From contig CAJTEA010000002.1 in assembly GCA_910575265.1 (NCBI GenBank), positions 125,503 to 189,502 of the forward strand: a DNA stretch of 64,000 nucleotides, given 5' to 3'. Numbering within the stretch: position 1 is the first letter of the stretch; the number at the start of each line of letters is the position of its first letter. Shown one piece after another: positions 1 to 64,000 of the stretch. The notes under the pieces were generated by a model. The model ran no database searches. It worked only from the letters and a program-made list of their open reading frames with translations, and had not been told where the DNA came from. A program made the position numbers and the translations under genes. The DNA comes from Oscillospiraceae bacterium (GTDB lineage Bacteria; Bacillota; Clostridia; Oscillospirales; Oscillospiraceae).

Positions 1-467
1 AGATTCAGCTTGACCAGCTCGTTGTGGCCCTCCCAGCCCTCATACCAGAAGCCGTCGCCGTACTCGGTATTGCCGTCGAAGTTCAGGTTGAACCAGTCCT
101 TGTAGGGACTGTCCCACTTCTTCTCCCGCACATCCTTGAAGGCCCAGAAGCCCCGGCCCACATGGTTGAACACGCCGTCCAGCATCACCCGCAGCCCGGC
201 GTCGTGAAAGGCCTGACAGACCGCGGCCAGGTCGCCGTCAGTGCCCAGGCGGGGATCCAGATGGTAGTAGTCCCGGGTGTCGTAGCCGTGGCGGTCGCTG
301 TCGAACACCGGGTTGAGCAGGACCGTGTCCGCCCCGGTCTTTTTGATATGCTCCACCCAATCCAGCAGACGCAGGATGCGGGGAGCCACTACCCCGTCGT
401 TTTCCGCCGGCGCGCCGCACAGGCCGAGGGGGTAAATTTGATAGATTACCGCTTGATCAAACCACAT
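1..467 (-). CDS. GH13 alpha-glucosidase/alpha-amylase family protein, N-terminal part only
   Basis: The gene begins at an ATG at 465-467 and runs off the left edge, so only the first ~155 residues are visible. They read MWFDQAVIYQIYPLG, then TGADTVLLNPVFDS, then HDAGLRVMLDGVFNHVG. These are the opening beta-strands of a GH13 (beta/alpha)8 barrel, including the DGVFNH conserved region I. The family hydrolyses alpha-glucosidic bonds in maltodextrins or related sugars; the substrate cannot be told from this piece. There is no signal peptide, so it is probably cytoplasmic. An AAAGGAG ribosome site precedes the start. A separate promoter lies in the tail of the upstream LysR gene, and a short TCGCCC/GGGCGA hairpin sits next to the ribosome site. 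Confidence 0.88.
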   Translation of the reverse strand, partial: MWFDQAVIYQIYPLGLCGAPAENDGVVAPRILRLLDWVEHIKKTGADTVLLNPVFDSDRHGYDTRDYYHLDPRLGTDGDLAAVCQAFHDAGLRVMLDGVFNHVGRGFWAFKDVREKKWDSPYKDWFNLNFDGNTEYGDGFWYEGWEGHNELVKLN

Positions 468-514
468 TGTGAATCTCTCCTTTCGCCCGGTTGGGCGAGA
501 TTTTGTCCTCGTCC

Positions 515-543
515 ATCATACTACGTTTGACCGTTTTTCGCAA
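515..543 (-). promoter_or_regulatory. sigma-A promoter for the GH13 gene
   Basis: On the minus strand TTGCGA (538-543) and TATGAT (515-520) are separated by 17 bp. The -35 lies inside the last codons of the LysR gene, so the glucosidase can be expressed apart from the regulator. Inferred from hexamer match and spacing only. Confidence 0.55.
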
Positions 544-1441
544 GCAGGGATTCCACCTCCGGCCGTTTTTCCAGCTCCCGGTCCAGGCAGGCGAGAAAGG
601 CCTGGGTGAGCTCCTCCTTCCGCCGGGGGCCCAGCAGATAGTAGATGATTTCATCCGGGGGGCCGTTTTCCAGCCGGCGAACCGTCAGCCCCAGCTTTCG
701 GCTCAGGGGGACCGCCACCACCGCCGGAGCCACCGCCCAGCTGTCCCACCAGCTGTCCCGCCAGCCGAAGAACTCCTCCAGCAGGGACATCTGGTCCAAC
801 ACCGCCCGGGGCGGCGAGGCCGTGCTGAACCAGAAGGAGTGCCAAAGGTCGTATTCTGGGTTCCAGGGCAGGCGCAGCTCCCGGGACGGATCCAGCTGGG
901 AGGGCTGGACTGTCTCCGGCCAGTCCAGCCCCGGCCCGGTGAGCAGCATCATCGTTGAACGGAAGGCGGGAACCGTCTCCACCTGGGGGTGGTACATGTG
1001 GTCGGAGATCAGCGCGATGTCCGCCAGACCCTGGGCGATGTAGTCATAGGCCTCCCGGGAGTGGTAGTTGTGGAAGGTGAGCGCCCGGTCCGGCTCCTCC
1101 TCCAGGAAATCCCGGAGTACCGGCGGCAGCAGATAGGACACCAGACTGCCCACCGAGGCCACCCGCAGCTTCTTCCTCCAGTCCTGTCCGGCCACCTCCC
1201 GGGCCTCTCGCCACAACAGCCGCCACTTTTCCGCCACCTGGACAAAATCCCGCCCCTGATCGGTGAGCTCCGTCTGCCGCTGGCCCCGGCCCCGGCTGAC
1301 CAGAGCGCAGCCCAGCTCCTCCTCCAGCGCCCGCAGGTGCCGGCTCACCGCCGGCTGAGTAATATACAGCGCCCGCGCCGCCGCCGAAACACCGCCCAAT
1401 TTGGCCACGGCCAGAAAAACCTCAATTTCCTGATGGGTCAT
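521..1441 (-). CDS. LysR-family transcriptional regulator
   Basis: A 306-residue protein with the standard LysR layout. Residues 1-60 form a winged helix-turn-helix (MTHQEIEVFLAVAKLGGVSA, then AARALYITQPAVSRHLRALE), and the rest is a periplasmic-binding-protein-like effector domain. Length is normal for the family. The sensed ligand cannot be read from sequence. It is divergent from a MATE exporter at 1573, and the shared intergenic region holds a 22-bp perfect palindrome overlapping its own -10. It therefore probably controls itself and the exporter, which is inference from arrangement. The downstream glucosidase is a second possible target. Confidence 0.93.
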   Translation of the reverse strand: MTHQEIEVFLAVAKLGGVSAAARALYITQPAVSRHLRALEEELGCALVSRGRGQRQTELTDQGRDFVQVAEKWRLLWREAREVAGQDWRKKLRVASVGSLVSYLLPPVLRDFLEEEPDRALTFHNYHSREAYDYIAQGLADIALISDHMYHPQVETVPAFRSTMMLLTGPGLDWPETVQPSQLDPSRELRLPWNPEYDLWHSFWFSTASPPRAVLDQMSLLEEFFGWRDSWWDSWAVAPAVVAVPLSRKLGLTVRRLENGPPDEIIYYLLGPRRKEELTQAFLACLDRELEKRPEVESLLAKNGQT

Positions 1442-1455
1442 CGTGTCACCCTCTA

Positions 1456-1477
1456 AATATAATCAGTTGATTATATT
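1456..1477. promoter_or_regulatory. palindromic operator between LysR and MATE genes
   Basis: AATATAATCA (1456-1465), a 2-base centre, and TGATTATATT (1468-1477) form a perfect 10-bp inverted repeat. AT-rich dyads of this size are typical LysR binding sites. It overlaps the -10 of the LysR promoter and lies upstream of the MATE promoter, as expected for repression of the regulator and activation of the divergent gene. Confidence 0.7.
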
Positions 1478-1503
1478 ATAGCGTAGAAAACGGCATTTTA
1501 CAA
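1475..1503 (-). promoter_or_regulatory. promoter of the LysR gene
   Basis: On the minus strand TTGTAA (1498-1503), a 17-bp spacer and TATAAT (1475-1480). The -10 overlaps the palindrome, and the -35 overlaps the -35 of the divergent MATE promoter, so the two promoters may exclude one another. Confidence 0.6.
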
Positions 1504-1525
1504 GGGATATCCGGTTTGCTATACT
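1497..1525 (+). promoter_or_regulatory. promoter of the first MATE exporter gene
   Basis: TTTACA (1497-1502), a 17-bp spacer and TATACT (1520-1525), about 48 bp before the start codon. The -35 shares bases with the divergent LysR promoter. Confidence 0.6.
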
Positions 1526-1572
1526 GTGCTCAGAACCGATCCCCCCCCCGGGGGATGAAAGGAGCACACACT

Positions 1573-2913
1573 ATGAGTCGCGCACCGCTCACCCATGGAA
1601 CCATCAGCCATCAGCTGGCGGCGTTATCCGTCCCGATGCTGGCGGGAAACATCCTCCAGCAGCTGTATAATACGGTGGACGCGGTGATCGTGGGCCGCTT
1701 CGTTGGGGACGCCGCCTTTGGGGCGGTGGGGGTGGCCGGGTCGGTGATGAACCTGTTCCTGTTCCTCATCAGCGGCGGCTGTGACGGGGTGGAAACTCTC
1801 CTGTCCCAGTTTTACGGAGCGGAGGACGGCCCGACCTTCCGCCGGGACTTCTACCTGTCCGGGGTGTTCGGTGCGGGGGCGTCCCTGGCGCTCACGGCGC
1901 TGGGCCTGCTGGCGCTCTCCCCGCTGCTGGCCCTGCTCCGGACCCCGGATAACGTGGCGGGCTACACCGCGGACTATCTGCAAATCATCTTCCTGGGTTT
2001 CCCCGCCGCTTTCGCCTACCACCTGGTGTCCGGTGTGCTCCGGGCGGTGGGCAACACCCGGGCGGCCCTGTTCTTCCTGGCCCTGTCCATGGGAGGCAAC
2101 TTGGGGCTGGACCTGGCCCTGGTGCCCTCCATGGGGGCGCGGGGGGCGGCGCTGGCTACCGTACTGGCCCAGGCGCTGGCGGCGGGGCTGTGCGCGGCCT
2201 ACCTCCGCCTCCGCTTCCCGGAACTGATGTTCCGTCGGGCGGACATGGTGATGGACGCCCCCCTGCTCCGCCGTACCGCCCGGTTCAGCTTTGTCGCCGC
2301 GCTGCACATGTGCAGCCTGTACATCGGCAAGCTGCTGGTCCAGGGAACGGTGAACTCCCTGGGAGAGGAGGCCATCATCGCCTTCACCGCCGCCACCCGG
2401 GTGGAGGGCTTCGCCAACTCCTTCGGGGACAGCGGCGCGGCGGCGGCGGCGGTGTTCATCGGGCAAAACACCGGCGCGGGAGAAACCGGTCGGGTCCGGG
2501 ATGGCTTCCACACTGGACAGCGGCTGCTGGCCGGATTGGGACTGTTCATGTCTCTGGTGATGCTTTTGGGCGCGGAGCCCTTCCTCCAGCTGGTCCTGCC
2601 CGCCGGCAGCCCCGCCAGCCTGGAGCCCGCCATGGGCTATCTGCGGCTGGTGGCCTGCTTCTACCTGTTCAACTTCCTGGGCAGCGGTCTGGCCGGCTAT
2701 TTCCGGGGCCGGGGGAGGGTCAACCTCCCGGTGATCGGGGCCACAGGGCACATCTCCCTGCGGGCGGCGCTGTCCCTCCTGCTGGCCCCCATGATGGGCC
2801 TGCCCGCCGTTGCGCTGGCCACCGGCCTGGGCTGGATCGGAGTGGTCACCTTCTGGTATGTGTTCGCGCGCCAGGATTTGGAAGCGGCGAAAAAAACAGG
2901 AGGAACCGCTTGA
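1573..2913 (+). CDS. MATE family multidrug/cation exporter
   Basis: A 446-residue membrane protein with the MATE signature near the N-terminus (ALSVPMLAGNILQQLYNTVD, then AVIVGRFVG) and about 12 hydrophobic segments in two similar halves. The family exports cationic compounds or metabolites using a Na+ or H+ gradient; the substrate here is unknown. I chose ATG 1573 over an upstream in-frame ATG at 1516 because AAAGGAG sits just before it and the extra 19 residues look non-coding. A divergent LysR gene likely regulates it. The stop codon lies within the -35 of the metK promoter, an unusually tight junction. A second, distinct MATE gene is at 9681. Confidence 0.93.
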   Translation: MSRAPLTHGTISHQLAALSVPMLAGNILQQLYNTVDAVIVGRFVGDAAFGAVGVAGSVMNLFLFLISGGCDGVETLLSQFYGAEDGPTFRRDFYLSGVFGAGASLALTALGLLALSPLLALLRTPDNVAGYTADYLQIIFLGFPAAFAYHLVSGVLRAVGNTRAALFFLALSMGGNLGLDLALVPSMGARGAALATVLAQALAAGLCAAYLRLRFPELMFRRADMVMDAPLLRRTARFSFVAALHMCSLYIGKLLVQGTVNSLGEEAIIAFTAATRVEGFANSFGDSGAAAAAVFIGQNTGAGETGRVRDGFHTGQRLLAGLGLFMSLVMLLGAEPFLQLVLPAGSPASLEPAMGYLRLVACFYLFNFLGSGLAGYFRGRGRVNLPVIGATGHISLRAALSLLLAPMMGLPAVALATGLGWIGVVTFWYVFARQDLEAAKKTGGTA

Positions 2914-2938
2914 CAAAGGGCGCGCCCCGTTCTATAAT
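2910..2938 (+). promoter_or_regulatory. consensus promoter of the SAM riboswitch-metK unit
   Basis: TTGACA (2910-2915), exactly 17 bp, then TATAAT (2933-2938): a perfect sigma-A consensus. The -35 overlaps the TGA stop codon (2911-2913) of the preceding MATE gene. Confidence 0.9.
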
Positions 2939-2958
2939 TATCCCTGACAATTGAATAG

Positions 2959-3072
2959 CCTTATCAAGAGTGGTGGAGGGAACGGCCCGATGAAGCCCGG
3001 CAACCTGCGAACCCAGCGCGAAGCTGCGCGCGCAAGGTGCTAAATCCGGCGGTAGTCTATCGAAAGATGAGG
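2959..3072 (+). ncRNA. SAM-I (S-box) riboswitch
   Basis: The conserved S-box core is present in order. The closing helix P1 is CCTTATC (2959-2965) with GATGAGG (3066-3072). AGAGTGGTGGAGGGAACGG follows P1, then CCGATGAAGCCCGGCAACC, then AAGGTGCTAAATCC, and CGAAAGATGAG closes the element. The fold binds S-adenosylmethionine and normally stops transcription when SAM is plentiful. It lies between a consensus promoter and a terminator and directly precedes metK, the SAM synthetase gene, giving simple product feedback. Confidence 0.97.
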
Positions 3073-3089
3073 GTGTAACCAATCACAAG

Positions 3090-3117
3090 CGCTCCGCCGT
3101 CCGGCGGGGCGTTTTTT
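3090..3117 (+). terminator. riboswitch-controlled terminator
   Basis: CGCTCCGCCG (3090-3099) pairs with CGGCGGGGCG (3102-3111; one G-U pair) and is followed by six T. It sits between the SAM aptamer and metK, so it is the expression platform of the riboswitch. Confidence 0.88.
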
Positions 3118-3148
3118 CACCCCCAAAAAAGAAAGGAGAAAAACAATT

Positions 3149-4330
3149 ATGGCAAAGCGGCTTTTTACATCCGAATCGGTTACAGAGGGGCATCCCGATA
3201 AAATCTGCGACCAGATCTCCGACGGCGTACTGGACGCCATCTTCGCCCAGGACCCCCAGGCCCGGGTGGCCTGTGAGACCACGGTCACCACCGGCCTGAT
3301 CCACGTGATGGGCGAGATTACCACCTCCTGCTATGTGGACATCCCCAAGGTGGCCCGTCAGGTGGTGCGGGAGATCGGCTATGACCGGGCCAAGTACGGC
3401 TTTGACTGCAACACCTGCGCGGTGATTACCTCCATCGACGAGCAGTCCGGCGACATCGCCATGGGCGTGGACAAGTGCCTGGAGGCCAAGGAGGGCGCCC
3501 AGGACGACGGCCTGGACAACGGCGCCGGCGACCAGGGCATGATGTTCGGCTACGCCTGCGACGAAACCCCGGAGCTGATGCCCCTGCCCATCTCCCTGGC
3601 CCAGAAGCTGGCCATGCGGCTGACCAGAATCCGCAAGGAGGGCAAGGTGGACTACCTGCGCCCCGACGGCAAGACCCAGGTCACCGTGGAGTATGACGAG
3701 GACAACAAGCCGGTCCGGGTGGACGCGGTGGTGGTGTCCACCCAGCACAGCGCCGACGTGGAGCTGGACCAGATCCGCAAGGACATGATCGAGCTGGTCA
3801 TCAAACCCATTATCCCCGCCAGTCTGCTGGACGATAACACTAAGATTTATGTCAACCCCACCGGACGCTTCGTCATCGGCGGCCCCCAGGGCGACTCCGG
3901 CCTCACCGGGCGGAAGATCATCGTGGATACATACGGCGGCTCCGCCCCCCACGGCGGCGGCGCGTTCTCCGGCAAGGACCCCACCAAGGTGGATCGCTCC
4001 GCCGCCTACGCCGCCCGCTGGGTAGCCAAGAATGTGGTGGCCGCCGGCCTGGCCTCCCGCTGCCAGGTCCAGCTGGCCTACGCCATCGGCGTAGCCCGGC
4101 CGGTCTCCGTCCGAGTGGACACCTTCGGCACCGGCGCGGTGGCCGACGCCAGGCTGGAGGAGGCGGTGGAGAAGGTCTTTGACCTGCGCCCCGCCGCCAT
4201 CATCCGGGACCTGGACCTGCGCAAACCCATCTACCGTCCGCTGGCCGCCTACGGCCACTTCGGCCGGGAGGACCTGGGCGTGGCCTGGGAGAAAACCGAC
4301 CGGGTTGACGCGCTGAAAGCCGCGCTGTAA
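3149..4330 (+). CDS. metK: S-adenosylmethionine synthetase
   Basis: Makes S-adenosylmethionine from methionine and ATP in the cytoplasm. The 393-residue protein has the usual family length. It shows [15 protein letters not shown] near the N-terminus, the [12 protein letters not shown] nucleotide-binding motif, and [19 protein letters not shown] in the C-terminal third, which carries the P-loop-like phosphate contacts. The start is set by AAAGGAG about 9 bases upstream. Transcription is controlled by the SAM-I riboswitch and terminator just before it, and a strong terminator follows. It stands alone as a single-gene transcript. Nothing abnormal is seen. Confidence 0.98.
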
Positions 4331-4338
4331 TCCAAGAA

Positions 4339-4386
4339 CAGGCTGTCGAAAAGACCAAAAGGTACTTTTTGACAGCCTGATTTTTT
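4339..4386 (+). terminator. metK terminator
   Basis: CAGGCTGTCGAAAA pairs with TTTTTGACAGCCTG (one G-U) around an 11-13 base loop, followed by six T at 4381-4386. Confidence 0.88.
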
Positions 4387-4399
4387 ATCTGTTTTGGTC

Positions 4400-4428
4400 T
4401 GGACAATGGCGGGAGAGGATAGTAAAAT
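4400..4428 (+). promoter_or_regulatory. promoter of deoC
   Basis: TGGACA (4400-4405), 17 bp, TAAAAT (4423-4428), with the start codon 53 bp downstream. Confidence 0.5.
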
Positions 4429-4481
4429 AATACGGCAAATCACAAAACCGCCGGGAAACCGGCAGGGAAAGGACTGGAATC

Positions 4482-5126
4482 ATGGATCAGAAGGAAATTT
4501 TAAGCCGGGTGGATCACACACTCCTCTCCCCTACGGCCACCTGGGAACAGGTGAAGGCCGTCTGTGACGAAGGCAGGCAGTTCGGCACTGCCAGCGTGTG
4601 CATTCCCCCCCGCTATGTGAAGCGGGCCAACGAATATGTAGGTAACACGCTGAAGATCACCACCGTCGTCGGCTTCCCCTTCGGCTATTCCACCCCCGAG
4701 GTCAAGGTCTTTGAGACGGAGGATGTCATCCGCGACGGCGCGGACGAGATCGACATGGTCATCAACCAGGGTCTGGCCCGGTCTGGCGACTGGGAAGGAG
4801 TTCTGGCGGAGATCCGGGCGGTGAAGGAGTCCTGCAAGGGCCGGATTCTGAAGGTCATCATTGAGGCCTGTAACTTCACCCGGGAGGAGAAAATCGCCCT
4901 GTGCCGGGTGGTGGCCATGTCCGGGGCGGACTTCATCAAGACCTCCACCGGCACCGCCTCGGGCGGAGCTTCCGTGGAGGACGTCAAGCTTTTCCGGGAG
5001 TACATCAGCCCCGATACGCGCATCAAAGCCGCGGGCGGCATCCGCACCTTTGAGCAGGCCCAGGCCATGCTGGAGGCCGGAGCCGATCGCCTCGGAGCCA
5101 GCAATCTGGTTGCACTGGCCAAGTGA
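4482..5126 (+). CDS. deoC: deoxyribose-phosphate aldolase
   Basis: Splits 2-deoxyribose-5-phosphate into glyceraldehyde-3-phosphate and acetaldehyde in deoxynucleoside breakdown. The 214-residue protein is full length for a DERA TIM barrel. It opens with SRVDHTLLSP, has TVVGFPFG and DGADEIDMVINQG in the middle, and carries ADFIKTSTG, which holds the Schiff-base lysine, followed by AAGGIRT. GGAAAGGA precedes the ATG. Two terminators in series follow, so it is a single-gene unit. A uridine phosphorylase gene at 55.3 kb is functionally related but unlinked. Confidence 0.97.
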   Translation: MDQKEILSRVDHTLLSPTATWEQVKAVCDEGRQFGTASVCIPPRYVKRANEYVGNTLKITTVVGFPFGYSTPEVKVFETEDVIRDGADEIDMVINQGLARSGDWEGVLAEIRAVKESCKGRILKVIIEACNFTREEKIALCRVVAMSGADFIKTSTGTASGGASVEDVKLFREYISPDTRIKAAGGIRTFEQAQAMLEAGADRLGASNLVALAK

Positions 5127-5140
5127 TAACACCAACAGCC

Positions 5141-5173
5141 CCCGTTTGCGTCCGCAGACGGGAGTATTTTTTT
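5141..5173 (+). terminator. deoC terminator 1
   Basis: CCCGTTTGC (5141-5149) pairs with GCAGACGGG (5154-5162) around a GTCC loop, followed by AGTA and a run of T. Confidence 0.88.
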
Positions 5174-5184
5174 GTCAGGCGCGG

Positions 5185-5211
5185 GCCGGGACGTTTCGTC
5201 CCGGCTCTTTT
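5185..5211 (+). terminator. deoC terminator 2 (tandem)
   Basis: GCCGGGACG (5185-5193), loop TTT, CGTCCCGGC (5197-5205), then TCTTTT. A second strong hairpin 12 bp after the first isolates dpaA from deoC. Confidence 0.75.
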
Positions 5212-5217
5212 CATTGC

Positions 5218-5245
5218 ACCACCTCCCCGCGCTCCCCATACAATG
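5218..5245 (+). promoter_or_regulatory. mother-cell sporulation promoter (sigma-E/K type) for dpaAB
   Basis: CATACAATG at 5237-5245 fits the -10 shared by sigma-K (CATAnnnTA) and sigma-E (CATACAnT). The AC at 5218-5219 sits at a sigma-K-like -35 distance. No good sigma-A hexamers are seen here. dpaAB is a known mother-cell target in other spore formers. The call rests on a short match. Confidence 0.45.
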
Positions 5246-5292
5246 GGAGTAGAAACCCACCGCCCTCCGGGCGGTTCTGGAGGTATTGTCCT

Positions 5293-6168
5293 ATGAAGCA
5301 TGAACTGAACATCTGGGTGGTGGGCGGCGACCCGCGGCAGGCCAGACTGGCCCAGCTGCTGGCCGAGGACGGCCACACCGTCCACACCTACGCCCTGGGG
5401 ACGCCCCAGGAACCGGTCCCCGGTCTCACCGTGGAACACTCCCCGCGGCGCGTCGGCAGAGCGGACTGTGTCATTCTGCCCCTCACTGTCTCCACAGGCG
5501 GCGGGCTGCTCAACGCCCCGCTCGCTCTGTCAGAGTATCCCCTCGCCCCGATTCTGGATCAGCTCTCCCCCAGCCAGTTTCTCTGCGGCGGCCGTCTGGA
5601 CCCGGAAACCAGGGAGCTGGCCCGGGAACGGGAGCTTACCATCCACGACTACTTCGCCCGGGAGGAACTGGCCATCGCCAACGCTGTTCCCACGGCGGAG
5701 GGCGCTGTCCAGCTGGCTATGGAGCATATGCCTGTTACCATCCACGGGTCCAGGGTCCTGCTGATCGGCTTTGGCCGGGTGGGACGGCTCACCGCTCAGC
5801 GTTTCCAGGCCCTGGGAGCGAAGGTGAGCGTGGCCGCCCGAAAATATGACCAGCTGGCCTGGGCCCAGGCCATGGGCTTCGCCGGTGAGCACCTGGCCCA
5901 GCTGAAGGGCTGGCTGTGCGGCTACGACCTGATTGTCAACACCGTCCCCGCCCGGGTGCTGGGGCGGGAGGAGCTGGAGGACGTCAAGCCCGACTGCCTT
6001 ATTCTGGATCTGGCCTCCAAGCCCGGCGGCGTGGATCTGGGCGCGGCCGGCGAGCTGGGCCTCACCGTTATCTGGGCGCTGGCCCTTCCCGGCAAGGTGG
6101 CGCCGGTCACCGCGGGAGCGGCCATTCGGAATACTATCTACAATATGCTGCGGGAAATTGGATATTAA
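5293..6168 (+). CDS. dpaA: dipicolinate synthase subunit A
   Basis: With dpaB it makes dipicolinic acid (pyridine-2,6-dicarboxylate), the spore-core chelator, from a lysine-pathway intermediate in the mother cell. The 291-residue protein has a Rossmann dinucleotide-binding motif, VLLIGFGRVGRLTAQRF, around residues 155-170. Other family features are the N-terminal VVGGDPRQARLAQLLAEDGH and DLASKPGGVDLGAAGELG. I chose ATG 5293 (MKHELNIW); the frame is open upstream but runs back through deoC. Subunit B follows 56 bp later. A sporulation-type -10 lies upstream. This is good evidence that the organism makes endospores. Confidence 0.95.
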   Translation: MKHELNIWVVGGDPRQARLAQLLAEDGHTVHTYALGTPQEPVPGLTVEHSPRRVGRADCVILPLTVSTGGGLLNAPLALSEYPLAPILDQLSPSQFLCGGRLDPETRELARERELTIHDYFAREELAIANAVPTAEGAVQLAMEHMPVTIHGSRVLLIGFGRVGRLTAQRFQALGAKVSVAARKYDQLAWAQAMGFAGEHLAQLKGWLCGYDLIVNTVPARVLGREELEDVKPDCLILDLASKPGGVDLGAAGELGLTVIWALALPGKVAPVTAGAAIRNTIYNMLREIGY

Positions 6169-6224
6169 CGCCGGGGCGGTCCGCGGCCGCTCGCGCGTTA
6201 TCGCTGACAGAAAGGGAGATTCTT

Positions 6225-6803
6225 TTGAAAGACAAAACTGTGGGATTCGCCGTGTGCGGGTCCTTCTGTACACACGCCAAGGCCATGGAGGCGCTGGAAC
6301 AGGTCAAGGCCCGGTTTGAGCGGGTGGTGCCCATCGTCTCTGAGGTTGTGGCGAATACGGACACCCGGTTTGGAACAGCCCACGACCTGATGCGGGAGAT
6401 GGAACGCATCTGCGACCGCCGGGTGATTTCCACCGTGAAGGCGGCGGAACCCATCGGGCCGAAAAAGCTGCTGGATCTGCTGATTATCGCCCCCTGCACC
6501 GGAAACACACTGGGAAAGCTGGCCGCCGGAGTGACGGACACCAGCGTCACCATGGCGGCGAAGGCCCACCTGCGCAACTGCCGCCCACTGCTGATCGCCC
6601 CCTCTACCAACGACGGACTGGCCGCCTCCGCCGCCAGCATCGGCGCGCTGCTGCCCCGAAAATACATCTACTTCGTCCCCTTCGGGCAGGACGATTTTAA
6701 ACAGAAGCCCACCTCCCTGGTGGCCGACTTCTCCCAGGTGGCCGACGCCGCCCAGGCGGCGCTGAACGGGTATCAGCTCCAGCCCATTCTGCTGAGGGCA
6801 TAA
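6225..6803 (+). CDS. dpaB: dipicolinate synthase subunit B (flavoprotein)
   Basis: A 192-residue flavoprotein-like partner of DpaA. It opens KTVGFAVCGSFCTHAKAMEA, then has LLDLLIIAPCTGNTLGKLA and PLLIAPSTNDGLAASA, the flavoprotein/UbiX-like fold of SpoVFB. The start is a TTG at 6225 with AAGGGAG seven bases upstream; the first candidate ATG in frame is too far downstream and would delete the first strand. A bidirectional terminator follows. Length matches the family. Confidence 0.94.
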   Translation: MKDKTVGFAVCGSFCTHAKAMEALEQVKARFERVVPIVSEVVANTDTRFGTAHDLMREMERICDRRVISTVKAAEPIGPKKLLDLLIIAPCTGNTLGKLAAGVTDTSVTMAAKAHLRNCRPLLIAPSTNDGLAASAASIGALLPRKYIYFVPFGQDDFKQKPTSLVADFSQVADAAQAALNGYQLQPILLRA

Positions 6804-6820
6804 AACCGCATTTTTCTCAA

Positions 6821-6853
6821 AAAAGCAGGCCATCTCAAAGACGGCCTGCTTTT
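6821..6853. terminator. bidirectional terminator between dpaB and the small protein gene
   Basis: AAAAGCAGGCC (6821-6831) and GGCCTGCTTTT (6843-6853) form a perfect 11-bp stem with A/T tails on both sides, suited to the convergent genes. Confidence 0.88.
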
Positions 6854-6854
6854 C

Positions 6855-7022
6855 CTATCCCTGTGTTTCCTTCTTGTAGAGCGCATTAAGCGAAAGTTCT
6901 CCAGCCAATTTGAACAAAGCGTCCGTAGCAACCTGTTCTGCTGAAAGCCCACCCGCATGCTCTCCCACTTTTTGATAGAACTGATACACAGTATCTTCCA
7001 AATTAATAGTAATTTTTTTCAT
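6855..7022 (-). CDS. small conserved-type protein, 55 aa, function unknown
   Basis: Starts MKKITINLEDTVYQFYQKVG and continues with SAEQVATDALFKLAGELS. The start (ATG 7020-7022) is set by AAAGGTGA just upstream. The opening beta-strand, followed by a helix and a second helix, resembles ribbon-helix-helix DNA-binding or antitoxin-like proteins, but I cannot name a family. It is divergent from an XRE regulator gene across a region with palindromes, so the two may be a regulatory or toxin-antitoxin-like pair. That is inference from layout. No toxin was identified. Confidence 0.6.
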   Translation of the reverse strand: MKKITINLEDTVYQFYQKVGEHAGGLSAEQVATDALFKLAGELSLNALYKKETQG

Positions 7023-7042
7023 CTCAGTCACCTTTACAGAAC

Positions 7043-7071
7043 AGTATACCATAGTTTTTTGTATTACGCAA
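7043..7071 (-). promoter_or_regulatory. promoter of the small protein gene
   Basis: On the minus strand TTGCGT (7066-7071), 17 bp, TATACT (7043-7048). Its -35 is inside the dyad at 7065-7078. Confidence 0.6.
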
Positions 7072-7083
7072 GTGCGTATACGC
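7065..7083. promoter_or_regulatory. overlapping palindromes, likely operator
   Basis: TACGCA-AG-TGCGTA (7065-7078) and GCGTATACGC (7074-7083) are two overlapping dyads sharing TGCGTA. They cover the -35 of the leftward promoter, which fits binding by the adjacent XRE regulator. Confidence 0.5.
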
Positions 7084-7124
7084 CGATGCGGAAATACGAA
7101 TAGTATGTGTTTGAGGTGGTCAAT

Positions 7125-7367
7125 TTGTCAGTGAAAGACGCTGTTGCGAATCGTTTTCTGGATTTGTGTGAAACGCGCGGACTCAAAGCGAATGAACTTG
7201 CCACATTATCCGGTGTTACGCCATCAACAGTCTACAGTATGCTGGATAACAGGCGAAGGGATGTATCTATTATCACCATCAAAAAACTTTGTGATGGTCT
7301 GGATATCACTCTGGGAGAGTTTTTCTCCTCGCCGATTTTTGACAGTCTGGAACAGGAAATCAAATAG
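7125..7367 (+). CDS. XRE-family helix-turn-helix regulator, 80 aa
   Basis: A short DNA-binding protein made almost entirely of a Cro/C1 helix-turn-helix: LDLCETRGLKANELATLSGV, TPSTVYSMLDNRRRDVSIIT, then KKLCDGLDITLGEFF. I chose TTG 7125 because GAGGTGG lies 5-8 bases ahead; a GTG at 7107 would put that site inside the gene. It is divergent from the 55-aa protein and probably regulates it and itself through the palindromes at 7065-7083. No effector domain is present. Confidence 0.82.
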   Translation: MSVKDAVANRFLDLCETRGLKANELATLSGVTPSTVYSMLDNRRRDVSIITIKKLCDGLDITLGEFFSSPIFDSLEQEIK

Positions 7368-7380
7368 GACACAAAAATAT

Positions 7381-7407
7381 CCCCGCCCATCTTTCTGACA
7401 GGCGGGG
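7381..7407 (-). terminator. terminator of the transketolase genes (also usable by the XRE gene)
   Basis: CCCCGCC (7381-7387) and GGCGGGG (7401-7407) form a 7-bp stem. On the minus strand it is followed by ATATTTTT, and on the plus strand by a weaker TATTTG. Confidence 0.7.
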
Positions 7408-7421
7408 TATTTGCATCGTTT

Positions 7422-8366
7422 TTATTTCCCGCAGAAGTCCTTAGCGGTTTCCACGATGTGCTCCGCGGACAGGCCGAACTGCTTGAGCAGGGCGGCGGCG
7501 GGACCGGAGTGGCCGAACTCGTCGTTGACACCGACGCGGCGCACCGGGGTGGGGCACTTTTCGCTGAGCAGGGCGCACACCGCCTCGCCCAGGCCGCCGA
7601 TGACCGAGTGCTCCTCGCAGGTAATCACCCTGCCGCACTCCTGGGCGGCCTTGAGAACCAGCGCCTCGTCCAGGGGCTTGATGGTGCACAGGTTGATGAC
7701 CCGGGCGGAGATGCCAGCCTCCTTCAGGGTCCTGCCCGCCTCAATGGCCTCGTTGACCAGCAGGCCGTTGGCGATAATGGCCACGTCGGACCCGTCCTGG
7801 AGGACCTCGCCCTTGCCGATCTCGAATTTGAAGGCCGCCTCGTCATGGAATACGGGGACGGCCAGCCGGCCGAAGCGCAGATAGACAGGGCCTTTGTGCT
7901 CATAGGCGGCCCTGACGGCGGCCCTGGCCTCCACATCGTCGGAGGGGGACATGACCACCATGCCGGGGATGGAGCGCATCAGGGCAAAATCCTCACAGCA
8001 CTGGTGGGAAGCCCCGTCCTCACCCACAGAGATGCCGCCGTGGGTGGCGCCGATCTTCACATTGAGATGGGGATAGCCGATGGAGTTGCGCACCTGCTCA
8101 AAGGCCCGGCCGGCGGCGAACATGGCAAAGGAGGAGGCGAAGGGCACCAGCCCCATGGCGGCGGCTCCAGCGGCCACGGCGATCATGTTGCCCTCGGCGA
8201 TGCCGCAGTTAAAGTGCCGGTTGGGGAACACCTTCTTAAAGGCGCCGGTTTTGGTGGCGCCCGCCAAGTCGGCGTCAAACACGATCAGGTCCTCATGCTC
8301 CGCGCCCAGAGCGGCCAGGGCCGCGCCGTAGCTGTCCCGGGTGGCAATTTTTTTCACGTCCGCCAT
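7422..8366 (-). CDS. transketolase C-terminal half (split transketolase)
   Basis: The pyrimidine-binding plus C-terminal domains of transketolase as a separate 314-residue protein. It partners the N-terminal half encoded one base upstream. Visible motifs are NCGIAEGNMIAVAAGAAAMG, with the glutamate that activates the thiamine ring, FASSFAMFAAGRAFEQVRN, and GEDGASHQCCEDFALMRSIPG. Together the halves move two-carbon units between sugar phosphates in the non-oxidative pentose phosphate pathway. This makes erythrose-4-phosphate for the shikimate operon at 11.4 kb. Split transketolases are common in Clostridia and archaea. Length is normal for this half. Confidence 0.95.
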   Translation of the reverse strand: MADVKKIATRDSYGAALAALGAEHEDLIVFDADLAGATKTGAFKKVFPNRHFNCGIAEGNMIAVAAGAAAMGLVPFASSFAMFAAGRAFEQVRNSIGYPHLNVKIGATHGGISVGEDGASHQCCEDFALMRSIPGMVVMSPSDDVEARAAVRAAYEHKGPVYLRFGRLAVPVFHDEAAFKFEIGKGEVLQDGSDVAIIANGLLVNEAIEAGRTLKEAGISARVINLCTIKPLDEALVLKAAQECGRVITCEEHSVIGGLGEAVCALLSEKCPTPVRRVGVNDEFGHSGPAAALLKQFGLSAEHIVETAKDFCGK

Positions 8367-8367
8367 G

Positions 8368-9213
8368 TTACATCCCCTCCACTTCCGCCAGCTGGGCTCT
8401 CAGCTCAGCCATGGCTTTCTCATACTCCTCGTCGTTGGGGGCCTTGCCGTGCCAGCCGGCCTGGCCCTCCATGTAGCTGACACCCTTGCCCTTGGTGGTC
8501 TTCATCACGATGGCTGTGGGAACGCCTTTTGTCTCTCTCGCTTTGGCAAAGGCCGCCTCCATCCGCTCAAAGTCATGGCCGTCGATCTCCGCCACCGACC
8601 AGCCGAAGGCCCGCAGCTTGTCCACAATGGGGTAGGGACTCATCACATCGTCAATTCTGCCGTCAATTTGCAGGCCGTTGTTGTCAATCACAGCGCAGAG
8701 GTTGTCCAGCTTGTAGTGGTGGGCCAGCATGAAGGCCTCCCACACCTGGCCCTCCTGAATCTCGCCGTCGCCCAGCAGGGCGTACACCCGGCAGCCCTTT
8801 CCCTGGTGCTTAGCGGCCAGAGCCATGCCAGCGGCGGCGGAAATGCCCTGTCCCAGAGAGCCGGTGGACATGTCCACACCGGGAACGGTATTCATGTTGG
8901 GGTGGCCCTGGAGGTAGCTGTCGATGTGCCGCAGGGTGGGCAGGTCCTCCACCGGGAAAAATCCCCGGTTAGCCAGGGCGGCGTACAGCCCGGGGGCCGT
9001 GTGTCCCTTGGACAGGACAAACCGGTCCCGCTCCTCCCATTTGGGGTTCTTTGGGTCAATGTTCATCTCCTTGAAGTAGAGATAGGCGAACAGATCAGCG
9101 GCGGACAGGCTTCCGCCCGGATGCCCCGCCTTGGCCCCATGGGTGCCCTCAATGACCCCCATACGTACCTTGCAGGCCGCAGCCATCAGCTGCTTTTTTT
9201 CACTGGCTGTCAT
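8368..9213 (-). CDS. transketolase N-terminal half (split transketolase)
   Basis: The thiamine-diphosphate/Mg-binding domain as a 281-residue protein. Motifs: GHPGGSLSAADLFAYLY, RDRFVLSKGHTAPGLYAAL, GSLGQGISAAAGMALAAK, and GDGEIQEGQVWEAFMLAHHY followed by IDNNG, the ThDP motif GDG...NN. AAAGGAGAG sits upstream of the ATG. It is the first gene of a two-gene operon with the C-terminal half, whose start is one base after this stop. A TATAAT-type promoter lies about 50 bp upstream. Confidence 0.95.
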   Translation of the reverse strand: MTASEKKQLMAAACKVRMGVIEGTHGAKAGHPGGSLSAADLFAYLYFKEMNIDPKNPKWEERDRFVLSKGHTAPGLYAALANRGFFPVEDLPTLRHIDSYLQGHPNMNTVPGVDMSTGSLGQGISAAAGMALAAKHQGKGCRVYALLGDGEIQEGQVWEAFMLAHHYKLDNLCAVIDNNGLQIDGRIDDVMSPYPIVDKLRAFGWSVAEIDGHDFERMEAAFAKARETKGVPTAIVMKTTKGKGVSYMEGQAGWHGKAPNDEEYEKAMAELRAQLAEVEGM

Positions 9214-9258
9214 AACGCTCTCCTTTATGTAAAATTTTTCATCGGTTCCGCTGGCTCC

Positions 9259-9287
9259 ATTATAGTGCAGTCAGCGGAAAAATACAA
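9259..9287 (-). promoter_or_regulatory. promoter of the transketolase operon
   Basis: Minus strand TTGTAT (9282-9287), 17 bp, TATAAT (9259-9264). Confidence 0.65.
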
Positions 9288-9387
9288 GGGAAAAACGCAC
9301 AGATCCATCCCGGCCGCCCCCGCTGAAGCCGCGCGTTTCCCCGCCAAAAAATCCCCGGTATAAAATAAAATTTTTTCAAAAAAGGTA

Positions 9388-9416
9388 TTGCTTTTTTCCC
9401 TCCGGCGTGGTATCAT
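9388..9416 (+). promoter_or_regulatory. promoter of the tRNA-Pro gene
   Basis: TTGCTT (9388-9393), 17 bp, TATCAT (9411-9416), 35 bp before the tRNA 5' end. Confidence 0.6.
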
Positions 9417-9451
9417 ACATAAGCTGTCTGGTGAACAGCACTGGTTAATTC

Positions 9452-9528
9452 CCGGGTGTGGCGAAGTTTGGTATCGCGCTTGAATGGGGTTCAAGAGGCC
9501 GCTGGTTCGAATCCAGTCACTCGGACCA
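9452..9528 (+). tRNA. tRNA-Pro (anticodon GGG), CCA encoded
   Basis: A full 77-base cloverleaf. The acceptor is CCGGGTG/CACTCGG with one G-U pair and discriminator A plus CCA. The D-arm is GCGA/TCGC. The anticodon arm is CTTGA/TCAAG with loop ATGGGGT (anticodon GGG at 9486-9488). The T-arm is GCTGG/CCAGT with loop TTCGAAT. It is a lone tRNA with its own promoter and terminator. I see no integrase or attachment-site repeat beside it. Confidence 0.95.
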
Positions 9529-9533
9529 AATAT

Positions 9534-9592
9534 GCAGAACGCTTTCGGTGCCGTAGGCTTGAACGCCTACGGCACCAGGCGTTTCTGCTTTT
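9534..9592 (+). terminator. long bipartite terminator after tRNA-Pro
   Basis: Outer arms GCAGAACGC (9534-9542) and GCGTTTCTGC (9579-9588) enclose a perfect 12-bp stem, GGTGCCGTAGGC/GCCTACGGCACC, with a six-base loop. Four T follow. It isolates the tRNA from the MATE gene at 9681. Confidence 0.8.
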
Positions 9593-9680
9593 CTCAGGTT
9601 TGCTTGTCTGACAAAACGCTCTTCAACGCGCCCGGCCGGGTGTCTTGAGGGGCGTATGGTTTTGAGAGGAAGCGTATCAT

Positions 9681-11096
9681 ATGAAAAAGAATCACAGCAT
9701 TGACATGTGTAGCGGGTCGCTGGCGGACAAGATTCTGCTGTTTGCTCTGCCGCTGATGGCCTCCAGCCTGCTCCAGCTGCTGTTCAACGCGGCGGACGTG
9801 GTGGTGGTGGGCCGGTTCGCCGGCAAGGAGGCCCTGGCCGCCGTAGGGTCCAACACCTCCCTCATCAATCTGACGATCAACCTGTTCGTGGGCCTGTCGG
9901 TGGGCACCAATGTGGTGGTAGCCCGGGACCTGGGAGCGGGGCGGCACGACAACGTAAGCCGCAGCGTCCACACCGCCCTGACTCTGGCCCTGGCCAGCGG
10001 TGTGGCCATGATGGTTTTCGGCGCGGTGATGGTCCGGCAGCTGCTGGAGTGGATGTCCTCCCCCACCGATGTCATCGACCTGGCCACCGTGTACCTGCGC
10101 GTCTATTTTCTGGGCATGCCCGCCAATCTGGTGTACAACTTCGGCGCGGCCATCCTCCGGGCCCAGGGAGACACCCAGCGGTCGCTGTATTACCTTACCT
10201 TTGCCGGGGTGGTCAACGTACTGCTCAATCTGTTCTTTGTCATCGCCCTGCGTATGGACGTGACCGGCGTGGCCCTGGCCACCATCATCGCCCAGTACAT
10301 CTCCGCCGCCCTGGTGATGCGGTGCCTGACGCGGGAAACTGGCCCGCTCCATCTGAATCTGAGGCAGCTGGGGCTGCGGTGGCGGGTCGTCCGGCAAATC
10401 CTTCAGGTAGGCCTGCCCGCCGGGTTTCAGGGCATGGTGTTTTCCCTGTCCAATGTGGTGATCCAGTCTTCCCTCAACTCCTTTGACGACGCCGTGCTGG
10501 TGGCCGGCTCCGCCGCCGGCTCGAACATCGAAACATTTGTCTATGTCTCTATGAATGCCTTTCATCAGGCCGCTATCACCTTTGTGGGGCAAAACTACGG
10601 CTCCGGTCAGTGCGGCCGCGTGGACAAGGTAGCCCGCCAGTGCGTGGGCTTCGCGACCCTGTTCGGCATTGCCTTTGGCAATCTGGCCTATCTCTTCGGC
10701 CGGCAGCTGGCCGGCATCTACGCCCCGGGAGAGCCCGAGGTGATTGAACAGGCCCTGGCGCGGATGATGTTTATCTGCTGCCCCTACTTTATCTGCGGCA
10801 TTATGGACGCTCTGGTAGGCGTGCTGCGGGGACTGGGCAGCTCAGTAATCCCCATGATTACCTCCATCGTAGGCGCCTGCGGCCTGCGGCTGCTGTGGGT
10901 AGCGGTAATCTTCCCCGTCTATCACACGCCCTCCTCCCTGTATCTGTCCTACCCCGTCTCCTGGTCCATCACCGCGCTGTTTCATCTTCTGTTCCTGCTG
11001 GTGGTGGTCCGCCCAAGGGCCTTCGCCAAAGCGCGGAGCAACGGCCCCGCCTATCTGTCCACCGAGGGCCGGCACCCGGAACCGACAAAAAAGTGA
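9681..11096 (+). CDS. second MATE family exporter
   Basis: A 471-residue, 12-segment membrane protein opening with CSGSLADKILLFALPLMASS and LLQLLFNAADVVVVGRFAGK, the MATE signature. The AGGNAG-like ribosome site GAGAGGAAG precedes ATG 9681. It is only moderately similar to the MATE at 1573 and is not a recent tandem copy. The substrate is unknown. No regulator is adjacent; it lies between tRNA-Pro and the aromatic amino acid operon and ends about 100 bp before the latter's leader. Confidence 0.92.
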   Translation: MKKNHSIDMCSGSLADKILLFALPLMASSLLQLLFNAADVVVVGRFAGKEALAAVGSNTSLINLTINLFVGLSVGTNVVVARDLGAGRHDNVSRSVHTALTLALASGVAMMVFGAVMVRQLLEWMSSPTDVIDLATVYLRVYFLGMPANLVYNFGAAILRAQGDTQRSLYYLTFAGVVNVLLNLFFVIALRMDVTGVALATIIAQYISAALVMRCLTRETGPLHLNLRQLGLRWRVVRQILQVGLPAGFQGMVFSLSNVVIQSSLNSFDDAVLVAGSAAGSNIETFVYVSMNAFHQAAITFVGQNYGSGQCGRVDKVARQCVGFATLFGIAFGNLAYLFGRQLAGIYAPGEPEVIEQALARMMFICCPYFICGIMDALVGVLRGLGSSVIPMITSIVGACGLRLLWVAVIFPVYHTPSSLYLSYPVSWSITALFHLLFLLVVVRPRAFAKARSNGPAYLSTEGRHPEPTKK

Positions 11097-11128
11097 GAAA
11101 AAATTGATATAATTTTATATAATCTGAC

Positions 11129-11159
11129 CATTCACTTTTCTCCGGTGAAGTGGTATCCT
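11129..11159 (+). promoter_or_regulatory. promoter and inverted repeat ahead of the aromatic operon leader
   Basis: TTCACT (11131-11136), 17 bp, TATCCT (11154-11159) lies 35 bp before the leader peptide. CCATTCAC and GTGAAGTGG form an imperfect inverted repeat inside it. TATAAT-like strings also lie upstream at 11108-11123, so the exact promoter is uncertain. Confidence 0.4.
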
Positions 11160-11193
11160 GTGTATAGTCTTTGAGGAAACGAGGAATCAGGCC

Positions 11194-11298
11194 ATGACCA
11201 GCACCAACCGCGGCCTCAGCTTTGAATACCGCTATTTTAGCTTTACCTACTTTGTGGGCAAGGCTTATTTCGGTTTGGCTGAATGTGCGGAGAGGTAG
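11194..11298 (+). CDS. Phe/Tyr-rich leader peptide, 34 aa (attenuator)
   Basis: ATG at 11194 with GAGGA eight bases upstream; TAG at 11296-11298. The peptide begins MTSTNRGLS, continues FEYRYFSFTYFVGKAYFG, and ends LAECAER. Five Phe and four Tyr fall within residues 10-26. A protein coding for little but Phe and Tyr, directly ahead of a terminator and the operon that makes Phe and Tyr, has the logic of pheL/pheA-type attenuation. When charged tRNA-Phe or tRNA-Tyr is scarce the ribosome stalls, changing the downstream RNA fold. Too short for most gene callers. Confidence 0.85.
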   Translation: MTSTNRGLSFEYRYFSFTYFVGKAYFGLAECAER

Positions 11299-11300
11299 AC

Positions 11301-11319
11301 CTGGTTTTCTCAAAACCAG
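11301..11319 (+). promoter_or_regulatory. leader hairpin just after the leader stop codon
   Basis: CTGGTTTT-CTC-AAAACCAG, a perfect 8-bp stem starting two bases after the leader peptide stop. A ribosome finishing the leader would cover its left arm. It can also compete with the terminator base: GGTTT can pair with AAACC at 11331-11335. Confidence 0.6.
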
Positions 11320-11330
11320 TTCGCGTGACG

Positions 11331-11360
11331 AAACCGCGGCCGGACCGGCCGCGGTTTTTT
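11331..11360 (+). terminator. attenuator terminator of the aromatic amino acid operon
   Basis: AAACCGCGGCCGG pairs with CCGGCCGCGGTTT around a central A, followed by a T run. The 10-mer AACCGCGGCC in its left arm is repeated in leader codons 5-8 (11206-11215). CGGTTT at 11271-11276 is complementary to its base AAACCG. Mutually exclusive folds are therefore possible. Placed between leader peptide and aroF. Confidence 0.88.
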
Positions 11361-11391
11361 GCATGCGTTTTATGTTTAGGAGGAGACTGTT

Positions 11392-12411
11392 ATGATCGTT
11401 ATATTAAAGCGCGACCACAACCCGGAGCAGCTGGAGAGTCTGGTCAACTGGCTCCAGGAGAAGGGGATCGCCATCCACACCAGCATTGGCGAGGCCAACA
11501 CCATCCTGGGCCTGGTGGGCGACACCTCCAAGCTGGACATCGACCTGATCGCCGCTCTGGACATCGTGGAGGATGTGAAGCGGGTCCAGGAGCCTTATAA
11601 GAACGCCAACCGGAAGTTCCACCCCGAGGATACGGTGATTCCGGTGCGGGACACCTGGATCGGCGGCGGGAGCCTGACCATCATGGCCGGCCCCTGCTCG
11701 GTGGAGAGCGAGGAACAGGTGGTGGCCATCGCCAGGGCGGTGAAGGCCAGCGGCGCCACCATGCTCCGGGGAGGCGCCTTCAAGCCCCGTACCTCCCCTT
11801 ACGCCTTCCAGGGCCTGGGGGAAACCGGCCTGGAGTATCTCAAGGCCGCCCGGGCGGAAACCGGCCTGCCCATTGTCACCGAGCTGATGGACATCACCCA
11901 GCTGCCCCTGTTCAAGGATGTGGACGTCATTCAGATCGGCGCCCGAAACATGCAGAACTTCGATCTGCTCAAGGCGGTGGGCCATCAGGATAAGCCCGTG
12001 ATGATCAAGCGGGGCATGTCCGCCACCTATGAGGAGTGGCTGATGAGCGCCGAATACGTCATGGCGGGGGGCAACGAGAACGTGATTCTCTGTGAGCGGG
12101 GCATCCGCACCTTTGAGAGCTACACCCGCAACACCCTGGATCTGGCGGCCATCCCCGTTCTGCGCAAGCTGACCCATCTGCCCATCATCGTGGACCCCAG
12201 CCACGCCACTGGAAAATACTGGCTGGTAGAGCCGCTGGCCATGGCCGCGGTGGCCGCGGGGGCGGACGGCCTACAAATCGAGGTCCACAACGACCCGGAG
12301 CATGCCCTGTGCGACGGCCCCCAGTCGCTGAAGCCGGACACCTTTGACCCTCTGGCGCGTAAGCTGCTGTCGCTCCACTCTGTGGTCAGCGGGCTGGAGG
12401 GGCAGGCATGA
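11392..12411 (+). CDS. aroF: DAHP synthase (3-deoxy-7-phosphoheptulonate synthase)
   Basis: First step of the shikimate pathway: erythrose-4-phosphate plus PEP to DAHP. The 339-residue type I-beta enzyme has a short ferredoxin-like N-terminal regulatory domain (residues 1-70) and a catalytic barrel with [43 protein letters not shown], and DPSHATGK near the end. AGGAGGA precedes the ATG. It is the first gene of an eight-gene operon behind the Phe/Tyr leader and terminator. tyrA overlaps its stop by four bases. Confidence 0.97.
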
Positions 12412-13244
12412 GGGTAGGAATTGTGGGCCTGGGCCTGATGGGGGGCTCTATGGCCAAGAGTGTGAAAACCCGGACCAGCCACACCGTCTATGGCATCGAC
12501 CTGGACCAGGAGACCATGATGCTGGCCCGGCTGTGCGGCGCTATTGATGGTCCTCTGGACGAGACGACCCTGCCCCAGTGTGATCTGGTCCTGGTGGCCA
12601 TCCGCCCCCAGGCGGCGGTGGACTGGACGCGGGCTCACGGGGCGCAGATCGGCAAGTCCGCCATTCTGGTGGACCTGTGCGGCGTCAAACGGGTGGTGGT
12701 GGAGCAGATCGCCCCCATCGCGGAAGAGCACGGCTTCGCCTATATCGGCGGCCACCCCATGGCCGGCCGGGAGCGGGGCGGCTTTACCTCCTCCTCCGAC
12801 GACCTGTATGTGGGGGCCTCCATGATCCTCACCCCGGACAAACGGACGGATATGAAGCTGCTGGAGACCTTGCAGAGCTTTTTCCTGGACGTGGGCTTCG
12901 CCAAGCTCACCTTCTCCCAGCCGGAGGAGCACGACCGGATTATCGCCTTCACCTCCCAGCTGGCCCACATTGTATCCAGCGCCTACGTCAAGTCGCCGGA
13001 GGCCCAGCGCCGCCGGGGCTTCTCCGCCGGGAGCTTCCGGGATATGACCCGGGTGGCCCGGCTGGACGAGGACATGTGGACCGAGCTGTTTCTGGACGAC
13101 GCCGACTATCTGACCAAAGAGCTGGGTATTCTCATCGGCCACCTGGAGGACTACCGGAAGGCCCTGGAGGCCAAAGACGCCCAGCGGCTCCACGCCCTGC
13201 TGAAGGAGGGCCGGGAGCTGAAAGCCACCGCCGGCGGCAACTGA
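12408..13244 (+). CDS. tyrA: prephenate dehydrogenase
   Basis: Converts prephenate to 4-hydroxyphenylpyruvate, the tyrosine branch. The 278-residue protein has the N-terminal NAD-binding [16 protein letters not shown], then [12 protein letters not shown] (active-site histidine region), and [18 protein letters not shown]. There is no C-terminal ACT domain, so feedback by tyrosine would have to act elsewhere. Translationally coupled to aroF through an ATGA overlap; aroB begins 18 bp after its stop. Confidence 0.95.
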
Positions 13245-13262
13245 ATGTTAGGAGCGATGATT

Positions 13263-14345
13263 ATGTCTGACACCATCCGGACCATCCGGGTTCACACCGA
13301 CCCGGAGTACACCGTGACCATCGGCCCCGGCCTGCTGCGGGAGTGCGGTTCCCGCCTGAGCGAGGTCCTGAGCCCCTGCCATATCGCGGTGGTCACCGAC
13401 AGCACCGTGGCCCCCCTGTATCTGGAAACGGTGAAGAGCTCCCTGCTGGAGGCGGGGAACCAGGTCAGCACCTATGTCTTCCCCGCCGGGGAAGGGAGCA
13501 AAAATTTCGATACCCTGTCCCAAATCCTGGAGTTTCTGGCCGAAGAACACCTGACCCGCGCCGACTGCGTCGCCGCCCTGGGCGGCGGCGTCACCGGGGA
13601 TATGGCGGGACTGGCCGCCGCCCTCTATCTGCGGGGGGTGAAGTACGTCCAGCTGCCTACCACTTTGCTGTCCGCTGTGGACTCCTCCGTGGGGGGCAAA
13701 ACGGCCATCGACCTGAAGGCGGGCAAAAACCTGGCCGGGGCTTTCATGCAGCCCGCCGCCGTTTTGTGCGACACCGACTGTCTGAGCACCTTACCTCCAG
13801 AGGTCTTTGCTGACGGAGCGGCGGAGGCGCTGAAAACGGGAGTTCTGTGTGACGAGACGCTGTTTTCCAGCATGGAGCACGGACTGGCCGCGTCTAGGCT
13901 GGAGGAAATCATCGCCCGGTGCGTATCCTATAAAGCCGGCGTGGTAGAGCGGGACGAGAAGGAGCAGGGAGAGCGCAAGTTGCTTAACCTGGGCCACACC
14001 GTGGGCCACGCCATTGAGAAGTGCAGCGGCTTCACCATCCCCCACGGCCACGCCGTGGCGGCGGGGCTGGCAATCATGACCCGCGCGGCGGAAAACCTGG
14101 GGTGGATGACAGGCGAGTCCAAGCGGGCCATTGAAGCGGAGCGCATTGAGAGCGCCGTGGAGACGCTGGGGCTGCCCTCTTCCACGGAATTCTCCCCCGA
14201 GGCTCTGGCCCAGGCCGCCCTATCCGACAAGAAGCGAGCGGGGAGCTCTATCACCATCGTTGTGCCCAGCAAGATCGGCCGCTGTGAACTGAAAACCATC
14301 CCTGTAACCGAGCTGCGCTCTGTGATCGAAGCGGGGTGGCGCTGA
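13263..14345 (+). CDS. aroB: 3-dehydroquinate synthase
   Basis: Cyclises DAHP to 3-dehydroquinate using NAD+ and a divalent metal. The 360-residue protein has ALGGGVTGDMAGLAAALYLR and QLPTTLLSAVDSSVGGKTAI, and the metal ligands in LGHTVGHAIE and PHGHAVAAG. I chose ATG 13263: TTAGGAG lies eight bases before it, whereas ATG 13257 is too close and ATG 13245 precedes the site. aroA starts two bases after the stop. Confidence 0.96.
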   Translation: MSDTIRTIRVHTDPEYTVTIGPGLLRECGSRLSEVLSPCHIAVVTDSTVAPLYLETVKSSLLEAGNQVSTYVFPAGEGSKNFDTLSQILEFLAEEHLTRADCVAALGGGVTGDMAGLAAALYLRGVKYVQLPTTLLSAVDSSVGGKTAIDLKAGKNLAGAFMQPAAVLCDTDCLSTLPPEVFADGAAEALKTGVLCDETLFSSMEHGLAASRLEEIIARCVSYKAGVVERDEKEQGERKLLNLGHTVGHAIEKCSGFTIPHGHAVAAGLAIMTRAAENLGWMTGESKRAIEAERIESAVETLGLPSSTEFSPEALAQAALSDKKRAGSSITIVVPSKIGRCELKTIPVTELRSVIEAGWR

Positions 14346-14346
14346 A

Positions 14347-15516
14347 ATGAACCTTCGCGTCACCCCCGGCCCCCTGGAGGGGGCCGTCACCCCGCCCCCC
14401 AGCAAGTCCATGGCCCACCGGGCCATTCTGGCCCAGCTCCTGGCGGGAGGAGGAACCGTCTCCAACCTGGCCATGTCCCAGGATATTGAGGCCACCCAGC
14501 GCTGTACCGCCGCCTTGAGCGCGGAGGGAACAGACTTACCCCTGCTGGACTGCGGCGAGTCCGGTTCTACGCTGCGGTTTCTGATTCCTGTCGCGTTGGT
14601 CCTTCGAGGCGGAGGACGCTTCACCGGGCGGGGACGCCTGATGGAGCGCCCGCAAAAGCCCTACTTTGACCTGTTTGACGAAAAAGGCATTTTCTACGAA
14701 CAGAAGGACGGTGTCCTCACGGTCAAAGGCGAGCTGGCGCCGGGGGAGTACCGCCTGCCCGGCAACGTGTCCAGCCAGTTTGTCACCGGACTGCTCTACG
14801 CCCTGCCCCTGCTGGACGGGGACAGCGGGATTGTGCTGACCTCCCCGCTGGAATCCAAACGCTATGTGGACATGACGCTGGAAACGCTGAACCAGTTTGG
14901 CGTGACGGTTGAGAATCAGCACTGTTACAAGCGGTTCCGCATTCCCGGAGGCCAGCGTTTTCAGGCCAGGGACATCACTATCGAGGCCGACTGGTCCCAG
15001 GCGGCGTTCTGGATGGCGGCTAAGTTTTTGGGGAACGATTTGGTCACGGAGGGCCTGAACCATGACTCCGTACAGGGGGACAGAAGCATTGATAAGCTGT
15101 TTGTCCTGCTGGGGCGTCCCCAGGACTACAGCCTGAACGTATCCGGTATCCCTGATCTGGTGCCTCCGCTGGCGCTGATGGCGGCGGTCCGCTCCGGGAC
15201 TGTTCAGCTGACCAACGCCGCCCGCCTGCGCATGAAGGAGAGCGACCGGCTGTCCTCGGTCACCCAGGCGCTCAACGCCCTGGGGGCCGACGTGGAGGAG
15301 GGCCCGGACTTCCTCAATATCACGGGTCGGGACGGTCTGGAGGGCGGCGCCGCGGTGGACTGCCGCAACGACCACCGGATTGCCATGATGGCCGCCATTG
15401 CCGCCACCCGGTGTGAAAAACCGGTTACCCTGATCGGGGCGGAGTGTGTGAACAAATCTTACCCCGCGTTCTGGGACGAATATAGACGGTTGGGAGGGGA
15501 ATTTGATGTCCTCTGA
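14347..15516 (+). CDS. aroA: EPSP synthase (3-phosphoshikimate 1-carboxyvinyltransferase)
   Basis: Joins shikimate-3-phosphate and PEP. The 389-residue protein is shorter than the usual ~430 but all landmarks are present: PPPSKSMAHRAILAQLLA, LDCGESGSTLRFLIPVA, GRGRLMERP, RLRMKESDRLSSV and DCRNDHRIAMM. The loop after GESGSTLRF has GGG and GRGRLMERP rather than the class I glyphosate-sensitive pattern, so its herbicide class is uncertain. Its stop lies 11 bases inside aroC. Confidence 0.95.
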   Translation: MNLRVTPGPLEGAVTPPPSKSMAHRAILAQLLAGGGTVSNLAMSQDIEATQRCTAALSAEGTDLPLLDCGESGSTLRFLIPVALVLRGGGRFTGRGRLMERPQKPYFDLFDEKGIFYEQKDGVLTVKGELAPGEYRLPGNVSSQFVTGLLYALPLLDGDSGIVLTSPLESKRYVDMTLETLNQFGVTVENQHCYKRFRIPGGQRFQARDITIEADWSQAAFWMAAKFLGNDLVTEGLNHDSVQGDRSIDKLFVLLGRPQDYSLNVSGIPDLVPPLALMAAVRSGTVQLTNAARLRMKESDRLSSVTQALNALGADVEEGPDFLNITGRDGLEGGAAVDCRNDHRIAMMAAIAATRCEKPVTLIGAECVNKSYPAFWDEYRRLGGEFDVL

Positions 15517-16597
15517 GTTTGGAAAAATCTTAAAGGTGTCTGTCTTTGGGCAGTCCCATGGGAAAGCTATCGGCGTGAACATCGACGGCCTGCCCGCCGG
15601 GGAGGAAATCGACCTGGAGGAGCTTCAGCGCTTTCTGGACCGGCGCAGGCCGGGAAAAAGTCCCCTGTCCACCGCCCGGAGCGAGGCGGATGTGCCGGAG
15701 TTCCTCTCCGGGCTGGAGAACGGCAGAACCTGCGGCGCGCCCCTGTGCGCCGTGATCCGCAACCGCGACCAGCACTCGGGGGACTACTCCGAGCTGGCGG
15801 ACAAGCCCCGCCCCGGCCACGCCGACTACACCGCCTGGGTGAAGTGGAGGGGACACGCCGACACGCGGGGAGGCGGGCACTTCTCCGGCCGTCTCACCGC
15901 TCCCCTGTGCGTCGCTGGGGGCATCGCCAGGCAGATCCTGGCCCGGCGGGGGATTTATGTAGGGGCGCACCTGGATTCGGTGGGCGCGGCCAGCGACGGG
16001 CACTTTCCCCTGTACCCCACAAGGGAACTGTTTGAGGCGGTCGCCGCGAAGCCCTTTCCAGTTTTGGACGACGCCTCCGGGGCGCGGATGCGGGAGGTAA
16101 TCCTGGCGGCGAAAAACGCCCTGGACAGCGTAGGGGGTGTGATCGAGTGTGCCGCCGTCGGCCTGCCCGCCGGACTGGGCGACCCCATGTTTGATGGGGT
16201 GGAAAACAGGTTGGCCGCCGTCCTCTTTGGCATCCCAGCGGTGAAAGGGGTGGAGTTTGGCGCGGGCTTTGGCGCGGCTGGCCTGTGCGGCTCCCAGAAC
16301 AACGACCGCTTCGCCGTAGAAAGCGGGAGGATCGTTACCACCACCAACTGTTCCGGCGGGATTCAGGGCGGCATCACCAACGGGATGCCCATCCTCCTGC
16401 GGGTGGCGGTGAAGCCCACGCCGTCCATTGGACAGCCGCAGAAAACGGTCAGCCTGTCCGCCATGGAGAACACAGACCTGCAAATTCACGGCCGTCACGA
16501 CCCCTGCATCGCCCACCGGGCCGTCCCGGTGGTGGAGGCGGTGACCGCCTGTGTGCTGTTAGACTTACTGTTGGAGGGAAATCATGGAACTTTCTGA
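15506..16597 (+). CDS. aroC: chorismate synthase
   Basis: Forms chorismate from EPSP with reduced FMN. The 363-residue protein contains FGQSHGKAIGVNIDGLPAG, RPGHADYTAWVKW and GRLTAPLCVAGGIARQIL. The three signature areas are here, including ENGRTCGAPL and the late GRHDPCIAHRAVPVVEA. ATG 15506 is preferred over an adjacent TTG at 15503; GGGAGGGG lies upstream inside aroA. pheA overlaps its end by 14 bases, so translation is coupled. Confidence 0.97.
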   Translation: MSSEFGKILKVSVFGQSHGKAIGVNIDGLPAGEEIDLEELQRFLDRRRPGKSPLSTARSEADVPEFLSGLENGRTCGAPLCAVIRNRDQHSGDYSELADKPRPGHADYTAWVKWRGHADTRGGGHFSGRLTAPLCVAGGIARQILARRGIYVGAHLDSVGAASDGHFPLYPTRELFEAVAAKPFPVLDDASGARMREVILAAKNALDSVGGVIECAAVGLPAGLGDPMFDGVENRLAAVLFGIPAVKGVEFGAGFGAAGLCGSQNNDRFAVESGRIVTTTNCSGGIQGGITNGMPILLRVAVKPTPSIGQPQKTVSLSAMENTDLQIHGRHDPCIAHRAVPVVEAVTACVLLDLLLEGNHGTF

Positions 16598-17720
16598 AAT
16601 TCGCGATAAAATTGACGTTATTGACGACCAGCTTCTGGAGCTTTTTCTCCAGCGCATGGCCCTAAGCGACGAGGTCGCGGCCTACAAAAATGAGCACCAT
16701 CTGCCCATCCTGAACAAGCGGCGGGAGCGGGAGATTTTAGCCCGGGTCACCCAAAAGGCCGGGGAAAACGAGCGCTACGCCTACCACCTGTACTCCACCC
16801 TCTTCGAGCTGGCCCGGTCCCGGCAGGCGGGACTGATTTCCGCCCCTTCCAAGGTGGCGGAGCGGGTCAAGACCGCTTTGTCCTCCAACAGCGAGGTATT
16901 CCCCCAGACAGGCATGGTGGCCTGTCAGGGGGTGGAGGGGGCCAACTCCCAGGCGGCCTGCGATAAGCTGTTTCCCCGTGGGAACATTGTCTATGTAAAG
17001 ACCTTCTCCGCCGTGGTGTCCGCTGTGGAGTCGGGGCTGTGCCAGTTCGGCGTGCTGCCCATTGAGAACAGCTCCAACGGCTCGGTCCGCGCGGTGTACC
17101 AGCTGCTTCAGGAGCACGACCTGTCCGTGGTGCGCACCACCCGGCAGTGCATCCGCCACGAGCTGCTGGCCCTGCCCGGTACCAGGCTGGAGGACATCAG
17201 GGAAATCTACTCCCACGAGCAGGCCCTGGGGCAGTGCTCCAAATTCCTGGGCGGGCTGAAGGACGTAAAGGCGACCCCCTGCGCCAACACCGCCATCGCC
17301 GCCGAAATGGTGTCTAAAAGCGGCAGCCGCCATACGGCGGCCATCTCCTCCCACCCCTGCGCCGCCCTGTACGGCCTGGAGTGCGTCAACGACCACATCC
17401 AGGACAGCGACAACAACTACACCCGTTTCATCTGTATCGCCAAGGACCCGGTGATCTACGCGGGAGCCAACCGGATCGGCCTGGTAGTGGCCTTTGAGAA
17501 CCGTCCCGGCGCGCTGTATGAGATCATCTCCAAGCTGGCGGCCATGGACATCAATATGACCAAGCTGGAATCCTGCCCGGTGGCCGGCAGCGATTTTGAA
17601 TATGTCTTTTTTGTGGACCTGGAGGCCTCCGTCAAGGCGCCCGGCGTGCTGGCCATGCTGGAAGAGATGGAGCGCAGCTGCGCCCGGTTCCAGTTCCTTG
17701 GAAATTATGCGGAGGTGTAA
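16584..17720 (+). CDS. pheA: bifunctional chorismate mutase / prephenate dehydratase (P-protein)
   Basis: Turns chorismate into phenylpyruvate. Of 378 residues, 1-85 are an AroQ chorismate mutase helix bundle (IRDKIDVIDDQLLELFLQRM, RREREILARV). About 105-280 are prephenate dehydratase (GVLPIENSSNGSV, SHEQALGQCSKFL, and NNYTRF with the catalytic Thr). About 295-370 are an ACT domain. In that domain the GAL motif is kept, but the usual ESRP Phe-binding motif reads ESCP, so inhibition by phenylalanine may be altered (inference). Operon control would then rest more on the leader. Confidence 0.96.
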   Translation: MELSEIRDKIDVIDDQLLELFLQRMALSDEVAAYKNEHHLPILNKRREREILARVTQKAGENERYAYHLYSTLFELARSRQAGLISAPSKVAERVKTALSSNSEVFPQTGMVACQGVEGANSQAACDKLFPRGNIVYVKTFSAVVSAVESGLCQFGVLPIENSSNGSVRAVYQLLQEHDLSVVRTTRQCIRHELLALPGTRLEDIREIYSHEQALGQCSKFLGGLKDVKATPCANTAIAAEMVSKSGSRHTAAISSHPCAALYGLECVNDHIQDSDNNYTRFICIAKDPVIYAGANRIGLVVAFENRPGALYEIISKLAAMDINMTKLESCPVAGSDFEYVFFVDLEASVKAPGVLAMLEEMERSCARFQFLGNYAEV

Positions 17721-17723
17721 CCG

Positions 17724-18980
17724 ATGGGAGAAAAAATTTATGGCCTGCTGGGCCGGAAGCTGGGCCACAGCTGGTCCGTCCCCATCCACAAGGCCCTGGG
17801 CCGCGACAGCTACCGCCTGATCGAGCTGGAGCCGGAGGAGCTGGGCCCCTTTCTGGCTCAGGACAACATCGGCGGTCTGAACGTCACCATCCCCTACAAG
17901 CGGGATGTGATGCCCTACTGTGATGTGATCGACCCCGCCGCCCGGGACATTGGCAGCGTAAACACCCTGGTCCGCCGGGAGGACGGCAGGCTGTACGGCT
18001 ATAACACCGATATCCACGGCTTTTTGTACATGGCCCGCCGGGCAAAAATCGACTTCGCCGGAAAGAAAGTTATGGTACTGGGCAGCGGCGGGGCCTCTCT
18101 CACGGTCCAGGCGGCCACCAGGTCCGCCGGAGCCCGGGAGGTGGTGGTCATCTCCCGCACCGGGCAGAACAACTACGGCAATCTGGAGCGCCATGACGAC
18201 GCGGAGATCTTGGTCAACGCCACCCCCATGGGCATGTGGCCCGAGATGAACTGCCAGCCCATCGACCTGGAGCGCCTGCCCTGTCTGGGGGCGGTGATGG
18301 ATGTAATCTACAACCCCACCCGCACCGACCTGCTGCTCCAGGCGGAGAAGCTGGGGCTGCGCCGGGCCGGCGGTCTGTCCATGCTGGTGGACCAGGCGGT
18401 GGCGGCGGAGGAGCACTTCTTCGACCGGACCATTCCAGACAGCGAAACGGAGAAGATTCTGGCCGGGCTGCAGCGGGAGCAGCTCAACCTGGTCCTGGTA
18501 GGCATGCCGGGCTGCGGCAAGACTACCATCGGCATGGAGCTGGCCCGCCTGTCCGGACGGACCTTCGTGGACCTGGACGATGAGATCTGCCGCCGGGCGG
18601 GTATGTCCATCCCGGAGATCTTCCGGGAGGAGGGCCAGGCCTACTTCCGCCAGCTGGAGCGCAAGGTGCTGGCTGAGATCTGCGCCCAGAGCGGCCGGAT
18701 CATCGCCACCGGCGGCGGCGCGGTCCTCCGGAAGGACAACCGGGCCGCCATGCGCCGCGCCGGGCGGGTCTATTTTGTCCGCCGGGCGCTGGACCAGCTG
18801 GCGGTCATCGGCCGTCCGCTGTCGGTAAAGGGCACCATGAGGGAGATGTACCAGTTCCGCCTGCCCCTGTATACCGCCGCCAGTGACAGCGCGGTGGACA
18901 ACAGCGTCACGCCCGAGACGGCCGCGATGAAAATCTGGGCGGATTTCTGCGAAAACACATCCAGAATGGATGAATTATAA
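17724..18980 (+). CDS. aroE-aroK: fused shikimate dehydrogenase-shikimate kinase
   Basis: One 418-residue protein covers two pathway steps. Residues 1-245 are shikimate dehydrogenase: GHSWSVPIHKAL, NVTIPYK with the catalytic Lys59, GYNTD with Asp96, and a GSGGAS nucleotide turn at 120-125. Residues 255-418 are shikimate kinase: VLVGMPGCGKTTIG (P-loop 260-268), FVDLDDEI, IIATGGGAV, and RPLSVKG near the lid. The join is a short linker around 240-255. The two steps are consecutive, dehydroshikimate to shikimate to shikimate-3-phosphate. No separate aroK was seen in the operon. Confidence 0.95.
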   Translation: MGEKIYGLLGRKLGHSWSVPIHKALGRDSYRLIELEPEELGPFLAQDNIGGLNVTIPYKRDVMPYCDVIDPAARDIGSVNTLVRREDGRLYGYNTDIHGFLYMARRAKIDFAGKKVMVLGSGGASLTVQAATRSAGAREVVVISRTGQNNYGNLERHDDAEILVNATPMGMWPEMNCQPIDLERLPCLGAVMDVIYNPTRTDLLLQAEKLGLRRAGGLSMLVDQAVAAEEHFFDRTIPDSETEKILAGLQREQLNLVLVGMPGCGKTTIGMELARLSGRTFVDLDDEICRRAGMSIPEIFREEGQAYFRQLERKVLAEICAQSGRIIATGGGAVLRKDNRAAMRRAGRVYFVRRALDQLAVIGRPLSVKGTMREMYQFRLPLYTAASDSAVDNSVTPETAAMKIWADFCENTSRMDEL

Positions 18981-19004
18981 ACCGATAAAAGGGAGGCCAA
19001 AGCT

Positions 19005-19784
19005 ATGGGAAATATCCGGACAGTCAAGCTGCGTAATTTGGAAATCGGGGCCGGGGTGCCCAAGATCATCGTCCCCATTGTGGCGGAAACCACACAGGGC
19101 ATTCTGGACAAAGCTCGGGAAATACTGGACTATACCTTTGATTTTGTGGAGTGGCGGGCGGATTTCTATGAGGATTTGTTTGACACCGAAAAGGTCCTGT
19201 CCACGCTGAAGTCCCTGCGCTCCATTCTGGGCGAGAAGCCCATTCTGGTCACGGTCCGCACCAAAGAGGAGGGCGGCGCCCGGGAGATCGACCCGGAGAC
19301 CTATACCGCGCTGAACACCGCCCTCGCCCGGTCCGGGGACGCCGACATTATCGACGTGCAGATTTTCTTCGGAGATGAGGTGGCACGGAACAATATCGAC
19401 GCCATCCACGCCGCTGGCCGCAAGGTGGTGGGCTCTTACCACAGCTTCGACGGAACCCCGCCCAAGGACGAGCTGATCCGCCGTATGCGGAAGGCCCAGG
19501 ACATGGGGGCCGACATCCCCAAGATCGCGGTCATGCCCAAAAGCGCCGCCGATGTGATCACCCTCCTGGACGCCACCCAGGAGATGCGCGCCAGATACGC
19601 CGACCGGCCCGCCATCACCATGAGCATGGGCAGCGGGGTAATCAGCCGCCTGGGGGGAGAGTTCTTCGGCTCCGACGCCACCTTCGGCATGATCGGCCAG
19701 GCCTCCGCACCCGGTCAGATTCCAACCGATCAGTTGTCCGCCGTTCTGTCCATTCTGCATCAGGCCCTGGCCCCTCAAGGCTGA
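19005..19784 (+). CDS. aroD: 3-dehydroquinate dehydratase, type I
   Basis: Dehydrates 3-dehydroquinate through a Schiff base. The 259-residue barrel has FVEWRADFYED (substrate-binding Glu/Arg), VTVRTKEEGG, VVGSYHSFDGTP (active-site His), and IPKIAVMPK with the Schiff-base lysine around residue 170. MGSGVISRLGGEFFGSDATF completes the family signature. It is the last gene of the operon, 24 bp after aroEK, with a strong terminator 8 bp after the stop. With this gene all seven shikimate steps are encoded in the operon. Confidence 0.96.
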   Translation: MGNIRTVKLRNLEIGAGVPKIIVPIVAETTQGILDKAREILDYTFDFVEWRADFYEDLFDTEKVLSTLKSLRSILGEKPILVTVRTKEEGGAREIDPETYTALNTALARSGDADIIDVQIFFGDEVARNNIDAIHAAGRKVVGSYHSFDGTPPKDELIRRMRKAQDMGADIPKIAVMPKSAADVITLLDATQEMRARYADRPAITMSMGSGVISRLGGEFFGSDATFGMIGQASAPGQIPTDQLSAVLSILHQALAPQG

Positions 19785-19791
19785 AACGCAA

Positions 19792-19825
19792 ACAATTCCC
19801 GGAACCATACGGTTCCGGGAATTGT
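19792..19825. terminator. bidirectional terminator between aroD and the flotillin gene
   Basis: ACAATTCCCGGAACC-ATAC-GGTTCCGGGAATTGT, a perfect 15-bp stem between convergent genes. T-rich sequence follows on the plus strand. Confidence 0.85.
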
Positions 19826-19829
19826 CACT

Positions 19830-21335
19830 TTATTTCTCATCTGGATCGCCTGAGGTTTGCTTCGCTCCATCGGCGTGGGGCGGATTCTGAATCACAATCG
19901 TCCTGTCCTCTCCGCCCGCCAGCCTGCCGCCCAGCATGCCGGCCACCAGAGACTTGATGTCGATGCCCATGCTCTGGGTGATGCCCTCGCTGACCTGAGA
20001 GGTTCCGGTGATGATCTCTTCCAGCAGCTTGGCGCTGTTGCCCTCGCCGTACATGGTGATTTTGTCCACTCTGGACAGGGGCTCGGCCACGTTTTTGGCG
20101 ATCTCAGGCAGGGCCTGCATGACCATTTCGATGACGGCGGCCTCGCCGTATTTCTTCATGGCCTCCGCCTTCTTGTCAATACCCTCAGCCTCCGCCAGGG
20201 CCTTGGCGCGGATGGCCTCCGCCTCCGCCCGGCCCACGGCGGCGATGCCTTCCGCCTCCTGCTCTCTGGCGAATTTCTGCGACTCGGCAATTTTCATCTC
20301 CGCCTCGGCCCTCTGCTCCTGCTCATAGCGGGCCGCCTCGGCGTCCTTCTGGCGCTTGAAGAGGGCGGCCTCCGCCTCCTGCTGCTGGCGGTAGCGCTCA
20401 GCGTCCGCCTGGGCCCGGATCTCGGCCTCCAGCTTCTGCTTCCGCACCTCTACCTCCACCTGCTTCAGCTCAGCCTGGCGCTGAGTCTTGGCGATCTCCG
20501 CGTTCACGGTGGCGGTCTCGATGCTCTTGCGCTGCTCCTGGCTCTGGATTTCATAGGCGGCGTCCGCCTCGGCCTTCTTGCCGTCGGCCAAGATCTTCAG
20601 CTCGGCCCGCTTGATCTCCAGCTCGGTCTGCTTCTGGGCGATCTGGGTGTCCGCCTGGACCCGGGCCTCGTTGGACTCCCGCTCCGCCTCCGCCTGGGCG
20701 ATGGCGATATCCCGGTCGGCCTGAGCCTTCGCGATGGCTGCGTTCTTCTTGATCAGACTGGTGTTATCGGCGCCCAGGTCCTTAATCAGGCCGTTTTCAT
20801 CGGTGACATTCTGGATGTTGCAGGACAAAATCTCAATTCCCAGCTTATCCATGTCCTTGCTGGCCTTCTGCATCACTTGGTCGGAGAAGGAATCCCGGTC
20901 GGTGTTGATTTCCTTTAGGGACAGGGTGCCGATGATCTCACGCATATTGCCCTGGAGGGAATCCTGAAGGTCCCGGGTGATCTCATCGGGCCGCTTGTTC
21001 AGAAAGTTCTTGGCCGCCAGCTTAATCCCCTCCGCGTGGGGGGAGATACGGACCTTGGCCACAGCGTCTACATTCACGTTGATGAAGTCGCTGGTGGGAA
21101 CGGACTGCTCCGTCTTAATGTCCACCGTCATCTGGCCTAAGTACAGCCTGTCCATACGCTCCAGGAAGGGAACGCGGATTCCGGCCCGGCCAATGAGCAC
21201 CTTGCTCTCCTTCTTCATGCCGGAAATGATGTACGCCTGGTCAGGCGGGGCCTTGACATAACCGAGCAGCAGAATGAAGATGATGGCGAACACGATCAGG
21301 ATCACAGGGAGTATGGGCAGAATAGCTTCCAGCAT
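19830..21335 (-). CDS. floT: flotillin-family membrane scaffold protein
   Basis: A 501-residue protein with one N-terminal membrane segment (LPILPVILIVFAIIFILLLG, residues ~6-26). An SPFH/prohibitin domain follows (~30-200), then a long Ala/Glu/Gln-rich coiled coil (~200-400) with AEA-type repeats, and a short tail. Flotillins oligomerise in the membrane and mark ordered membrane areas in Firmicutes. I chose ATG 21335 because AAAGGAGG lies upstream; the frame is open further but codes nothing sensible. It follows the DinJ-like gene by 58 bp on the same strand and may be co-transcribed. The symbol is by analogy with Bacillus. Confidence 0.93.
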   Translation of the reverse strand: MLEAILPILPVILIVFAIIFILLLGYVKAPPDQAYIISGMKKESKVLIGRAGIRVPFLERMDRLYLGQMTVDIKTEQSVPTSDFINVNVDAVAKVRISPHAEGIKLAAKNFLNKRPDEITRDLQDSLQGNMREIIGTLSLKEINTDRDSFSDQVMQKASKDMDKLGIEILSCNIQNVTDENGLIKDLGADNTSLIKKNAAIAKAQADRDIAIAQAEAERESNEARVQADTQIAQKQTELEIKRAELKILADGKKAEADAAYEIQSQEQRKSIETATVNAEIAKTQRQAELKQVEVEVRKQKLEAEIRAQADAERYRQQQEAEAALFKRQKDAEAARYEQEQRAEAEMKIAESQKFAREQEAEGIAAVGRAEAEAIRAKALAEAEGIDKKAEAMKKYGEAAVIEMVMQALPEIAKNVAEPLSRVDKITMYGEGNSAKLLEEIITGTSQVSEGITQSMGIDIKSLVAGMLGGRLAGGEDRTIVIQNPPHADGAKQTSGDPDEK

Positions 21336-21393
21336 AGGGATTCCTCCTTTCAAATCTAGCACAGTATGTTCCATATATAAACAAGCTGACGCG

Positions 21394-22473
21394 TCAGCCT
21401 GGGATTGTCCGCTTCTCCGCCCTGATGCCGCCCGCCATGTCCCCGCGCATCGCGGCAAGGCGTTCCAGGGCCACAACCTCCGCCTCCAGGCTCCGTTCGC
21501 TCCACTCCTGCCGGACCTGCCGGCTGTCGGAAATCACCTGAGACAGCACATTGATCACCCGCAGGCAGAGGGCGGCTTTTCCGTCGGCATCCCCATCCGC
21601 CCGCTCCGCCCGGGCCAGCTCCCGCAGGGTAAGCTCCAGCGTCTGGACGTAATCCGCCTCCAGGCGCTCCCGCGTCTGCTCCTCCAGGGAGTCGTAATCC
21701 CGGAGGAGCTGCTTTTCCAGACTCTCCAGCGCGGCGAGAACATAGGCCGTTTCCACCGGCCGCGCGGCGTTCCGGAGCCGCTCCCGAATCATGCGCGCGC
21801 CGCCGCCGCAGGCGGTGGAGCTTAAAAAACGCCGCAGCACGGCGGGCAGCTCATCCAGCTTCCGGGACACGGCGGCAAGCCGCCCCTCATAGGCCTCAAA
21901 ACAGCCGGTATCCTCCCCATGCCACGCCTTCATGGCGGGAATCAGAGTGTGCTCCATCTCCAGAAGCTCCTCCGATATGGACGACAGGCCCTCTGTATAC
22001 TCGTCCAGAACGCTCCAGTCCTTTTTTTCCAGCAGCCCGGCGTTCCGGTCGGAGAACAGGGTTCTGACGGCGCTGGAAATTCCCGCCGCCTTCTCCTTAA
22101 GTTCGTCGCCGCAGAGCAGACGGATTCGCTCCATGGAAAGCCCGGTGATCGAGGAGGGGATCGCGGTGTGGATGGCGGTCAGGGCACGCCGGATTCCTCC
22201 ACACAGCAGCTCCAGCCGCTCCTGCTTCCGCGCGAGCGCGAGCCGCTCCTCTCCATAGCTCCGCTCCGCCTCCCCGCGGCGGTTCTGCCACCGGTCTCCC
22301 TCCGGCCCGCGGGGCTCCGCCGCGATTTCAAAGGGAATTCGCTTCTCTTTTCCGACTTTTTTCGCGAAAATGGTAAACGCGGTTGTCATACTCAGCCCCA
22401 TCTCCCGGCAGGCCTGTTCCATGCTTTTTTTCACATCTTCGTCCATACGAAAATTGACCATAACCTGTGCCAT
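21394..22473 (-). CDS. DinJ/RelB-like antitoxin domain fused to a long helical domain
   Basis: Residues 1-50 match a RelB/DinJ antitoxin N-terminus closely: MAQVMVNFRMDEDVKKSMEQ, then CREMGLSMTTAFTIFAKKVG and KRIPFEI. Normal DinJ proteins are about 90 residues, but this one has 359. The remaining ~300 residues are Glu/Arg/Leu-rich and look helical, with coiled-coil stretches (LEKQLLRDYDSLEEQTRERL) and no domain I recognise. No RelE/YafQ toxin gene is next to it. It has its own promoter and GGGAG ribosome site. It lies between the RADAR locus and flotillin, so a role with either is possible but unproven. Confidence 0.75.
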   Translation of the reverse strand: MAQVMVNFRMDEDVKKSMEQACREMGLSMTTAFTIFAKKVGKEKRIPFEIAAEPRGPEGDRWQNRRGEAERSYGEERLALARKQERLELLCGGIRRALTAIHTAIPSSITGLSMERIRLLCGDELKEKAAGISSAVRTLFSDRNAGLLEKKDWSVLDEYTEGLSSISEELLEMEHTLIPAMKAWHGEDTGCFEAYEGRLAAVSRKLDELPAVLRRFLSSTACGGGARMIRERLRNAARPVETAYVLAALESLEKQLLRDYDSLEEQTRERLEADYVQTLELTLRELARAERADGDADGKAALCLRVINVLSQVISDSRQVRQEWSERSLEAEVVALERLAAMRGDMAGGIRAEKRTIPG

Positions 22474-22499
22474 AAAGCCACTCCCTTCAGCACGACTCC

Positions 22500-22527
22500 A
22501 TTATATCATTTGTAAAGCAAAATGCAA
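22500..22527 (-). promoter_or_regulatory. promoter of the DinJ-like gene
   Basis: Minus strand TTGCAT (22522-22527), 16 bp, TATAAT (22500-22505), about 27 bp before the start codon. Confidence 0.7.
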
Positions 22528-22568
22528 CACTTTTCTTTACAGGTGGTGTATATTTTTTTGCTTGGATT

Positions 22569-22620
22569 TAAAAAACCGGCAAAAGAGGCACAGCCGTCTG
22601 GCAGCCATGCCTCCTTTGCC
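22569..22620 (-). terminator. rdrB terminator
   Basis: On the minus strand GGCAAAGGAGGCA and TGCCTCTTTTGCC pair (one G-U), followed by GGTTTTTT, 23 bp after the rdrB stop. It separates the RADAR genes from the DinJ-like gene. Confidence 0.85.
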
Positions 22621-22642
22621 GTTCAGATTTGCGCGGAAACGC

Positions 22643-25318
22643 CTACCGCCGCCCGCGTCCCGACAGCCGCCAACAGCGGCCGCGGTAAAAAACCCGGTCG
22701 TCTCTCTCCGCTGGACAGATGGAGTTCTGTCTGTTCTCATCCGGTTCGAGCCGCTGAAAGATCTGGTCCAGCCCCATTTTTCGGACGTTTTCCAGGTAGA
22801 GATAGATGGAGTTGCTGGTGTATTTCCGGTTTCCATCCTCCCGGGCCTGGTCCAGGCTGGCGGCTATCACCGCGTATTCATTTTCCAGGGATGTGTCAAA
22901 CACGCCGGAATCGTCTGTGTTGATGGAAACGGAGAGCTGCGCGCTGGGTTCATAGGAGCCGTCGGCCCTGGTCAGTCCCACGTTGTTAAACCGGAAAATA
23001 GGGTGCATGTCGTACCGGCGGAAGGTTCCAATCAGATAGTTCGAGGTGGGGTTGCACTCGATCATGATCCCCTTCTCCATCAGCTCCTCCGCCAGCCTGT
23101 CCTGCACCCCGCGGATCAGCTCGATATACTCTCCGCTGACGGAGAATTCCTGAATCTGACGTCCCTTTTGTCTGACCTTCCCGTCAAAGTGATAGCGCCG
23201 GCACAGCTCCTGAATCGTGTCGGAGCTTCGATAGGTTTCCAGCTCTCTCCCCTCGTCCTTCCAATAGGCGTTGTGGGAGACGTCCTTCAGCAGCGGATGG
23301 AGCTCCTTCCCGCTGTACAGCTCAGGCGCGTCTCCCCGAAGCCGCATCGAGCAGTAGTACTCATACAGCCTGGGCGTCAGGTTCACCCCGTTCATACAGT
23401 TTCCATACAGCTCGGACAAATAGCGGTCCGCCTGTGTTTTCAGCATCGCGTGCAGCTTTGGGGAGACGGAAACGCCCAGCTCCTGGGCGCGGTAAAACAG
23501 CCACACCAGATTGTCCAGCAGGTCCTGCTTGCACAGCACCGACCGGCGCTGCTTATATGCGTAGTGAACCGCGGGGTCCACTCCCAGGGCCAGGGCGTGA
23601 CCCAGCCGGTCGCCGCGGTTCAGATGAAGAAACCGCACCGCCTCGTCGATGGCTCTGAGGCCATCGGCCATATCCAGAAAGTCCTCCCCCGCGTGATAGG
23701 TCACCTGAATATGGGGCCGGGCGGGCGTTACGCCAAAGCGCTCCTTCCCCCGCAGCGGCGGAAGGTCTCTCAGATAGCGGAACTCAACGGCAAAGGTCTC
23801 AGGCCGGCAGCCGATTTCGATATTCGCCGCGTCGATTCCCCGAACCAGGCCGCTGAACCGGGGGTAGTGCTGAAGCGCGTACCCCAGCGCTCTGGCGCTC
23901 CGCCGGCTGGAAGCCCGAATACCGTAGTTGCGCGGCTGTACCAGAAACTGGCCGCGGGGCAGCTCGCCCAAATCCGGGGCCTTGATAAAGTGGTACACGA
24001 AAAAATGCTGGCGGGCGGCGGACGGCGCCTCCGTCCGCGCATATTCGATCTGCGCCTCATAATCCAGCACCTGCCGGTACATTTTCACCGCGGAATCTTT
24101 GGGGGCGATCCGGGCCTCGAAGCTCACAATGTTCTGGCCGCTCTGATTCGCGTTGACGGACAGGCGGACGGACTCGGCGTGGTATCCCGCGATGCCGTCA
24201 TAAATCCCGTCCTTCCGATCCTGGTAGTTTTTAAAATTCTGAAATCCTGTCTGGCGGTTGACCTGGATAAGCTCAGCCCGGAAATTTTCCTTCAGCAGGA
24301 GGTATAAGTAGAACCAGTCCTGTTCATCGGAGTTCAGGGTGCCGTCAAAGCAGGCCCGAAAACCGCGGTAAAGAAAGCCGCGTTCCCCCGAGAGCAGACG
24401 GTTGTGGTTCTCCAGCAGCCCGTTTTTGCAGTCCACCCTCCGCAGAGCGTAATCCAGAATAAAATCGGAGCCGCCCCGCTGGGGCACTCTTGCCCCAAAA
24501 CAGGGTCGCACATAAGCCAGAGCCTGTTTTACACTGTGCGGAGCGTAGAAGCTGGCCCGGTCCATATCCAGTGAATCCTCCTGGCCCAACCCCTCCAGCC
24601 GCAGAAAAAGCTTTACCCGCAGGAAGGCGGCCCAGTACAGCCGGCGCTCCCAGGACCACACGTTGCCGGATGTGCCCCGGGAGTAATTTGCCTGAAGGTT
24701 TTGCTTCATCTGCCTGGTGGCCAGACGAATCGTATGGGGATAGTTCATAAGGCAGGCCCAGGACAGGGGAAAGTTCTGGGAGGTGCCGCCGAGATGGCAG
24801 TGATTTTCCGCAATGCCCTGCCGAAGCAGCGCGTTCAATTGGACGTTGTCCGTCTTGAGCACCGGGTCCCAGACAAATTCGCCGCGGGGCGGGTAGCCGC
24901 GGCGCAGGTCCTCACAAGCCAGAAACGCCGTAGTGAAGAGATCCTGTCCCAGCTTCTGATAGATGCTCTGCCAAGCCAGCAGCTGGGAAAACCGGCAGAC
25001 CGGCGCGTCATTGAATACCCGGAACACCCGCCGTCCCAGCTCGACCAGAAGGTAGAACACAGAGGGCGCGGAGGGGATGCGCGAGGGGTCCGGCGTCATG
25101 GTTGACCCCAGCAGCTGGCGCACTCCCTCCACCTCCTCATAGGAGCCGAAGGGATACTGCGCGTAGGCCAGCCCCTGGTAGGCGTCAGAACTGATGCGCG
25201 AAACAGAGACCTCCGGCTGGCGAACGCTCAGCCTCCGTTTGCCGGCAATGCTCTGAAACAGCAGCTCCGGCTGAACGCCGCGAAACACAATCTCCAGATT
25301 TTTTTGCAGAGTATCCAC
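22643..25318 (-). CDS. rdrB: RADAR adenosine deaminase RdrB
   Basis: An 891-residue divergent adenosine deaminase, more than twice the size of housekeeping ADA. All catalytic elements are present and far apart: HCHLGG (173-178, metal-binding HxH), YHAGE (541-545, with metal His542 and catalytic Glu545), RLGHAL (571-576), IECNPTSN (753-760), and NTDDSGVF (800-807) with the metal/catalytic aspartates. The size, large insertions and 21-base spacing to an ~900-aa ATPase match RdrB of RADAR, the anti-phage system that deaminates adenosine nucleotides or RNA. It starts with GTG after GGGAGG. A terminator follows. Confidence 0.9.
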   Translation of the reverse strand: MDTLQKNLEIVFRGVQPELLFQSIAGKRRLSVRQPEVSVSRISSDAYQGLAYAQYPFGSYEEVEGVRQLLGSTMTPDPSRIPSAPSVFYLLVELGRRVFRVFNDAPVCRFSQLLAWQSIYQKLGQDLFTTAFLACEDLRRGYPPRGEFVWDPVLKTDNVQLNALLRQGIAENHCHLGGTSQNFPLSWACLMNYPHTIRLATRQMKQNLQANYSRGTSGNVWSWERRLYWAAFLRVKLFLRLEGLGQEDSLDMDRASFYAPHSVKQALAYVRPCFGARVPQRGGSDFILDYALRRVDCKNGLLENHNRLLSGERGFLYRGFRACFDGTLNSDEQDWFYLYLLLKENFRAELIQVNRQTGFQNFKNYQDRKDGIYDGIAGYHAESVRLSVNANQSGQNIVSFEARIAPKDSAVKMYRQVLDYEAQIEYARTEAPSAARQHFFVYHFIKAPDLGELPRGQFLVQPRNYGIRASSRRSARALGYALQHYPRFSGLVRGIDAANIEIGCRPETFAVEFRYLRDLPPLRGKERFGVTPARPHIQVTYHAGEDFLDMADGLRAIDEAVRFLHLNRGDRLGHALALGVDPAVHYAYKQRRSVLCKQDLLDNLVWLFYRAQELGVSVSPKLHAMLKTQADRYLSELYGNCMNGVNLTPRLYEYYCSMRLRGDAPELYSGKELHPLLKDVSHNAYWKDEGRELETYRSSDTIQELCRRYHFDGKVRQKGRQIQEFSVSGEYIELIRGVQDRLAEELMEKGIMIECNPTSNYLIGTFRRYDMHPIFRFNNVGLTRADGSYEPSAQLSVSINTDDSGVFDTSLENEYAVIAASLDQAREDGNRKYTSNSIYLYLENVRKMGLDQIFQRLEPDENRQNSICPAERDDRVFYRGRCWRLSGRGRR

Positions 25319-25339
25319 CCAGCGGCGCCTCCCTTCCTG

Positions 25340-28075
25340 TTATTCCGGTTCGCCTGTGATGGTAGTAAGTTTCTCCAGAACGCTTGTCCCTGTTTGTTGT
25401 TCGCCACTCTCCGGCTTGGCCTGACCGTTTGTGGTTTTGTCTTCTCCCTGATGTTCACTTCCATCCTCTGGCGCCGATTCTGTTTCCGGCTCGTCTTTGG
25501 GCGGCAGCTTATAGGTCACGCCAGCGCTCAAATTTGATATGATATCCTTCCATTGTTCCGGATTCTCCGACGCCTCGACACTCATCGCCTTCAAAGGTTT
25601 CAGCCACCCGGAGAAGTCAATTTTTTTGAGAAATGCAATCGGTTGTAATTCGCCAAGGGATTTCGCCATTTTGGTATACAAGTCCGTGATACTGTTAATC
25701 CATTCTTCGTAACTTATGTTTGTGGAATCACCATCTGGTTCTGCCGCGGGCTCAGAAGCGCGAATTATTTCCAGCAGCGCCGCGCCCATCTTCATCTGCA
25801 CATCACAGTTCAGGACTGTGGTCAACGCGCTGTTTCCCATACTATGCCAGTTGTCCAAGCCGATCTTATCCACAGTCAGCGAATCCGCATCGGAAATGGC
25901 GGCGGAAAAGGGGGTGCAGCCATTTTTATCTCCCACATACAGGCAGTTTGTAATCGGTTTGATGAGGTCCAGCCAGATTCCATTCTCACTGCCCGAAACC
26001 TGATAATCCGCCGCCATGGAATAAAGCAGAGTGCCACATTGCTTCAATTTGGGTAAACACGCGGAAAATGAAGGTCTGGTTTCCAAGAACCATGTTACTC
26101 TCAGCGCCTGACGGTTATTTTCTTTTTTATCGGAACCGGTAGGCGACAGCTTGACCACTATAGCTTCGTCCCTGCTGCCGTTGTGATAGGGGAACAGGCG
26201 GGACCCGAACAGCAGATACAGCCTGGAAAACGAGCAGCCCAGGCCGGTATTGTCCGAATCGTACTGAGAGCAGCCTTCGCTCTGTCCCGTGTCGCCGTCC
26301 GCCTTTGGCGTATTCCTCATTCGGAGGGCATAGTCATCGTAGTAATCAATCAGATCCTCCAGGGCCAGCGTATGGGCCAGCAGGGAGCAGTAGGTCTGAA
26401 GGGCGAAGGCCAGGCGTTTCAGGTCCTCATCCCAGGAGTGTTCAATGATGTCCCGGCACCTGGCCACCATATCCGCGTACCGGTCCCACAGCGGGCTTTT
26501 TTCCCGTTCATTCAGCTGGACGCAAATATAGCGGATACGGTCCGCCACATCAATCCGCTCCAGCTCTCTGAGCACCCGCACAGACTGGTCGCTCAAGCTG
26601 TTGATTGCCCAAGTGTCCAGAAAATAGTTCCGAAATCGCTGGACATTTTGCAGCCGGGTGCGCAGCTTCTCCCGGTGGGTGTCATAGGTATTCACGGCGT
26701 CCGGAGCCTTCAGGAAAAAGCATGGCTCCTCCGCGTCCGGGTCCTCCACATCCTCCATCTGAATCAGCATGGACAAAAAGTGAGCCAGCAGCCGCATGTT
26801 GCAGGGGATGATGGGGTGGAGTCTGTGCTCCCGCTTCAGAAATACCATACCGGTCTTTCGATAAATCAGACGAAAAATTTGATCCTGAGGGCTGGGAAAC
26901 TCCTGTTTCTTCTCGTCCGGAAGAATATCCTTTTCCGGCGTACGGTAGCGGATGGTGATGTTCTCCGTATGCTCCTTAAAATAGGTCCCCAGCGCGGGCA
27001 GGTTGATTTGACGCGTCTGGGGAAACAGCTTGGTAATGTACTGATGCGTGATTTTCTCCACATACTCCTGCCGGGACCCCAGCCCCTTGTTGTAATCCTT
27101 GAGAAGGCTGCTCTCCACCACTTGCATCAAATGTTTCAGATCCGCCGCCATGATGATAATCACCCGAGGAATGACCAGATAGCGCCGTATGTCCTCCAGA
27201 ATCGCATAGGCCTGTTTGATATTCATATCAGTATCGTCAATCTGGAGCACCAGATACGAGAATTCCCCCGCCTCCGGACAGCAGAACTTCAGCAGCTGCC
27301 CGACCAGCCCATACAGCTCCACCTTCAGGCAGGAGCTATCGCCCAGCTCCGCCAGCGTGTCAAGTCCCTCATACTCCGGCTTTGGCTCACTGCCCTTTTT
27401 GATGGCCTGAATATGCTCATAACAGGTGGAGAATTTCTGGATCAGCTGGTTTTTTTCATCCAGCCGCCGCGCGGAGGACTCCCGTCCCATCGGCGCGGGA
27501 CCCTCCTCCCAGATACTGGCCGCCAGCCGGAACATGCGCGCCAGAATGACCGTCAGGATCTGCCCGTCTTTTTCCAATACGGTGGGATCGATGGGGGCCA
27601 GATCCAAAAATCTACAGGTTTGCAGCATACGCTTGACCGCTGGGGCATCCACATTTGGCAGCTCACACGCGACCATTGCGGACAGAAACTCGTCCTGAAA
27701 CAGCAATCCCTTGCTGTCCTTCAGGCTGCTGACAAACGTCAGCATCGCGCTGCTTTTTCCGGCTCCGCGTTCCCCGGAAAATACGATCATATTATTCGGG
27801 TAGTCATAAAGGTACTGGCTGTCGCAGGCAATGCGAAGATCATCCTCAACCCCCGCGGTATTGCCGCCGCCCTCCCGCCGCGCAACCTGCTTTGATTTGG
27901 AAAAAAAGGAATCATATGTATAGTTGTGCTCATGCATCGCGCTGGCCCGGACAATCTCCGCCACTCCCGCCAGCGCCTGCCGGTACGCCTCATAAAACAG
28001 GGAGCGCTTCTCGCCGGCCCTGGCGACCCGGATGCGTTTCTCCGCGTCCCACCAGAAGGATATTTCTTTTCCCAT
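25340..28075 (-). CDS. rdrA: RADAR ATPase RdrA
   Basis: A 911-residue P-loop ATPase. Walker A is SGERGAGKSSAM (residues 100-111). Walker B is YLVLQIDDTD (274-283), followed by a sensor-like VIIIMAADLKHLMQ (305-318). The long C-terminal half has no motif I know and ends in a Glu/Pro/Gly-rich tail. In RADAR, RdrA forms a ring that works with RdrB to trigger adenosine deamination on infection; that role is assigned by family and by operon with rdrB. AGAGAGGAA precedes the ATG. A promoter and hairpin lie between it and the upstream PRTase-like gene. Confidence 0.88.
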   Translation of the reverse strand: MGKEISFWWDAEKRIRVARAGEKRSLFYEAYRQALAGVAEIVRASAMHEHNYTYDSFFSKSKQVARREGGGNTAGVEDDLRIACDSQYLYDYPNNMIVFSGERGAGKSSAMLTFVSSLKDSKGLLFQDEFLSAMVACELPNVDAPAVKRMLQTCRFLDLAPIDPTVLEKDGQILTVILARMFRLAASIWEEGPAPMGRESSARRLDEKNQLIQKFSTCYEHIQAIKKGSEPKPEYEGLDTLAELGDSSCLKVELYGLVGQLLKFCCPEAGEFSYLVLQIDDTDMNIKQAYAILEDIRRYLVIPRVIIIMAADLKHLMQVVESSLLKDYNKGLGSRQEYVEKITHQYITKLFPQTRQINLPALGTYFKEHTENITIRYRTPEKDILPDEKKQEFPSPQDQIFRLIYRKTGMVFLKREHRLHPIIPCNMRLLAHFLSMLIQMEDVEDPDAEEPCFFLKAPDAVNTYDTHREKLRTRLQNVQRFRNYFLDTWAINSLSDQSVRVLRELERIDVADRIRYICVQLNEREKSPLWDRYADMVARCRDIIEHSWDEDLKRLAFALQTYCSLLAHTLALEDLIDYYDDYALRMRNTPKADGDTGQSEGCSQYDSDNTGLGCSFSRLYLLFGSRLFPYHNGSRDEAIVVKLSPTGSDKKENNRQALRVTWFLETRPSFSACLPKLKQCGTLLYSMAADYQVSGSENGIWLDLIKPITNCLYVGDKNGCTPFSAAISDADSLTVDKIGLDNWHSMGNSALTTVLNCDVQMKMGAALLEIIRASEPAAEPDGDSTNISYEEWINSITDLYTKMAKSLGELQPIAFLKKIDFSGWLKPLKAMSVEASENPEQWKDIISNLSAGVTYKLPPKDEPETESAPEDGSEHQGEDKTTNGQAKPESGEQQTGTSVLEKLTTITGEPE

Positions 28076-28114
28076 CGCCTGTTCCTCTCTTTCTTTTGAT
28101 CAGGCCTCCACCTG

Positions 28115-28157
28115 CAAAAACAATAATAAGGCTGATTTGATTTTCAGCCTTATTATT
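28115..28157 (-). terminator. terminator/attenuator hairpin between PRTase-like gene and rdrA
   Basis: On the minus strand AATAATAAGGCTGA and TCAGCCTTATTATT form a perfect 14-bp stem followed by GTTTTTG, 39 bp after the PRTase-like stop and about 47 bp before rdrA. It should end most transcripts from upstream. Confidence 0.85.
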
Positions 28158-28183
28158 ATAAGCGATAAAATTGTTCGGCGCAA
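28155..28183 (-). promoter_or_regulatory. promoter of rdrA-rdrB
   Basis: Minus strand TTGCGC (28178-28183), 17 bp, TATAAT (28155-28160). The -10 overlaps the first bases of the terminator hairpin, so rdrAB transcripts would start inside its left arm and lack a full hairpin. This lets rdrAB be made independently of the upstream gene. Confidence 0.6.
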
Positions 28184-28196
28184 CCTACCAGAACAT

Positions 28197-29966
28197 TCAC
28201 GGCTCCCTGAACTCAGGCAAATCCCTCCAGTTCAGCATAGAGTCCACAATCATCTGATTCTCTGAAATCAGCCGCGCAAAATATCTGGCATTGCGGATCA
28301 TGGTCGCGTTTTTCCCTTCCGGGTCGCCTCCAAAAATCATTTCTTTGAAAAAGTACTCCACACGGTCCGGAAAATCCTGATCCCGCCAGTAAAGCTGGGC
28401 CAGCAGGAAAAACTGCCGGTAATACCTGGACAGCTTTCTTGGCATAATGGCCAAAGACATCTCAGTTGTCCGGACCGAGGAGTAAAAGACCGTCTGTCCG
28501 TTACAACGCTTGGACCGGGCTTTCACAGAGATATCTCCCAAATCCATCATCTGTGTCAGGCAGGACAGAACGGGGAGCATCGACACGATATCTCCCTGAA
28601 TTCCGGCCCAACTCTCCACCCGGGACAGAAAGCTGCCCAGCTCCTGCTCCCCTGTCCGGTTGACATGGAGGTCTTCGCTGGGAGCGTCGCTGGGACGGTA
28701 CTGCTTCTGTCCCGCCGCGTCCCGTTCATGATCCACCGCCTGTTTATAGACCAGGCACTCCACGCCGTTTACCGTTGACTGATAGTCCAGTTCGGTCACT
28801 GCCGCCGGCGGCGCGATCATATCCGACCTATCCGGAAATCCCAGGCAGTCCAGAATCGCGATCAGCTGCTTCTCATTCCACCGGATACGGCAGAACTGGT
28901 TTAAAATGGGTTCCATGCCCTTCTCAAAGTTGCGGCTTATCTTTTCCGTATCATAAATCAGCTGCGCTTCCATCTTCGAGTCAAGGTTCTCAAAGAACAC
29001 GCTCAGCGTGATTTGAGACAACAGCAAAAAGGTAAACTGCGCATATACCATCAGCCGGGAAGGACATTCCTTTATGCGGTTCAACAGATTGATACACTTG
29101 TTTGTCATCCTCAGGTTCTGCTTGGAAGAAACCTCAAAGATTGCCAGCAGCACACGGATCACCTGTCCCGCATTGAGCTCCGGCATAAAGAAATACGGTG
29201 TAAAGTATTGAAAACCCTGCTTCACATAGCTCCGCACGCTGGGATAGACCCCGGCTTTTGGAGATAAGCGGAACAAATAGAAGGAATAGCGGTAATGATT
29301 ATCCCGGTACCGCAGGCTGTCGTCCACAACCCAGGACATTACGTTGGGCTGACCGTGATACGTCCCCCGCTTCAGCTTGGCGGATATCACATAAGACGTA
29401 TTGGCCACGTCCCGGTCCGAAATGGTCTTCGCGATGGAGTCGGAGAGACAACGCCACTGACTGTTGGACAGCATTTGCGGACAGCGCATGGTCCACTGAA
29501 ATTCGTGCCGCAGCAGAATAGGCGCGTCGTTCATCGCGTAAATCCACAGACTGACGCTCCGGTTAAAGGCCTCTTCCACATCCTCTCCGGCGTCAATGCC
29601 CAGTTGAGACAGGCATTGGCTGACTGTGCTCCACAGCTGCGTCAGGAGCAGATTCATATTCCGCCCGTAGACCAGAATATCGTCCAGGATGGCAATTTTG
29701 GGAAAGCACTCATTCATCTTATAGAACCTGGCAATCTCCTCCGCCTGAAGCAGCAGTCCGTTCTCTGTGATATACTTCGACAAAATGTCAGGATAGCCGG
29801 CGCGGACAATCTCTAAAAAATTAGAGGCCCGCCGGGTTGTGGCAACCACATATCGATAATTGTGACAGCATATCCGCTTAGCCAATCGACGGAACTTCGA
29901 GATGATGTCCTTGTGGCTGGGTTCATTCTGTAAACTGGAATCAAACTGGCTTTCGCTTAAACTCAT
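28197..29966 (-). CDS. phosphoribosyltransferase-like protein upstream of RADAR genes
   Basis: A 589-residue protein. Around residues 88-104 it reads CFPKIAILDDILVYGRN, which fits the PRPP-binding loop of type I phosphoribosyltransferases (four hydrophobic residues, DD, then a small-residue turn). Before it lies a plausible alpha/beta N-terminal half (YRYVVATTRRASNFLE). The remaining ~450 residues are helical and unrecognised, with several Cys and Trp. Large PRTase-like proteins occur in bacterial conflict systems, so a sensor or nucleotide-chemistry role with RADAR is possible (inference). Start ATG 29966 is set by GGAGGTG. Direction and position suggest a defence-island partner. Confidence 0.6.
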   Translation of the reverse strand: MSLSESQFDSSLQNEPSHKDIISKFRRLAKRICCHNYRYVVATTRRASNFLEIVRAGYPDILSKYITENGLLLQAEEIARFYKMNECFPKIAILDDILVYGRNMNLLLTQLWSTVSQCLSQLGIDAGEDVEEAFNRSVSLWIYAMNDAPILLRHEFQWTMRCPQMLSNSQWRCLSDSIAKTISDRDVANTSYVISAKLKRGTYHGQPNVMSWVVDDSLRYRDNHYRYSFYLFRLSPKAGVYPSVRSYVKQGFQYFTPYFFMPELNAGQVIRVLLAIFEVSSKQNLRMTNKCINLLNRIKECPSRLMVYAQFTFLLLSQITLSVFFENLDSKMEAQLIYDTEKISRNFEKGMEPILNQFCRIRWNEKQLIAILDCLGFPDRSDMIAPPAAVTELDYQSTVNGVECLVYKQAVDHERDAAGQKQYRPSDAPSEDLHVNRTGEQELGSFLSRVESWAGIQGDIVSMLPVLSCLTQMMDLGDISVKARSKRCNGQTVFYSSVRTTEMSLAIMPRKLSRYYRQFFLLAQLYWRDQDFPDRVEYFFKEMIFGGDPEGKNATMIRNARYFARLISENQMIVDSMLNWRDLPEFREP

Positions 29967-30015
29967 AGACATCACCTCCACACATTCGGATTCATCGGTG
30001 AAGCATGCCAGAAAA

Positions 30016-30043
30016 ATGAACGCGCCATGAACAAATCATGAAC
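30016..30043 (-). repeat. three GTTCAT direct repeats spaced 11 bp
   Basis: On the minus strand GTTCAT occurs at 30038-30043, 30027-30032 and 30016-30021, each start exactly 11 bp apart. They lie 21-48 bp downstream of the -10 of the promoter for the PRTase-like gene. One-turn spacing puts all copies on one DNA face, as for a cooperatively bound regulator. Confidence 0.65.
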
Positions 30044-30063
30044 AAACCGCAACGCACTGGTCA

Positions 30064-30092
30064 ATTCTACCATAAAAACCCGGTCCCGTCAA
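30064..30092 (-). promoter_or_regulatory. promoter of the PRTase-like defence gene
   Basis: Minus strand TTGACG (30087-30092), 17 bp, TAGAAT (30064-30069). Start codon about 98 bp downstream. Confidence 0.75.
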
Positions 30093-30197
30093 TCAATTTC
30101 ATGCAAAATTTCAAAAAATTTAACTGCTTGGCGGTGCCGCCAGTTATAATATTCCCGGGACAAGCCCCATTATAACCTTCCGCAAAAAATCATAAGG

Positions 30198-30228
30198 AAA
30201 ACCCCAAAACCATGGGCTTCGGGGTTTT
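30198..30228 (-). terminator. rpsI terminator
   Basis: On the minus strand AAAACCCC...GGGGTTTT with extra A-T pairs inside, ending in a T run, 10 bp after the rpsI stop. Confidence 0.8.
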
Positions 30229-30237
30229 GAAAGCTTG

Positions 30238-30642
30238 TTAACGCTTGGAGAACTGAGGCGCGCGGCGGGCGGCCTTCAAGCCGTACTTCTTGCGCTCCTT
30301 CATGCGAGGGTCACGGGTCAGGAAGCCAGCGGCCTTCAGGGCAGGACGATACTCAGCATTGGCCAGCAGCAGAGCGCGGGCAATGCCGTGACGGATCGCG
30401 CCGGCCTGACCGGTAACACCGCCGCCGGTGACAGTGGCCACCACGTCCACCTTGCCAACCTGCTCGGTGGTGACCAGGGGCTGACGGACGATGAGCTTCA
30501 GGGTATCCAGACCGAAATAGTCGTCGATGTCGCGGCCATTGATGGTAATGGCGCCGGTGCCGTTCTCAAACAGGTGGACGCGGGCCACAGAGGACTTCCG
30601 GCGGCCAGTGCCATAGAAATAAGGCTTCTTGCTCTTATACAT
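30238..30642 (-). CDS. rpsI: 30S ribosomal protein S9
   Basis: Small-subunit protein whose C-terminal tail reaches the P-site tRNA. The 134-residue protein shows [13 protein letters not shown] at the start, [20 protein letters not shown] in the middle, and the invariant C-terminal [16 protein letters not shown]-type sequence ([18 protein letters not shown]) is also present. Second gene of the conserved rplM-rpsI operon, 14 bp after rplM. GGAGG precedes its ATG. Normal in all respects. Confidence 0.98.
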
Positions 30643-30656
30643 GTTTCAAATCCTCC

Positions 30657-31088
30657 TTACTCAGCGTCCCAGGGCTCGGGCTTCTGGGCGGCGTGGTTGT
30701 GCTCGCCGCCCCGGTAGATATGCAGGCGGGTCAGCGCGTCCCGGGACAGGCTGTTCTTGGGCATCATGCCCTTGACCGCCAGCTGCATGGCCAGCTCAGG
30801 CTTGGTCTGCATCAGGGTGCGGTACTTGGTCTCCTTCAGACCGCCCACCCAGCCGGAGTGGGTCCGGTAGTACTTCTGATCCAGCTTCTTGCCGGTGAGC
30901 ACCGCCTTCTCGGCGTTGATGATGATCACGCAGTCGCCGCAGTCGGCGTTGGGAGTGAACTCGGGCTTACGCTTGCCCCGCAGAAGATCGGCGGCGATGA
31001 CAGCGGTCTTGCCCAAGGGCTTGCCGGCGGCGTCGACAACATACCACTTCCGCTCGGTGCCGCCCATTTTAGCCATGAACGTGGACAT
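30657..31088 (-). CDS. rplM: 50S ribosomal protein L13
   Basis: Early-assembling large-subunit protein. The 143-residue protein has [36 protein letters not shown] and [14 protein letters not shown], all typical. I chose ATG 31088 ([10 protein letters not shown]), five codons inside a TTG-initiated frame, because GGAGG sits seven bases before it. First gene of the rplM-rpsI operon under a perfect promoter with a structured leader. Confidence 0.98.
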
Positions 31089-31123
31089 AGGTGAAACCTC
31101 CAATTTCCTTTACATTTATGTGA

Positions 31124-31172
31124 AAAATGTTCTTTTCAAACATTTTGCTCCTGATACCCGGACAAATGGAGC
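31124..31172 (-). promoter_or_regulatory. structured 5' leader of rplM-rpsI, possible L13 autoregulatory RNA
   Basis: In the transcript GCTCC (31168-31172) can pair with GGAGC (31147-31151), followed by the hairpin AAAATGTT/AACATTTT (31139-31146 with 31124-31131). Leaders of this gene pair bind L13 in other Firmicutes. The match here is by position and simple stems only. Confidence 0.45.
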
Positions 31173-31179
31173 GTTTTGC

Positions 31180-31208
31180 ATTATAATACAGTCGTTTCCG
31201 GGTGTCAA
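31180..31208 (-). promoter_or_regulatory. perfect consensus promoter of rplM-rpsI
   Basis: Minus strand TTGACA (31203-31208), 17 bp, TATAAT (31180-31185). Confidence 0.9.
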
Positions 31209-31310
31209 TGATTTTTTCTGAATTTCATAAGAAAAACTTTTTAATCTTCCGTTTCCTCTTGTTCTCTTTTGTTTTCTCTAAATATCTCACGTTTAATTTT
31301 TGTTTTTTTC

Positions 31311-31339
31311 TTGCGAAACTAGAGGGGGTGTGGTAAAAT
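31311..31339 (+). promoter_or_regulatory. promoter of the ttcA-like gene
   Basis: TTGCGA (31311-31316), 17 bp, TAAAAT (31334-31339), with AAAGGGGG and ATG following at 31366. Confidence 0.65.
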
Positions 31340-31365
31340 GCCTCTGTTCTGAAAGGGGGCTTTCC

Positions 31366-32130
31366 ATGAACAAAATACTCTCTCTCACCCGGCGGTGCGT
31401 GGAGGACTACGATATGATTCATCCCGGCGACCGGATCGCGGTGGGGGTGTCCGGAGGGAAGGACTCACTCATGCTGCTGGCGGCGCTGGCCCGGCTGCGG
31501 GAGTTTTACCCGGTCCCTTTCACGGTGGAGGCCCTCACCCTGGATATGGGCCACGCCGAGGGGGTCGAGGGGCTGGACTTCTCCCCCATCCAGGCGCTGT
31601 GCCGGGAGCTGGACGTCCCCTATACCATATTAACCAGTGAGATCCAGCACATTATCTTTGACCTGCGCGAGGAGAAGAACCCCTGTTCCATGTGCTCCAA
31701 AATGCGCCGCGGGGCGCTTCACGCCGCTTTACAGGAGCGGGGCATCTCCAAAATCGCTCTGGGCCACCACTACGACGACGCCATTGAGACCTTTTTTCTG
31801 TCCCTGATCTTCGAGGGACGGCTGTCCTGCTTTCAGCCTGTCACCTTTCTGGACCGGACGGGAATTACCCAGATCCGTCCCCTGCTCTACTGCGGGGAGA
31901 GCCTGATCCGCCACACCGCCCGGCGGCTGGAGCTGCCTGTGGTGGAAAACCGCTGTCCCGCCGACGGAAATACCAAACGGCAGGAGATCAAGGAGCTGAT
32001 CTATGAGCTCCAGGGCCGGTATCCCGGCCTGAAGGCCCGGACCTTTGGCGCGATGCAGCGGCTTCCCCTCCCGGAGTGGGGTCCCGCTGAGCACCGCCGC
32101 CGGCCTCTGCCGGAAGAATTGGAGGAGTGA
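31366..32130 (+). CDS. ttcA: TtcA-like tRNA thiolation enzyme (PP-loop ATPase)
   Basis: Probable tRNA cytidine(32) 2-sulfurtransferase or a close relative. The 254-residue protein has the PP-loop VGVSGGKDSLMLLAALAR, then the CSMC pair, and GHHYDDAIETFFLSLIFEGR, all features of the TtcA/TilS superfamily with the cysteines typical of TtcA-like members. It activates a tRNA base by adenylation and transfers sulfur. The assignment to TtcA rather than another PP-loop thiolase is likely but not certain. The next gene starts 7 bp after its stop. Confidence 0.8.
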   Translation: MNKILSLTRRCVEDYDMIHPGDRIAVGVSGGKDSLMLLAALARLREFYPVPFTVEALTLDMGHAEGVEGLDFSPIQALCRELDVPYTILTSEIQHIIFDLREEKNPCSMCSKMRRGALHAALQERGISKIALGHHYDDAIETFFLSLIFEGRLSCFQPVTFLDRTGITQIRPLLYCGESLIRHTARRLELPVVENRCPADGNTKRQEIKELIYELQGRYPGLKARTFGAMQRLPLPEWGPAEHRRRPLPEELEE

Positions 32131-32137
32131 ACCGACT

Positions 32138-33217
32138 ATGAGCCGAAGAAAACGACAGCAACGGCCCAATTGGGTGTGGACCTTTGTATTCATCATGCTC
32201 TTTCTGGGGCTGGCGTACGTCCTGTACAGCCGGCAGCCCCAGCCGTCCCAGGCCGGGGCCCCCCCGGAGGGGAGCGGCTTTGAGGTCCATTTCATCGACG
32301 TGGGTCAGGCCGACTCCGCTCTGGTGATCTGCGACGGCCACTACATGCTCATCGACGGCGGCAACGCCGAGGACTCCGACCTGATATACGCCTACCTGGA
32401 ACGCCACGGCGGGGAGCACCTGGATTACATGGTGGCCACCCATGCCCATGAGGATCACATCGGCGGCCTGTCCGGCGCGCTGAACTACGCCACGGTGGAC
32501 ACAGCCTACTGTCCGGTAACCGAGCACAGCACCAAGGTCTTTCAAAACATGGTGAAGTACCTGGACGAGCAGGGAAAATCCCTGACTGTCCCCGCGCCGG
32601 GCGACACCTTCTCTCTGGGCTCGGCCCAGGTAGAGATTCTCGGCCCGGTGAAGGAGTACAGCGACACCAACAACACCTCCATTGTCCTGCGCGTCGATTA
32701 CGGCGATACCTCCTTCCTTTTTACGGGAGACATGGAAAGTACCGCCGAAGAGGATCTGGTGGAATCCGGCGCGGACCTCCGCGCCACCGTGCTGAAGGCG
32801 GGGCACCACGGCAGCGACACCTCCAGCAGCTACGTATTTCTCCGCGAAGTCATGCCCAAGTATACCGTTATCTCGGTGGGCGAGGGGAACAAATATGGCC
32901 ACCCCTCCGGGGAAGTCCTCAGCCGCTACCGGGACGCGGGGTCGGAGGTCTACCGCACCGATATGCAGGGCCACATCATCGCCTCCAGCGACGGCAAAAC
33001 GGTCACCTTCCGCACCGAAAAGGAGGCGGACACCGCCACCAACCCCACCAGCAATCCCACTCCGCGGACCTATGTGGGCAATTCCGCCTCCATGAAGTTC
33101 CACCTCCCAGACTGCACCTCCGCCAAAACCATTCAGGAGGACAACCGGGTGGAGTTCCAGACCCGCCTCGAGGCCACCCTGGCCGGCTATGAACCCTGCG
33201 GACGGTGCGGACCATAA
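32138..33217 (+). CDS. ComEC-like metallo-beta-lactamase hydrolase, membrane-anchored, with Cys-rich tail
   Basis: A 359-residue protein. One membrane segment lies at ~12-30 (WVWTFVFIMLFLGLAYVLY), so the rest is extracytoplasmic. A ComEC/Rec2-type metallo-beta-lactamase domain (~45-285) follows, with FIDVGQADS, MLIDGG, ATHAHEDHIGG and AGHHGS. The last ~45 residues resemble an Ada-type metal-binding/DNA-repair zinc motif: SMKFHLPDC then YEPCGRCGP. Such proteins are candidate secreted nucleases or phosphodiesterases, but no substrate is known. The ribosome site GGAGGAG lies within the end of ttcA. Confidence 0.85.
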   Translation: MSRRKRQQRPNWVWTFVFIMLFLGLAYVLYSRQPQPSQAGAPPEGSGFEVHFIDVGQADSALVICDGHYMLIDGGNAEDSDLIYAYLERHGGEHLDYMVATHAHEDHIGGLSGALNYATVDTAYCPVTEHSTKVFQNMVKYLDEQGKSLTVPAPGDTFSLGSAQVEILGPVKEYSDTNNTSIVLRVDYGDTSFLFTGDMESTAEEDLVESGADLRATVLKAGHHGSDTSSSYVFLREVMPKYTVISVGEGNKYGHPSGEVLSRYRDAGSEVYRTDMQGHIIASSDGKTVTFRTEKEADTATNPTSNPTPRTYVGNSASMKFHLPDCTSAKTIQEDNRVEFQTRLEATLAGYEPCGRCGP

Positions 33218-33312
33218 CCCATCAATTCGTGGAAATTTGTTTTGGCAGGGCCGGTTTCTTTGTCTGATTGGGGAAACTTTCTGAGCATGGTGGCAAAACC
33301 GGGCGCTTTCCC

Positions 33313-33341
33313 TTGCAAGAAAAACCTTCCTGTGCTATACT
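33313..33341 (+). promoter_or_regulatory. promoter of the ParB-like / phosphoesterase pair
   Basis: TTGCAA (33313-33318), 17 bp, TATACT (33336-33341). A GC-rich hairpin (about 33352-33376) lies in the leader before a GGAGG site. Confidence 0.65.
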
Positions 33342-33417
33342 GCGAAGCTAACCGCCGCCGCGCTTCGCGGGGGGCGGCAAACCAATCAAAACGCTTTTAA
33401 TTGGAGGGATCACCCTT

Positions 33418-34254
33418 ATGTATTTGGAGGAATACCGCAAGGCCCGTCAAATGGGACAGAAGGAGAGCAAGCTCTGCCAATCCCGGGGCGGCTCCCCCTA
33501 TCTGCCGGTGCTGGACAATATCCTGTCTGAGGAGGAGACCTGCGGCGAGGTCGATCTCGGCCTGGTGGAAATCCCCGTGGAGCTCATTGTGGGAACCCGC
33601 ACCGTCGGGCGGAGCCAGGCCTTCTCCCGCGGCTTTCTGCCCCTGATGGCGGAGGACTCGGAGTTTGCCCACAAGTGGATGAACCTGTGCAAGGCCCACA
33701 TGAACGAGGGAATCACCGACCCCATCAAGGTCTATGAGTATATGCACACCTTCTACGTTGAGGAGGGCAACAAGCGGGTGAGCGTCCTGCGCTATTTCGG
33801 CGCGGTGAACATCCCGGCCAGCGTCACCCGCGTCCTGCCCGCCAAAAACGACTCCAAGGCCAGCCGCATCTATTATGAATATGTGGATTTCTACCGGTTG
33901 TCCGGGGTAAATTACCTGTGGTTCAGCGGGGTGGGCCGCTTCGCCCGCCTTCAGGAGGCGGTGGGCAAGGGGCCGGAGGAGAAGTGGACCGAGGATGAGC
34001 GCCGGAAGTTCTACAGCGTATACAGCCGCTTCGCCTCCCTCTACGGGGACAAGAGCGCCAAGGACCTGGCCGGACGGATGACCACCGGCGACGCCCTGCT
34101 GCTCTATCTGGACATCTTCGGCTATGACCATGTGAAAGGCTACACCCAGACCGCTATGAAGGAGGGGTTCCTTCAGCTCCACCAGGCCTTCGCCCTGAAG
34201 GGCAAAAATCCCCTTCAGGATCTGAATCCGCTGAAAGGACTGCTGAGCCGATGA
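33418..34254 (+). CDS. conserved protein with ParB-like nuclease motif, 278 aa
   Basis: Opens MYLEEYRKARQMGQKES and carries LVEIPVELIVGTRTVGRSQA, then YVEEGNKRVSVLRYFGA around residues 115-131. The EGNKRVSVL stretch resembles the ExxHR-like loop of ParB/sulfiredoxin-fold proteins. As I recall, similar sequences form the N-terminus of longer Clostridia proteins that end in a BMP-type binding domain; here the protein stops after the first part. Function unknown. The phosphoesterase start overlaps its stop (ATGA), so the two are translated together. GGAGG precedes the ATG. Confidence 0.75.
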   Translation: MYLEEYRKARQMGQKESKLCQSRGGSPYLPVLDNILSEEETCGEVDLGLVEIPVELIVGTRTVGRSQAFSRGFLPLMAEDSEFAHKWMNLCKAHMNEGITDPIKVYEYMHTFYVEEGNKRVSVLRYFGAVNIPASVTRVLPAKNDSKASRIYYEYVDFYRLSGVNYLWFSGVGRFARLQEAVGKGPEEKWTEDERRKFYSVYSRFASLYGDKSAKDLAGRMTTGDALLLYLDIFGYDHVKGYTQTAMKEGFLQLHQAFALKGKNPLQDLNPLKGLLSR

Positions 34255-34844
34255 AAATTTTGGCGCTGGCCGACCAGGAGTCCACCCTGTTGTGGGACAA
34301 TTTCCATCCCCGCCGGCTGGAGGGAATCGACCTGATTCTCTCCTGCGGCGATCTGGACCCCCGCTACCTGTCCTTTATCGCCACCTTCGCCCACGCCCCG
34401 GTACTCTATGTCCACGGCAACCACGACGACCGGTACGCCAAGGTGCCGCCGGAGGGGTGCGTCTGTGTCGAAAACATGGTTTATACCTACCAGGGGGTCC
34501 GCATCCTGGGCCTGGGGGGCTCCGTGCGCTACAAGCCGGACGGAGAGCACCAGTATACCCAGCGGCAGATGGACTGGCGGGTCCGCCGCCGGTGGCTGGA
34601 CCTGTACCGCCAGGGCGGGATTGACATCCTGCTCACCCACGCCCCGGCCATGGACCTGAATGACGGCGACGACCCGGCCCATATGGGCTTCGACGCCTTC
34701 AACGGCCTGATGGACCGCTACCGCCCCCGCTACTTTATCCACGGGCACGTCCACATGAACTATGGACAGGAGTACCCCAGACTGGACAGCTACAAGGACA
34801 CCCAGGTCATCAACGCCTATGAGAGCTATACCTTTGAATACTGA
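34251..34844 (+). CDS. calcineurin-like metallophosphoesterase
   Basis: A 197-residue cytoplasmic enzyme with the metallophosphoesterase residues LALADQES, LILSCGDLD, YVHGNHDDR, LLTHAPAMD and FIHGHVHMNY. These are the D, GD, GNHD, H and GHxH metal-binding set, except that the first block has DQE rather than DxH. Substrate unknown; the family includes phosphodiesterases and phosphatases. It is coupled to the ParB-like gene upstream and followed at once by a terminator. The replaced first-block histidine may weaken one metal site (inference). Confidence 0.88.
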   Translation: MKILALADQESTLLWDNFHPRRLEGIDLILSCGDLDPRYLSFIATFAHAPVLYVHGNHDDRYAKVPPEGCVCVENMVYTYQGVRILGLGGSVRYKPDGEHQYTQRQMDWRVRRRWLDLYRQGGIDILLTHAPAMDLNDGDDPAHMGFDAFNGLMDRYRPRYFIHGHVHMNYGQEYPRLDSYKDTQVINAYESYTFEY

Positions 34845-34846
34845 TC

Positions 34847-34883
34847 CAGGGCCTCCCTCTCCGGGGGCCCTGCCGCTTTTTTT
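34847..34883 (+). terminator. terminator after the phosphoesterase gene
   Basis: CAGGGCCTCC pairs with GGGGGCCCTG (one G-U) around CTCTCC, then CCGC and seven T. Confidence 0.88.
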
Positions 34884-34931
34884 CTGTGTTCAAATCTCAT
34901 ACAGATGTTGTCTCCCAGGGGCTGGAAGCCC

Positions 34932-34959
34932 TTGACATTGTCCTTGTAATTGCTATAAT
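34932..34959 (+). promoter_or_regulatory. promoter of the ATP synthase operon
   Basis: TTGACA (34932-34937), 16 bp, TATAAT (34954-34959): both hexamers perfect. atpB begins 58 bp later. Confidence 0.85.
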
Positions 34960-35016
34960 GAAGGTACCCGGACACTCCGGCCGCGGGGTGTGAAACGATA
35001 TAAGAGAAGGGATGTT

Positions 35017-35859
35017 ATGAAGCAACACAAGAAGGGCCTGGCAATCTGGATCGGCGTCACGCTGCTCCTGCTGATCGGGGCGCTGTGGGTCGGTTCTCCA
35101 GGCAAAACCGAAACCGTACAGGAGGTCATGCGGGACGCCGTTCTGCATGAGGTCAACCAGGTCAGCCTGTTCGGCTGGAAAGCGGTCAATCCAGGGCTTA
35201 TCTCCGCGTTCCTCGTCACGGCGGTACTGCTGCTGGCGGCGGCGGCCATCCGGATTTTCGCCGTTCCCCGGTTCCGATACGTGCCGGGAAAATTTCAGCT
35301 GGTGCTGGAGGAGGCGGTGGGACTCTTTGACCACATGTCCAAAAACAACAGTCCCCATCGCTTCGGCTTTTTGGGGGCGTACATTTTTGCCGCCGGAGCC
35401 TTCATCTTTACCGGAACGCTCTTTGAGCTTCTGGGTCTCCAGGCCACCACGGTCCACGGGCACTCAGTCACTCTGCCCGCTCCCCTGTCCGACGTCAACG
35501 CCGCCATCGCCCTGGGCACGCTGTCCTATCTGGTCATCCTTTCCGGCGGCGTCGCGTCCAACGGCGTCAGGGGAATCGGCAAGACCCTGAAGGAGTTCTC
35601 TCTGCCCATCTCCATGAGCTTCCGTCTGTTCGGCGCGCTGCTCAGCGGCCTGCTGGTGACCGAGCTGGTCTACTACTATATCAGCCTGAGCTTCGTCCTT
35701 CCCGTCGTTGTGGGCGTGCTGTTCACCCTGCTCCACGCGCTGATTCAGACCTACGTTCTCACTATGCTGACGGCGATGTACTACGGCGAGGTATCCGAAA
35801 AGCCGGAAAAGCCGATGAAAGCGGCGGACGGCTCAAAGGCCCACATGGAGCAGACATAA
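35017..35859 (+). CDS. atpB: ATP synthase F0 subunit a
   Basis: Membrane stator subunit with the ion half-channels. The 280-residue protein has five to six hydrophobic segments. The key motif is SMSFRLFGALLSGLLV, whose Arg lies opposite the rotor carboxylate, followed by the late ALIQTYVLTMLTAMYYGE. ATG 35017 has AGAAGGGA upstream; a GTG at 34990 would give an odd basic extension. First gene of the operon. No atpI precedes it. Confidence 0.95.
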   Translation: MKQHKKGLAIWIGVTLLLLIGALWVGSPGKTETVQEVMRDAVLHEVNQVSLFGWKAVNPGLISAFLVTAVLLLAAAAIRIFAVPRFRYVPGKFQLVLEEAVGLFDHMSKNNSPHRFGFLGAYIFAAGAFIFTGTLFELLGLQATTVHGHSVTLPAPLSDVNAAIALGTLSYLVILSGGVASNGVRGIGKTLKEFSLPISMSFRLFGALLSGLLVTELVYYYISLSFVLPVVVGVLFTLLHALIQTYVLTMLTAMYYGEVSEKPEKPMKAADGSKAHMEQT

Positions 35860-35870
35860 ATTAGGGGGTT

Positions 35871-36242
35871 ATGAAAATGAAACAGTTGATCAAAAGAGTT
35901 CTGGTTCTCAGCGGGGTGCTGGTCCTGGCCCTGGCCTTGGCCCTCCCCGCCTTCGCCGCCGGTACGCCGGCGGACGCGGCGGACACCGAAACCGCCGTGG
36001 AAGCCCAGGCCGACAACACCATTGGCTTAAAGTCCATCGCGGTCGGTCTGGCCATCGGTATCGCCGCCGGCGGCGGCGCCATCGGCATGGGTCTGGCCAC
36101 CGCCAAGTCGGCGGAGGGCATCTCCCGCCAGCCGGACGCGGAGGGCAAAATCCGCACCATGATGATGCTGGGACTTGTCTTTATTGAAACGGCGATCATT
36201 TACGCGCTGCTGGTCGTTATCCTCATTATCTTCGTATTGTAA
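35871..36242 (+). CDS. atpE: ATP synthase F0 subunit c with N-terminal signal-like extension
   Basis: Rotor-ring subunit. The 123 residues exceed the usual 70-90. Residues 1-30 look like a signal peptide (basic start, LVLSGVLVLALALALPAFA), followed by ~18 acidic/Ala-rich residues. The normal hairpin then spans ~50-123, with GLAIGIAAGGGAIGMGLATA, the polar loop SRQPDAEGK, and the ion-binding glutamate in FIETAIIYALLVV. The glutamine of the helix-1 Na+ site seen in Na+ enzymes is replaced by Met. That favours H+ coupling, though T follows the Glu (inference). Confidence 0.93.
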   Translation: MKMKQLIKRVLVLSGVLVLALALALPAFAAGTPADAADTETAVEAQADNTIGLKSIAVGLAIGIAAGGGAIGMGLATAKSAEGISRQPDAEGKIRTMMMLGLVFIETAIIYALLVVILIIFVL

Positions 36243-36256
36243 GGCAGGTGATAAGC

Positions 36257-36748
36257 ATGCCCTTGAATATTGATTGGCAGCAGATTCTGCTGCACTGGAT
36301 GAACCTGGCTATCCTCACCGGCGGGCTGTACTTCATCCTCTATAAGCCTGTGAAGCAGTTTATGAACAAACGCGAGGAGTACTATCGGGAGCTGGACCGG
36401 CAGGCGGAGGACAAGCTGGCCCGGGCGGAGCGGGTCCAGGCGGAGTATCAGGCCAAGCTGGACGGCGCCGAGGAGGAGATCCGGGAGGCCCGGGCTCAGG
36501 CCCAGCAGTCGGCCCAGCAGTCCGTCCAGGAACAGCTGGCCCAGGCCAAGGATCAGGCTGAGCAGATCGTCGCCCACGCCAGGGTGGAGGCGGAGCACAA
36601 CCGGGACCAGATCATAAAGCAGTCTCAGCGCGAGCTGAAAGACCTGGCCGCCAGGGCGGCGAAAAAACTGGCCGCCCATCCGGAGGCCGATCCCTTTGAG
36701 CAGTTCCTGACTCTGGCGGAGGGAGGAAAACCCCATGAGAACCGCTAG
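36257..36748 (+). CDS. atpF: ATP synthase F0 subunit b
   Basis: Peripheral stalk. The 163-residue protein has one membrane segment (~8-28, ILLHWMNLAILTGGLYFIL) and a long charged helix rich in Ala, Glu and Gln (~40-140). I chose ATG 36257 because AGGTG six bases upstream is its ribosome site; the earlier in-frame GTG at 36248 overlaps that site. The end overlaps the next gene by 14 bases. Its partner delta is not a separate gene here; see the following fusion. Confidence 0.93.
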   Translation: MPLNIDWQQILLHWMNLAILTGGLYFILYKPVKQFMNKREEYYRELDRQAEDKLARAERVQAEYQAKLDGAEEEIREARAQAQQSAQQSVQEQLAQAKDQAEQIVAHARVEAEHNRDQIIKQSQRELKDLAARAAKKLAAHPEADPFEQFLTLAEGGKPHENR

Positions 36749-38490
36749 GAGCCATCTAGACGCGGAACTGCGCAGCGCCAAACAGCCCACACCGGATCAG
36801 CTCCGGCGATTTAACCTCTTCCTCACCCGCACCTATGGGCGTCCGGTCCCTTTGACCTGGGTGGAGGACAAAAGCATAAGAACCGGTTTCCGCCTTCAGG
36901 TGGGCGCCGACGTCTACGACTGGACCCTGAACGGCAAATCCCGGCAGTTCAAGGACTATCTGCGCCACCTGGACGTCGGGCAGAACGATATTCTGCCTCT
37001 GATGCGCCAGGCTGTGGAGGAGTGGACTCCCTCCGTGGTCCCGGAGGAGATCGGCACCGTGCTGACGGTGGACGGCGAGATTGCCACCGTCAGCGGACTG
37101 CCCCACGCCCAGTACGGCGAAATACTGATTTTCTCCTCCGGTATCCGGGGCATGGTCCAGGACCTGGACCTGGAAAAGCTGAGCTGCATCCTGTTTGGCG
37201 ACAGCGAGGAGATCTCCGCGGGCAGCATTGTTCGCCGCACCCTGAAAACCGCCGGCATGCCGGTGGGCGAAGACTTTCTGGGCCGGGTAGTGGACGCCCT
37301 GGGCCTCCCTGTCGACGGCAAGGACCGGATTCAGGCCGAGGCGTTCCGCCCCATCGAGGCCCCCGCCCCCGGCATTCTGGAGCGCCAGCCGGTGAACACC
37401 CCCATGGAGACGGGGCTGCTGTCCATCGACTCCATGTTCCCCATCGGCCGGGGCCAGCGGGAGCTGATTATCGGCGACCGGCAGACCGGCAAGACCGCCA
37501 TCGCCCTGGATACCATTCTAAACCAGAAGGGCAAGGACGTGGTGTGCATCTATGTGGCCATCGGACAGAAAACCAGCTCAGTGGCCCAGCTGGTGGAGAA
37601 CCTCTCCCGCCGGGGGGCCATGGAGTACACCACTGTGATCAACGCCCCCGCCGGGGTTTCCGCCGCCCTTCAGTATATCGCCCCCTACGCCGGGTGCGCC
37701 CTGGGCGAGTATTTTATGCGCCAGGGCAGAGACGTGCTCATTGTCTACGACGACCTGTCCAAGCACGCGGTGGCCTACCGGGCCCTGTCGCTGCTGCTGG
37801 AGCGGTCCCCCGGCCGCGAGGCCTACCCCGGCGACGTATTCTATCTCCACTCCCGGCTGCTGGAGCGGTCCGCCCACCTCAGCGACGAGCTGGGGGGCGG
37901 CAGCATGACCGCCCTGCCCATTGTGGAGACCCAGGCGGGAGACGTATCCGCCTATATCCCCACCAACATCATCTCCATTACCGATGGACAAATCTTCCTG
38001 GAAAGCGACCTGTTCTTCTCCGGCCAGCGGCCCGCCGTCAATGTGGGTCTGTCCGTCTCCCGCGTGGGCGGCGACGCCCAGACCAGGGCCATGAAGTCCG
38101 CCGCCGGGGCCATCCGCCTGGAGCTGGCCCAGTACCGGGAGATGGAGGTGTTCACCCAGTTCTCCAGCGATCTGGACGACGCCACCAAGCGGCAGTTGAC
38201 CTATGGTCAGGGCCTGATGCGCCTGCTGCGCCAGCCCCAGTACGCCCCCTTCTCCCAGCACCAGCAGGTGATTATTCTGGTGGCCGCCATGAACCACATT
38301 ATGCAGGACATCCCCCTGGAGGAGATGGACTCCTTCCGCGCCGGACTTCTGGCCTATGTGGAGGAAAACGGCGGCGGCCTGTGCCAGCGCGTCGACCGCG
38401 CCGGCCAGCTCTCCCAGGAGGACCGGGACGAAATCTCGGCGCTGTCCCGGCAGTTTTTAAGCGAGTTCAGCGGAAGGCGCGGTGACGGAA

Positions 38491-38504
<14 letters not shown>
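36735..38504 (+). CDS. atpA: fused ATP synthase delta (C-terminal part)-alpha subunit
   Basis: Of 589 residues, ~86-589 are a normal F1 alpha subunit: GTVLTVDGEIATVSGL, P-loop IGDRQTGKTAIA (246-257), and AYIPTNIISITDGQI. Normal alpha is ~500 residues. The first ~85 residues resemble the C-terminal half of subunit delta/OSCP: SHLDAELRSAKQPTPDQLRR, then SIRTGFRLQVGADVYDWTLN and QFKDYLRHL. No other delta gene lies between atpF and here, where it normally sits. The start has GGAGG upstream and overlaps atpF, so the extension is genuinely translated. The N-terminal helical domain of delta, which caps F1, appears absent. Confidence 0.9.
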
Positions 38505-40791
<2,287 letters not shown>

Positions 40792-40792
<1 letters not shown>

Positions 40793-41202
40793 TGGAACCC
40801 TTTCAGGTACACATTCTGGCTGTGGACCGCACCTTTTATGAGGGTCCCTGTCTCAGCATGACCATCCCCACCAGCGACGGGGAGTACGGGATCCTGGCCC
40901 ACCACAGCAACATGATCGCCGCCATCCAGCCTGGCATCCTCCGCTATCAGATTCCCGGCGAGCCCCCTCACCTGGCCGCTATCTCCCCCGGCATGATAAA
41001 AGTGGAGAAAAACGACGTTTTGGTCCTGGTGGACTCCGCCGAGCGGCCGGAGGAAATTGACGCCGCCCGGGCCCGGCGGGAAGCCGAGGAGGCCCAGGAA
41101 ATTCTGCTGCAGAAAGAGAGCCGTCAGGAATACCGCGTCGCCCAGGCCACCCTGGCCCGGGCTCTGAACCGCCTGCGGGTCAAGTCCAGGGAGCTGGAAT
41201 AG
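40792..41202 (+). CDS. atpC: ATP synthase F1 subunit epsilon
   Basis: Rotor-foot and regulatory subunit, 136 residues. The N-terminal beta sandwich shows PFQVHILAVDRTFYEG and TSDGEYGILAHHSNMIAAI. The C-terminal helical hairpin is Glu/Ala/Arg-rich (IDAARARREAEEAQEILL). The start overlaps the beta stop codon by one base. It is the last gene, 11 bp before a strong terminator. Length is normal. Confidence 0.96.
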
Positions 41203-41213
41203 AATAAAGCGTC

Positions 41214-41247
41214 AGCCTCCGCCGGAGAAACGGCGGAGGCTGTTTTT
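41214..41247 (+). terminator. ATP synthase operon terminator
   Basis: AGCCTCCGCCG-GAGAAA-CGGCGGAGGCT (perfect 11-bp stem) then GTTTTTG. It lies at the convergent end of the GH5 gene and may serve both strands. Confidence 0.9.
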
Positions 41248-41250
41248 GTG

Positions 41251-42825
41251 TCAGGCGTCAGAAAAGCGGGAAAAGACAAACTGCCCCGATGGACTCAGGT
41301 TCTCCCAGGCCCAGGTCTCATCCGGAGAGGTCCCCGGGTTCAGGGCGGCGGAGGTCTCGTTTTTGTCGCACAGGGACCAGTTGGCCCAGCTGATCCCCCG
41401 CCGGGCCAGGAAGTCCAGCCACTCCCCCGCCTCCTGTAAAAATACTCCGCCGCCGCCATCTGCCCGGCTGGTCCCCCACTCAGAGACGAACACCGGCAGA
41501 CCGGCGGACAGCGCTGAATCAATCCTCTGGCGCAGCTCCGCACCGTGGGTGCCCGCATAGAAGTGGAGGGTGTACATCAGGTTGCCTCCCTCCAGCGGGG
41601 ACTGGGCCGCCAGATGAATATCCTGGCTCCAGGTGGGGCTGCCCACCAGAATGACCGACTGGGGGGCGTACGTCCGGATCGCCGGAATCACCGCCTGGGC
41701 GTAGGGCTTCACGTCCCGCTCCCAGGTCACGTTCCCATTGGGCTCGTTGCAGATCTCATAGATTACCGCCGGATTGTCTCCATAGCGCCTGGCCATGTCG
41801 GAGAAAAATTCTTTCGCCTCCCCCAGGTGGTCCATAGGGTTGCCATCGGAGAGAATGTGCCAGTCGATGATCACATACATGTCGCTGGCGATGGCCCCGT
41901 CCACCGCGTTGATCAGCCGCTGCCTCACCGCAGTGGGATTGCTGAGGTAGCCCCCCTCCCCGGTGTACATAGCCGCGCGGAACAGGTTCGCTCCGTACCG
42001 GGCCGTATTCTGGATGGACTGGCGGCTGGCATACTGCCCATACCACTGCAGCCCGTGGGAGCTCATCCCCCGCAGGACCAGAGGCTGGCCCGCCTCATTG
42101 CGCAGCTGAGTTCCCACCACCTGGAGCCAGCCGTTTTCCAACACGCCGCTCTGAACCGTCACGGCGGGCTGGGGGACCTCCGGCTCAGGAACTGTTGGAG
42201 TCGTTGGAAGTCCCTCTCCCGCTCCGGACAGCTTCAGCGCCCGCTGAAATAGAATACAGGCCTCCGCCCGGCTCAGTCCATTTTGGGGGTTGAAGTTCCC
42301 GTTCTCATCCCCACTGGTCAGACCCGCCGCGTAGGCCGCCAGCACCGCCTCATAGTAGCGGCCATCCAGCCGGGAGAAGTCCTTCATCTTTTGGGATTCG
42401 GCGTTGTAATCCCCCCGGACCTCCGGGAGCAGAGCCTTCATGAGGATTTTGACCGCCAGCTGCCGGGGGATGGGCTGGTCAAATTTCTCCCCCGTGGGCG
42501 GGATCTCGTCCCAGTCGTACCACCCGGCCTGGAGCGCCGCCTGAAGGGACCCAGAGGCCCAGTGATTCGTCTGGCCCTGGACCGGACCCAGTCCGGCGCA
42601 TCGGGCGGTTATTGAGACAAATTGGGCCGCGGAAATCGGCTCTCCCGGGCCAAAGCGCCCGTCCGGATAACCGGAGAGCAGACCGGCCCCCTCCATCTCC
42701 TCCACCGCCTGAGCGTACCAGCTGTCCGGCCGCACATCGGAAAAGGCGGCGGAGGCGTTTCCCTCTCCCGCCCACAGCAGGACAAGCAGCAGAGGAACCA
42801 GGAGGAACAGGCTTTTTCGTCTCAT
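41251..42825 (-). CDS. secreted GH5 endoglucanase-like enzyme with SLH-type repeats
   Basis: A 524-residue exported protein. It has a signal peptide (~1-26, SLFLLVPLLLVLLWAGEGNA), about three S-layer-homology-like repeats (~27-190, FSDVRPDSWYAQAV, GYPDGRFGPGEPISAAQF), a Pro-rich linker, and a GH5 barrel (~225-524). In the barrel RGMSSHGLQWYG, YVIIDWHIL, YEICNEPNG (acid/base Glu) and PVFVSEWGTS (nucleophile Glu) are intact. It likely cleaves beta-1,4-glucan while bound to the cell wall. ATG 42825 overlaps the cutC stop (ATGA), so it is translated with cutC, an odd pairing. Confidence 0.92.
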   Translation of the reverse strand: MRRKSLFLLVPLLLVLLWAGEGNASAAFSDVRPDSWYAQAVEEMEGAGLLSGYPDGRFGPGEPISAAQFVSITARCAGLGPVQGQTNHWASGSLQAALQAGWYDWDEIPPTGEKFDQPIPRQLAVKILMKALLPEVRGDYNAESQKMKDFSRLDGRYYEAVLAAYAAGLTSGDENGNFNPQNGLSRAEACILFQRALKLSGAGEGLPTTPTVPEPEVPQPAVTVQSGVLENGWLQVVGTQLRNEAGQPLVLRGMSSHGLQWYGQYASRQSIQNTARYGANLFRAAMYTGEGGYLSNPTAVRQRLINAVDGAIASDMYVIIDWHILSDGNPMDHLGEAKEFFSDMARRYGDNPAVIYEICNEPNGNVTWERDVKPYAQAVIPAIRTYAPQSVILVGSPTWSQDIHLAAQSPLEGGNLMYTLHFYAGTHGAELRQRIDSALSAGLPVFVSEWGTSRADGGGGVFLQEAGEWLDFLARRGISWANWSLCDKNETSAALNPGTSPDETWAWENLSPSGQFVFSRFSDA

Positions 42826-43592
42826 GTCCCCGCCCCCTCTCCGCTCAGGCCGTGGACGATCTGTGCACAGCCCCGGACCTCCTCCTCGCTGGTCCGCCAA
42901 ACCTCATACTCCGACAGGGAGGGCAGGCCCATGGAGACCCCCTCCTTCCGATAGACCATACCGCTGTCCAGCGTCCCCCGCCGGGCGGAGGTGTGAAACA
43001 CCCGGATGCCGGTGTGGGCGTGGAGCTCTAAAATGTTTTCCCGCTTCACTCCGGCCCCGGCCATCAGGTCAATCCGCCCCGCCGCCGCGGCCAGCAGCTC
43101 CCGCAGCAGCTCCTTTCCCGCCGCCGCGCTCTGGGCCTGTCCGGAGGTGAGGATTGTTTTGCAGCCCAGGGAAACCGCCGCCTCCAGCGCGGCGAAGGGG
43201 TCCCGGGTCATATCGAAGGCCCGGTGCAGGGTGATATCCATACTCCCGGCCCGGTCGATGAGCCGGGCCATATTCTCCCGATCCAGTTCCCCCCACCGGG
43301 TGAGCACGCCGAGGACAACGCCGTCCGCGCCCAGCTCCCGAAAGGCCTCGATCTCCTCCCCCATCTCCTCCAGCTCCGCCTCGCTGTACAGAAAATCTCC
43401 GAAACGGGGGCGGATCAGCACGTTCACCCGGACGCCGCAGTCCCGCCGCGCCTGGCGGAACAGGGCCCGGGAGGGGGTAGTGCCGCCGATGGCCAGATTG
43501 GCGCACAGCTCCAGGCGGTCCGCCCCGCCCTGGGCGGCGGCCATGGCGGAGGCGTGGGAATCCACGCAAACCTCCAACAAAGGCAGATTCAT
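42822..43592 (-). CDS. cutC: CutC family protein
   Basis: A 256-residue TIM-barrel protein with LLEVCVDSHASAMAAAQGGA, DRLELCANLAIGGTTPS, VNVLIRPRFGDFLYS, ITLHRAFDMTRDP and ILTSGQAQSAAAG. This is the CutC family, historically linked to copper handling, though the actual biochemical role is unclear. Length is normal. It lies 3 bp after the pyrophosphatase gene and overlaps the start of the GH5 gene. The three genes probably form one transcript from the promoter at 45326-45354. Confidence 0.93.
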   Translation of the reverse strand: MNLPLLEVCVDSHASAMAAAQGGADRLELCANLAIGGTTPSRALFRQARRDCGVRVNVLIRPRFGDFLYSEAELEEMGEEIEAFRELGADGVVLGVLTRWGELDRENMARLIDRAGSMDITLHRAFDMTRDPFAALEAAVSLGCKTILTSGQAQSAAAGKELLRELLAAAAGRIDLMAGAGVKRENILELHAHTGIRVFHTSARRGTLDSGMVYRKEGVSMGLPSLSEYEVWRTSEEEVRGCAQIVHGLSGEGAGT

Positions 43593-43595
43593 CGC

Positions 43596-45266
43596 TCACT
43601 CCTGTTCCAGCTTGATCGCGTTGATCAGCTTGGGGATCATCTGCTTCTTCCGGCTGACCACGCCGGGCAGATTGGCCACGCCGTCTACCACCTTCGTGCC
43701 AAAGGTCTTTTCGACCAGCTCCTCCGCTCCGGTCCCCGCCATGAGAAGCTCTGTGCCGGAATTGCGCACGTCGGTGAACATGTAGAAGATATAATCCAGC
43801 CCCTGCTTGGCCAGCGCCTCGGGCAGATAGGGTCCCACCAGCGTCTGGGCGGCCTTGCGGTTTTTTTCCATCATGTAGCTGCCCTGGCCCACGCCGAAGC
43901 GGACATCTCCGCTGGTGAAAATTTTATAGTCGCCGTTGAACACCGCCTCCGCTGTCTTACCGGATACGTCGCCGCCGTGGGTAAACATGTTGTCGGCGTA
44001 CTCCTCCAGGTCCACCCCGGCCAGCTTGGCCAGTTCCCGGGCCGCCCGTTCGTCCACAGGGGTGCAGGTGGGGCTGCGGAACATCAGGGTGTCGGACAAA
44101 ATTGCGGACAGCATCAGTCCCGCGGTGGAGGGGTCGATCTCCACGCCGTTCTCCTGATACATCTGGTAGACGATGGTGCAGGTGCAGCCCACGGGCACGT
44201 TGCGGAAAAACACCGGTCCGTCGGTCTCCAGCGTACCGATACGGTGGTGGTCGATGATTTCCAGCACCTCGGCCTGGTCGATGCCCTCCGCCGCCTGGCT
44301 TTTCTCGTTGTGGTCCACAAGGATGAGCTGCTTTTTGTGCAGGTTCATCATGTTCCGGCGGGATACCACGCCGATATACTTCCCGTCGTCGTCCAGCACG
44401 GGGAAATAGCGGAAGCGCACCGTGGCCATCACCCGGGTGGCCGCCTCCACCGGGGTGTGGAGGCCGAAGGTGATCAGGTTTCCGGTGGTCATGTAGTGGC
44501 GAATGGGAGCGGCCTGACTGAGGATCTGGCCGGTGACATAGGTGCTGTTCTGGGTGCTGATGATGATACACCCCTTCTCCTCCGCCAGCATCTGCATGGT
44601 GCGGGAGATTTTGCTGCTGGCGCAGACGATGACGCATCCGGCGTCCATCTCCAGGGCGGCCAGCTGGCTCTCCGCCCGGTTGCTCACCACCACGATATCG
44701 CCGGGGGAAATGGATTTTTCGATCTGCTCAGCACTGCCCGAGCCGATGATAATCCGGCCCTCCACTACCTTGCCGGTCACGTCACCCACCACAACAGTGC
44801 CGTCCAGGATGTCCAGCAGATTCTGATAGCTGGTTTTAGCAATCTCCAGACTGTGGGGGTCCATGCCGTCCATATTGGCGGTAGCCACGTCTTTGACGGT
44901 GATTACCCCCTTCAGGTTCTGCTCCTCGTCCACAATACAAAGGGTATCCAGCTCCTGGTCCCGCATGGTCATCCAGGCCTGGCGCAGGCTGGTCTCCCCG
45001 TCCACCCCCTTGGCGGGACGAATATCCACATCCCGGATGTGAGGGCTGACATCAGTGTACAGCTGGGGCACAGGGACCTTGAAATAGTCCAGCACAAATT
45101 CCGTTTCCCGGTTGAGCAGCCCCGCGCGGCAGGGCTTGCAGGGCCGGTCCGGGTCCAGGATGTTTTTCAGGCGGCTGTAAGCGATGGCGGCGCAGATGGA
45201 ATCGGTATCCGGGTTGCGGTGGCCAATCACTTTGATGGCGCGGGGATTTCGTTTCTGCGTACTCAT
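43596..45266 (-). CDS. ppaC: Mn-dependent family II inorganic pyrophosphatase with CBS and DRTGG domains
   Basis: Hydrolyses pyrophosphate. The 556-residue protein is the long, regulated form. The catalytic DHH/DHHA2 parts show IGHRNPDTDSICAAIAYSRL at the start and IIDHHRIG further on. A CBS pair is inserted (TMRDQELDTLCIVDEEQNLK and FRYFPVLDDDGKYIGVVSRR) with a DRTGG-like domain between. CBS domains in these enzymes bind adenine nucleotides and tune activity. ATG 45266 has GAGGT upstream. First gene of the ppaC-cutC-GH5 run. Confidence 0.93.
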   Translation of the reverse strand: MSTQKRNPRAIKVIGHRNPDTDSICAAIAYSRLKNILDPDRPCKPCRAGLLNRETEFVLDYFKVPVPQLYTDVSPHIRDVDIRPAKGVDGETSLRQAWMTMRDQELDTLCIVDEEQNLKGVITVKDVATANMDGMDPHSLEIAKTSYQNLLDILDGTVVVGDVTGKVVEGRIIIGSGSAEQIEKSISPGDIVVVSNRAESQLAALEMDAGCVIVCASSKISRTMQMLAEEKGCIIISTQNSTYVTGQILSQAAPIRHYMTTGNLITFGLHTPVEAATRVMATVRFRYFPVLDDDGKYIGVVSRRNMMNLHKKQLILVDHNEKSQAAEGIDQAEVLEIIDHHRIGTLETDGPVFFRNVPVGCTCTIVYQMYQENGVEIDPSTAGLMLSAILSDTLMFRSPTCTPVDERAARELAKLAGVDLEEYADNMFTHGGDVSGKTAEAVFNGDYKIFTSGDVRFGVGQGSYMMEKNRKAAQTLVGPYLPEALAKQGLDYIFYMFTDVRNSGTELLMAGTGAEELVEKTFGTKVVDGVANLPGVVSRKKQMIPKLINAIKLEQE

Positions 45267-45325
45267 ATGTATACCTCATTTCTCCCGGCGAAGCCTCAAG
45301 CCGGTGATTCAATTCATCTGACCCT

Positions 45326-45354
45326 ATCATACCACGGCTTTTCTCCCTTCGCAA
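45326..45354 (-). promoter_or_regulatory. promoter of the ppaC-cutC-GH5 run
   Basis: Minus strand TTGCGA (45349-45354), 17 bp, TATGAT (45326-45331). The -35 touches the end region of the upstream unknown gene. Confidence 0.65.
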
Positions 45355-45364
45355 GAGATATCCG

Positions 45365-45904
45365 CTACTCCTCTTCCCGGAACGGAAGCCGGGGAACTCC
45401 CTCCCGGCTAAAGCTCCAGACCAGGTGGGGCCGCCCGTTCCAGCGCTCCACCCTGGCCAGGCAGAACAGGGGCGCCAGAAGGACTGGGCTGTCGGTACGG
45501 AAGGGAGCGGCCAGGGAAAACCCGTCGCCTCCCCGGCGGCACAGCATGGAGCCGCTCAGCCGCTCCCGGAGCACTGGGTCGGATACCAGACGGCCCGGCT
45601 GCCGCTCACAGTACCAGCCGTTCCCCTCCTGTTCCTGAAAGGAGAAGGCCAGCACCGCCGCCGGCCGGAACTGGGGCCAGCAGCCCGCCCGCTCCAGGGT
45701 GCTCACCGTCAGGACGCGTCTCAGCCGCAGCTGCTTCCCCTCCGGGACCAGGGTGCCCAGCAGCAGCTTTCCCCCCTGGTCCCCATGGAGCCATACCTTG
45801 TACAGCCCCTGGCCGTCCTCCGGCCGCTCCGCCTCCATATGTACCCGGGGCCCCTCCTGCCGCAGCCGCAGAACGCCGCCTCCCCGCATTTCAAGTTCTT
45901 CCAA
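45365..45904 (-). CDS. unknown protein, 179 aa
   Basis: Not recognised. It begins with a TTG start at 45904 (GGAGGGGGGCGG upstream) or an ATG five codons later. It is rich in Arg, Leu and Gly without membrane segments or a signal peptide. It contains YKVWLHGDQGGKLLLGTLVP and RLRRVLTVSTLERAGCWPQF, which suggest a beta-rich domain, with several Trp and Cys. It stands alone between a terminator and the pyrophosphatase promoter. The 540-base frame and codon use look coding. Cytoplasmic, by absence of export signals. Confidence 0.65.
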   Translation of the reverse strand: MEELEMRGGGVLRLRQEGPRVHMEAERPEDGQGLYKVWLHGDQGGKLLLGTLVPEGKQLRLRRVLTVSTLERAGCWPQFRPAAVLAFSFQEQEGNGWYCERQPGRLVSDPVLRERLSGSMLCRRGGDGFSLAAPFRTDSPVLLAPLFCLARVERWNGRPHLVWSFSREGVPRLPFREEE

Positions 45905-45945
45905 ATTTTCCGCCCCCCTCCCGCTATTCTATGCGTTGGAGCGCG

Positions 45946-45978
45946 AAAAATCCCCCGGACACAACAGTGTCCGGGGGA
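45946..45978 (-). terminator. terminator of the GH26-like gene
   Basis: TCCCCCGGACAC and GTGTCCGGGGGA form a perfect 12-bp stem. On the minus strand it is followed by five T, 7 bp after the gene's stop. Confidence 0.9.
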
Positions 45979-45985
45979 GCTGTTT

Positions 45986-47857
45986 TTATGATCCTACATA
46001 GGGCTTGTCGGTTTCAATGAAAACGCCCCGCTCAACGCTCCAACCCACGTTGAAGCCCAGAGCCGCGCCCAGGTCGCGCAGCTTGAAGTAATTGTAGCCG
46101 CCGCCCTGGTCGTCCAGAAGAGTGATGGCAGTCATCGCGGTGTCACTGCCATTCACCTTGACCACCTGGTCGCCGCCGGTGTAATTCCGGTCGCCGGAGT
46201 AGGGGGTGGTCATCTCGCCCCCGGCGGCCTGATAGGCCGTTCCGGTTGTCAAAGAGATGGATCCACTGGCGTTGTCATAGCCAACGGAGAACTGGGCTCT
46301 GGTTCCGTTAAGCACATAAGCCATATCCCGCAGCTTCACATAGTTGGTGCTGTTGCCCTTGGCATCCCGCAGGGCGTACATCTGGAACTCCACCGCTCTG
46401 CCGTCCACCTCCACGCTCTGGGTGCTGGCGTAGGCCAGACCGCTGGCGGAGCCGCTGGGCGAGGTGGGCGTAGTGGGCTGGGTGGGAGCGGCGCCGCCGG
46501 TGACCTGGATGGAATAGCTCTTGCTCTGTCCGTTGCTGAAGGTAACGGACAGGGTGTGGGCGCCGTTTGTCAGAGAGCTGGTATCCAGAGTAAAGCTGTA
46601 GGGGTAATCCGCGGCGGTGGCGCGGGTCTGGCCATCCACAGACCAGGTCGCGGTGAGCTTGGAGGGAGAATAGGTGTAGGCCGCAAAGGTCATCTCGCCG
46701 GCGCAGGTCCCGGTGTAAGCGGACAATTTGGTGTAGTAGCTGGCCGAATCGCCCACGCTGTGGAGGTAGGTCGGATTGCTGGACACGCCCTTACGGTAAG
46801 CGGCGGTAACCACAGAGTTGTTATAGAAGGTGTAGTCGGTAGGAGTCCAGGACACGCTATAGTCGGAGCTGACAATGGCCTTGATTTCCGGGTAAACCAT
46901 GGGCAGGAACGCCATCGCCTTTTGCATCCGCTCCGCGGCCCAGGCGGAATTGTCCTCGCCGTTGTACTTGTTCGTGGAGCCGCCCTCCGTAACCATCAGA
47001 GGCTTCTTATGAATACGGGACAGGTTGACCGTCTGCTGAACGTTGAGCAGAGCGTCGCCGTACTCGCCCACGCCCAGAAACGCGTACTGGCTGCTGTCGG
47101 TAGGCGTCAGGGGGTAGCGGTTGTAATACAGGGAAACGCCGATCCAGTCCACATAGGCGTCGCCTGGGTAATAGCTGTCCATATCCACCTGATAGGAGCT
47201 GCTGAAATTGGGGGAGTACAGCAGAGCCGCCCGGGGACAGCGGGAATGGGCAATCTCCGCCACATGCCGGTAGGCGGCAATGTACTGCTCAGGGGAAGCC
47301 CCGTTCGTCCAGACGTTCACCTCGCCGCCGATGCGAATGAACACTGGATTACTCAGGGTATTCAGATAGGTGAACGCTTCTGTCAGCTTGGAATCATAGC
47401 TTCCGGAGGTAAAGCTGGCACAGCTGGCGCCTTCCTGAGGAAAATTGATGTACACCAGAAAGGCCCGTTTTCCGCCCTCCAGAACGGAACCGTACAGATA
47501 GGACCAGTATTCCAGGCTGTAGGACTGTGTAATATCATAATAGAAGGATATGGCGGATTCCTCCTCCATCTGGTTCGCGTTAATCAGTCCGTAGCGGCCA
47601 TTGCTCAGCGTTCCGCCCAAGGTGGTGCGGCCATAATACACGCCGCCGCTGGGCTCATTCTTAGCGTTGTAAAAGGGATAGTCGGAGCCAGGGGTTCGCG
47701 TCACGGCGTAAATCTCCGTATTGGGATCCCGGCTTTTATATGCGGTTCCGATGGTGGTCGTGCTCTCATCCGCGAACGCCTGAAGAGGCGCCAGACTCAG
47801 GATCATCGCTGCGGCTAAGCATAGCCGGAGCAAATTACGGGTTTTTGATTGTTTCAT
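45986..47857 (-). CDS. secreted GH26-like glycosidase with stalk-type C-terminal domain
   Basis: A 623-residue exported protein. It has a signal peptide (~1-30, LLRLCLAAAMILSLAPLQAFA) and a GH26-like barrel (~45-330) with PVFIRIGGEVN (acid/base Glu), YVDWIGVSLYYN and KPLMVTEGGS (nucleophile Glu). Next come an Ig-like segment (~385-455, TFAAYTYSPSKLTATWSVDG), a Thr/Pro/Ser linker, and a copper-amine-oxidase-N-type/stalk domain with paired YVKLRDMAYVLNGT and YFKLRDLGAALGF motifs. GH26 enzymes cleave beta-mannans or mixed glucans; the exact substrate is not known. ATG 47857 follows GGAGG. Confidence 0.85.
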   Translation of the reverse strand: MKQSKTRNLLRLCLAAAMILSLAPLQAFADESTTTIGTAYKSRDPNTEIYAVTRTPGSDYPFYNAKNEPSGGVYYGRTTLGGTLSNGRYGLINANQMEEESAISFYYDITQSYSLEYWSYLYGSVLEGGKRAFLVYINFPQEGASCASFTSGSYDSKLTEAFTYLNTLSNPVFIRIGGEVNVWTNGASPEQYIAAYRHVAEIAHSRCPRAALLYSPNFSSSYQVDMDSYYPGDAYVDWIGVSLYYNRYPLTPTDSSQYAFLGVGEYGDALLNVQQTVNLSRIHKKPLMVTEGGSTNKYNGEDNSAWAAERMQKAMAFLPMVYPEIKAIVSSDYSVSWTPTDYTFYNNSVVTAAYRKGVSSNPTYLHSVGDSASYYTKLSAYTGTCAGEMTFAAYTYSPSKLTATWSVDGQTRATAADYPYSFTLDTSSLTNGAHTLSVTFSNGQSKSYSIQVTGGAAPTQPTTPTSPSGSASGLAYASTQSVEVDGRAVEFQMYALRDAKGNSTNYVKLRDMAYVLNGTRAQFSVGYDNASGSISLTTGTAYQAAGGEMTTPYSGDRNYTGGDQVVKVNGSDTAMTAITLLDDQGGGYNYFKLRDLGAALGFNVGWSVERGVFIETDKPYVGS

Positions 47858-47937
47858 GTACCATTCCTCCAACATCTTTCTGTGACCGGCTGTACAGCAA
47901 CTACTCAGGCCCGCCAAACAGTGGGTCTTTCTATTTT

Positions 47938-47966
47938 AATATAGCACTTTTATATTTCTCTTTCAA
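47938..47966 (-). promoter_or_regulatory. promoter of the GH26-like gene
   Basis: Minus strand TTGAAA (47961-47966), 17 bp, TATATT (47938-47943). Confidence 0.65.
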
Positions 47967-48015
47967 TATGCTCCCCGCATAGTGTATAAATTTATTTTTC
48001 ACCGGGACAGACATG

Positions 48016-48056
48016 AAACGAGCCCGGTGTGAGATCAAATCACTCCGGGCTCGTTT
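48016..48056 (-). terminator. tsf terminator
   Basis: AAACGAGCCCGG and CCGGGCTCGTTT form a 12-bp stem with a 17-base loop, 36 bp after the tsf stop on the minus strand. Confidence 0.75.
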
Positions 48057-48091
48057 TCATTTCAGTTTCAGGGTGGAAAATACAATCCAGA

Positions 48092-49012
48092 TTACTGAAT
48101 CATGGAGGCGACCTCGGCGGCGAAGTCGTCCTCGGCCTTCTCAATGCCCTCGCCAGTCATAAAGCGGGTGAAGGCCTTCACGGTGATTGTACCGCCCAGC
48201 TCCTTGGCCACGGCGGCCACGTGCTTCTCCACGGAGACCTTGTTCTCCTTGACAAAGGCCTGCTGGAGCAGGCAGTTCTCCTCGTAGTACTTGCCCAGCT
48301 TGCCCATAACAATGCCTTCCTTCACCTTGTCGGGTTTGGCGGCCATCTTGGGGTCGTTGGCCATCTGGGCCAGCTGGATCTCCTTCTCCTTGTCCAGAAC
48401 CTCCTGGCTCACGTCAGACTTGTCCAGATAGGTGGGGTTCATAGCGCAGATCTGCATGGCCACGTCTTTGCCCAGTTCAACGACCTTGGCGGGGTCAATG
48501 CCCTCCACCGCCAGGTTGACCAGCACGCCAACCTTGCCGCCCATGTGGATATAGGGTACGTTAACGCCATCGGCGTAACGGACAAAGCGGCGGATCTGGA
48601 TGTTCTCTCCAATGGCCAGCACCTTGTCGGCGGTGACGTCGGAGATGGAGCGGTCGGTGCCGGGGTACTTGCAGTTCTTCAGGGCCTCCACGTCGGCGGG
48701 GTCCTCAGCAGCCACCACAGAGGCCACGTCCTTGACAAAGCCCTGGAACACCTCGTTCTTGGCCACAAAGTCGGTCTGGGAGTTGATCTCAATAATCACG
48801 CCCACGCCGCTGTCGGCCACAACGGCAAAGGAAGCGCCCTCGGCGGCCACCTTGCCGGCCTTCTTGACCTGGGCGGCGAGGCCCTTCTCACGCAGCCACT
48901 CAATGGCCTTGTCAAAGTCGCCGTCGGCCTCCACCAGGGCCTTTTTGCAGTCCATCATGCCAACGCCGGTCATCTCGCGCAGCTTCTGTACGTCTTTCGC
49001 GGAAATTGCCAT
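48092..49012 (-). CDS. tsf: translation elongation factor Ts
   Basis: Nucleotide exchange factor for EF-Tu. The 306-residue protein begins AISAKDVQKLREMTGVGMMD and CKKALVEADGDFDKAIEWLR, the invariant N-module, and has INSQTDFVAKNEVF. It has the long two-subdomain form. ATG 49012 is set by GGAGG; longer starts at 49027 would skip it. Second gene of the rpsB-tsf pair, 77 bp after rpsB with a hairpin in between. Confidence 0.98.
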   Translation of the reverse strand: MAISAKDVQKLREMTGVGMMDCKKALVEADGDFDKAIEWLREKGLAAQVKKAGKVAAEGASFAVVADSGVGVIIEINSQTDFVAKNEVFQGFVKDVASVVAAEDPADVEALKNCKYPGTDRSISDVTADKVLAIGENIQIRRFVRYADGVNVPYIHMGGKVGVLVNLAVEGIDPAKVVELGKDVAMQICAMNPTYLDKSDVSQEVLDKEKEIQLAQMANDPKMAAKPDKVKEGIVMGKLGKYYEENCLLQQAFVKENKVSVEKHVAAVAKELGGTITVKAFTRFMTGEGIEKAEDDFAAEVASMIQ

Positions 49013-49050
49013 AATCATTACCTCCAAATAAATGTCAAATGTGAAAGGAA

Positions 49051-49076
49051 AGCGCCCGCCCGCCTGGGCGGGCGCT
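49051..49076 (-). terminator. rpsB-tsf intergenic hairpin (partial terminator)
   Basis: AGCGCCCGCCC and GGGCGGGCGCT form an 11-bp GC stem followed on the minus strand by TTCCTTTC, a weak T run. It could cut transcription or mRNA and set the rpsB:tsf ratio. Confidence 0.55.
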
Positions 49077-49089
49077 GAAACAGTTCCAA

Positions 49090-49818
49090 TTACTCCGCGG
49101 CGGCGGGAGCGGCCTCCTCAGCGGGAGCGGCGTCCCGGCCCTGCTTGCCCTCCTGAATGGCGTTGGCCATGACGGAGGAGATCAGCTTGATGGCGCGGAT
49201 GGCGTCGTCGTTGCCGGGGATGACATAGTCAATCTCGTCGGGGTCGCAGTTGGTGTCTACGATGGCCACAATGGGGATGTGGAGCTTGCGGGCCTCGTGG
49301 ATCGCGTTGCGCTCCTTGCGGGGGTCCACCACAAACAGGGCGCCGGGGAGCTTCTTCATCTCGGTGACGCCGCCCAGATACTTCTCCAGCTTAGCGATCT
49401 CGCCCATGTGCTTGATCACTTCCTTCTTGGGCAGCATGTCGAAGGTGCCGTCCTCCCGCATCTTCTTCAGCTGGGCCAGACGGTCCACACGGCCCCGCAT
49501 GGTCTTGAAGTTGGTCAGCATGCCGCCCAGCCAGCGGGCGTTCACCCAGTACATGCCCACGCGGCTGGCCTCTTCCCGGATGGCCTCCTGGGCCTGCTTC
49601 TTGGTGCCGACAAACAGCAGAGTCTCGCCATTCTCGCCCAGGGAACGGACGAAATTGTAGGCCTCCTCCAGCTTCTTCACGGTCTTTTGCAGGTCGATGA
49701 TATAGATGCCGTTACGCTCGGTGTAAATGTAAGCGTCCATCTTGGGGTTCCACCGACGAGTCTGGTGGCCGAAGTGTACGCCGGCCTCCAGCAGCTGCTT
49801 CATAGATACGACTGCCAT
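49090..49818 (-). CDS. rpsB: 30S ribosomal protein S2
   Basis: The 242-residue protein begins [20 protein letters not shown], has [36 protein letters not shown] and [17 protein letters not shown], and ends in an Ala/Glu/Pro tail. ATG 49818 follows GGAGG; the frame is open upstream to 50022 but that stretch is the promoter and leader. First gene of rpsB-tsf. Confidence 0.98.
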
Positions 49819-49932
49819 AGTTTGTTTCCTCCTGTTTTCAGTTATTCTTCTGGGGGCATCATATCCTCCGCCAACCCGAACGGTTCCGGGCACCGGGCGG
49901 AAAATCCGCACTCCCACACATAATGCTTTGGT

Positions 49933-49961
49933 AGTATACCACGCTTTTCCAAGGGATGCAA
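49933..49961 (-). promoter_or_regulatory. promoter of rpsB-tsf
   Basis: Minus strand TTGCAT (49956-49961), 17 bp, TATACT (49933-49938). A ~110-base leader follows. Confidence 0.7.
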
Positions 49962-49997
49962 GAGTTTTTTTCAAGAAAGCGGAAGAAGCTTCCCCTC

Positions 49998-52001
49998 CTA
50001 CCTGACCCCAAGCTGGGTCCACAGATTTTTGTACAGGTTCAGCGTGGCGGCGGGCAGGTTGCCATAGGACTCGCAGCGCTCCAAAACCTCCGCCGGAGCG
50101 GCCATGATCTCATACAGCCCGGGGTCCAGCTCCTCGCCGTAACGTTCGGCGTAGTAGGCGGGATACCGCTCCAGCGCCTCCCGGTTGGGGGAAGCGTAGC
50201 CGATGTAGTCCATGTTGGCCAGATTGGCGTCTGTGGAGGCGATAAAGTTCATCCACATATGGGCCTCCTTCTGGTGGGGGGCCCCTTTCAGCATACACAT
50301 GGCGTCCACAAACCAGTTGGAGCCCTCCTCCGGGATAACGAAAGCCAGATCCTCATTGTTCTCCAGCATGGAGATGTAGTCCCCGGCGTAGTAGGTGGCG
50401 ATGGCGGCGTTGCCGCCCTCCATCTTCTGGAACACCTCGTCCATTACCCGGCCCTGGAAGACCCCCCGGCGGTTGGCGTCGGCGATCAGGTCATATGCCT
50501 CCCGGATCTCCTCCTCATCGGTGGTGTTGACGGAATACCCCAGGTACAGCAGCGCCTCTCCGATGGCGTCCCGGGAGTTGTTAATCAGCAGGACGCTCCC
50601 GGCGTATTTTTCGTCATATAGGGCGCTCCAGCTGGTGATCTCCCCGTCCACCATGGCGGTGTTGTAGATAATCCCCAGCGTCCCCCAGGCATAGGGGACG
50701 GTGTACTCATTGGCCGGGTCATAGGACAGATTTTGGAAGCGGCTGTCGATTTCGCTGAAATTGGGAATCTGGCTGTAGTCCAGCTTTTCCAGCATGTCCT
50801 CCTCAATGAGGCGGCCGATCATATAGTCGGAGGGGACCACCACGTCGTAGTCCGCCCCGCCGCTTTTCAGCAGAGAGTACAGGGCCTCGTTGCTCTCGGC
50901 GGTCTGGTAATTCACCCGGATTCCGGTCCGCTCCTCAAACTGTTCGATCAGGGCCTCGTCGATGTACTCGCCCCAGGAGCAGACGTTGACCACCGGACGG
51001 GAGCCGGTGGCGTGGCTGAGGAATACCACCGCGGCCACGAAGGCGCAGGCCAGCACAGCCGCCGTCCCCCGGCGCACCCATCGGAACCGGGGCTCGGCCA
51101 GCTTCAGCCGCAGCTGGTCCAGGGCGGTGGGCTGGCGGACAATCCCCCGCCGGTCCCGGGCTTCCTGCCGGATCTCCTTCACGTTGGACGCCACCAGAAG
51201 CACCAGAACGGACAGGAACAGCAGGGTGGACACCGCGTTAATCTCCGGCGTGACCCGCTTCTTGGTCATGCCGTAAATGGCCATGGCCAGGGTGGAGCTG
51301 GCCGACCCGGCGGTGAAATAGGAGATGATGAAGTCGTCGATGGACATGGTAAAGGCGATGAGCGCCCCGGATACGATGCCCGGCTTGATCTCTGGCAGCA
51401 TCACCTTCCAGAAGCCCCGCATCCAGGTACAGCCCAGGTCCTGGGCCGCGTCCATCAGGTTGCGGTCCATCTGCCGCAGCTTGGGAGCCACGTTGAGAAT
51501 CACATAGGGGATGTTAAAGGCCACATGGGCCAGAAGAAGCGTCCCGAAACCCAGCACCAGCCGGTCGGGCAGCTCCACCGCGCTCTGGACCGAGTTGAAC
51601 CACCGGGCGAAGCTCCCCCAGCCCTGGAAAAAGGCCACAAAGAACAGGCACAGGGACACACCGGTGACAATATCGGCGTTGACCATGGGGATGTTGTTCA
51701 CCGTGAGCAGGGCCTCCCGTTTTTTCCGGCCCAGGCTGTACAGCCCGATGGCGGCGAAGGTGCCCGCCGTCGTGGCGATGGCGGTGGCCAGCAGGGATAC
51801 CAGCAAGGTGGTATAGACGCTCTCCATAATGATCCGGTTCTGGAACAGCTTGGCGTACCAGTCCAGGGAGAAGCCCTTCCACACGGCGCTGGAGTCCCCG
51901 GCGTTGAAGGAGAACACGATCAAAAGCAGGATGGGCGCGTAGAGGAACAGGAACATCAGCCCGATGATCAGGCGGCTGCCCGCGCGGGATTGGGTTTTCA
52001 C
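49998..52001 (-). CDS. potCD: fused spermidine/putrescine permease-binding protein (PotC-PotD)
   Basis: A 667-residue fusion. Residues ~1-265 are a PotC-type permease with six segments, including the coupling motif [21 protein letters not shown] basic linker and a membrane segment follow (~310-330, [20 protein letters not shown]), which should anchor the rest outside. Residues ~335-667 are a PotD-type binding domain ([35 protein letters not shown]). Fusion tethers the binding protein to the transporter. The start is GTG 52001 overlapping the potB stop (GTGA). Last gene of potA-potB-potCD. Confidence 0.94.
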
Positions 52002-52834
52002 AGCATCACCGCCTCCTCCTCGCCCTCGCCGAAGCGGTTCATCACCACCATACATACCACCACGATAACCATCATCACCATGGAGATGGCGGCGCCCAGG
52101 TGGGGGTCGTAGGCCCCGCCCAGGAATTGCAGCTCGATCAGGTCGCCCAGCATCATCTGGTTGCCGCCTCCCAGCAGGCGGGAGATGGCAAAGGTGGACA
52201 CCGAGGGGACGAACACCATGGTCACCCCGGACAGCACCCCGGGCAGGGAGAGGGGGAGAATCACCTTCCGGAACACCCCGGAGGAGTCGGCCCCCAGGTC
52301 CCGGGCGGCCTCAATCAGGCTGCCGTCCAGCTTGACCATCACCGAGTAGATGGGCAGGATCATAAAGGGCAGATAGTTATAAACCATCCCCAGCACCACC
52401 GCCCCGGAGGTGCCAATCATAGGGATGTACTCCACTCCCAGCAGGTCCAAAAGGCCGATTGCCTTAAAAAACTGGTTGAGCAGACCGTTGTTCTCCAAAA
52501 TGGACATCCAGGAGTAGGTCCGCAGGAGGAAGTTCATCCACATGGGGAGCATAATCAGGGCCATGGCCACCCGCTGGAAGCCGGGGCCCTCGTGGGCCAT
52601 CCAGTAGGACACCGGGTAGCCGATGAGCAGGCAGACCAGCGTGGCCACAAAGGCCAGCCGGAAGGAGCGCAGGAACACCGAGGCGTAAGAGCCCATTTCG
52701 GAAAAATTTTCCGTAGTGCCCTCAAAATCCGCGGTGGTAAAGGCGTAGACCACCATAATCAGGATGGGGACCACCACCATCAGCGCCATCCAGACCACAT
52801 AGGGGACGGCAAACCAGGAGAGCTTATTCTTCAT
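51998..52834 (-). CDS. potB: spermidine/putrescine ABC permease PotB
   Basis: A 278-residue permease with six hydrophobic segments starting [20 protein letters not shown]. The ATPase-coupling loop is [20 protein letters not shown] (the EAA motif). It pairs with the PotC half of the next gene. ATG 52834 lies 11 bases inside potA; the longer frame to 52876 is basic and unlikely. GAGGAG inside potA provides the ribosome site. Confidence 0.94.
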
Positions 52835-53984
52835 CCCCGCTCTCCTCCTCAAAGCTGGCGTCGCTGATCTCCTCATACTCCTCGGAGTAGGAGGAGTAGT
52901 CGCCGAACAGGCCGGAGTATTCGCTCTTCTTCATGACATGAATCCCGTCCGGGTCGATTTTGATGCCGATGCGGCTGCCCACCGGGGACAGGTCGGTGGT
53001 CTGGATCAGCCACTTGAAGCCGTAGAAGTCCACGATGATATCATACTGCATCCCCTTGAAGGTGACGGAGGTGACGGTGCCCCGGAGCTGGCCCTGGTCC
53101 TCGGGGACGATGTCCACGTCCTCGGGGCGGATGACCACGTCCACCGCCTCGTCCTTCTCAAAGCCGCCGTCCAGGCACTGGAACCGGCGGTTGAAGATCT
53201 CCACCACGCCGTCGGCGCGCATGACGCCGTCGATGATGTTGGACTCGCCGATGAAGTCGGCCACAAAGGCGTTTTCCGGCTCGTTGTAGATGTCCTCGGG
53301 GGATCCGATCTGCTGGATGCGGCCGGAATCCATCACCACCACGGTGTCCGACATGGCAAGGGCCTCCTCCTGGTCGTGGGTGACGTAGACAAAGGTGATC
53401 TCCATGGCCTTCTGGATGCGCTTGAGCTCGTTCTGCATGTCCTTGCGGAGCTTTAAGTCCAGGGCGCCCAGGGGCTCGTCCAGCAGCAGCACCTTGGGCT
53501 GGTTCACCAGCGCCCGGGCAATGGCCACCCGCTGCTGCTGTCCTCCGGACAGTTGTGTGGTACGCCGCCGCTCAAAGCCCTTCAGGTTGACCACCTCCAG
53601 CATCTCCATCACCCGCCGGTCGATCTCCTCCTCGGACAGCTTCACCTTGTTTCCCCTGGCGTCCGTCTTGGGGACGCGCAGGCCGAAGGCGATGTTCTCA
53701 TACACGTTCAGGTGCGGGAACAGGGCGTACTTCTGAAACACCGTGTTGATGGTCCGCTTGTGGGGCGGGACAGCATTAATCCTCACCCCGTCGAACAAAA
53801 CATCTCCAGAGGTGGGCGTCTGAAAACCACCGATAATTCTGAGCGTGGTGGTCTTGCCGCACCCGCTGGGTCCGAGCAGTGTGAGGAATTCCTTATCCCT
53901 GATGCTTAAATTGATTTTGTCGAGTACCACCTCGTCGTCGAACGTCATGACACAGTCGGCCAGACGGATCAACTCCTTGGACAT
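52824..53984 (-). CDS. potA: spermidine/putrescine ABC ATPase PotA
   Basis: A 386-residue importer ATPase. Walker [21 protein letters not shown]-loop [15 protein letters not shown], signature [17 protein letters not shown], Walker [13 protein letters not shown], then the switch His in YVTHDQEEA. The C-terminal part is a TOBE domain, ending in an unusual acidic tail of ~25 residues rich in Glu, Ser and Tyr. First gene of the operon. GGGGGAGG precedes the ATG. Confidence 0.96.
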
Positions 53985-54104
53985 GTATCCTCCCCCATTT
54001 CTTTTTAATTACTTTGTCAGCTCCCTCGATTTATTCACCGGGCGGGCCCGCTGTCCAGGGGGGACGTCGGGCCCGGTGACCGGCTTTCACGGATAGCGAG
54101 ATAC

Positions 54105-54133
54105 ACTATAGCGGGTTCCCCCAGAAATGTCAA
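54105..54133 (-). promoter_or_regulatory. promoter of potA-potB-potCD, with GC-rich leader hairpin
   Basis: Minus strand TTGACA (54128-54133), 17 bp, TATAGT (54105-54110). The ~115-base leader contains a GC-rich hairpin (TCACCGGGC with GCCCGGTGA, about 54035-54081) without a T run. No known riboswitch was recognised. Confidence 0.75.
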
Positions 54134-54211
54134 TGATTTTTGACAAAATTCTTATCGGGTTTCCTGCCAATCGCAATCCTGTGTCAACGTAAACCTGTAC
54201 GGACCGCCGCC

Positions 54212-54421
54212 CTACCTTTTCCTTTTCAATCCCAGGACAATATCCGCTGATACATGATAGTATTTGCACAATGTGATCAAGTGCCTGATGGGCAGTTCAT
54301 TTGCGCCGCGTTCATATCTCGCGTACATGGTTTGCGATGTCCCCAATATTTCCGCCATTTCCCTTTGCGTCAGGTCATGATCTTCTCTCAAACCTCTTAT
54401 ATAGCTGACGTAGTATTCCAT
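54212..54421 (-). CDS. XRE-family regulator, 69 aa
   Basis: A compact Cro/C1 helix-turn-helix protein: MEYYVSYIRGLREDHDLTQR, then EMAEILGTSQTMYARYERGA and NELPIRHLITLCKYYHVSAD. ATG 54421 has GAGGGGG upstream; an earlier start would put this site inside the gene. It is divergent from an AT-rich lipoprotein gene, and two identical-arm palindromes lie in the gap. It likely represses one or both genes. Confidence 0.88.
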   Translation of the reverse strand: MEYYVSYIRGLREDHDLTQREMAEILGTSQTMYARYERGANELPIRHLITLCKYYHVSADIVLGLKRKR

Positions 54422-54461
54422 AGGCAACCCCCTCTTGCGGTTCATGCCCAAAGGGTAACAG

Positions 54462-54477
54462 AGTAAAGATATTTACT
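54462..54477. promoter_or_regulatory. operator 1: AGTAAA-N4-TTTACT
   Basis: AGTAAA-GATA-TTTACT palindrome just upstream of the -35 of the lipoprotein promoter. Same arms as operator 2, with starts 25 bp apart. Confidence 0.75.
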
Positions 54478-54478
54478 A

Positions 54479-54507
54479 TTGACTTTAGTAAAAAAATTTA
54501 CTAGAAT
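54479..54507 (+). promoter_or_regulatory. promoter of the lipoprotein gene
   Basis: TTGACT (54479-54484), 17 bp, TAGAAT (54502-54507), embedded between and within the two palindromes. Confidence 0.75.
54487..54502. promoter_or_regulatory. operator 2: AGTAAA-N4-TTTACT
   Basis: AGTAAA-AAAA-TTTACT palindrome filling the spacer of the lipoprotein promoter and touching its -10. Bound protein here would block RNA polymerase. Confidence 0.75.
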
Positions 54508-54555
54508 ATGTTTTGTATCCCAGCATAACAACAAAATTAGACGGAGGTTGACACA

Positions 54556-55299
54556 ATGAAGAAACTACTTGCGCTCATGCTGGCGGCGGCTCTGGCCCTC
54601 TCTTTGGCGGCCTGTGGCGGCGGTGGTGGAACAGAAGATAGCAACACTTCCAGCGGTGGCAACGGAGACGCAACAAGCACAGACACGCCCAGCGGCGGCG
54701 GGGAGGATAGCACACCAGAAAGTGAAGTATTTCATTTAGGCGATACTGTAACAACGGATGATATAGAGATTACACTAATACGTGTCGAAAGTGGCACTAC
54801 GTTATATAACAATGTAGCAACAAATAATGTCAGGGATGAATACTATTTGCGTCCAACAAGTTTATTAACCGATGAAGAATTAGAAGCGCAGAAAAGGCAG
54901 GATGAATATATTCAAAAGCATTATGGAGTAACTCCAACAAGCTATGAAGCTGATGATGGACGTATTTTAGTTGCATTTGCCTTTGAAGTTAAAAGTATTA
55001 GTAAAACAGCATTACCTATAGATACCATATTAGAAAGAATTGATATAGATTATAATAATGGATATATATTTGAACAAAGTAAGCTATGTGCCGGGATAGG
55101 TGGCTCATGGGAAGATGCTTATTATGCAACTGATGAGAAAATAGAACCGCTTGACAGCACAGTTTATGAGTTTAGAGGATATGCTGATGTTCCAGAAGAG
55201 GTAATGAGTAATACAGATAATAGTTTGAACTTGAATGTTTATTTGAATGGCCGTATTCAGGGCAGGACAACACCGGATATAATATTCAATGTACGATAA
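54556..55299 (+). CDS. AT-rich lipoprotein, function unknown
   Basis: A 247-residue lipoprotein. It has a signal peptide with lipobox LSLAAC (Cys ~20), a Gly/Ser/Thr-rich linker (~21-55), and a domain starting VFHLGDTVTTDDIEITLIRV. That start resembles the DUF4352-like Ig-type domain of Firmicutes lipoproteins. The mature domain is written in AT-rich codons (ATA, TTA, AAT), sharply unlike the GC-rich neighbours, whereas the signal/linker part is GC-rich. This suggests acquired DNA or a domain swap. Twin operators and a divergent XRE gene point to tight control. GGAGG precedes the ATG. Confidence 0.82.
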   Translation: MKKLLALMLAAALALSLAACGGGGGTEDSNTSSGGNGDATSTDTPSGGGEDSTPESEVFHLGDTVTTDDIEITLIRVESGTTLYNNVATNNVRDEYYLRPTSLLTDEELEAQKRQDEYIQKHYGVTPTSYEADDGRILVAFAFEVKSISKTALPIDTILERIDIDYNNGYIFEQSKLCAGIGGSWEDAYYATDEKIEPLDSTVYEFRGYADVPEEVMSNTDNSLNLNVYLNGRIQGRTTPDIIFNVR

Positions 55300-55303
55300 A
55301 TGC

Positions 55304-55333
55304 AAGGCGGCTAGTTTTCACACTAGCCGCCTT
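55304..55333. terminator. bidirectional terminator between lipoprotein and udp genes
   Basis: AAGGCGGCTAG and CTAGCCGCCTT form a perfect 11-bp stem with an 8-base loop, at the convergent ends of two genes. Confidence 0.85.
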
Positions 55334-55351
55334 TCCCTTTCTATGACCTTG

Positions 55352-56122
55352 TTATCCTCTGTCCCGCTGAATCAGAATGTTCAGCGCCTCCACCCCGGCG
55401 GTGATGGCCGCCTCGGTGTTGTGGCTCTCCTTCTGGTCCAAACCGGCCTTCTCCCGCTCCTGGTTCCAGATCACGTGGAATACCGACCCGCACCGGACCC
55501 GGCGGGCGGCGGCCACGGCGAAGAGGGCGGCGGACTCCATCTCGGAGGCCAGCACGCCCAGGCGCTTCCAGGCCTCCCACTTGCTCTCCAGCTCATAGGA
55601 CACCGGCATCCGGGCCGGGGAATGCTGGCCGTAGAAGGAGTCCTTGCACTGGACCACCCCGGCGTGCCAGGGGTAGCCCAGATTTTTACAGGCCTCTACC
55701 AGAGCGCAGGCCACCGTGAAGTCGGGGACGGCGGGCCACTCGACGGGGGCGTACTCCCGGCTGGTCCCCTCCGCGCGCACCGCCCCGGTGGCCACCACCA
55801 CGTCGCCGCTCTGAACGGACAGGTCGATCCCCCCGCAGGTGCCCACCCGGACGAAGGTGTGGACGCCGATATTAGCCAGCTCCTCCATGGCGATGGCGGC
55901 GGAGGGGCCCCCGATCCCGGTGGACACCACACTCACCTTTTCCCCCAAAAGCGTCCCGGTATACGTGACGTATTCCCGGTTGGTCTGGACGTGAACCGGG
56001 TGGTCAAAGTGCCGGGCGATGGCCTCACACCGGCCCGGATCGCCGGGCAGGACGCAGTAGCCCCCCACCTCGCCCTGAGCGCACTGGATATGGAATTGTC
56101 TCTCCCGCGTCTGTTCGTTCAT
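55352..56122 (-). CDS. udp: uridine phosphorylase-like nucleoside phosphorylase
   Basis: Splits uridine (or a related nucleoside) with phosphate to base and ribose-1-phosphate. The 256-residue NP-I family protein has [38 protein letters not shown] and [39 protein letters not shown] carries the base-specificity Glu. The EMES motif and FYGQHSP fit uridine phosphorylase, but a purine-type substrate cannot be excluded. The ATG at 56122 has AGGGGAGG upstream and a sigma-A promoter. Confidence 0.9.
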
Positions 56123-56152
56123 ACAAGCGGCCTCCCCTTATTTTTGTAGGCT

Positions 56153-56181
56153 ATTCTATCACAAAAACAGCCCGCGTTCAA
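56153..56181 (-). promoter_or_regulatory. promoter of udp
   Basis: Minus strand TTGAAC (56176-56181), 17 bp, TAGAAT (56153-56158). Confidence 0.7.
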
Positions 56182-56316
56182 GGAGGCATTCCCCTCTTTG
56201 CCTTGACCTTTTCCCCATAATGTACTATAATCCAGTTCACTGTTTCCTTCGCGCGGCAAAACACTCGGCAATATGCACAAATTTTCAGCATTATTTTTTG
56301 CTGGCGTTTGTTCTCC

Positions 56317-56345
56317 TTGCATCTTTCCCAGTTTCGATTTATAAT
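56317..56345 (+). promoter_or_regulatory. promoter of the unknown membrane-anchored protein gene
   Basis: TTGCAT (56317-56322), 17 bp, TATAAT (56340-56345). The ~130 bases between this and the udp promoter hold no other signal I can see. Confidence 0.7.
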
Positions 56346-56400
56346 ATAGTATGTAAGATGATTTGCCGCTTTGTTTAACCCTATCAAGGAGGCCGCAAAC

Positions 56401-57117
56401 TTGAAACGATTTTTAATCTTCCCCTGCGTCCTATGTCTGGTGATTGGACTGTTGGTAGGCGTCCTGCTGCCAATTGATCTCTGGGGAGACAACGCCCCGC
56501 CCCTGCTCACTCCCAGCCCCTCCCTTCCCACACAGCCAGCCCTCGCCAGTCCGACGGAGAGTTCCGGTTCCTCCTCCGCCTCCCCAAGCCCGGAACAGCC
56601 CCTGGATATCCAAGACAACTTTCCCCTGCTCAGCGCCGCCTGCGCGGTGAACCGGGCTCTTCAGCGGGGCAGCTGGTCCACTCTGGCCGCCTATGTCCAC
56701 CCGGACCTGGGGGTTACCTTTACCCCCTATTCCACCGTGGACCCGGACAGCGACCTGACCTTCACCGCCGACCAGATCAAAGGGCTCGCCCAGAATCAGA
56801 CAGTATACACCTGGGGCTTTGAGGACGGCCGGGGCGACCCCATCCAGATGACCATCGTTCAGTATTTTGAGCGGTATGTCTACAACCGGGACTACACTCA
56901 GGCCCCGGAGATCGGGGTGGACCGCGTCATGACCGGGGGCAACGCCCTGGAAAACCTGGCTGAGGCCTATCCGGACTGCCGCTTTGTGGACTTCAGCTTT
57001 CCCAGCGCCGACCCGGTGAACGATGGCCTGGACTGGTCCTCCCTCAAGCTGGTGTTCCAGCCCCAGGAGGAGCACTGGTATCTGGTAGGCGTCGTCCACG
57101 GGGAATGGACCATTTAG
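56401..57117 (+). CDS. unknown membrane-anchored extracytoplasmic protein, 238 aa
   Basis: Not recognised. One N-terminal membrane segment (FLIFPCVLCLVIGLLVGVLL) is followed by a Pro/Ser/Thr-rich linker (~25-70). A ~165-residue soluble domain then has SAACAVNRALQRGSWSTLAA, TADQIKGLAQNQTVYTWGFE and VQYFERYVYNRDYTQAPE. The second half looks like an alpha/beta NTF2- or SnoaL-like sheet, which is only an impression. The start is TTG 56401 with AAGGAGG eight bases upstream. It precedes trkA by 51 bp with a hairpin between. Confidence 0.75.
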   Translation: MKRFLIFPCVLCLVIGLLVGVLLPIDLWGDNAPPLLTPSPSLPTQPALASPTESSGSSSASPSPEQPLDIQDNFPLLSAACAVNRALQRGSWSTLAAYVHPDLGVTFTPYSTVDPDSDLTFTADQIKGLAQNQTVYTWGFEDGRGDPIQMTIVQYFERYVYNRDYTQAPEIGVDRVMTGGNALENLAEAYPDCRFVDFSFPSADPVNDGLDWSSLKLVFQPQEEHWYLVGVVHGEWTI

Positions 57118-57119
57118 TC

Positions 57120-57144
57120 AAACAGGCGGCACAGCCGCCTGTTT
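57120..57144 (+). terminator. weak terminator hairpin before trkA
   Basis: AAACAGGCGGC-ACA-GCCGCCTGTTT, a perfect 11-bp stem but without a following T run. It may reduce rather than stop read-through into trkAH. Confidence 0.55.
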
Positions 57145-57168
57145 CAATGTAGAAAGGAACTCTGCGCT

Positions 57169-58557
57169 ATGGATATTGTCATTGTAGGCAGTGGAAAGGT
57201 TGGCTTTTCCCTGGCTGAGCAGCTGGTCAGAGAGGAGCACGACGTCACGGTGATCGACACCGACGAGGAGGCTCTGCGCCGGGCCGGCGACCAGCTGGAC
57301 ATCATGACGGTGCGGGGCAACGGCGTATCCACCGCCGTTTTGAGAGAGGCCGGCGCGACAAACGCCGACCTCCTGGTGGCCGCCACCAGCGCCGACGAGG
57401 TAAACATGGTGTGCTGCCTCACCGCCAAGGACCTGGGCACCAAATACACCATCGCCCGCATCCGCAATCAGGAGTATACCAGCAGCGTGGCCGAGCTGCG
57501 CCGCAACCTGAAAATCGACATGGCCATCAACCCGGAAAACACCACCGCCGTGGAGATTTCCCGGCTGCTGCGTTTCCCCTCCGCCGCCAATATCGAGACC
57601 TTCTGCCGGGGCAAGGTGGAGCTGATGGGCTTCCGCCTTCAGGAGGGGGACTTTCTGGTCGGCTCCCCCCTCCACTCCCTGCCGGTCCAGGTGAAAAAGC
57701 TGTCGCTGCTGTTCTGCGTTGTGGACCGGGGCGGGGAGGTTTCCATCCCCAACGGCTCCTTTGTCCCAAAGGCGGGAGACAAGCTGTATATGATCGGCCG
57801 TCCGGACAGCCTGGACCAGTTTTTCCGCCAGCTGGGGCGGTACGCCCCCAAGGTCAGGCAGGTCTTTCTGGTGGGAGGCGGCAAGGTATCGGTGTATCTG
57901 GCCAACATTCTGGACAAGATGGGCATCCACCTGAAGATCATCGAGCAGAATGAGGAGCGCTGCCGCCAGCTCAGCGAGCGGTTCCCCCGGGTCACCGTGA
58001 TCCGCGGTGACGGCACCGACTCCGAGCTGCTGGAGTCGGAAAACCTCACCGCCAGCGACGCCTTCGTGGCCCTCACCGACCGGGATGAGGACAACCTGAT
58101 TATCTCCCTGTACGCCATGCAGCAGGGAATCAAAAAGGTCATCACCAAGTGCAACCGGCAGAATTACGCCGGCATCGTCCGGTCTCTGGGCCTGGACAGC
58201 GTGATCTCCCCCAAATTCGTCACCGCCTCCAACATTGTCCATGTGGTCCGGGGACTGCAAAACTCCCAGGGCAGCGTGATGAACTCCCTCCACCGTATCG
58301 CCGGCGGCGGGGCGGAGGCCATGGAGTTTACCGTGGGGCCCGGCACCCGGCACCTGGGAGTCCCCCTGAAGGACCTGAAACTGCGCCCCGGGGTCCTGCT
58401 GGCCGTTATCGTCCGGAAAAACAACATTATTATTCCCGAGGGCTCCTCCTCCCTCCAGGAGGGAGACCGGGTTATCATCATCGCCCGGGAGAGCGGCGTG
58501 CTGGACCTGAACGACATCTACGCCTCTGAGTCCACCGCGGGAGGGGCCGGAAAATGA
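57169..58557 (+). CDS. trkA: Trk potassium uptake regulatory subunit TrkA
   Basis: Cytoplasmic nucleotide-binding gate of the Trk K+ transporter. The 462-residue protein has two RCK repeats: Rossmann motif 1 IVIVGSGKVGFSLAEQL (residues 3-19) and motif 2 FLVGGGKVSVYLANIL (~235-250), each with a TrkA-C domain. AGAAAGGA precedes the ATG. trkH overlaps its stop (ATGA), so the two are made together. Length is normal. Confidence 0.96.
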   Translation: MDIVIVGSGKVGFSLAEQLVREEHDVTVIDTDEEALRRAGDQLDIMTVRGNGVSTAVLREAGATNADLLVAATSADEVNMVCCLTAKDLGTKYTIARIRNQEYTSSVAELRRNLKIDMAINPENTTAVEISRLLRFPSAANIETFCRGKVELMGFRLQEGDFLVGSPLHSLPVQVKKLSLLFCVVDRGGEVSIPNGSFVPKAGDKLYMIGRPDSLDQFFRQLGRYAPKVRQVFLVGGGKVSVYLANILDKMGIHLKIIEQNEERCRQLSERFPRVTVIRGDGTDSELLESENLTASDAFVALTDRDEDNLIISLYAMQQGIKKVITKCNRQNYAGIVRSLGLDSVISPKFVTASNIVHVVRGLQNSQGSVMNSLHRIAGGGAEAMEFTVGPGTRHLGVPLKDLKLRPGVLLAVIVRKNNIIIPEGSSSLQEGDRVIIIARESGVLDLNDIYASESTAGGAGK

Positions 58558-59990
58558 ACATAAAGCTGGTTTTAAAGCTGGTGGGCCGGGTTCTGCTTCT
58601 GGAGGCGGCCGCCCTCGCGCTCCCCCTGGCCGTGGCCCTGCTGTACCGGGAAACCCCAGTCCCCTTTCTGCTGTCCATCGCTATTGTGGCCGCTGTTGGT
58701 TTCGGGCTGTCCGCCCTGCCCGCCCAGCCGAAGTTCTTCACCCGGGAGGGCTTCGCTACCGTAGGGCTGATCTGGATCTGCACCGGGCTGGTGGGGGCGC
58801 TGCCCTTCCTGTTCTCCGGCTGGTTCGCCACCCCCATGGACGCTATCTTCGAGTCCTGCTCCGGCTTCACCACCACCGGCTCCACCATTCTGCCTGAAAT
58901 TGAGGCGCTGCCCAAGGGCATCCTGTTCTGGCGGGCCTTCACCCACTGGCTGGGCGGCATGGGCGTGCTGGTACTGGCCACCGCCATCGTGCCCAAGCTG
59001 GGCATCCGCTCCCACTACCTGACCCAGGCGGAAACACCGGGACCGGTGTTTTCCAAGCTGGTGCCCAAGCAGTCCCAAACCTCTAAAATCCTCTACACCA
59101 TGTATTTTGCCCTCACCGCCCTGGAGGTCGTCTGCCTGAAGCTCGCGGGCATGCCCCTGTATGACGCCCTGATCCACTCCTTCTCCACTGCGGGCACTGG
59201 CGGCTTCTCCAACCGGAACGCCAGCGTAGGCGCCTATGACAGCGTGGCCATTGACATCATTATCACAGTGTTCATGCTGCTGTTCTCCATCAACTTTGCG
59301 GTCTACTTCCTGATTTTGACCAAAAAGTGGCGGGAGGCCCTGGCCAGCGACGAGCTGCGCTTCTTTCTCGGGGTTGTGGCGGGGGCTACGGCGCTTCTCA
59401 CCATCTCCAACCTGGGGGTGTATTCCGGCCTGGGGGAGAGCCTGCGGTACACTGTGTTCCAGGTGGCCGCCATTATCTCCACCACTGGCTTTGGTACGGC
59501 GGACTTTGTCCTCTGGCCCCAGTTCTCTCAGATGATCCTCATTCTGCTGATGTTCTGCGGAGCCAGCGCCGGATCCACCGGCGGCGGCATGAAATGCTCC
59601 CGGGTCCTGCTTCTGCTCCGGGGCATCCGCCGGGAGGTCCACCATATCACCCACCCCCGTTCCGTTGAGGTGGTCAAGCTGGACGGCAAGCTGGTGAGCG
59701 AGGCCACCCTCCACTCTCTGCTGGTGTTCCTGGGGGCCTATGTGGGCACCATTTTCGCCGCCGCCCTCATCATCTCCCTGGACGGCTGCTCCTTCGCGGT
59801 CTCCTTCAGCGCCGCCCTCACCTGCGTCAGCAACGTAGGCCCCGGTCTGGAGGCCATCGGCCCCAGCGGCAACTTCGCCGCCTTCTCCACTCTGTCCAAG
59901 GGGGTCATGTCCCTGTGCATGATTGTTGGACGCCTGGAGATTTTCCCCATTCTGGTGCTCCTCAGCCCCTCCACCTGGCGCCGGGTGTAG
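58554..59990 (+). CDS. trkH: Trk potassium uptake channel subunit TrkH
   Basis: Membrane K+-translocating subunit. The 478-residue protein has ~10-12 hydrophobic segments and four selectivity-filter-like P-loops: SGFTTTGSTI, STAGTGGFS, ISTTGFGTADF and CVSNVGPGLE. It forms an operon with trkA through an ATGA overlap. Length is normal for TrkH/KtrB. A weak GC hairpin with T6 (about 60060-60088) follows. Confidence 0.96.
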   Translation: MNIKLVLKLVGRVLLLEAAALALPLAVALLYRETPVPFLLSIAIVAAVGFGLSALPAQPKFFTREGFATVGLIWICTGLVGALPFLFSGWFATPMDAIFESCSGFTTTGSTILPEIEALPKGILFWRAFTHWLGGMGVLVLATAIVPKLGIRSHYLTQAETPGPVFSKLVPKQSQTSKILYTMYFALTALEVVCLKLAGMPLYDALIHSFSTAGTGGFSNRNASVGAYDSVAIDIIITVFMLLFSINFAVYFLILTKKWREALASDELRFFLGVVAGATALLTISNLGVYSGLGESLRYTVFQVAAIISTTGFGTADFVLWPQFSQMILILLMFCGASAGSTGGGMKCSRVLLLLRGIRREVHHITHPRSVEVVKLDGKLVSEATLHSLLVFLGAYVGTIFAAALIISLDGCSFAVSFSAALTCVSNVGPGLEAIGPSGNFAAFSTLSKGVMSLCMIVGRLEIFPILVLLSPSTWRRV

Positions 59991-60108
59991 GAGCGCCGGC
60001 AAGCGCAATGTCCCGGGAACTTTAATAGAATGTAATACAGGTCAGCGGCTCCAAAGACCCAGGGCATTCCGACGCCGCCCGGTTTTTTCTGGAATAAAAA
60101 GAAAAGTA

Positions 60109-60138
60109 TTGAACTGTTGGCCATTTCTATGATATACT
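60109..60138 (+). promoter_or_regulatory. promoter of the chemoreceptor gene
   Basis: TTGAAC (60109-60114), 18 bp, TATACT (60133-60138). Confidence 0.55.
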
Positions 60139-60198
60139 GAATTAAATTTCTTCGTCTGCCCGCCACAGGCGGCAGTTCAAAAAGTGAGGGTGTCATTT

Positions 60199-61866
60199 AT
60201 GCGCAAGAGTATCAAAAAAATGGTTTTCATCCGAGTGATCGCGGCACTGGTGTCCATACTGCTGTTTAGCGGGGTCACAACCTTCAACCTTCTTCGGATC
60301 AAAGAGATGCAGGGGGACAGCGCGGCCACTGTCGCTCTGCTCAACCGGGCTCAGTCCGCCGAGGTGGCTCATTACAAGTGGTCCTCTAACCTGAGCAACG
60401 CCCTTTACGCCGGAACAGAGTTTACCGGGAGCAAGGATCCGACTACCTGTGTGCTGGGCCAGTGGCTCTACGGCGAGGAGGGGACGGACGACGCGGAGAT
60501 TCTCGCCCTGCGGCAGGAGATGGAGCCTCTGCACAAGGCGCTGCATGAGTCCGCCGACTACGTGCTGAATCTGCTCGCAAGCAACCCAGGTCAGGCCCAG
60601 GCCTATTATCAGGATACCATCCAGTCCAACCTGAGCACTCTGGTGGGGAAGCTGGACAAGGTGATTGAGCTGGGAACCGCGATTAACGAGGACAAGACCA
60701 GTCAGATGCATTCCACCATTATGTGGATGCAGGCCATTACGGCCGCCTGTCTGGCTTTGGCGCTGTTCTGTCTCATCAGTCTGGTGCTGTATGTCCTGAA
60801 AAGCATTCTCGCCCCCATTCTTCACATCACCCAGAAAGTGGAGCCCCTTCACGATGGACGGCTGGATCTGGCCCTGGATTATGCCGCCAATGACGAGCTG
60901 GGCGATCTGTCCGGCACCCTGGAAAAGGCTATGGAGCGAATCCGCGGCTATATCTGGGATCTGAACCGGGTGATGGAGCAGCTGGCTCAGGGCAATTTCA
61001 ACGTAAAGACCGCTACCCCCTTTATCGGCGATTTCCGCACAATTGAGGAGTCCATTGATATGCTGACCTCCCAGCTGTCCACCGCCATTGACAGCATCCA
61101 TCAGGCCCAGCTTCAGGTATCCGGCAACGCCGAGCACCTGTCCAGCGGCGCTCAGAACCTGGCCCAGGGGGCCACGGAGCAGGCCAGCGCCGTGCAGGAG
61201 CTGTACGCCACTCTGGATGTGCTGTCCAAGAGCGCAGCGGATAATGTAAAGACCGCAGCCCACGCTCAGGACACCGCCGTGAAAACCGGCGAACAGGTGA
61301 GCGTCAGCGGCCAGCAGATGGAACAGATGATCGCCGCCATGGGCGATATCACCCGGGCCTCCCAGCAGATCGAAAAGATCATCGCCACCATCGAGGACAT
61401 CGCCTTCCAGACCAACATTCTGGCCCTGAACGCCGCCGTGGAGGCCGCCCGGGCCGGTTCCGCCGGCAAGGGCTTCGCCGTGGTCGCCGACGAGGTGCGC
61501 AACCTGGCCTCCAAGTCCGACGAGGCCGCCAAGGCCACCAAGGGGCTCATCGAGAATTCCGTCCAGGCCACCGCCCGGGGCAGCCACATCGTGGACGAGG
61601 TGTCTGAGACGCTGAAAAAGACCCTGGTGCTGGTGCAGGAGTCCAGCCGCTCCATCCAGGAGATTACAAAAGCGGTGGAGAGCGACGCGGAGTCCATCGC
61701 CCAGGTCACCGAGGGTATCGGCCAGATTTCCGCCGTGGTCCAGAGCAATTCCGCCAGCAGCGAGGAATCCGCCGCCGTCAGCTCTGAGCTGTTCAACCAG
61801 GTCCAGGTCATGGAGTCCCAGACCAAGAAATTCAAGCTCAAAAATCGGGCCGGCGCGAGCTTCTAA
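60199..61866 (+). CDS. methyl-accepting chemotaxis protein with N-terminal CZB-like zinc domain
   Basis: A 555-residue chemoreceptor. Membrane segments lie at ~10-30 and ~175-200 ([20 protein letters not shown]). The outer domain between them reads [12 protein letters not shown], then [12 protein letters not shown], then [13 protein letters not shown]. This is the H...CxLGxW...H...H pattern of CZB (chemoreceptor zinc-binding) domains, which are more often cytoplasmic. A HAMP domain and the signalling tip [20 protein letters not shown] and [20 protein letters not shown] follow. It probably senses zinc or an oxidant such as hypochlorite (inference). No chemotaxis genes are nearby. ATG 60199 follows a weak GAGGG site. 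Confidence 0.9.
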
Positions 61867-61883
61867 ACCGAATTCACAGAAAA

Positions 61884-61918
61884 GGAGGGTCCCAACCGGG
61901 ACCCTCCGCTTTTCTTTG
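61884..61918. terminator. terminator between chemoreceptor and ABC transporter genes
   Basis: GGAGGGTCCC-AACC-GGGACCCTCC (perfect 10-bp stem) then GCTTTTCTTT, at convergent gene ends. On the minus strand TTTTCT follows. Confidence 0.88.
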
Positions 61919-61919
61919 C

Positions 61920-62996
61920 TCACAGAATATGCACCGACTCCGGATCAAAGACCAGAGAGCAGCTCTCGCCTACCTGATAAATACGCTTATTTTTGGGGTT
62001 GTAGTCGGTGAGCTTCACCAGCGTGTTCCCCACCTTCACATGGTAATTCTGATAGGATCCCATAAAACAGGACAGGGTCACCTGGCAGGGCAGGCCACCC
62101 TGGTCGGCCAAAACGGCGGACTCGGGCCGCAGGACCACGGTGTACTCCTTCCCCTGGGTCATCCCCGCCTTGGCCGGAACCCGGGCGGAGGAGCCCTCCA
62201 CATTCAGAACCGCGTGGTCGCCGTCCATCTGATCCAGCCTTCCCTTGAGGAAGTTGGCCTCCCCGATGAAGTCGGCCACAAACTCGCTGTTGGGGTGGTA
62301 GTAGATGTCCTGAGGGGAACCCATTTGGGCCACCACGCCCTTGTTCATGATGATAATGTTGTCTGACAGGGCCATAGCCTCGCTCTGGTCGTGGGTGACG
62401 TAGATGGCGGTGATGCCCACCTCCTGCTGGATGCGGCGAATTTCGGTGCGCATGGAAACCCGGAGCTTGGCGTCCAGGTTGGACAGGGGCTCGTCAAAGA
62501 GCAGCACGCTGGGCTCGATGACCAGGGCCCGGGCCAGGGCCACCCGCTGCTGCTGGCCACCGGACAGCTGGTTGGTCATGCGGCCCTCCATACCGGTGAG
62601 CTCCACCAGGTCCAGAATGCGCATAACCCGGTTTTTAATCTCGTCCTTGGGCACCTTGCGCAGCTTCAGGCCATAAGCCACGTTGTCAAAGACATTGTAG
62701 TGGGGCAGCAGGGCGTAGCTCTGGAACACCATAGCGGTATCCCGCTTGTTGGGGGTGAGGGCGTTGATGGCCTCCTCCCCCAGGTAGATTTCCCCCTCGT
62801 CCGGGCTTTCAAAGCCGGCGATCATCCGCAAAGTGGTGGTCTTGCCGCAGCCGGAGGGACCCAGCAGCGTAACGAAGGAGCCCGGCTCGATGGTCAGGGA
62901 GGTGTCCTTCACCGCGTAGAAGTCCTTGCCGGTCTTGGGGTCCTGATAGATTTTGGAGATGTGGTCCAGACGGACCCCTTTTTTCTCTTTGGACAT
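61920..62996 (-). CDS. ABC importer ATPase (Fbp/Pot-type)
   Basis: A 358-residue importer ATPase. Walker [22 protein letters not shown]-loop FQSYALLPHYNVFDN, signature [17 protein letters not shown], Walker B VLLFDEPLSNLD and switch YVTHDQSEA, with a C-terminal TOBE domain. It belongs to the group that includes ferric iron (FbpC), 2-aminoethylphosphonate and polyamine transporters. The large two-part permease upstream favours iron or phosphonate, unresolved. It starts 3 bp after the permease stop. It is distinct from potA at 52.8 kb. Confidence 0.9.
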   Translation of the reverse strand: MSKEKKGVRLDHISKIYQDPKTGKDFYAVKDTSLTIEPGSFVTLLGPSGCGKTTTLRMIAGFESPDEGEIYLGEEAINALTPNKRDTAMVFQSYALLPHYNVFDNVAYGLKLRKVPKDEIKNRVMRILDLVELTGMEGRMTNQLSGGQQQRVALARALVIEPSVLLFDEPLSNLDAKLRVSMRTEIRRIQQEVGITAIYVTHDQSEAMALSDNIIIMNKGVVAQMGSPQDIYYHPNSEFVADFIGEANFLKGRLDQMDGDHAVLNVEGSSARVPAKAGMTQGKEYTVVLRPESAVLADQGGLPCQVTLSCFMGSYQNYHVKVGNTLVKLTDYNPKNKRIYQVGESCSLVFDPESVHIL

Positions 62997-62999
62997 GGC

Positions 63000-64000
63000 T
63001 TAGCCCTCCTTGATGACTTGGATGTTGATTCGCTTGGTTTTTGCCTTTTTCACCTTTTCTGGCTTCAGCTTCCGGCTGGTGCCGAAGTATTTGATAAACA
63101 GGTTCATCAGCAGCACCGAGCCGTAGGTAATGAGGATCAGTATGGTGGCGAAGGCGCAGGCGATGGAGTAGGCGCCCTTCTCGGCGAACTCGTTGATCTG
63201 CACCGTGATGAGGTAGACGCTGGGGGTGACCAGCAGGATGATGGCGGAAATGGCGGTGATGGACCGGACGAAGGCAGTCACCAGTCCGGAGAGGAAGGAG
63301 TCCTTAATCAGCGGGAGGGTCACCGTCATGAACACCTTGAAGCTGTCCGCCCCCATGTCGTAGGCCGACTCCTCGATAGACTTGTCGATCTGCCGCAGGG
63401 CGGAGATGCCGCTCCTTGTTCCCGTGGGCAGGGAACGCACCACAAAGACAATAATCAGAATGGCCGCGCTGCCGTAGATGCCCCCCAGCAGACCGTTGGG
63501 AAACAGACCATGCAGAGCGCCGGCCTCCTGGATCACCTTGCCGTTTTCCACAACTGCGTCGGCAAAAATTGACCAGTTGGCACTGTGGAACAGGCCGCCC
63601 GAGTAGCCCCGGATGTACCCCACGCCCAGTACCGTGCCGGGCACGGCCATGGCCAGCATGGACACCGCCTCGATAAAGCCCTTGGACTTAAATTTCCGCT
63701 TTACCACCAGATAGGAGATAATCATGGACAGCAGGGCGGTGATGGGGGCGGCGATGAGGGACAGGACAAAGGAGTCCCGGAAGGCCTGGAGGCCGTGGTA
63801 CCGGGTGAACACCTGGCCGAACCATTTGAAGGTCAGGGGGGTGAACTTATAACCCCAGGTGGGGAACAGGGCCCCGATGGGCACGCAGGCGTACATCATG
63901 ATGACGAAGATGGTAGCCAGAGAGCACAGGAGGGTCAGCGGGACAGTGACGCTCCGGTCATCAATAAGCATTCGGCCCCGGCTGGCCTTGCCGGTGAGGG
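63000..64000 (-). CDS. ABC importer permease (FbpB-like), runs past the window edge
   Basis: At least 333 C-terminal residues of a permease. Six hydrophobic segments are visible, with the coupling motif EESAYDMGADSFKVFMTVTL and a basic tail. The frame stays open to the window end (KASRGR before the first ATG at 63969-63971). The visible part equals one full permease half. The protein is therefore likely a ~550-residue two-domain FbpB-type permease, with the first half outside the window. That is inference from the open frame. It would work with the ATPase 3 bp downstream. Confidence 0.85.
   Translation of the reverse strand, partial: LTGKASRGRMLIDDRSVTVPLTLLCSLATIFVIMMYACVPIGALFPTWGYKFTPLTFKWFGQVFTRYHGLQAFRDSFVLSLIAAPITALLSMIISYLVVKRKFKSKGFIEAVSMLAMAVPGTVLGVGYIRGYSGGLFHSANWSIFADAVVENGKVIQEAGALHGLFPNGLLGGIYGSAAILIIVFVVRSLPTGTRSGISALRQIDKSIEESAYDMGADSFKVFMTVTLPLIKDSFLSGLVTAFVRSITAISAIILLVTPSVYLITVQINEFAEKGAYSIACAFATILILITYGSVLLMNLFIKYFGTSRKLKPEKVKKAKTKRINIQVIKEG

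Follow-up and report, generated by a model that had tools for sequence, protein, structure and literature searches.

A phosphoribosyltransferase-like protein encoded directly upstream of rdrA is a candidate third component of a divergent RADAR subtype

The window, the whole 64,000-nucleotide stretch of DNA analysed here, carries a gene, hereafter PRT, directly upstream of a divergent and intact-looking RADAR pair, rdrA-rdrB (Table 1). Our tentative reading, to which we give a probability of roughly 0.4, is that PRT would serve one RADAR subtype as its dedicated third component, a phosphoribosyltransferase (PRTase)-like sensor of a nucleotide or of PRPP that gates RdrAB. The RADAR subtypes reported in PMC7699616 (in excerpt) have a Csx27 or a SLATT partner, and PRT would add a PRTase-like partner to these. 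How RADAR detects phage is treated as an open question in PMC9994260 (in excerpt), and PRT would be a concrete candidate for the sensor. The original prediction had described a 589-aa open reading frame with a PRPP-loop-like motif, co-oriented with and directly 5' of rdrA, and the ORF coordinates and the translation confirmed this. PRT is upstream, on the strand common to both genes, and the gap to rdrA is 121 bp; translation from the ATG gives 589 aa, and from an upstream GTG 594 aa. The G+C content is 0.52 in PRT, 0.54 in rdrA, 0.60 in rdrB and 0.60 in the whole window.

Table 1. Positions in the window of the cassette, its genes, the conserved motifs of PRT and transcription-signal-like sequences.
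Feature	Position	Strand	Basis
Segment unmatched by relatives' DNA, with only PRT-rdrA-rdrB inside	22561..30191		comparison with same-genus genomes
PRT, PRTase-like putative third RADAR gene, 589 aa	28197..29966	(-)	ORF and homologues in L103 and L122
PRPP-loop-like motif IAILDDILVYGRN, residues 91-103	29658..29696	(-)	D95, D96, G101 and R102 invariant in 3/3
Second conserved block VANTSYVISAKLK, residues 187-199	29370..29408	(-)	three-member alignment
rdrA, AAA+ ATPase, 911 aa	25340..28075	(-)	PADLOC and motifs; Walker A GERGAGKS, LVLQIDDTD
rdrB, adenosine-deaminase family, 891 aa	22643..25318	(-)	PADLOC and motifs; ENHCHL, HAGED, GDRLGHA, INTDD intact
Promoter-like site upstream of PRT, TTGACG-17-TAGAAT, TG before second hexamer	30064..30092	(-)	consensus scan
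Promoter-like site just past PRT stop, TTGCGC-17-TATAAT	28155..28183	(-)	read from sequence; absent from consensus scan
Perfect 14-bp inverted repeat, 8-nt loop, then GTTTTTGC, between PRT and rdrA	28122..28157	(-)	terminator-like by eye; absent from consensus scan
Intrinsic-terminator-like stem, 20 pairs, after rdrB	22577..22621	(-)	consensus scan

The rdrA-rdrB pair was recognised by PADLOC with E-values of 6.9e-12 (RdrA) and 2.2e-40 (RdrB). The NCBIfam RdrA and RdrB models also matched the pair with scores far under their cut-offs, and we therefore regard the RADAR of the window as divergent. The genes follow each other on the (-) strand, rdrA then rdrB, with a spacing of 21 bp. Like known RADAR, the window has rdrA next to rdrB and keeps the Walker A, Walker B-like and deaminase motifs intact; unlike it, the window has a PRTase-like gene upstream; a further difference from RADAR with Csx27 or SLATT is that the downstream genes of the window are a RelB-like and a flotillin gene, which are genus-conserved. 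RdrB residues H173, H175, H542, E545, H574, D802 and D803, which we take to be metal or active-site residues, were invariant across eight sequences. Since RdrA and RdrB of the window retain their active-site motifs, the effector arm is already present.

The N-terminal ~200 residues of PRT resemble phosphoribosyltransferases. A PRPP-like loop, DD-x(3)-[YH]-G-R with the acidic pair after a hydrophobic strand, was found in all three PRTs obtained (the window, L103 and L122), where it reads AILDDILVYGRN, VLIDDIMVYGRA and LIVDDLLLHGRG. A 12-position loop pattern occurred in none of 20,000 residue shuffles of the window PRT and in none of 20,000 of the L103 PRT, its specificity applying to these two members only, as L122 has His where the pattern wants T/S/Y/F; a shorter pattern occurred once in 20,000 shuffles of the window PRT. 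With the loop also kept in the two homologues, the motif noticed in the first reading was found to be non-accidental. Among 782 ORFs, pattern matches outside the PRT family comprised five distinct loops, all in loci retrieved with PRTase models. An arginine following the first hydrophobic strand, R45, was likewise invariant (YVVATTRRAS, YKVLLARGCS and YKVFMARRAF) and, by eye, occupies a position comparable with that of Arg-Gly in Hpt- and PyrR-like ORFs. The three PRTs share 52 invariant positions, 28 of them within the first 205 residues.

A profile of residues 1-205 was then compared with 700 ORFs, the nine loci holding PRT or window genes being excluded. Twenty-eight of these ORFs were labelled as PRTases by position, and the labels include wrong ORFs or false PRTases (at least L107, L108, L019 and L026). 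PRTase-labelled ORFs took 8 of the top 10 and 11 of the top 20 places (hypergeometric p = 6.4e-12; AUC 0.732, p = 1.6e-5), compared with 2 and 2 in a C-terminal control limited to the next 260 alignment columns (AUC 0.559, p = 0.14). A shuffled-column control gave 1 and 2 (AUC 0.644, p = 0.005), so part of the N-terminal signal is composition. The best of the 700 targets was L030, a 181-aa ORF with the loop DDVLYTGRT, which we take from its motif to be PyrR-like; the best single profile probability of the PRT N-terminus to a PRTase was 12%.

Type I PRTases (PF00156), with a PyrR-like ORF nearest, share with PRT the hhhDDhh-x-x-G-R loop, the profile enrichment and, by eye, an Arg that follows the first hydrophobic strand and precedes the loop by about 50 residues; they differ in that PRT is without the loop Thr/Ser and a PF00156 hit and has a long C-terminal domain. 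A PF00156 search of its own genome at E 1 marked nine places, PRT not among them, and searches of PRT against Pfam, PADLOC, NCBIfam, PHROGs and PDB sequences brought up nothing meaningful, scores of candidate PDB relatives being at chance level or absent. The known RADAR partner families Csx27 and SLATT were also unmatched (Pfam, PADLOC, NCBIfam). The PRTase-like part of the original prediction was upheld for the loop (3/3) and the N-terminal profile enrichment, and weakened by the unmatched PF00156, the absent loop Thr/Ser and the best probability of 12%. Two specific assignments were rejected. PRTase-CE proteins (PF24390) are associated with conflict systems and share a PRTase-type domain with PRT; PF24390 left PRT unmatched at E 1 and matched a same-genus gene at 2.4e-24. 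PADLOC, which presumably includes the type III retron PRTase effector, matched none of the three PRTs meaningfully, the two hits of L122 being at E 0.02. Retron PRTase and NDT proteins resemble PRT in that a PRTase-like protein is paired with a defence core, but the core of PRT is rdrA-rdrB.

In type I PRTases, the Thr/Ser residues of the PRPP loop bind the 5'-phosphate. These residues are absent in 3/3 PRTs (YGRN, YGRA and HGRG), which makes ordinary transferase activity of PRT uncertain. The loop was present in 17 of the 28 PRTase-labelled ORFs and carried [TS]G.[TS] in 14 of the 17; because the other three (L027, L111 and L114) deviate too, the altered loop of PRT, though unusual, does not prove that catalysis is lost. 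The linked nucleotide chemistry of the original prediction is left as a hypothesis: judged from these motifs, sensing or use of another substrate appears no less likely than ordinary PRPP transfer, and the contrast with 14/17 comparison loops counts for a sensor over an ordinary enzyme. The gate reading fits best, since PRT combines PRTase resemblance with an altered loop and sits fixed before rdrA. Its main rival is that PRT is a second effector beside RdrB, itself attacking nucleotides (for example by PRPP use, or by breakage or exchange of an N-glycosidic bond) and silent in healthy cells, because the type III retron PRTase is called an effector in PMC12548924 (in excerpt), where an NDT gene is also among the retron genes. 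Both loop Asp residues are retained in all three PRTs, one or both Thr/Ser are missing from some ordinary PRTase loops as well, and the corresponding slot of related RADARs holds proteins that combine TPR-like repeats with N-termini which are, by eye, Rossmann-like (L013, L014 and L015). The loss of the loop Thr/Ser in all members, the effector that RADAR already has and the lack of a meaningful PADLOC match for the three PRTs speak against it, and we consider a second effector possible, if on the doubtful side.

Relatives of PRT were scarce. Single-protein searches returned PRT itself alone from 60 relatives and 398 phylum genomes (E 0.001), no match from plasmid and phage records, 13 pattern stretches and no relatives from genome contigs, and one relative, perhaps near-identical to the window, from viral contigs. 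Because these searches yielded no usable relative, RADAR was used as the route to homologues. An RdrB alignment scan of genome contigs gave seven RADAR loci (L010-L016), tblastn against plasmids gave seven (L003-L009), and PRT was absent from both sets by phmmer. Viral contigs yielded no match to rdrA alone, and an alignment scan following RADAR gave L103, in which ORF 5645-7426, directly 5' of rdrA and rdrB, matches PRT at 3.5e-25; rdrB is incomplete at the contig end. RdrA-profile and PRT-profile scans returned only this already-known viral contig. In L105, a longer piece of it, contractile-phage tail genes were seen by eye directly before PRT-rdrA-rdrB (131-8758); the PRT-bearing RADAR subtype may be carried along by phages as cargo.

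Genomes were also searched without reference to RADAR by a two-sequence PRT profile (window and L103). This profile gave itself and one chance-like match in 329 phylum genomes, 0/7 in the genomes behind L010-L016, and 1/149 in relatives of the L010 genome, namely L122 (E 4.8e-24). The L122 PRT is a 680-codon frame directly 5' of rdrA and then rdrB, with 15 nt from its stop to the ATG. Upstream of it (1141-1950) lie, by eye, degraded Fic-like pieces with stops, and its RdrB (6769-9513) has GSRIGHA at the place of GDRLGHA in the window, L103, L010 and L011. A three-member profile found only the known locus itself and one chance-like match in 204 related genomes; genome look-ups came to at most about 2,000 in total, repeats included, besides the capped scans. 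The three members have frames of 589-680 aa, pairwise phmmer E-values of 5.6e-26, 3e-23 and 1.5e-16, and identities of 21-26%. Matches in 18 non-self genomes at E 0.007-0.35 were judged to be chance: two span the PRT loop region (L081 and L091, L081 without the loop), and the remaining ones fall on other parts of the protein, several interrupted by stops. A match in G355 (E 0.006, 64-aa frame) was likewise judged chance, and at the G897 match (E 0.001) the ORFs were unrelated by eye, one being cation-efflux-like.

The neighbourhoods of the homologues bore out the expected proximity to RADAR, as PRT lies directly upstream of rdrA-rdrB in 3/3 cases (window, L103 and L122), a small sample. As evidence for linkage L103 is biased because it was found through RdrB; for L122 the query was blind to RADAR and the sample was not, since the L010 genome at its centre came from RADAR. 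The three members occupy three settings, one chromosomal (window), one in a phage tail module (L103) and a further one in L122. That PRT is an unrelated gene which merely shares a common defence island with RADAR would agree with the existence of only three members and with its absence from 19/21 scanned RADAR loci. Against such an accident, slot and orientation are constant in 3/3 members at 21-26% identity across the three settings, L122, found by the PRT query alone, counts strongly, and RADAR is present in <1% of genomes (PMC9994260, in excerpt); we think there is little chance that this explanation holds.

The same absence from 19/21 loci, together with the window's terminator-like hairpin between PRT and rdrA, counts against PRT as a dedicated third component. 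PRT was present in 2/21 RADAR loci scanned by the PRT profile (window and L103), or 3/22 including L122, a count in which L104 is uninformative because the contig stops before rdrA, L011 shows only ~1.1 kb of upstream sequence, and L006 and L116-L118 are near-copies. A 13-row RdrB tree joined L010 to the three PRT-bearing loci at 93/96 and placed L011 as their sister at 90/92. Both branches stayed under the star level of the tool, and the L122 branch was long. Without L122, the window, L010 and L103 clustered at 98/98. When labels were shuffled, 113/500 arrangements were as tightly clustered as the PRT-bearing loci. PRT is not a general part of RADAR, and given its presence in 3/22 loci and the grouping in the RdrB tree, it may be a lineage-specific RADAR partner. 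L010 (5400-7700) is likewise of limited weight in the 3/22 count: roughly the first 110 codons of its rdrA are missing, Walker A with them, and the truncated gene adjoins an ORF for an unrelated secreted protein, which would be decay or an assembly joint.

Other genes were seen in the slot before rdrA. Two Lachnospiraceae loci carry related ~430-aa proteins of 33% identity directly 5' of rdrA (L013, 6144-7421; L014, 6122-7447); both have TPR matches, and the L014 frame overlaps rdrA. A Bacteroidales RADAR has a 459-aa protein there (L015, 5860-7239), which resembles designed TPR chains only weakly (best 0.0034) and has no Pfam hit. By eye, we take the N-termini of the L013 and L014 proteins to be Rossmann/TIR-like and that of L015 to be Rossmann- or NDT-like; library searches for such N-termini gave no confirming match for the three proteins. 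The L012 locus (2284-12652) has, by eye, hsdM, hsdS and hsdR-like genes and then rdrA-rdrB in one direction, and in L004-L009 annotation and ORF lists showed, by eye, no comparable gene directly 5' of rdrA. A broader and rather doubtful extension would be that the gene before rdrA in this RADAR clade is an exchangeable infection-sensing module, with a nucleotide-binding domain that differs by lineage (resembling a PRTase in PRT, and Rossmann-like with TPR in L013, L014 and L015), that reads the state of nucleotides or of the phage and that permits RdrA to turn on ATP deamination. If true, this module would be the missing trigger of RADAR.

Past the PRT stop, L103 has TTGACC-17-TATAAT at a place equivalent to that of the site in the window, and a T-tailed hairpin before rdrA; from these motifs, rdrAB of the window and of L103 may be transcribed separately from a promoter of their own. 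In L122 the three genes are packed operon-like behind TTGACA-17-TATAAT. The consensus scan of the region gave 6 promoter-like sites (4.6 expected from shuffles) and 11 terminator-like ones (8.2 expected), counts near those of shuffles. Terminator-like sequences also precede rdrA in PRT-less loci such as L003 and L004 (by eye); for this reason we read no regulation into the PRT-rdrA hairpin. It is highly improbable, in our view, that PRT is a PRTase-fold RNA-binding protein that decides, in the manner of PyrR, on transcription past the hairpin before rdrA. The PyrR-like L030 as the best of 700 profile matches and the T-tailed hairpins that separate PRT from rdrA in the window and L103 would suit such control, but the 15-nt gap of L122 leaves no room for a leader, PRT-less loci also have terminator-like sequences before rdrA, and PRT is roughly three times as long as the L030 ORF.

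The promoter-like sites bear on a further alternative, in which PRT guards the host by limiting self-damage from RADAR, binding or recycling inosine nucleotides or holding RdrB inactive in an antitoxin- or salvage-like manner. PRT is the first gene and has a promoter-like site, a promoter-like site for rdrAB follows PRT in the window and L103, and ITP accumulates and toxicity results when RdrB is overexpressed (PMC9994260, in excerpt). Standalone RADARs, however, function without PRT, and the PRT loop is unlike 14/17 comparison loops, so a guard role seems improbable to us.

We return to PRT as a sensor that gates RdrAB. According to the excerpt of PMC9994260, RdrB produces ITP and dITP, RdrA docks on RdrB, the C-terminal domain of RdrA is guessed to be a sensor, and RdrAB alone suffices for defence in E. 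coli. Under the proposed mechanism, the N-terminal ~200 residues of PRT would form a PRTase-like nucleotide-binding domain and the remaining ~390 residues a family-specific domain. PRT would bind PRPP or a nucleotide whose level shifts while a phage hijacks metabolism, and would relay the state of this ligand to the RdrA ATPase; RdrA-RdrB would then convert ATP and dATP to ITP and dITP solely during infection. That PRT binds a ligand, touches RdrA and acts as a gate is in each case inferred. The PMC literature searched, mostly titles and abstract openings with subscription papers mostly outside, held no link between phosphoribosyltransferases, RADAR and anti-phage defence, or between PRTases, adenosine deaminase and phage; one figure legend there names a PRTase.

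The three genes stand alone in a segment that relatives' DNA does not match. On one side, same-genus homology resumes at rpsI (~30192-30242) in 13/13 regions compared; on the other, it ends at ~22540-22560, at the RelB-like/flotillin pair, in the four relatives having the pair, the flotillin gene being found in 4/15 relatives searched (E 1e-30). The two flanking blocks are far apart in G006, with rpsI near 447 kb and flotillin near 2,917 kb. From these boundaries the segment would look like one acquired cassette, and two acquisitions could also have produced it. After rplM-rpsI (30192-30242), the downstream genes vary among same-genus genomes (11 regions, by eye), and this place is possibly an insertion hot spot.
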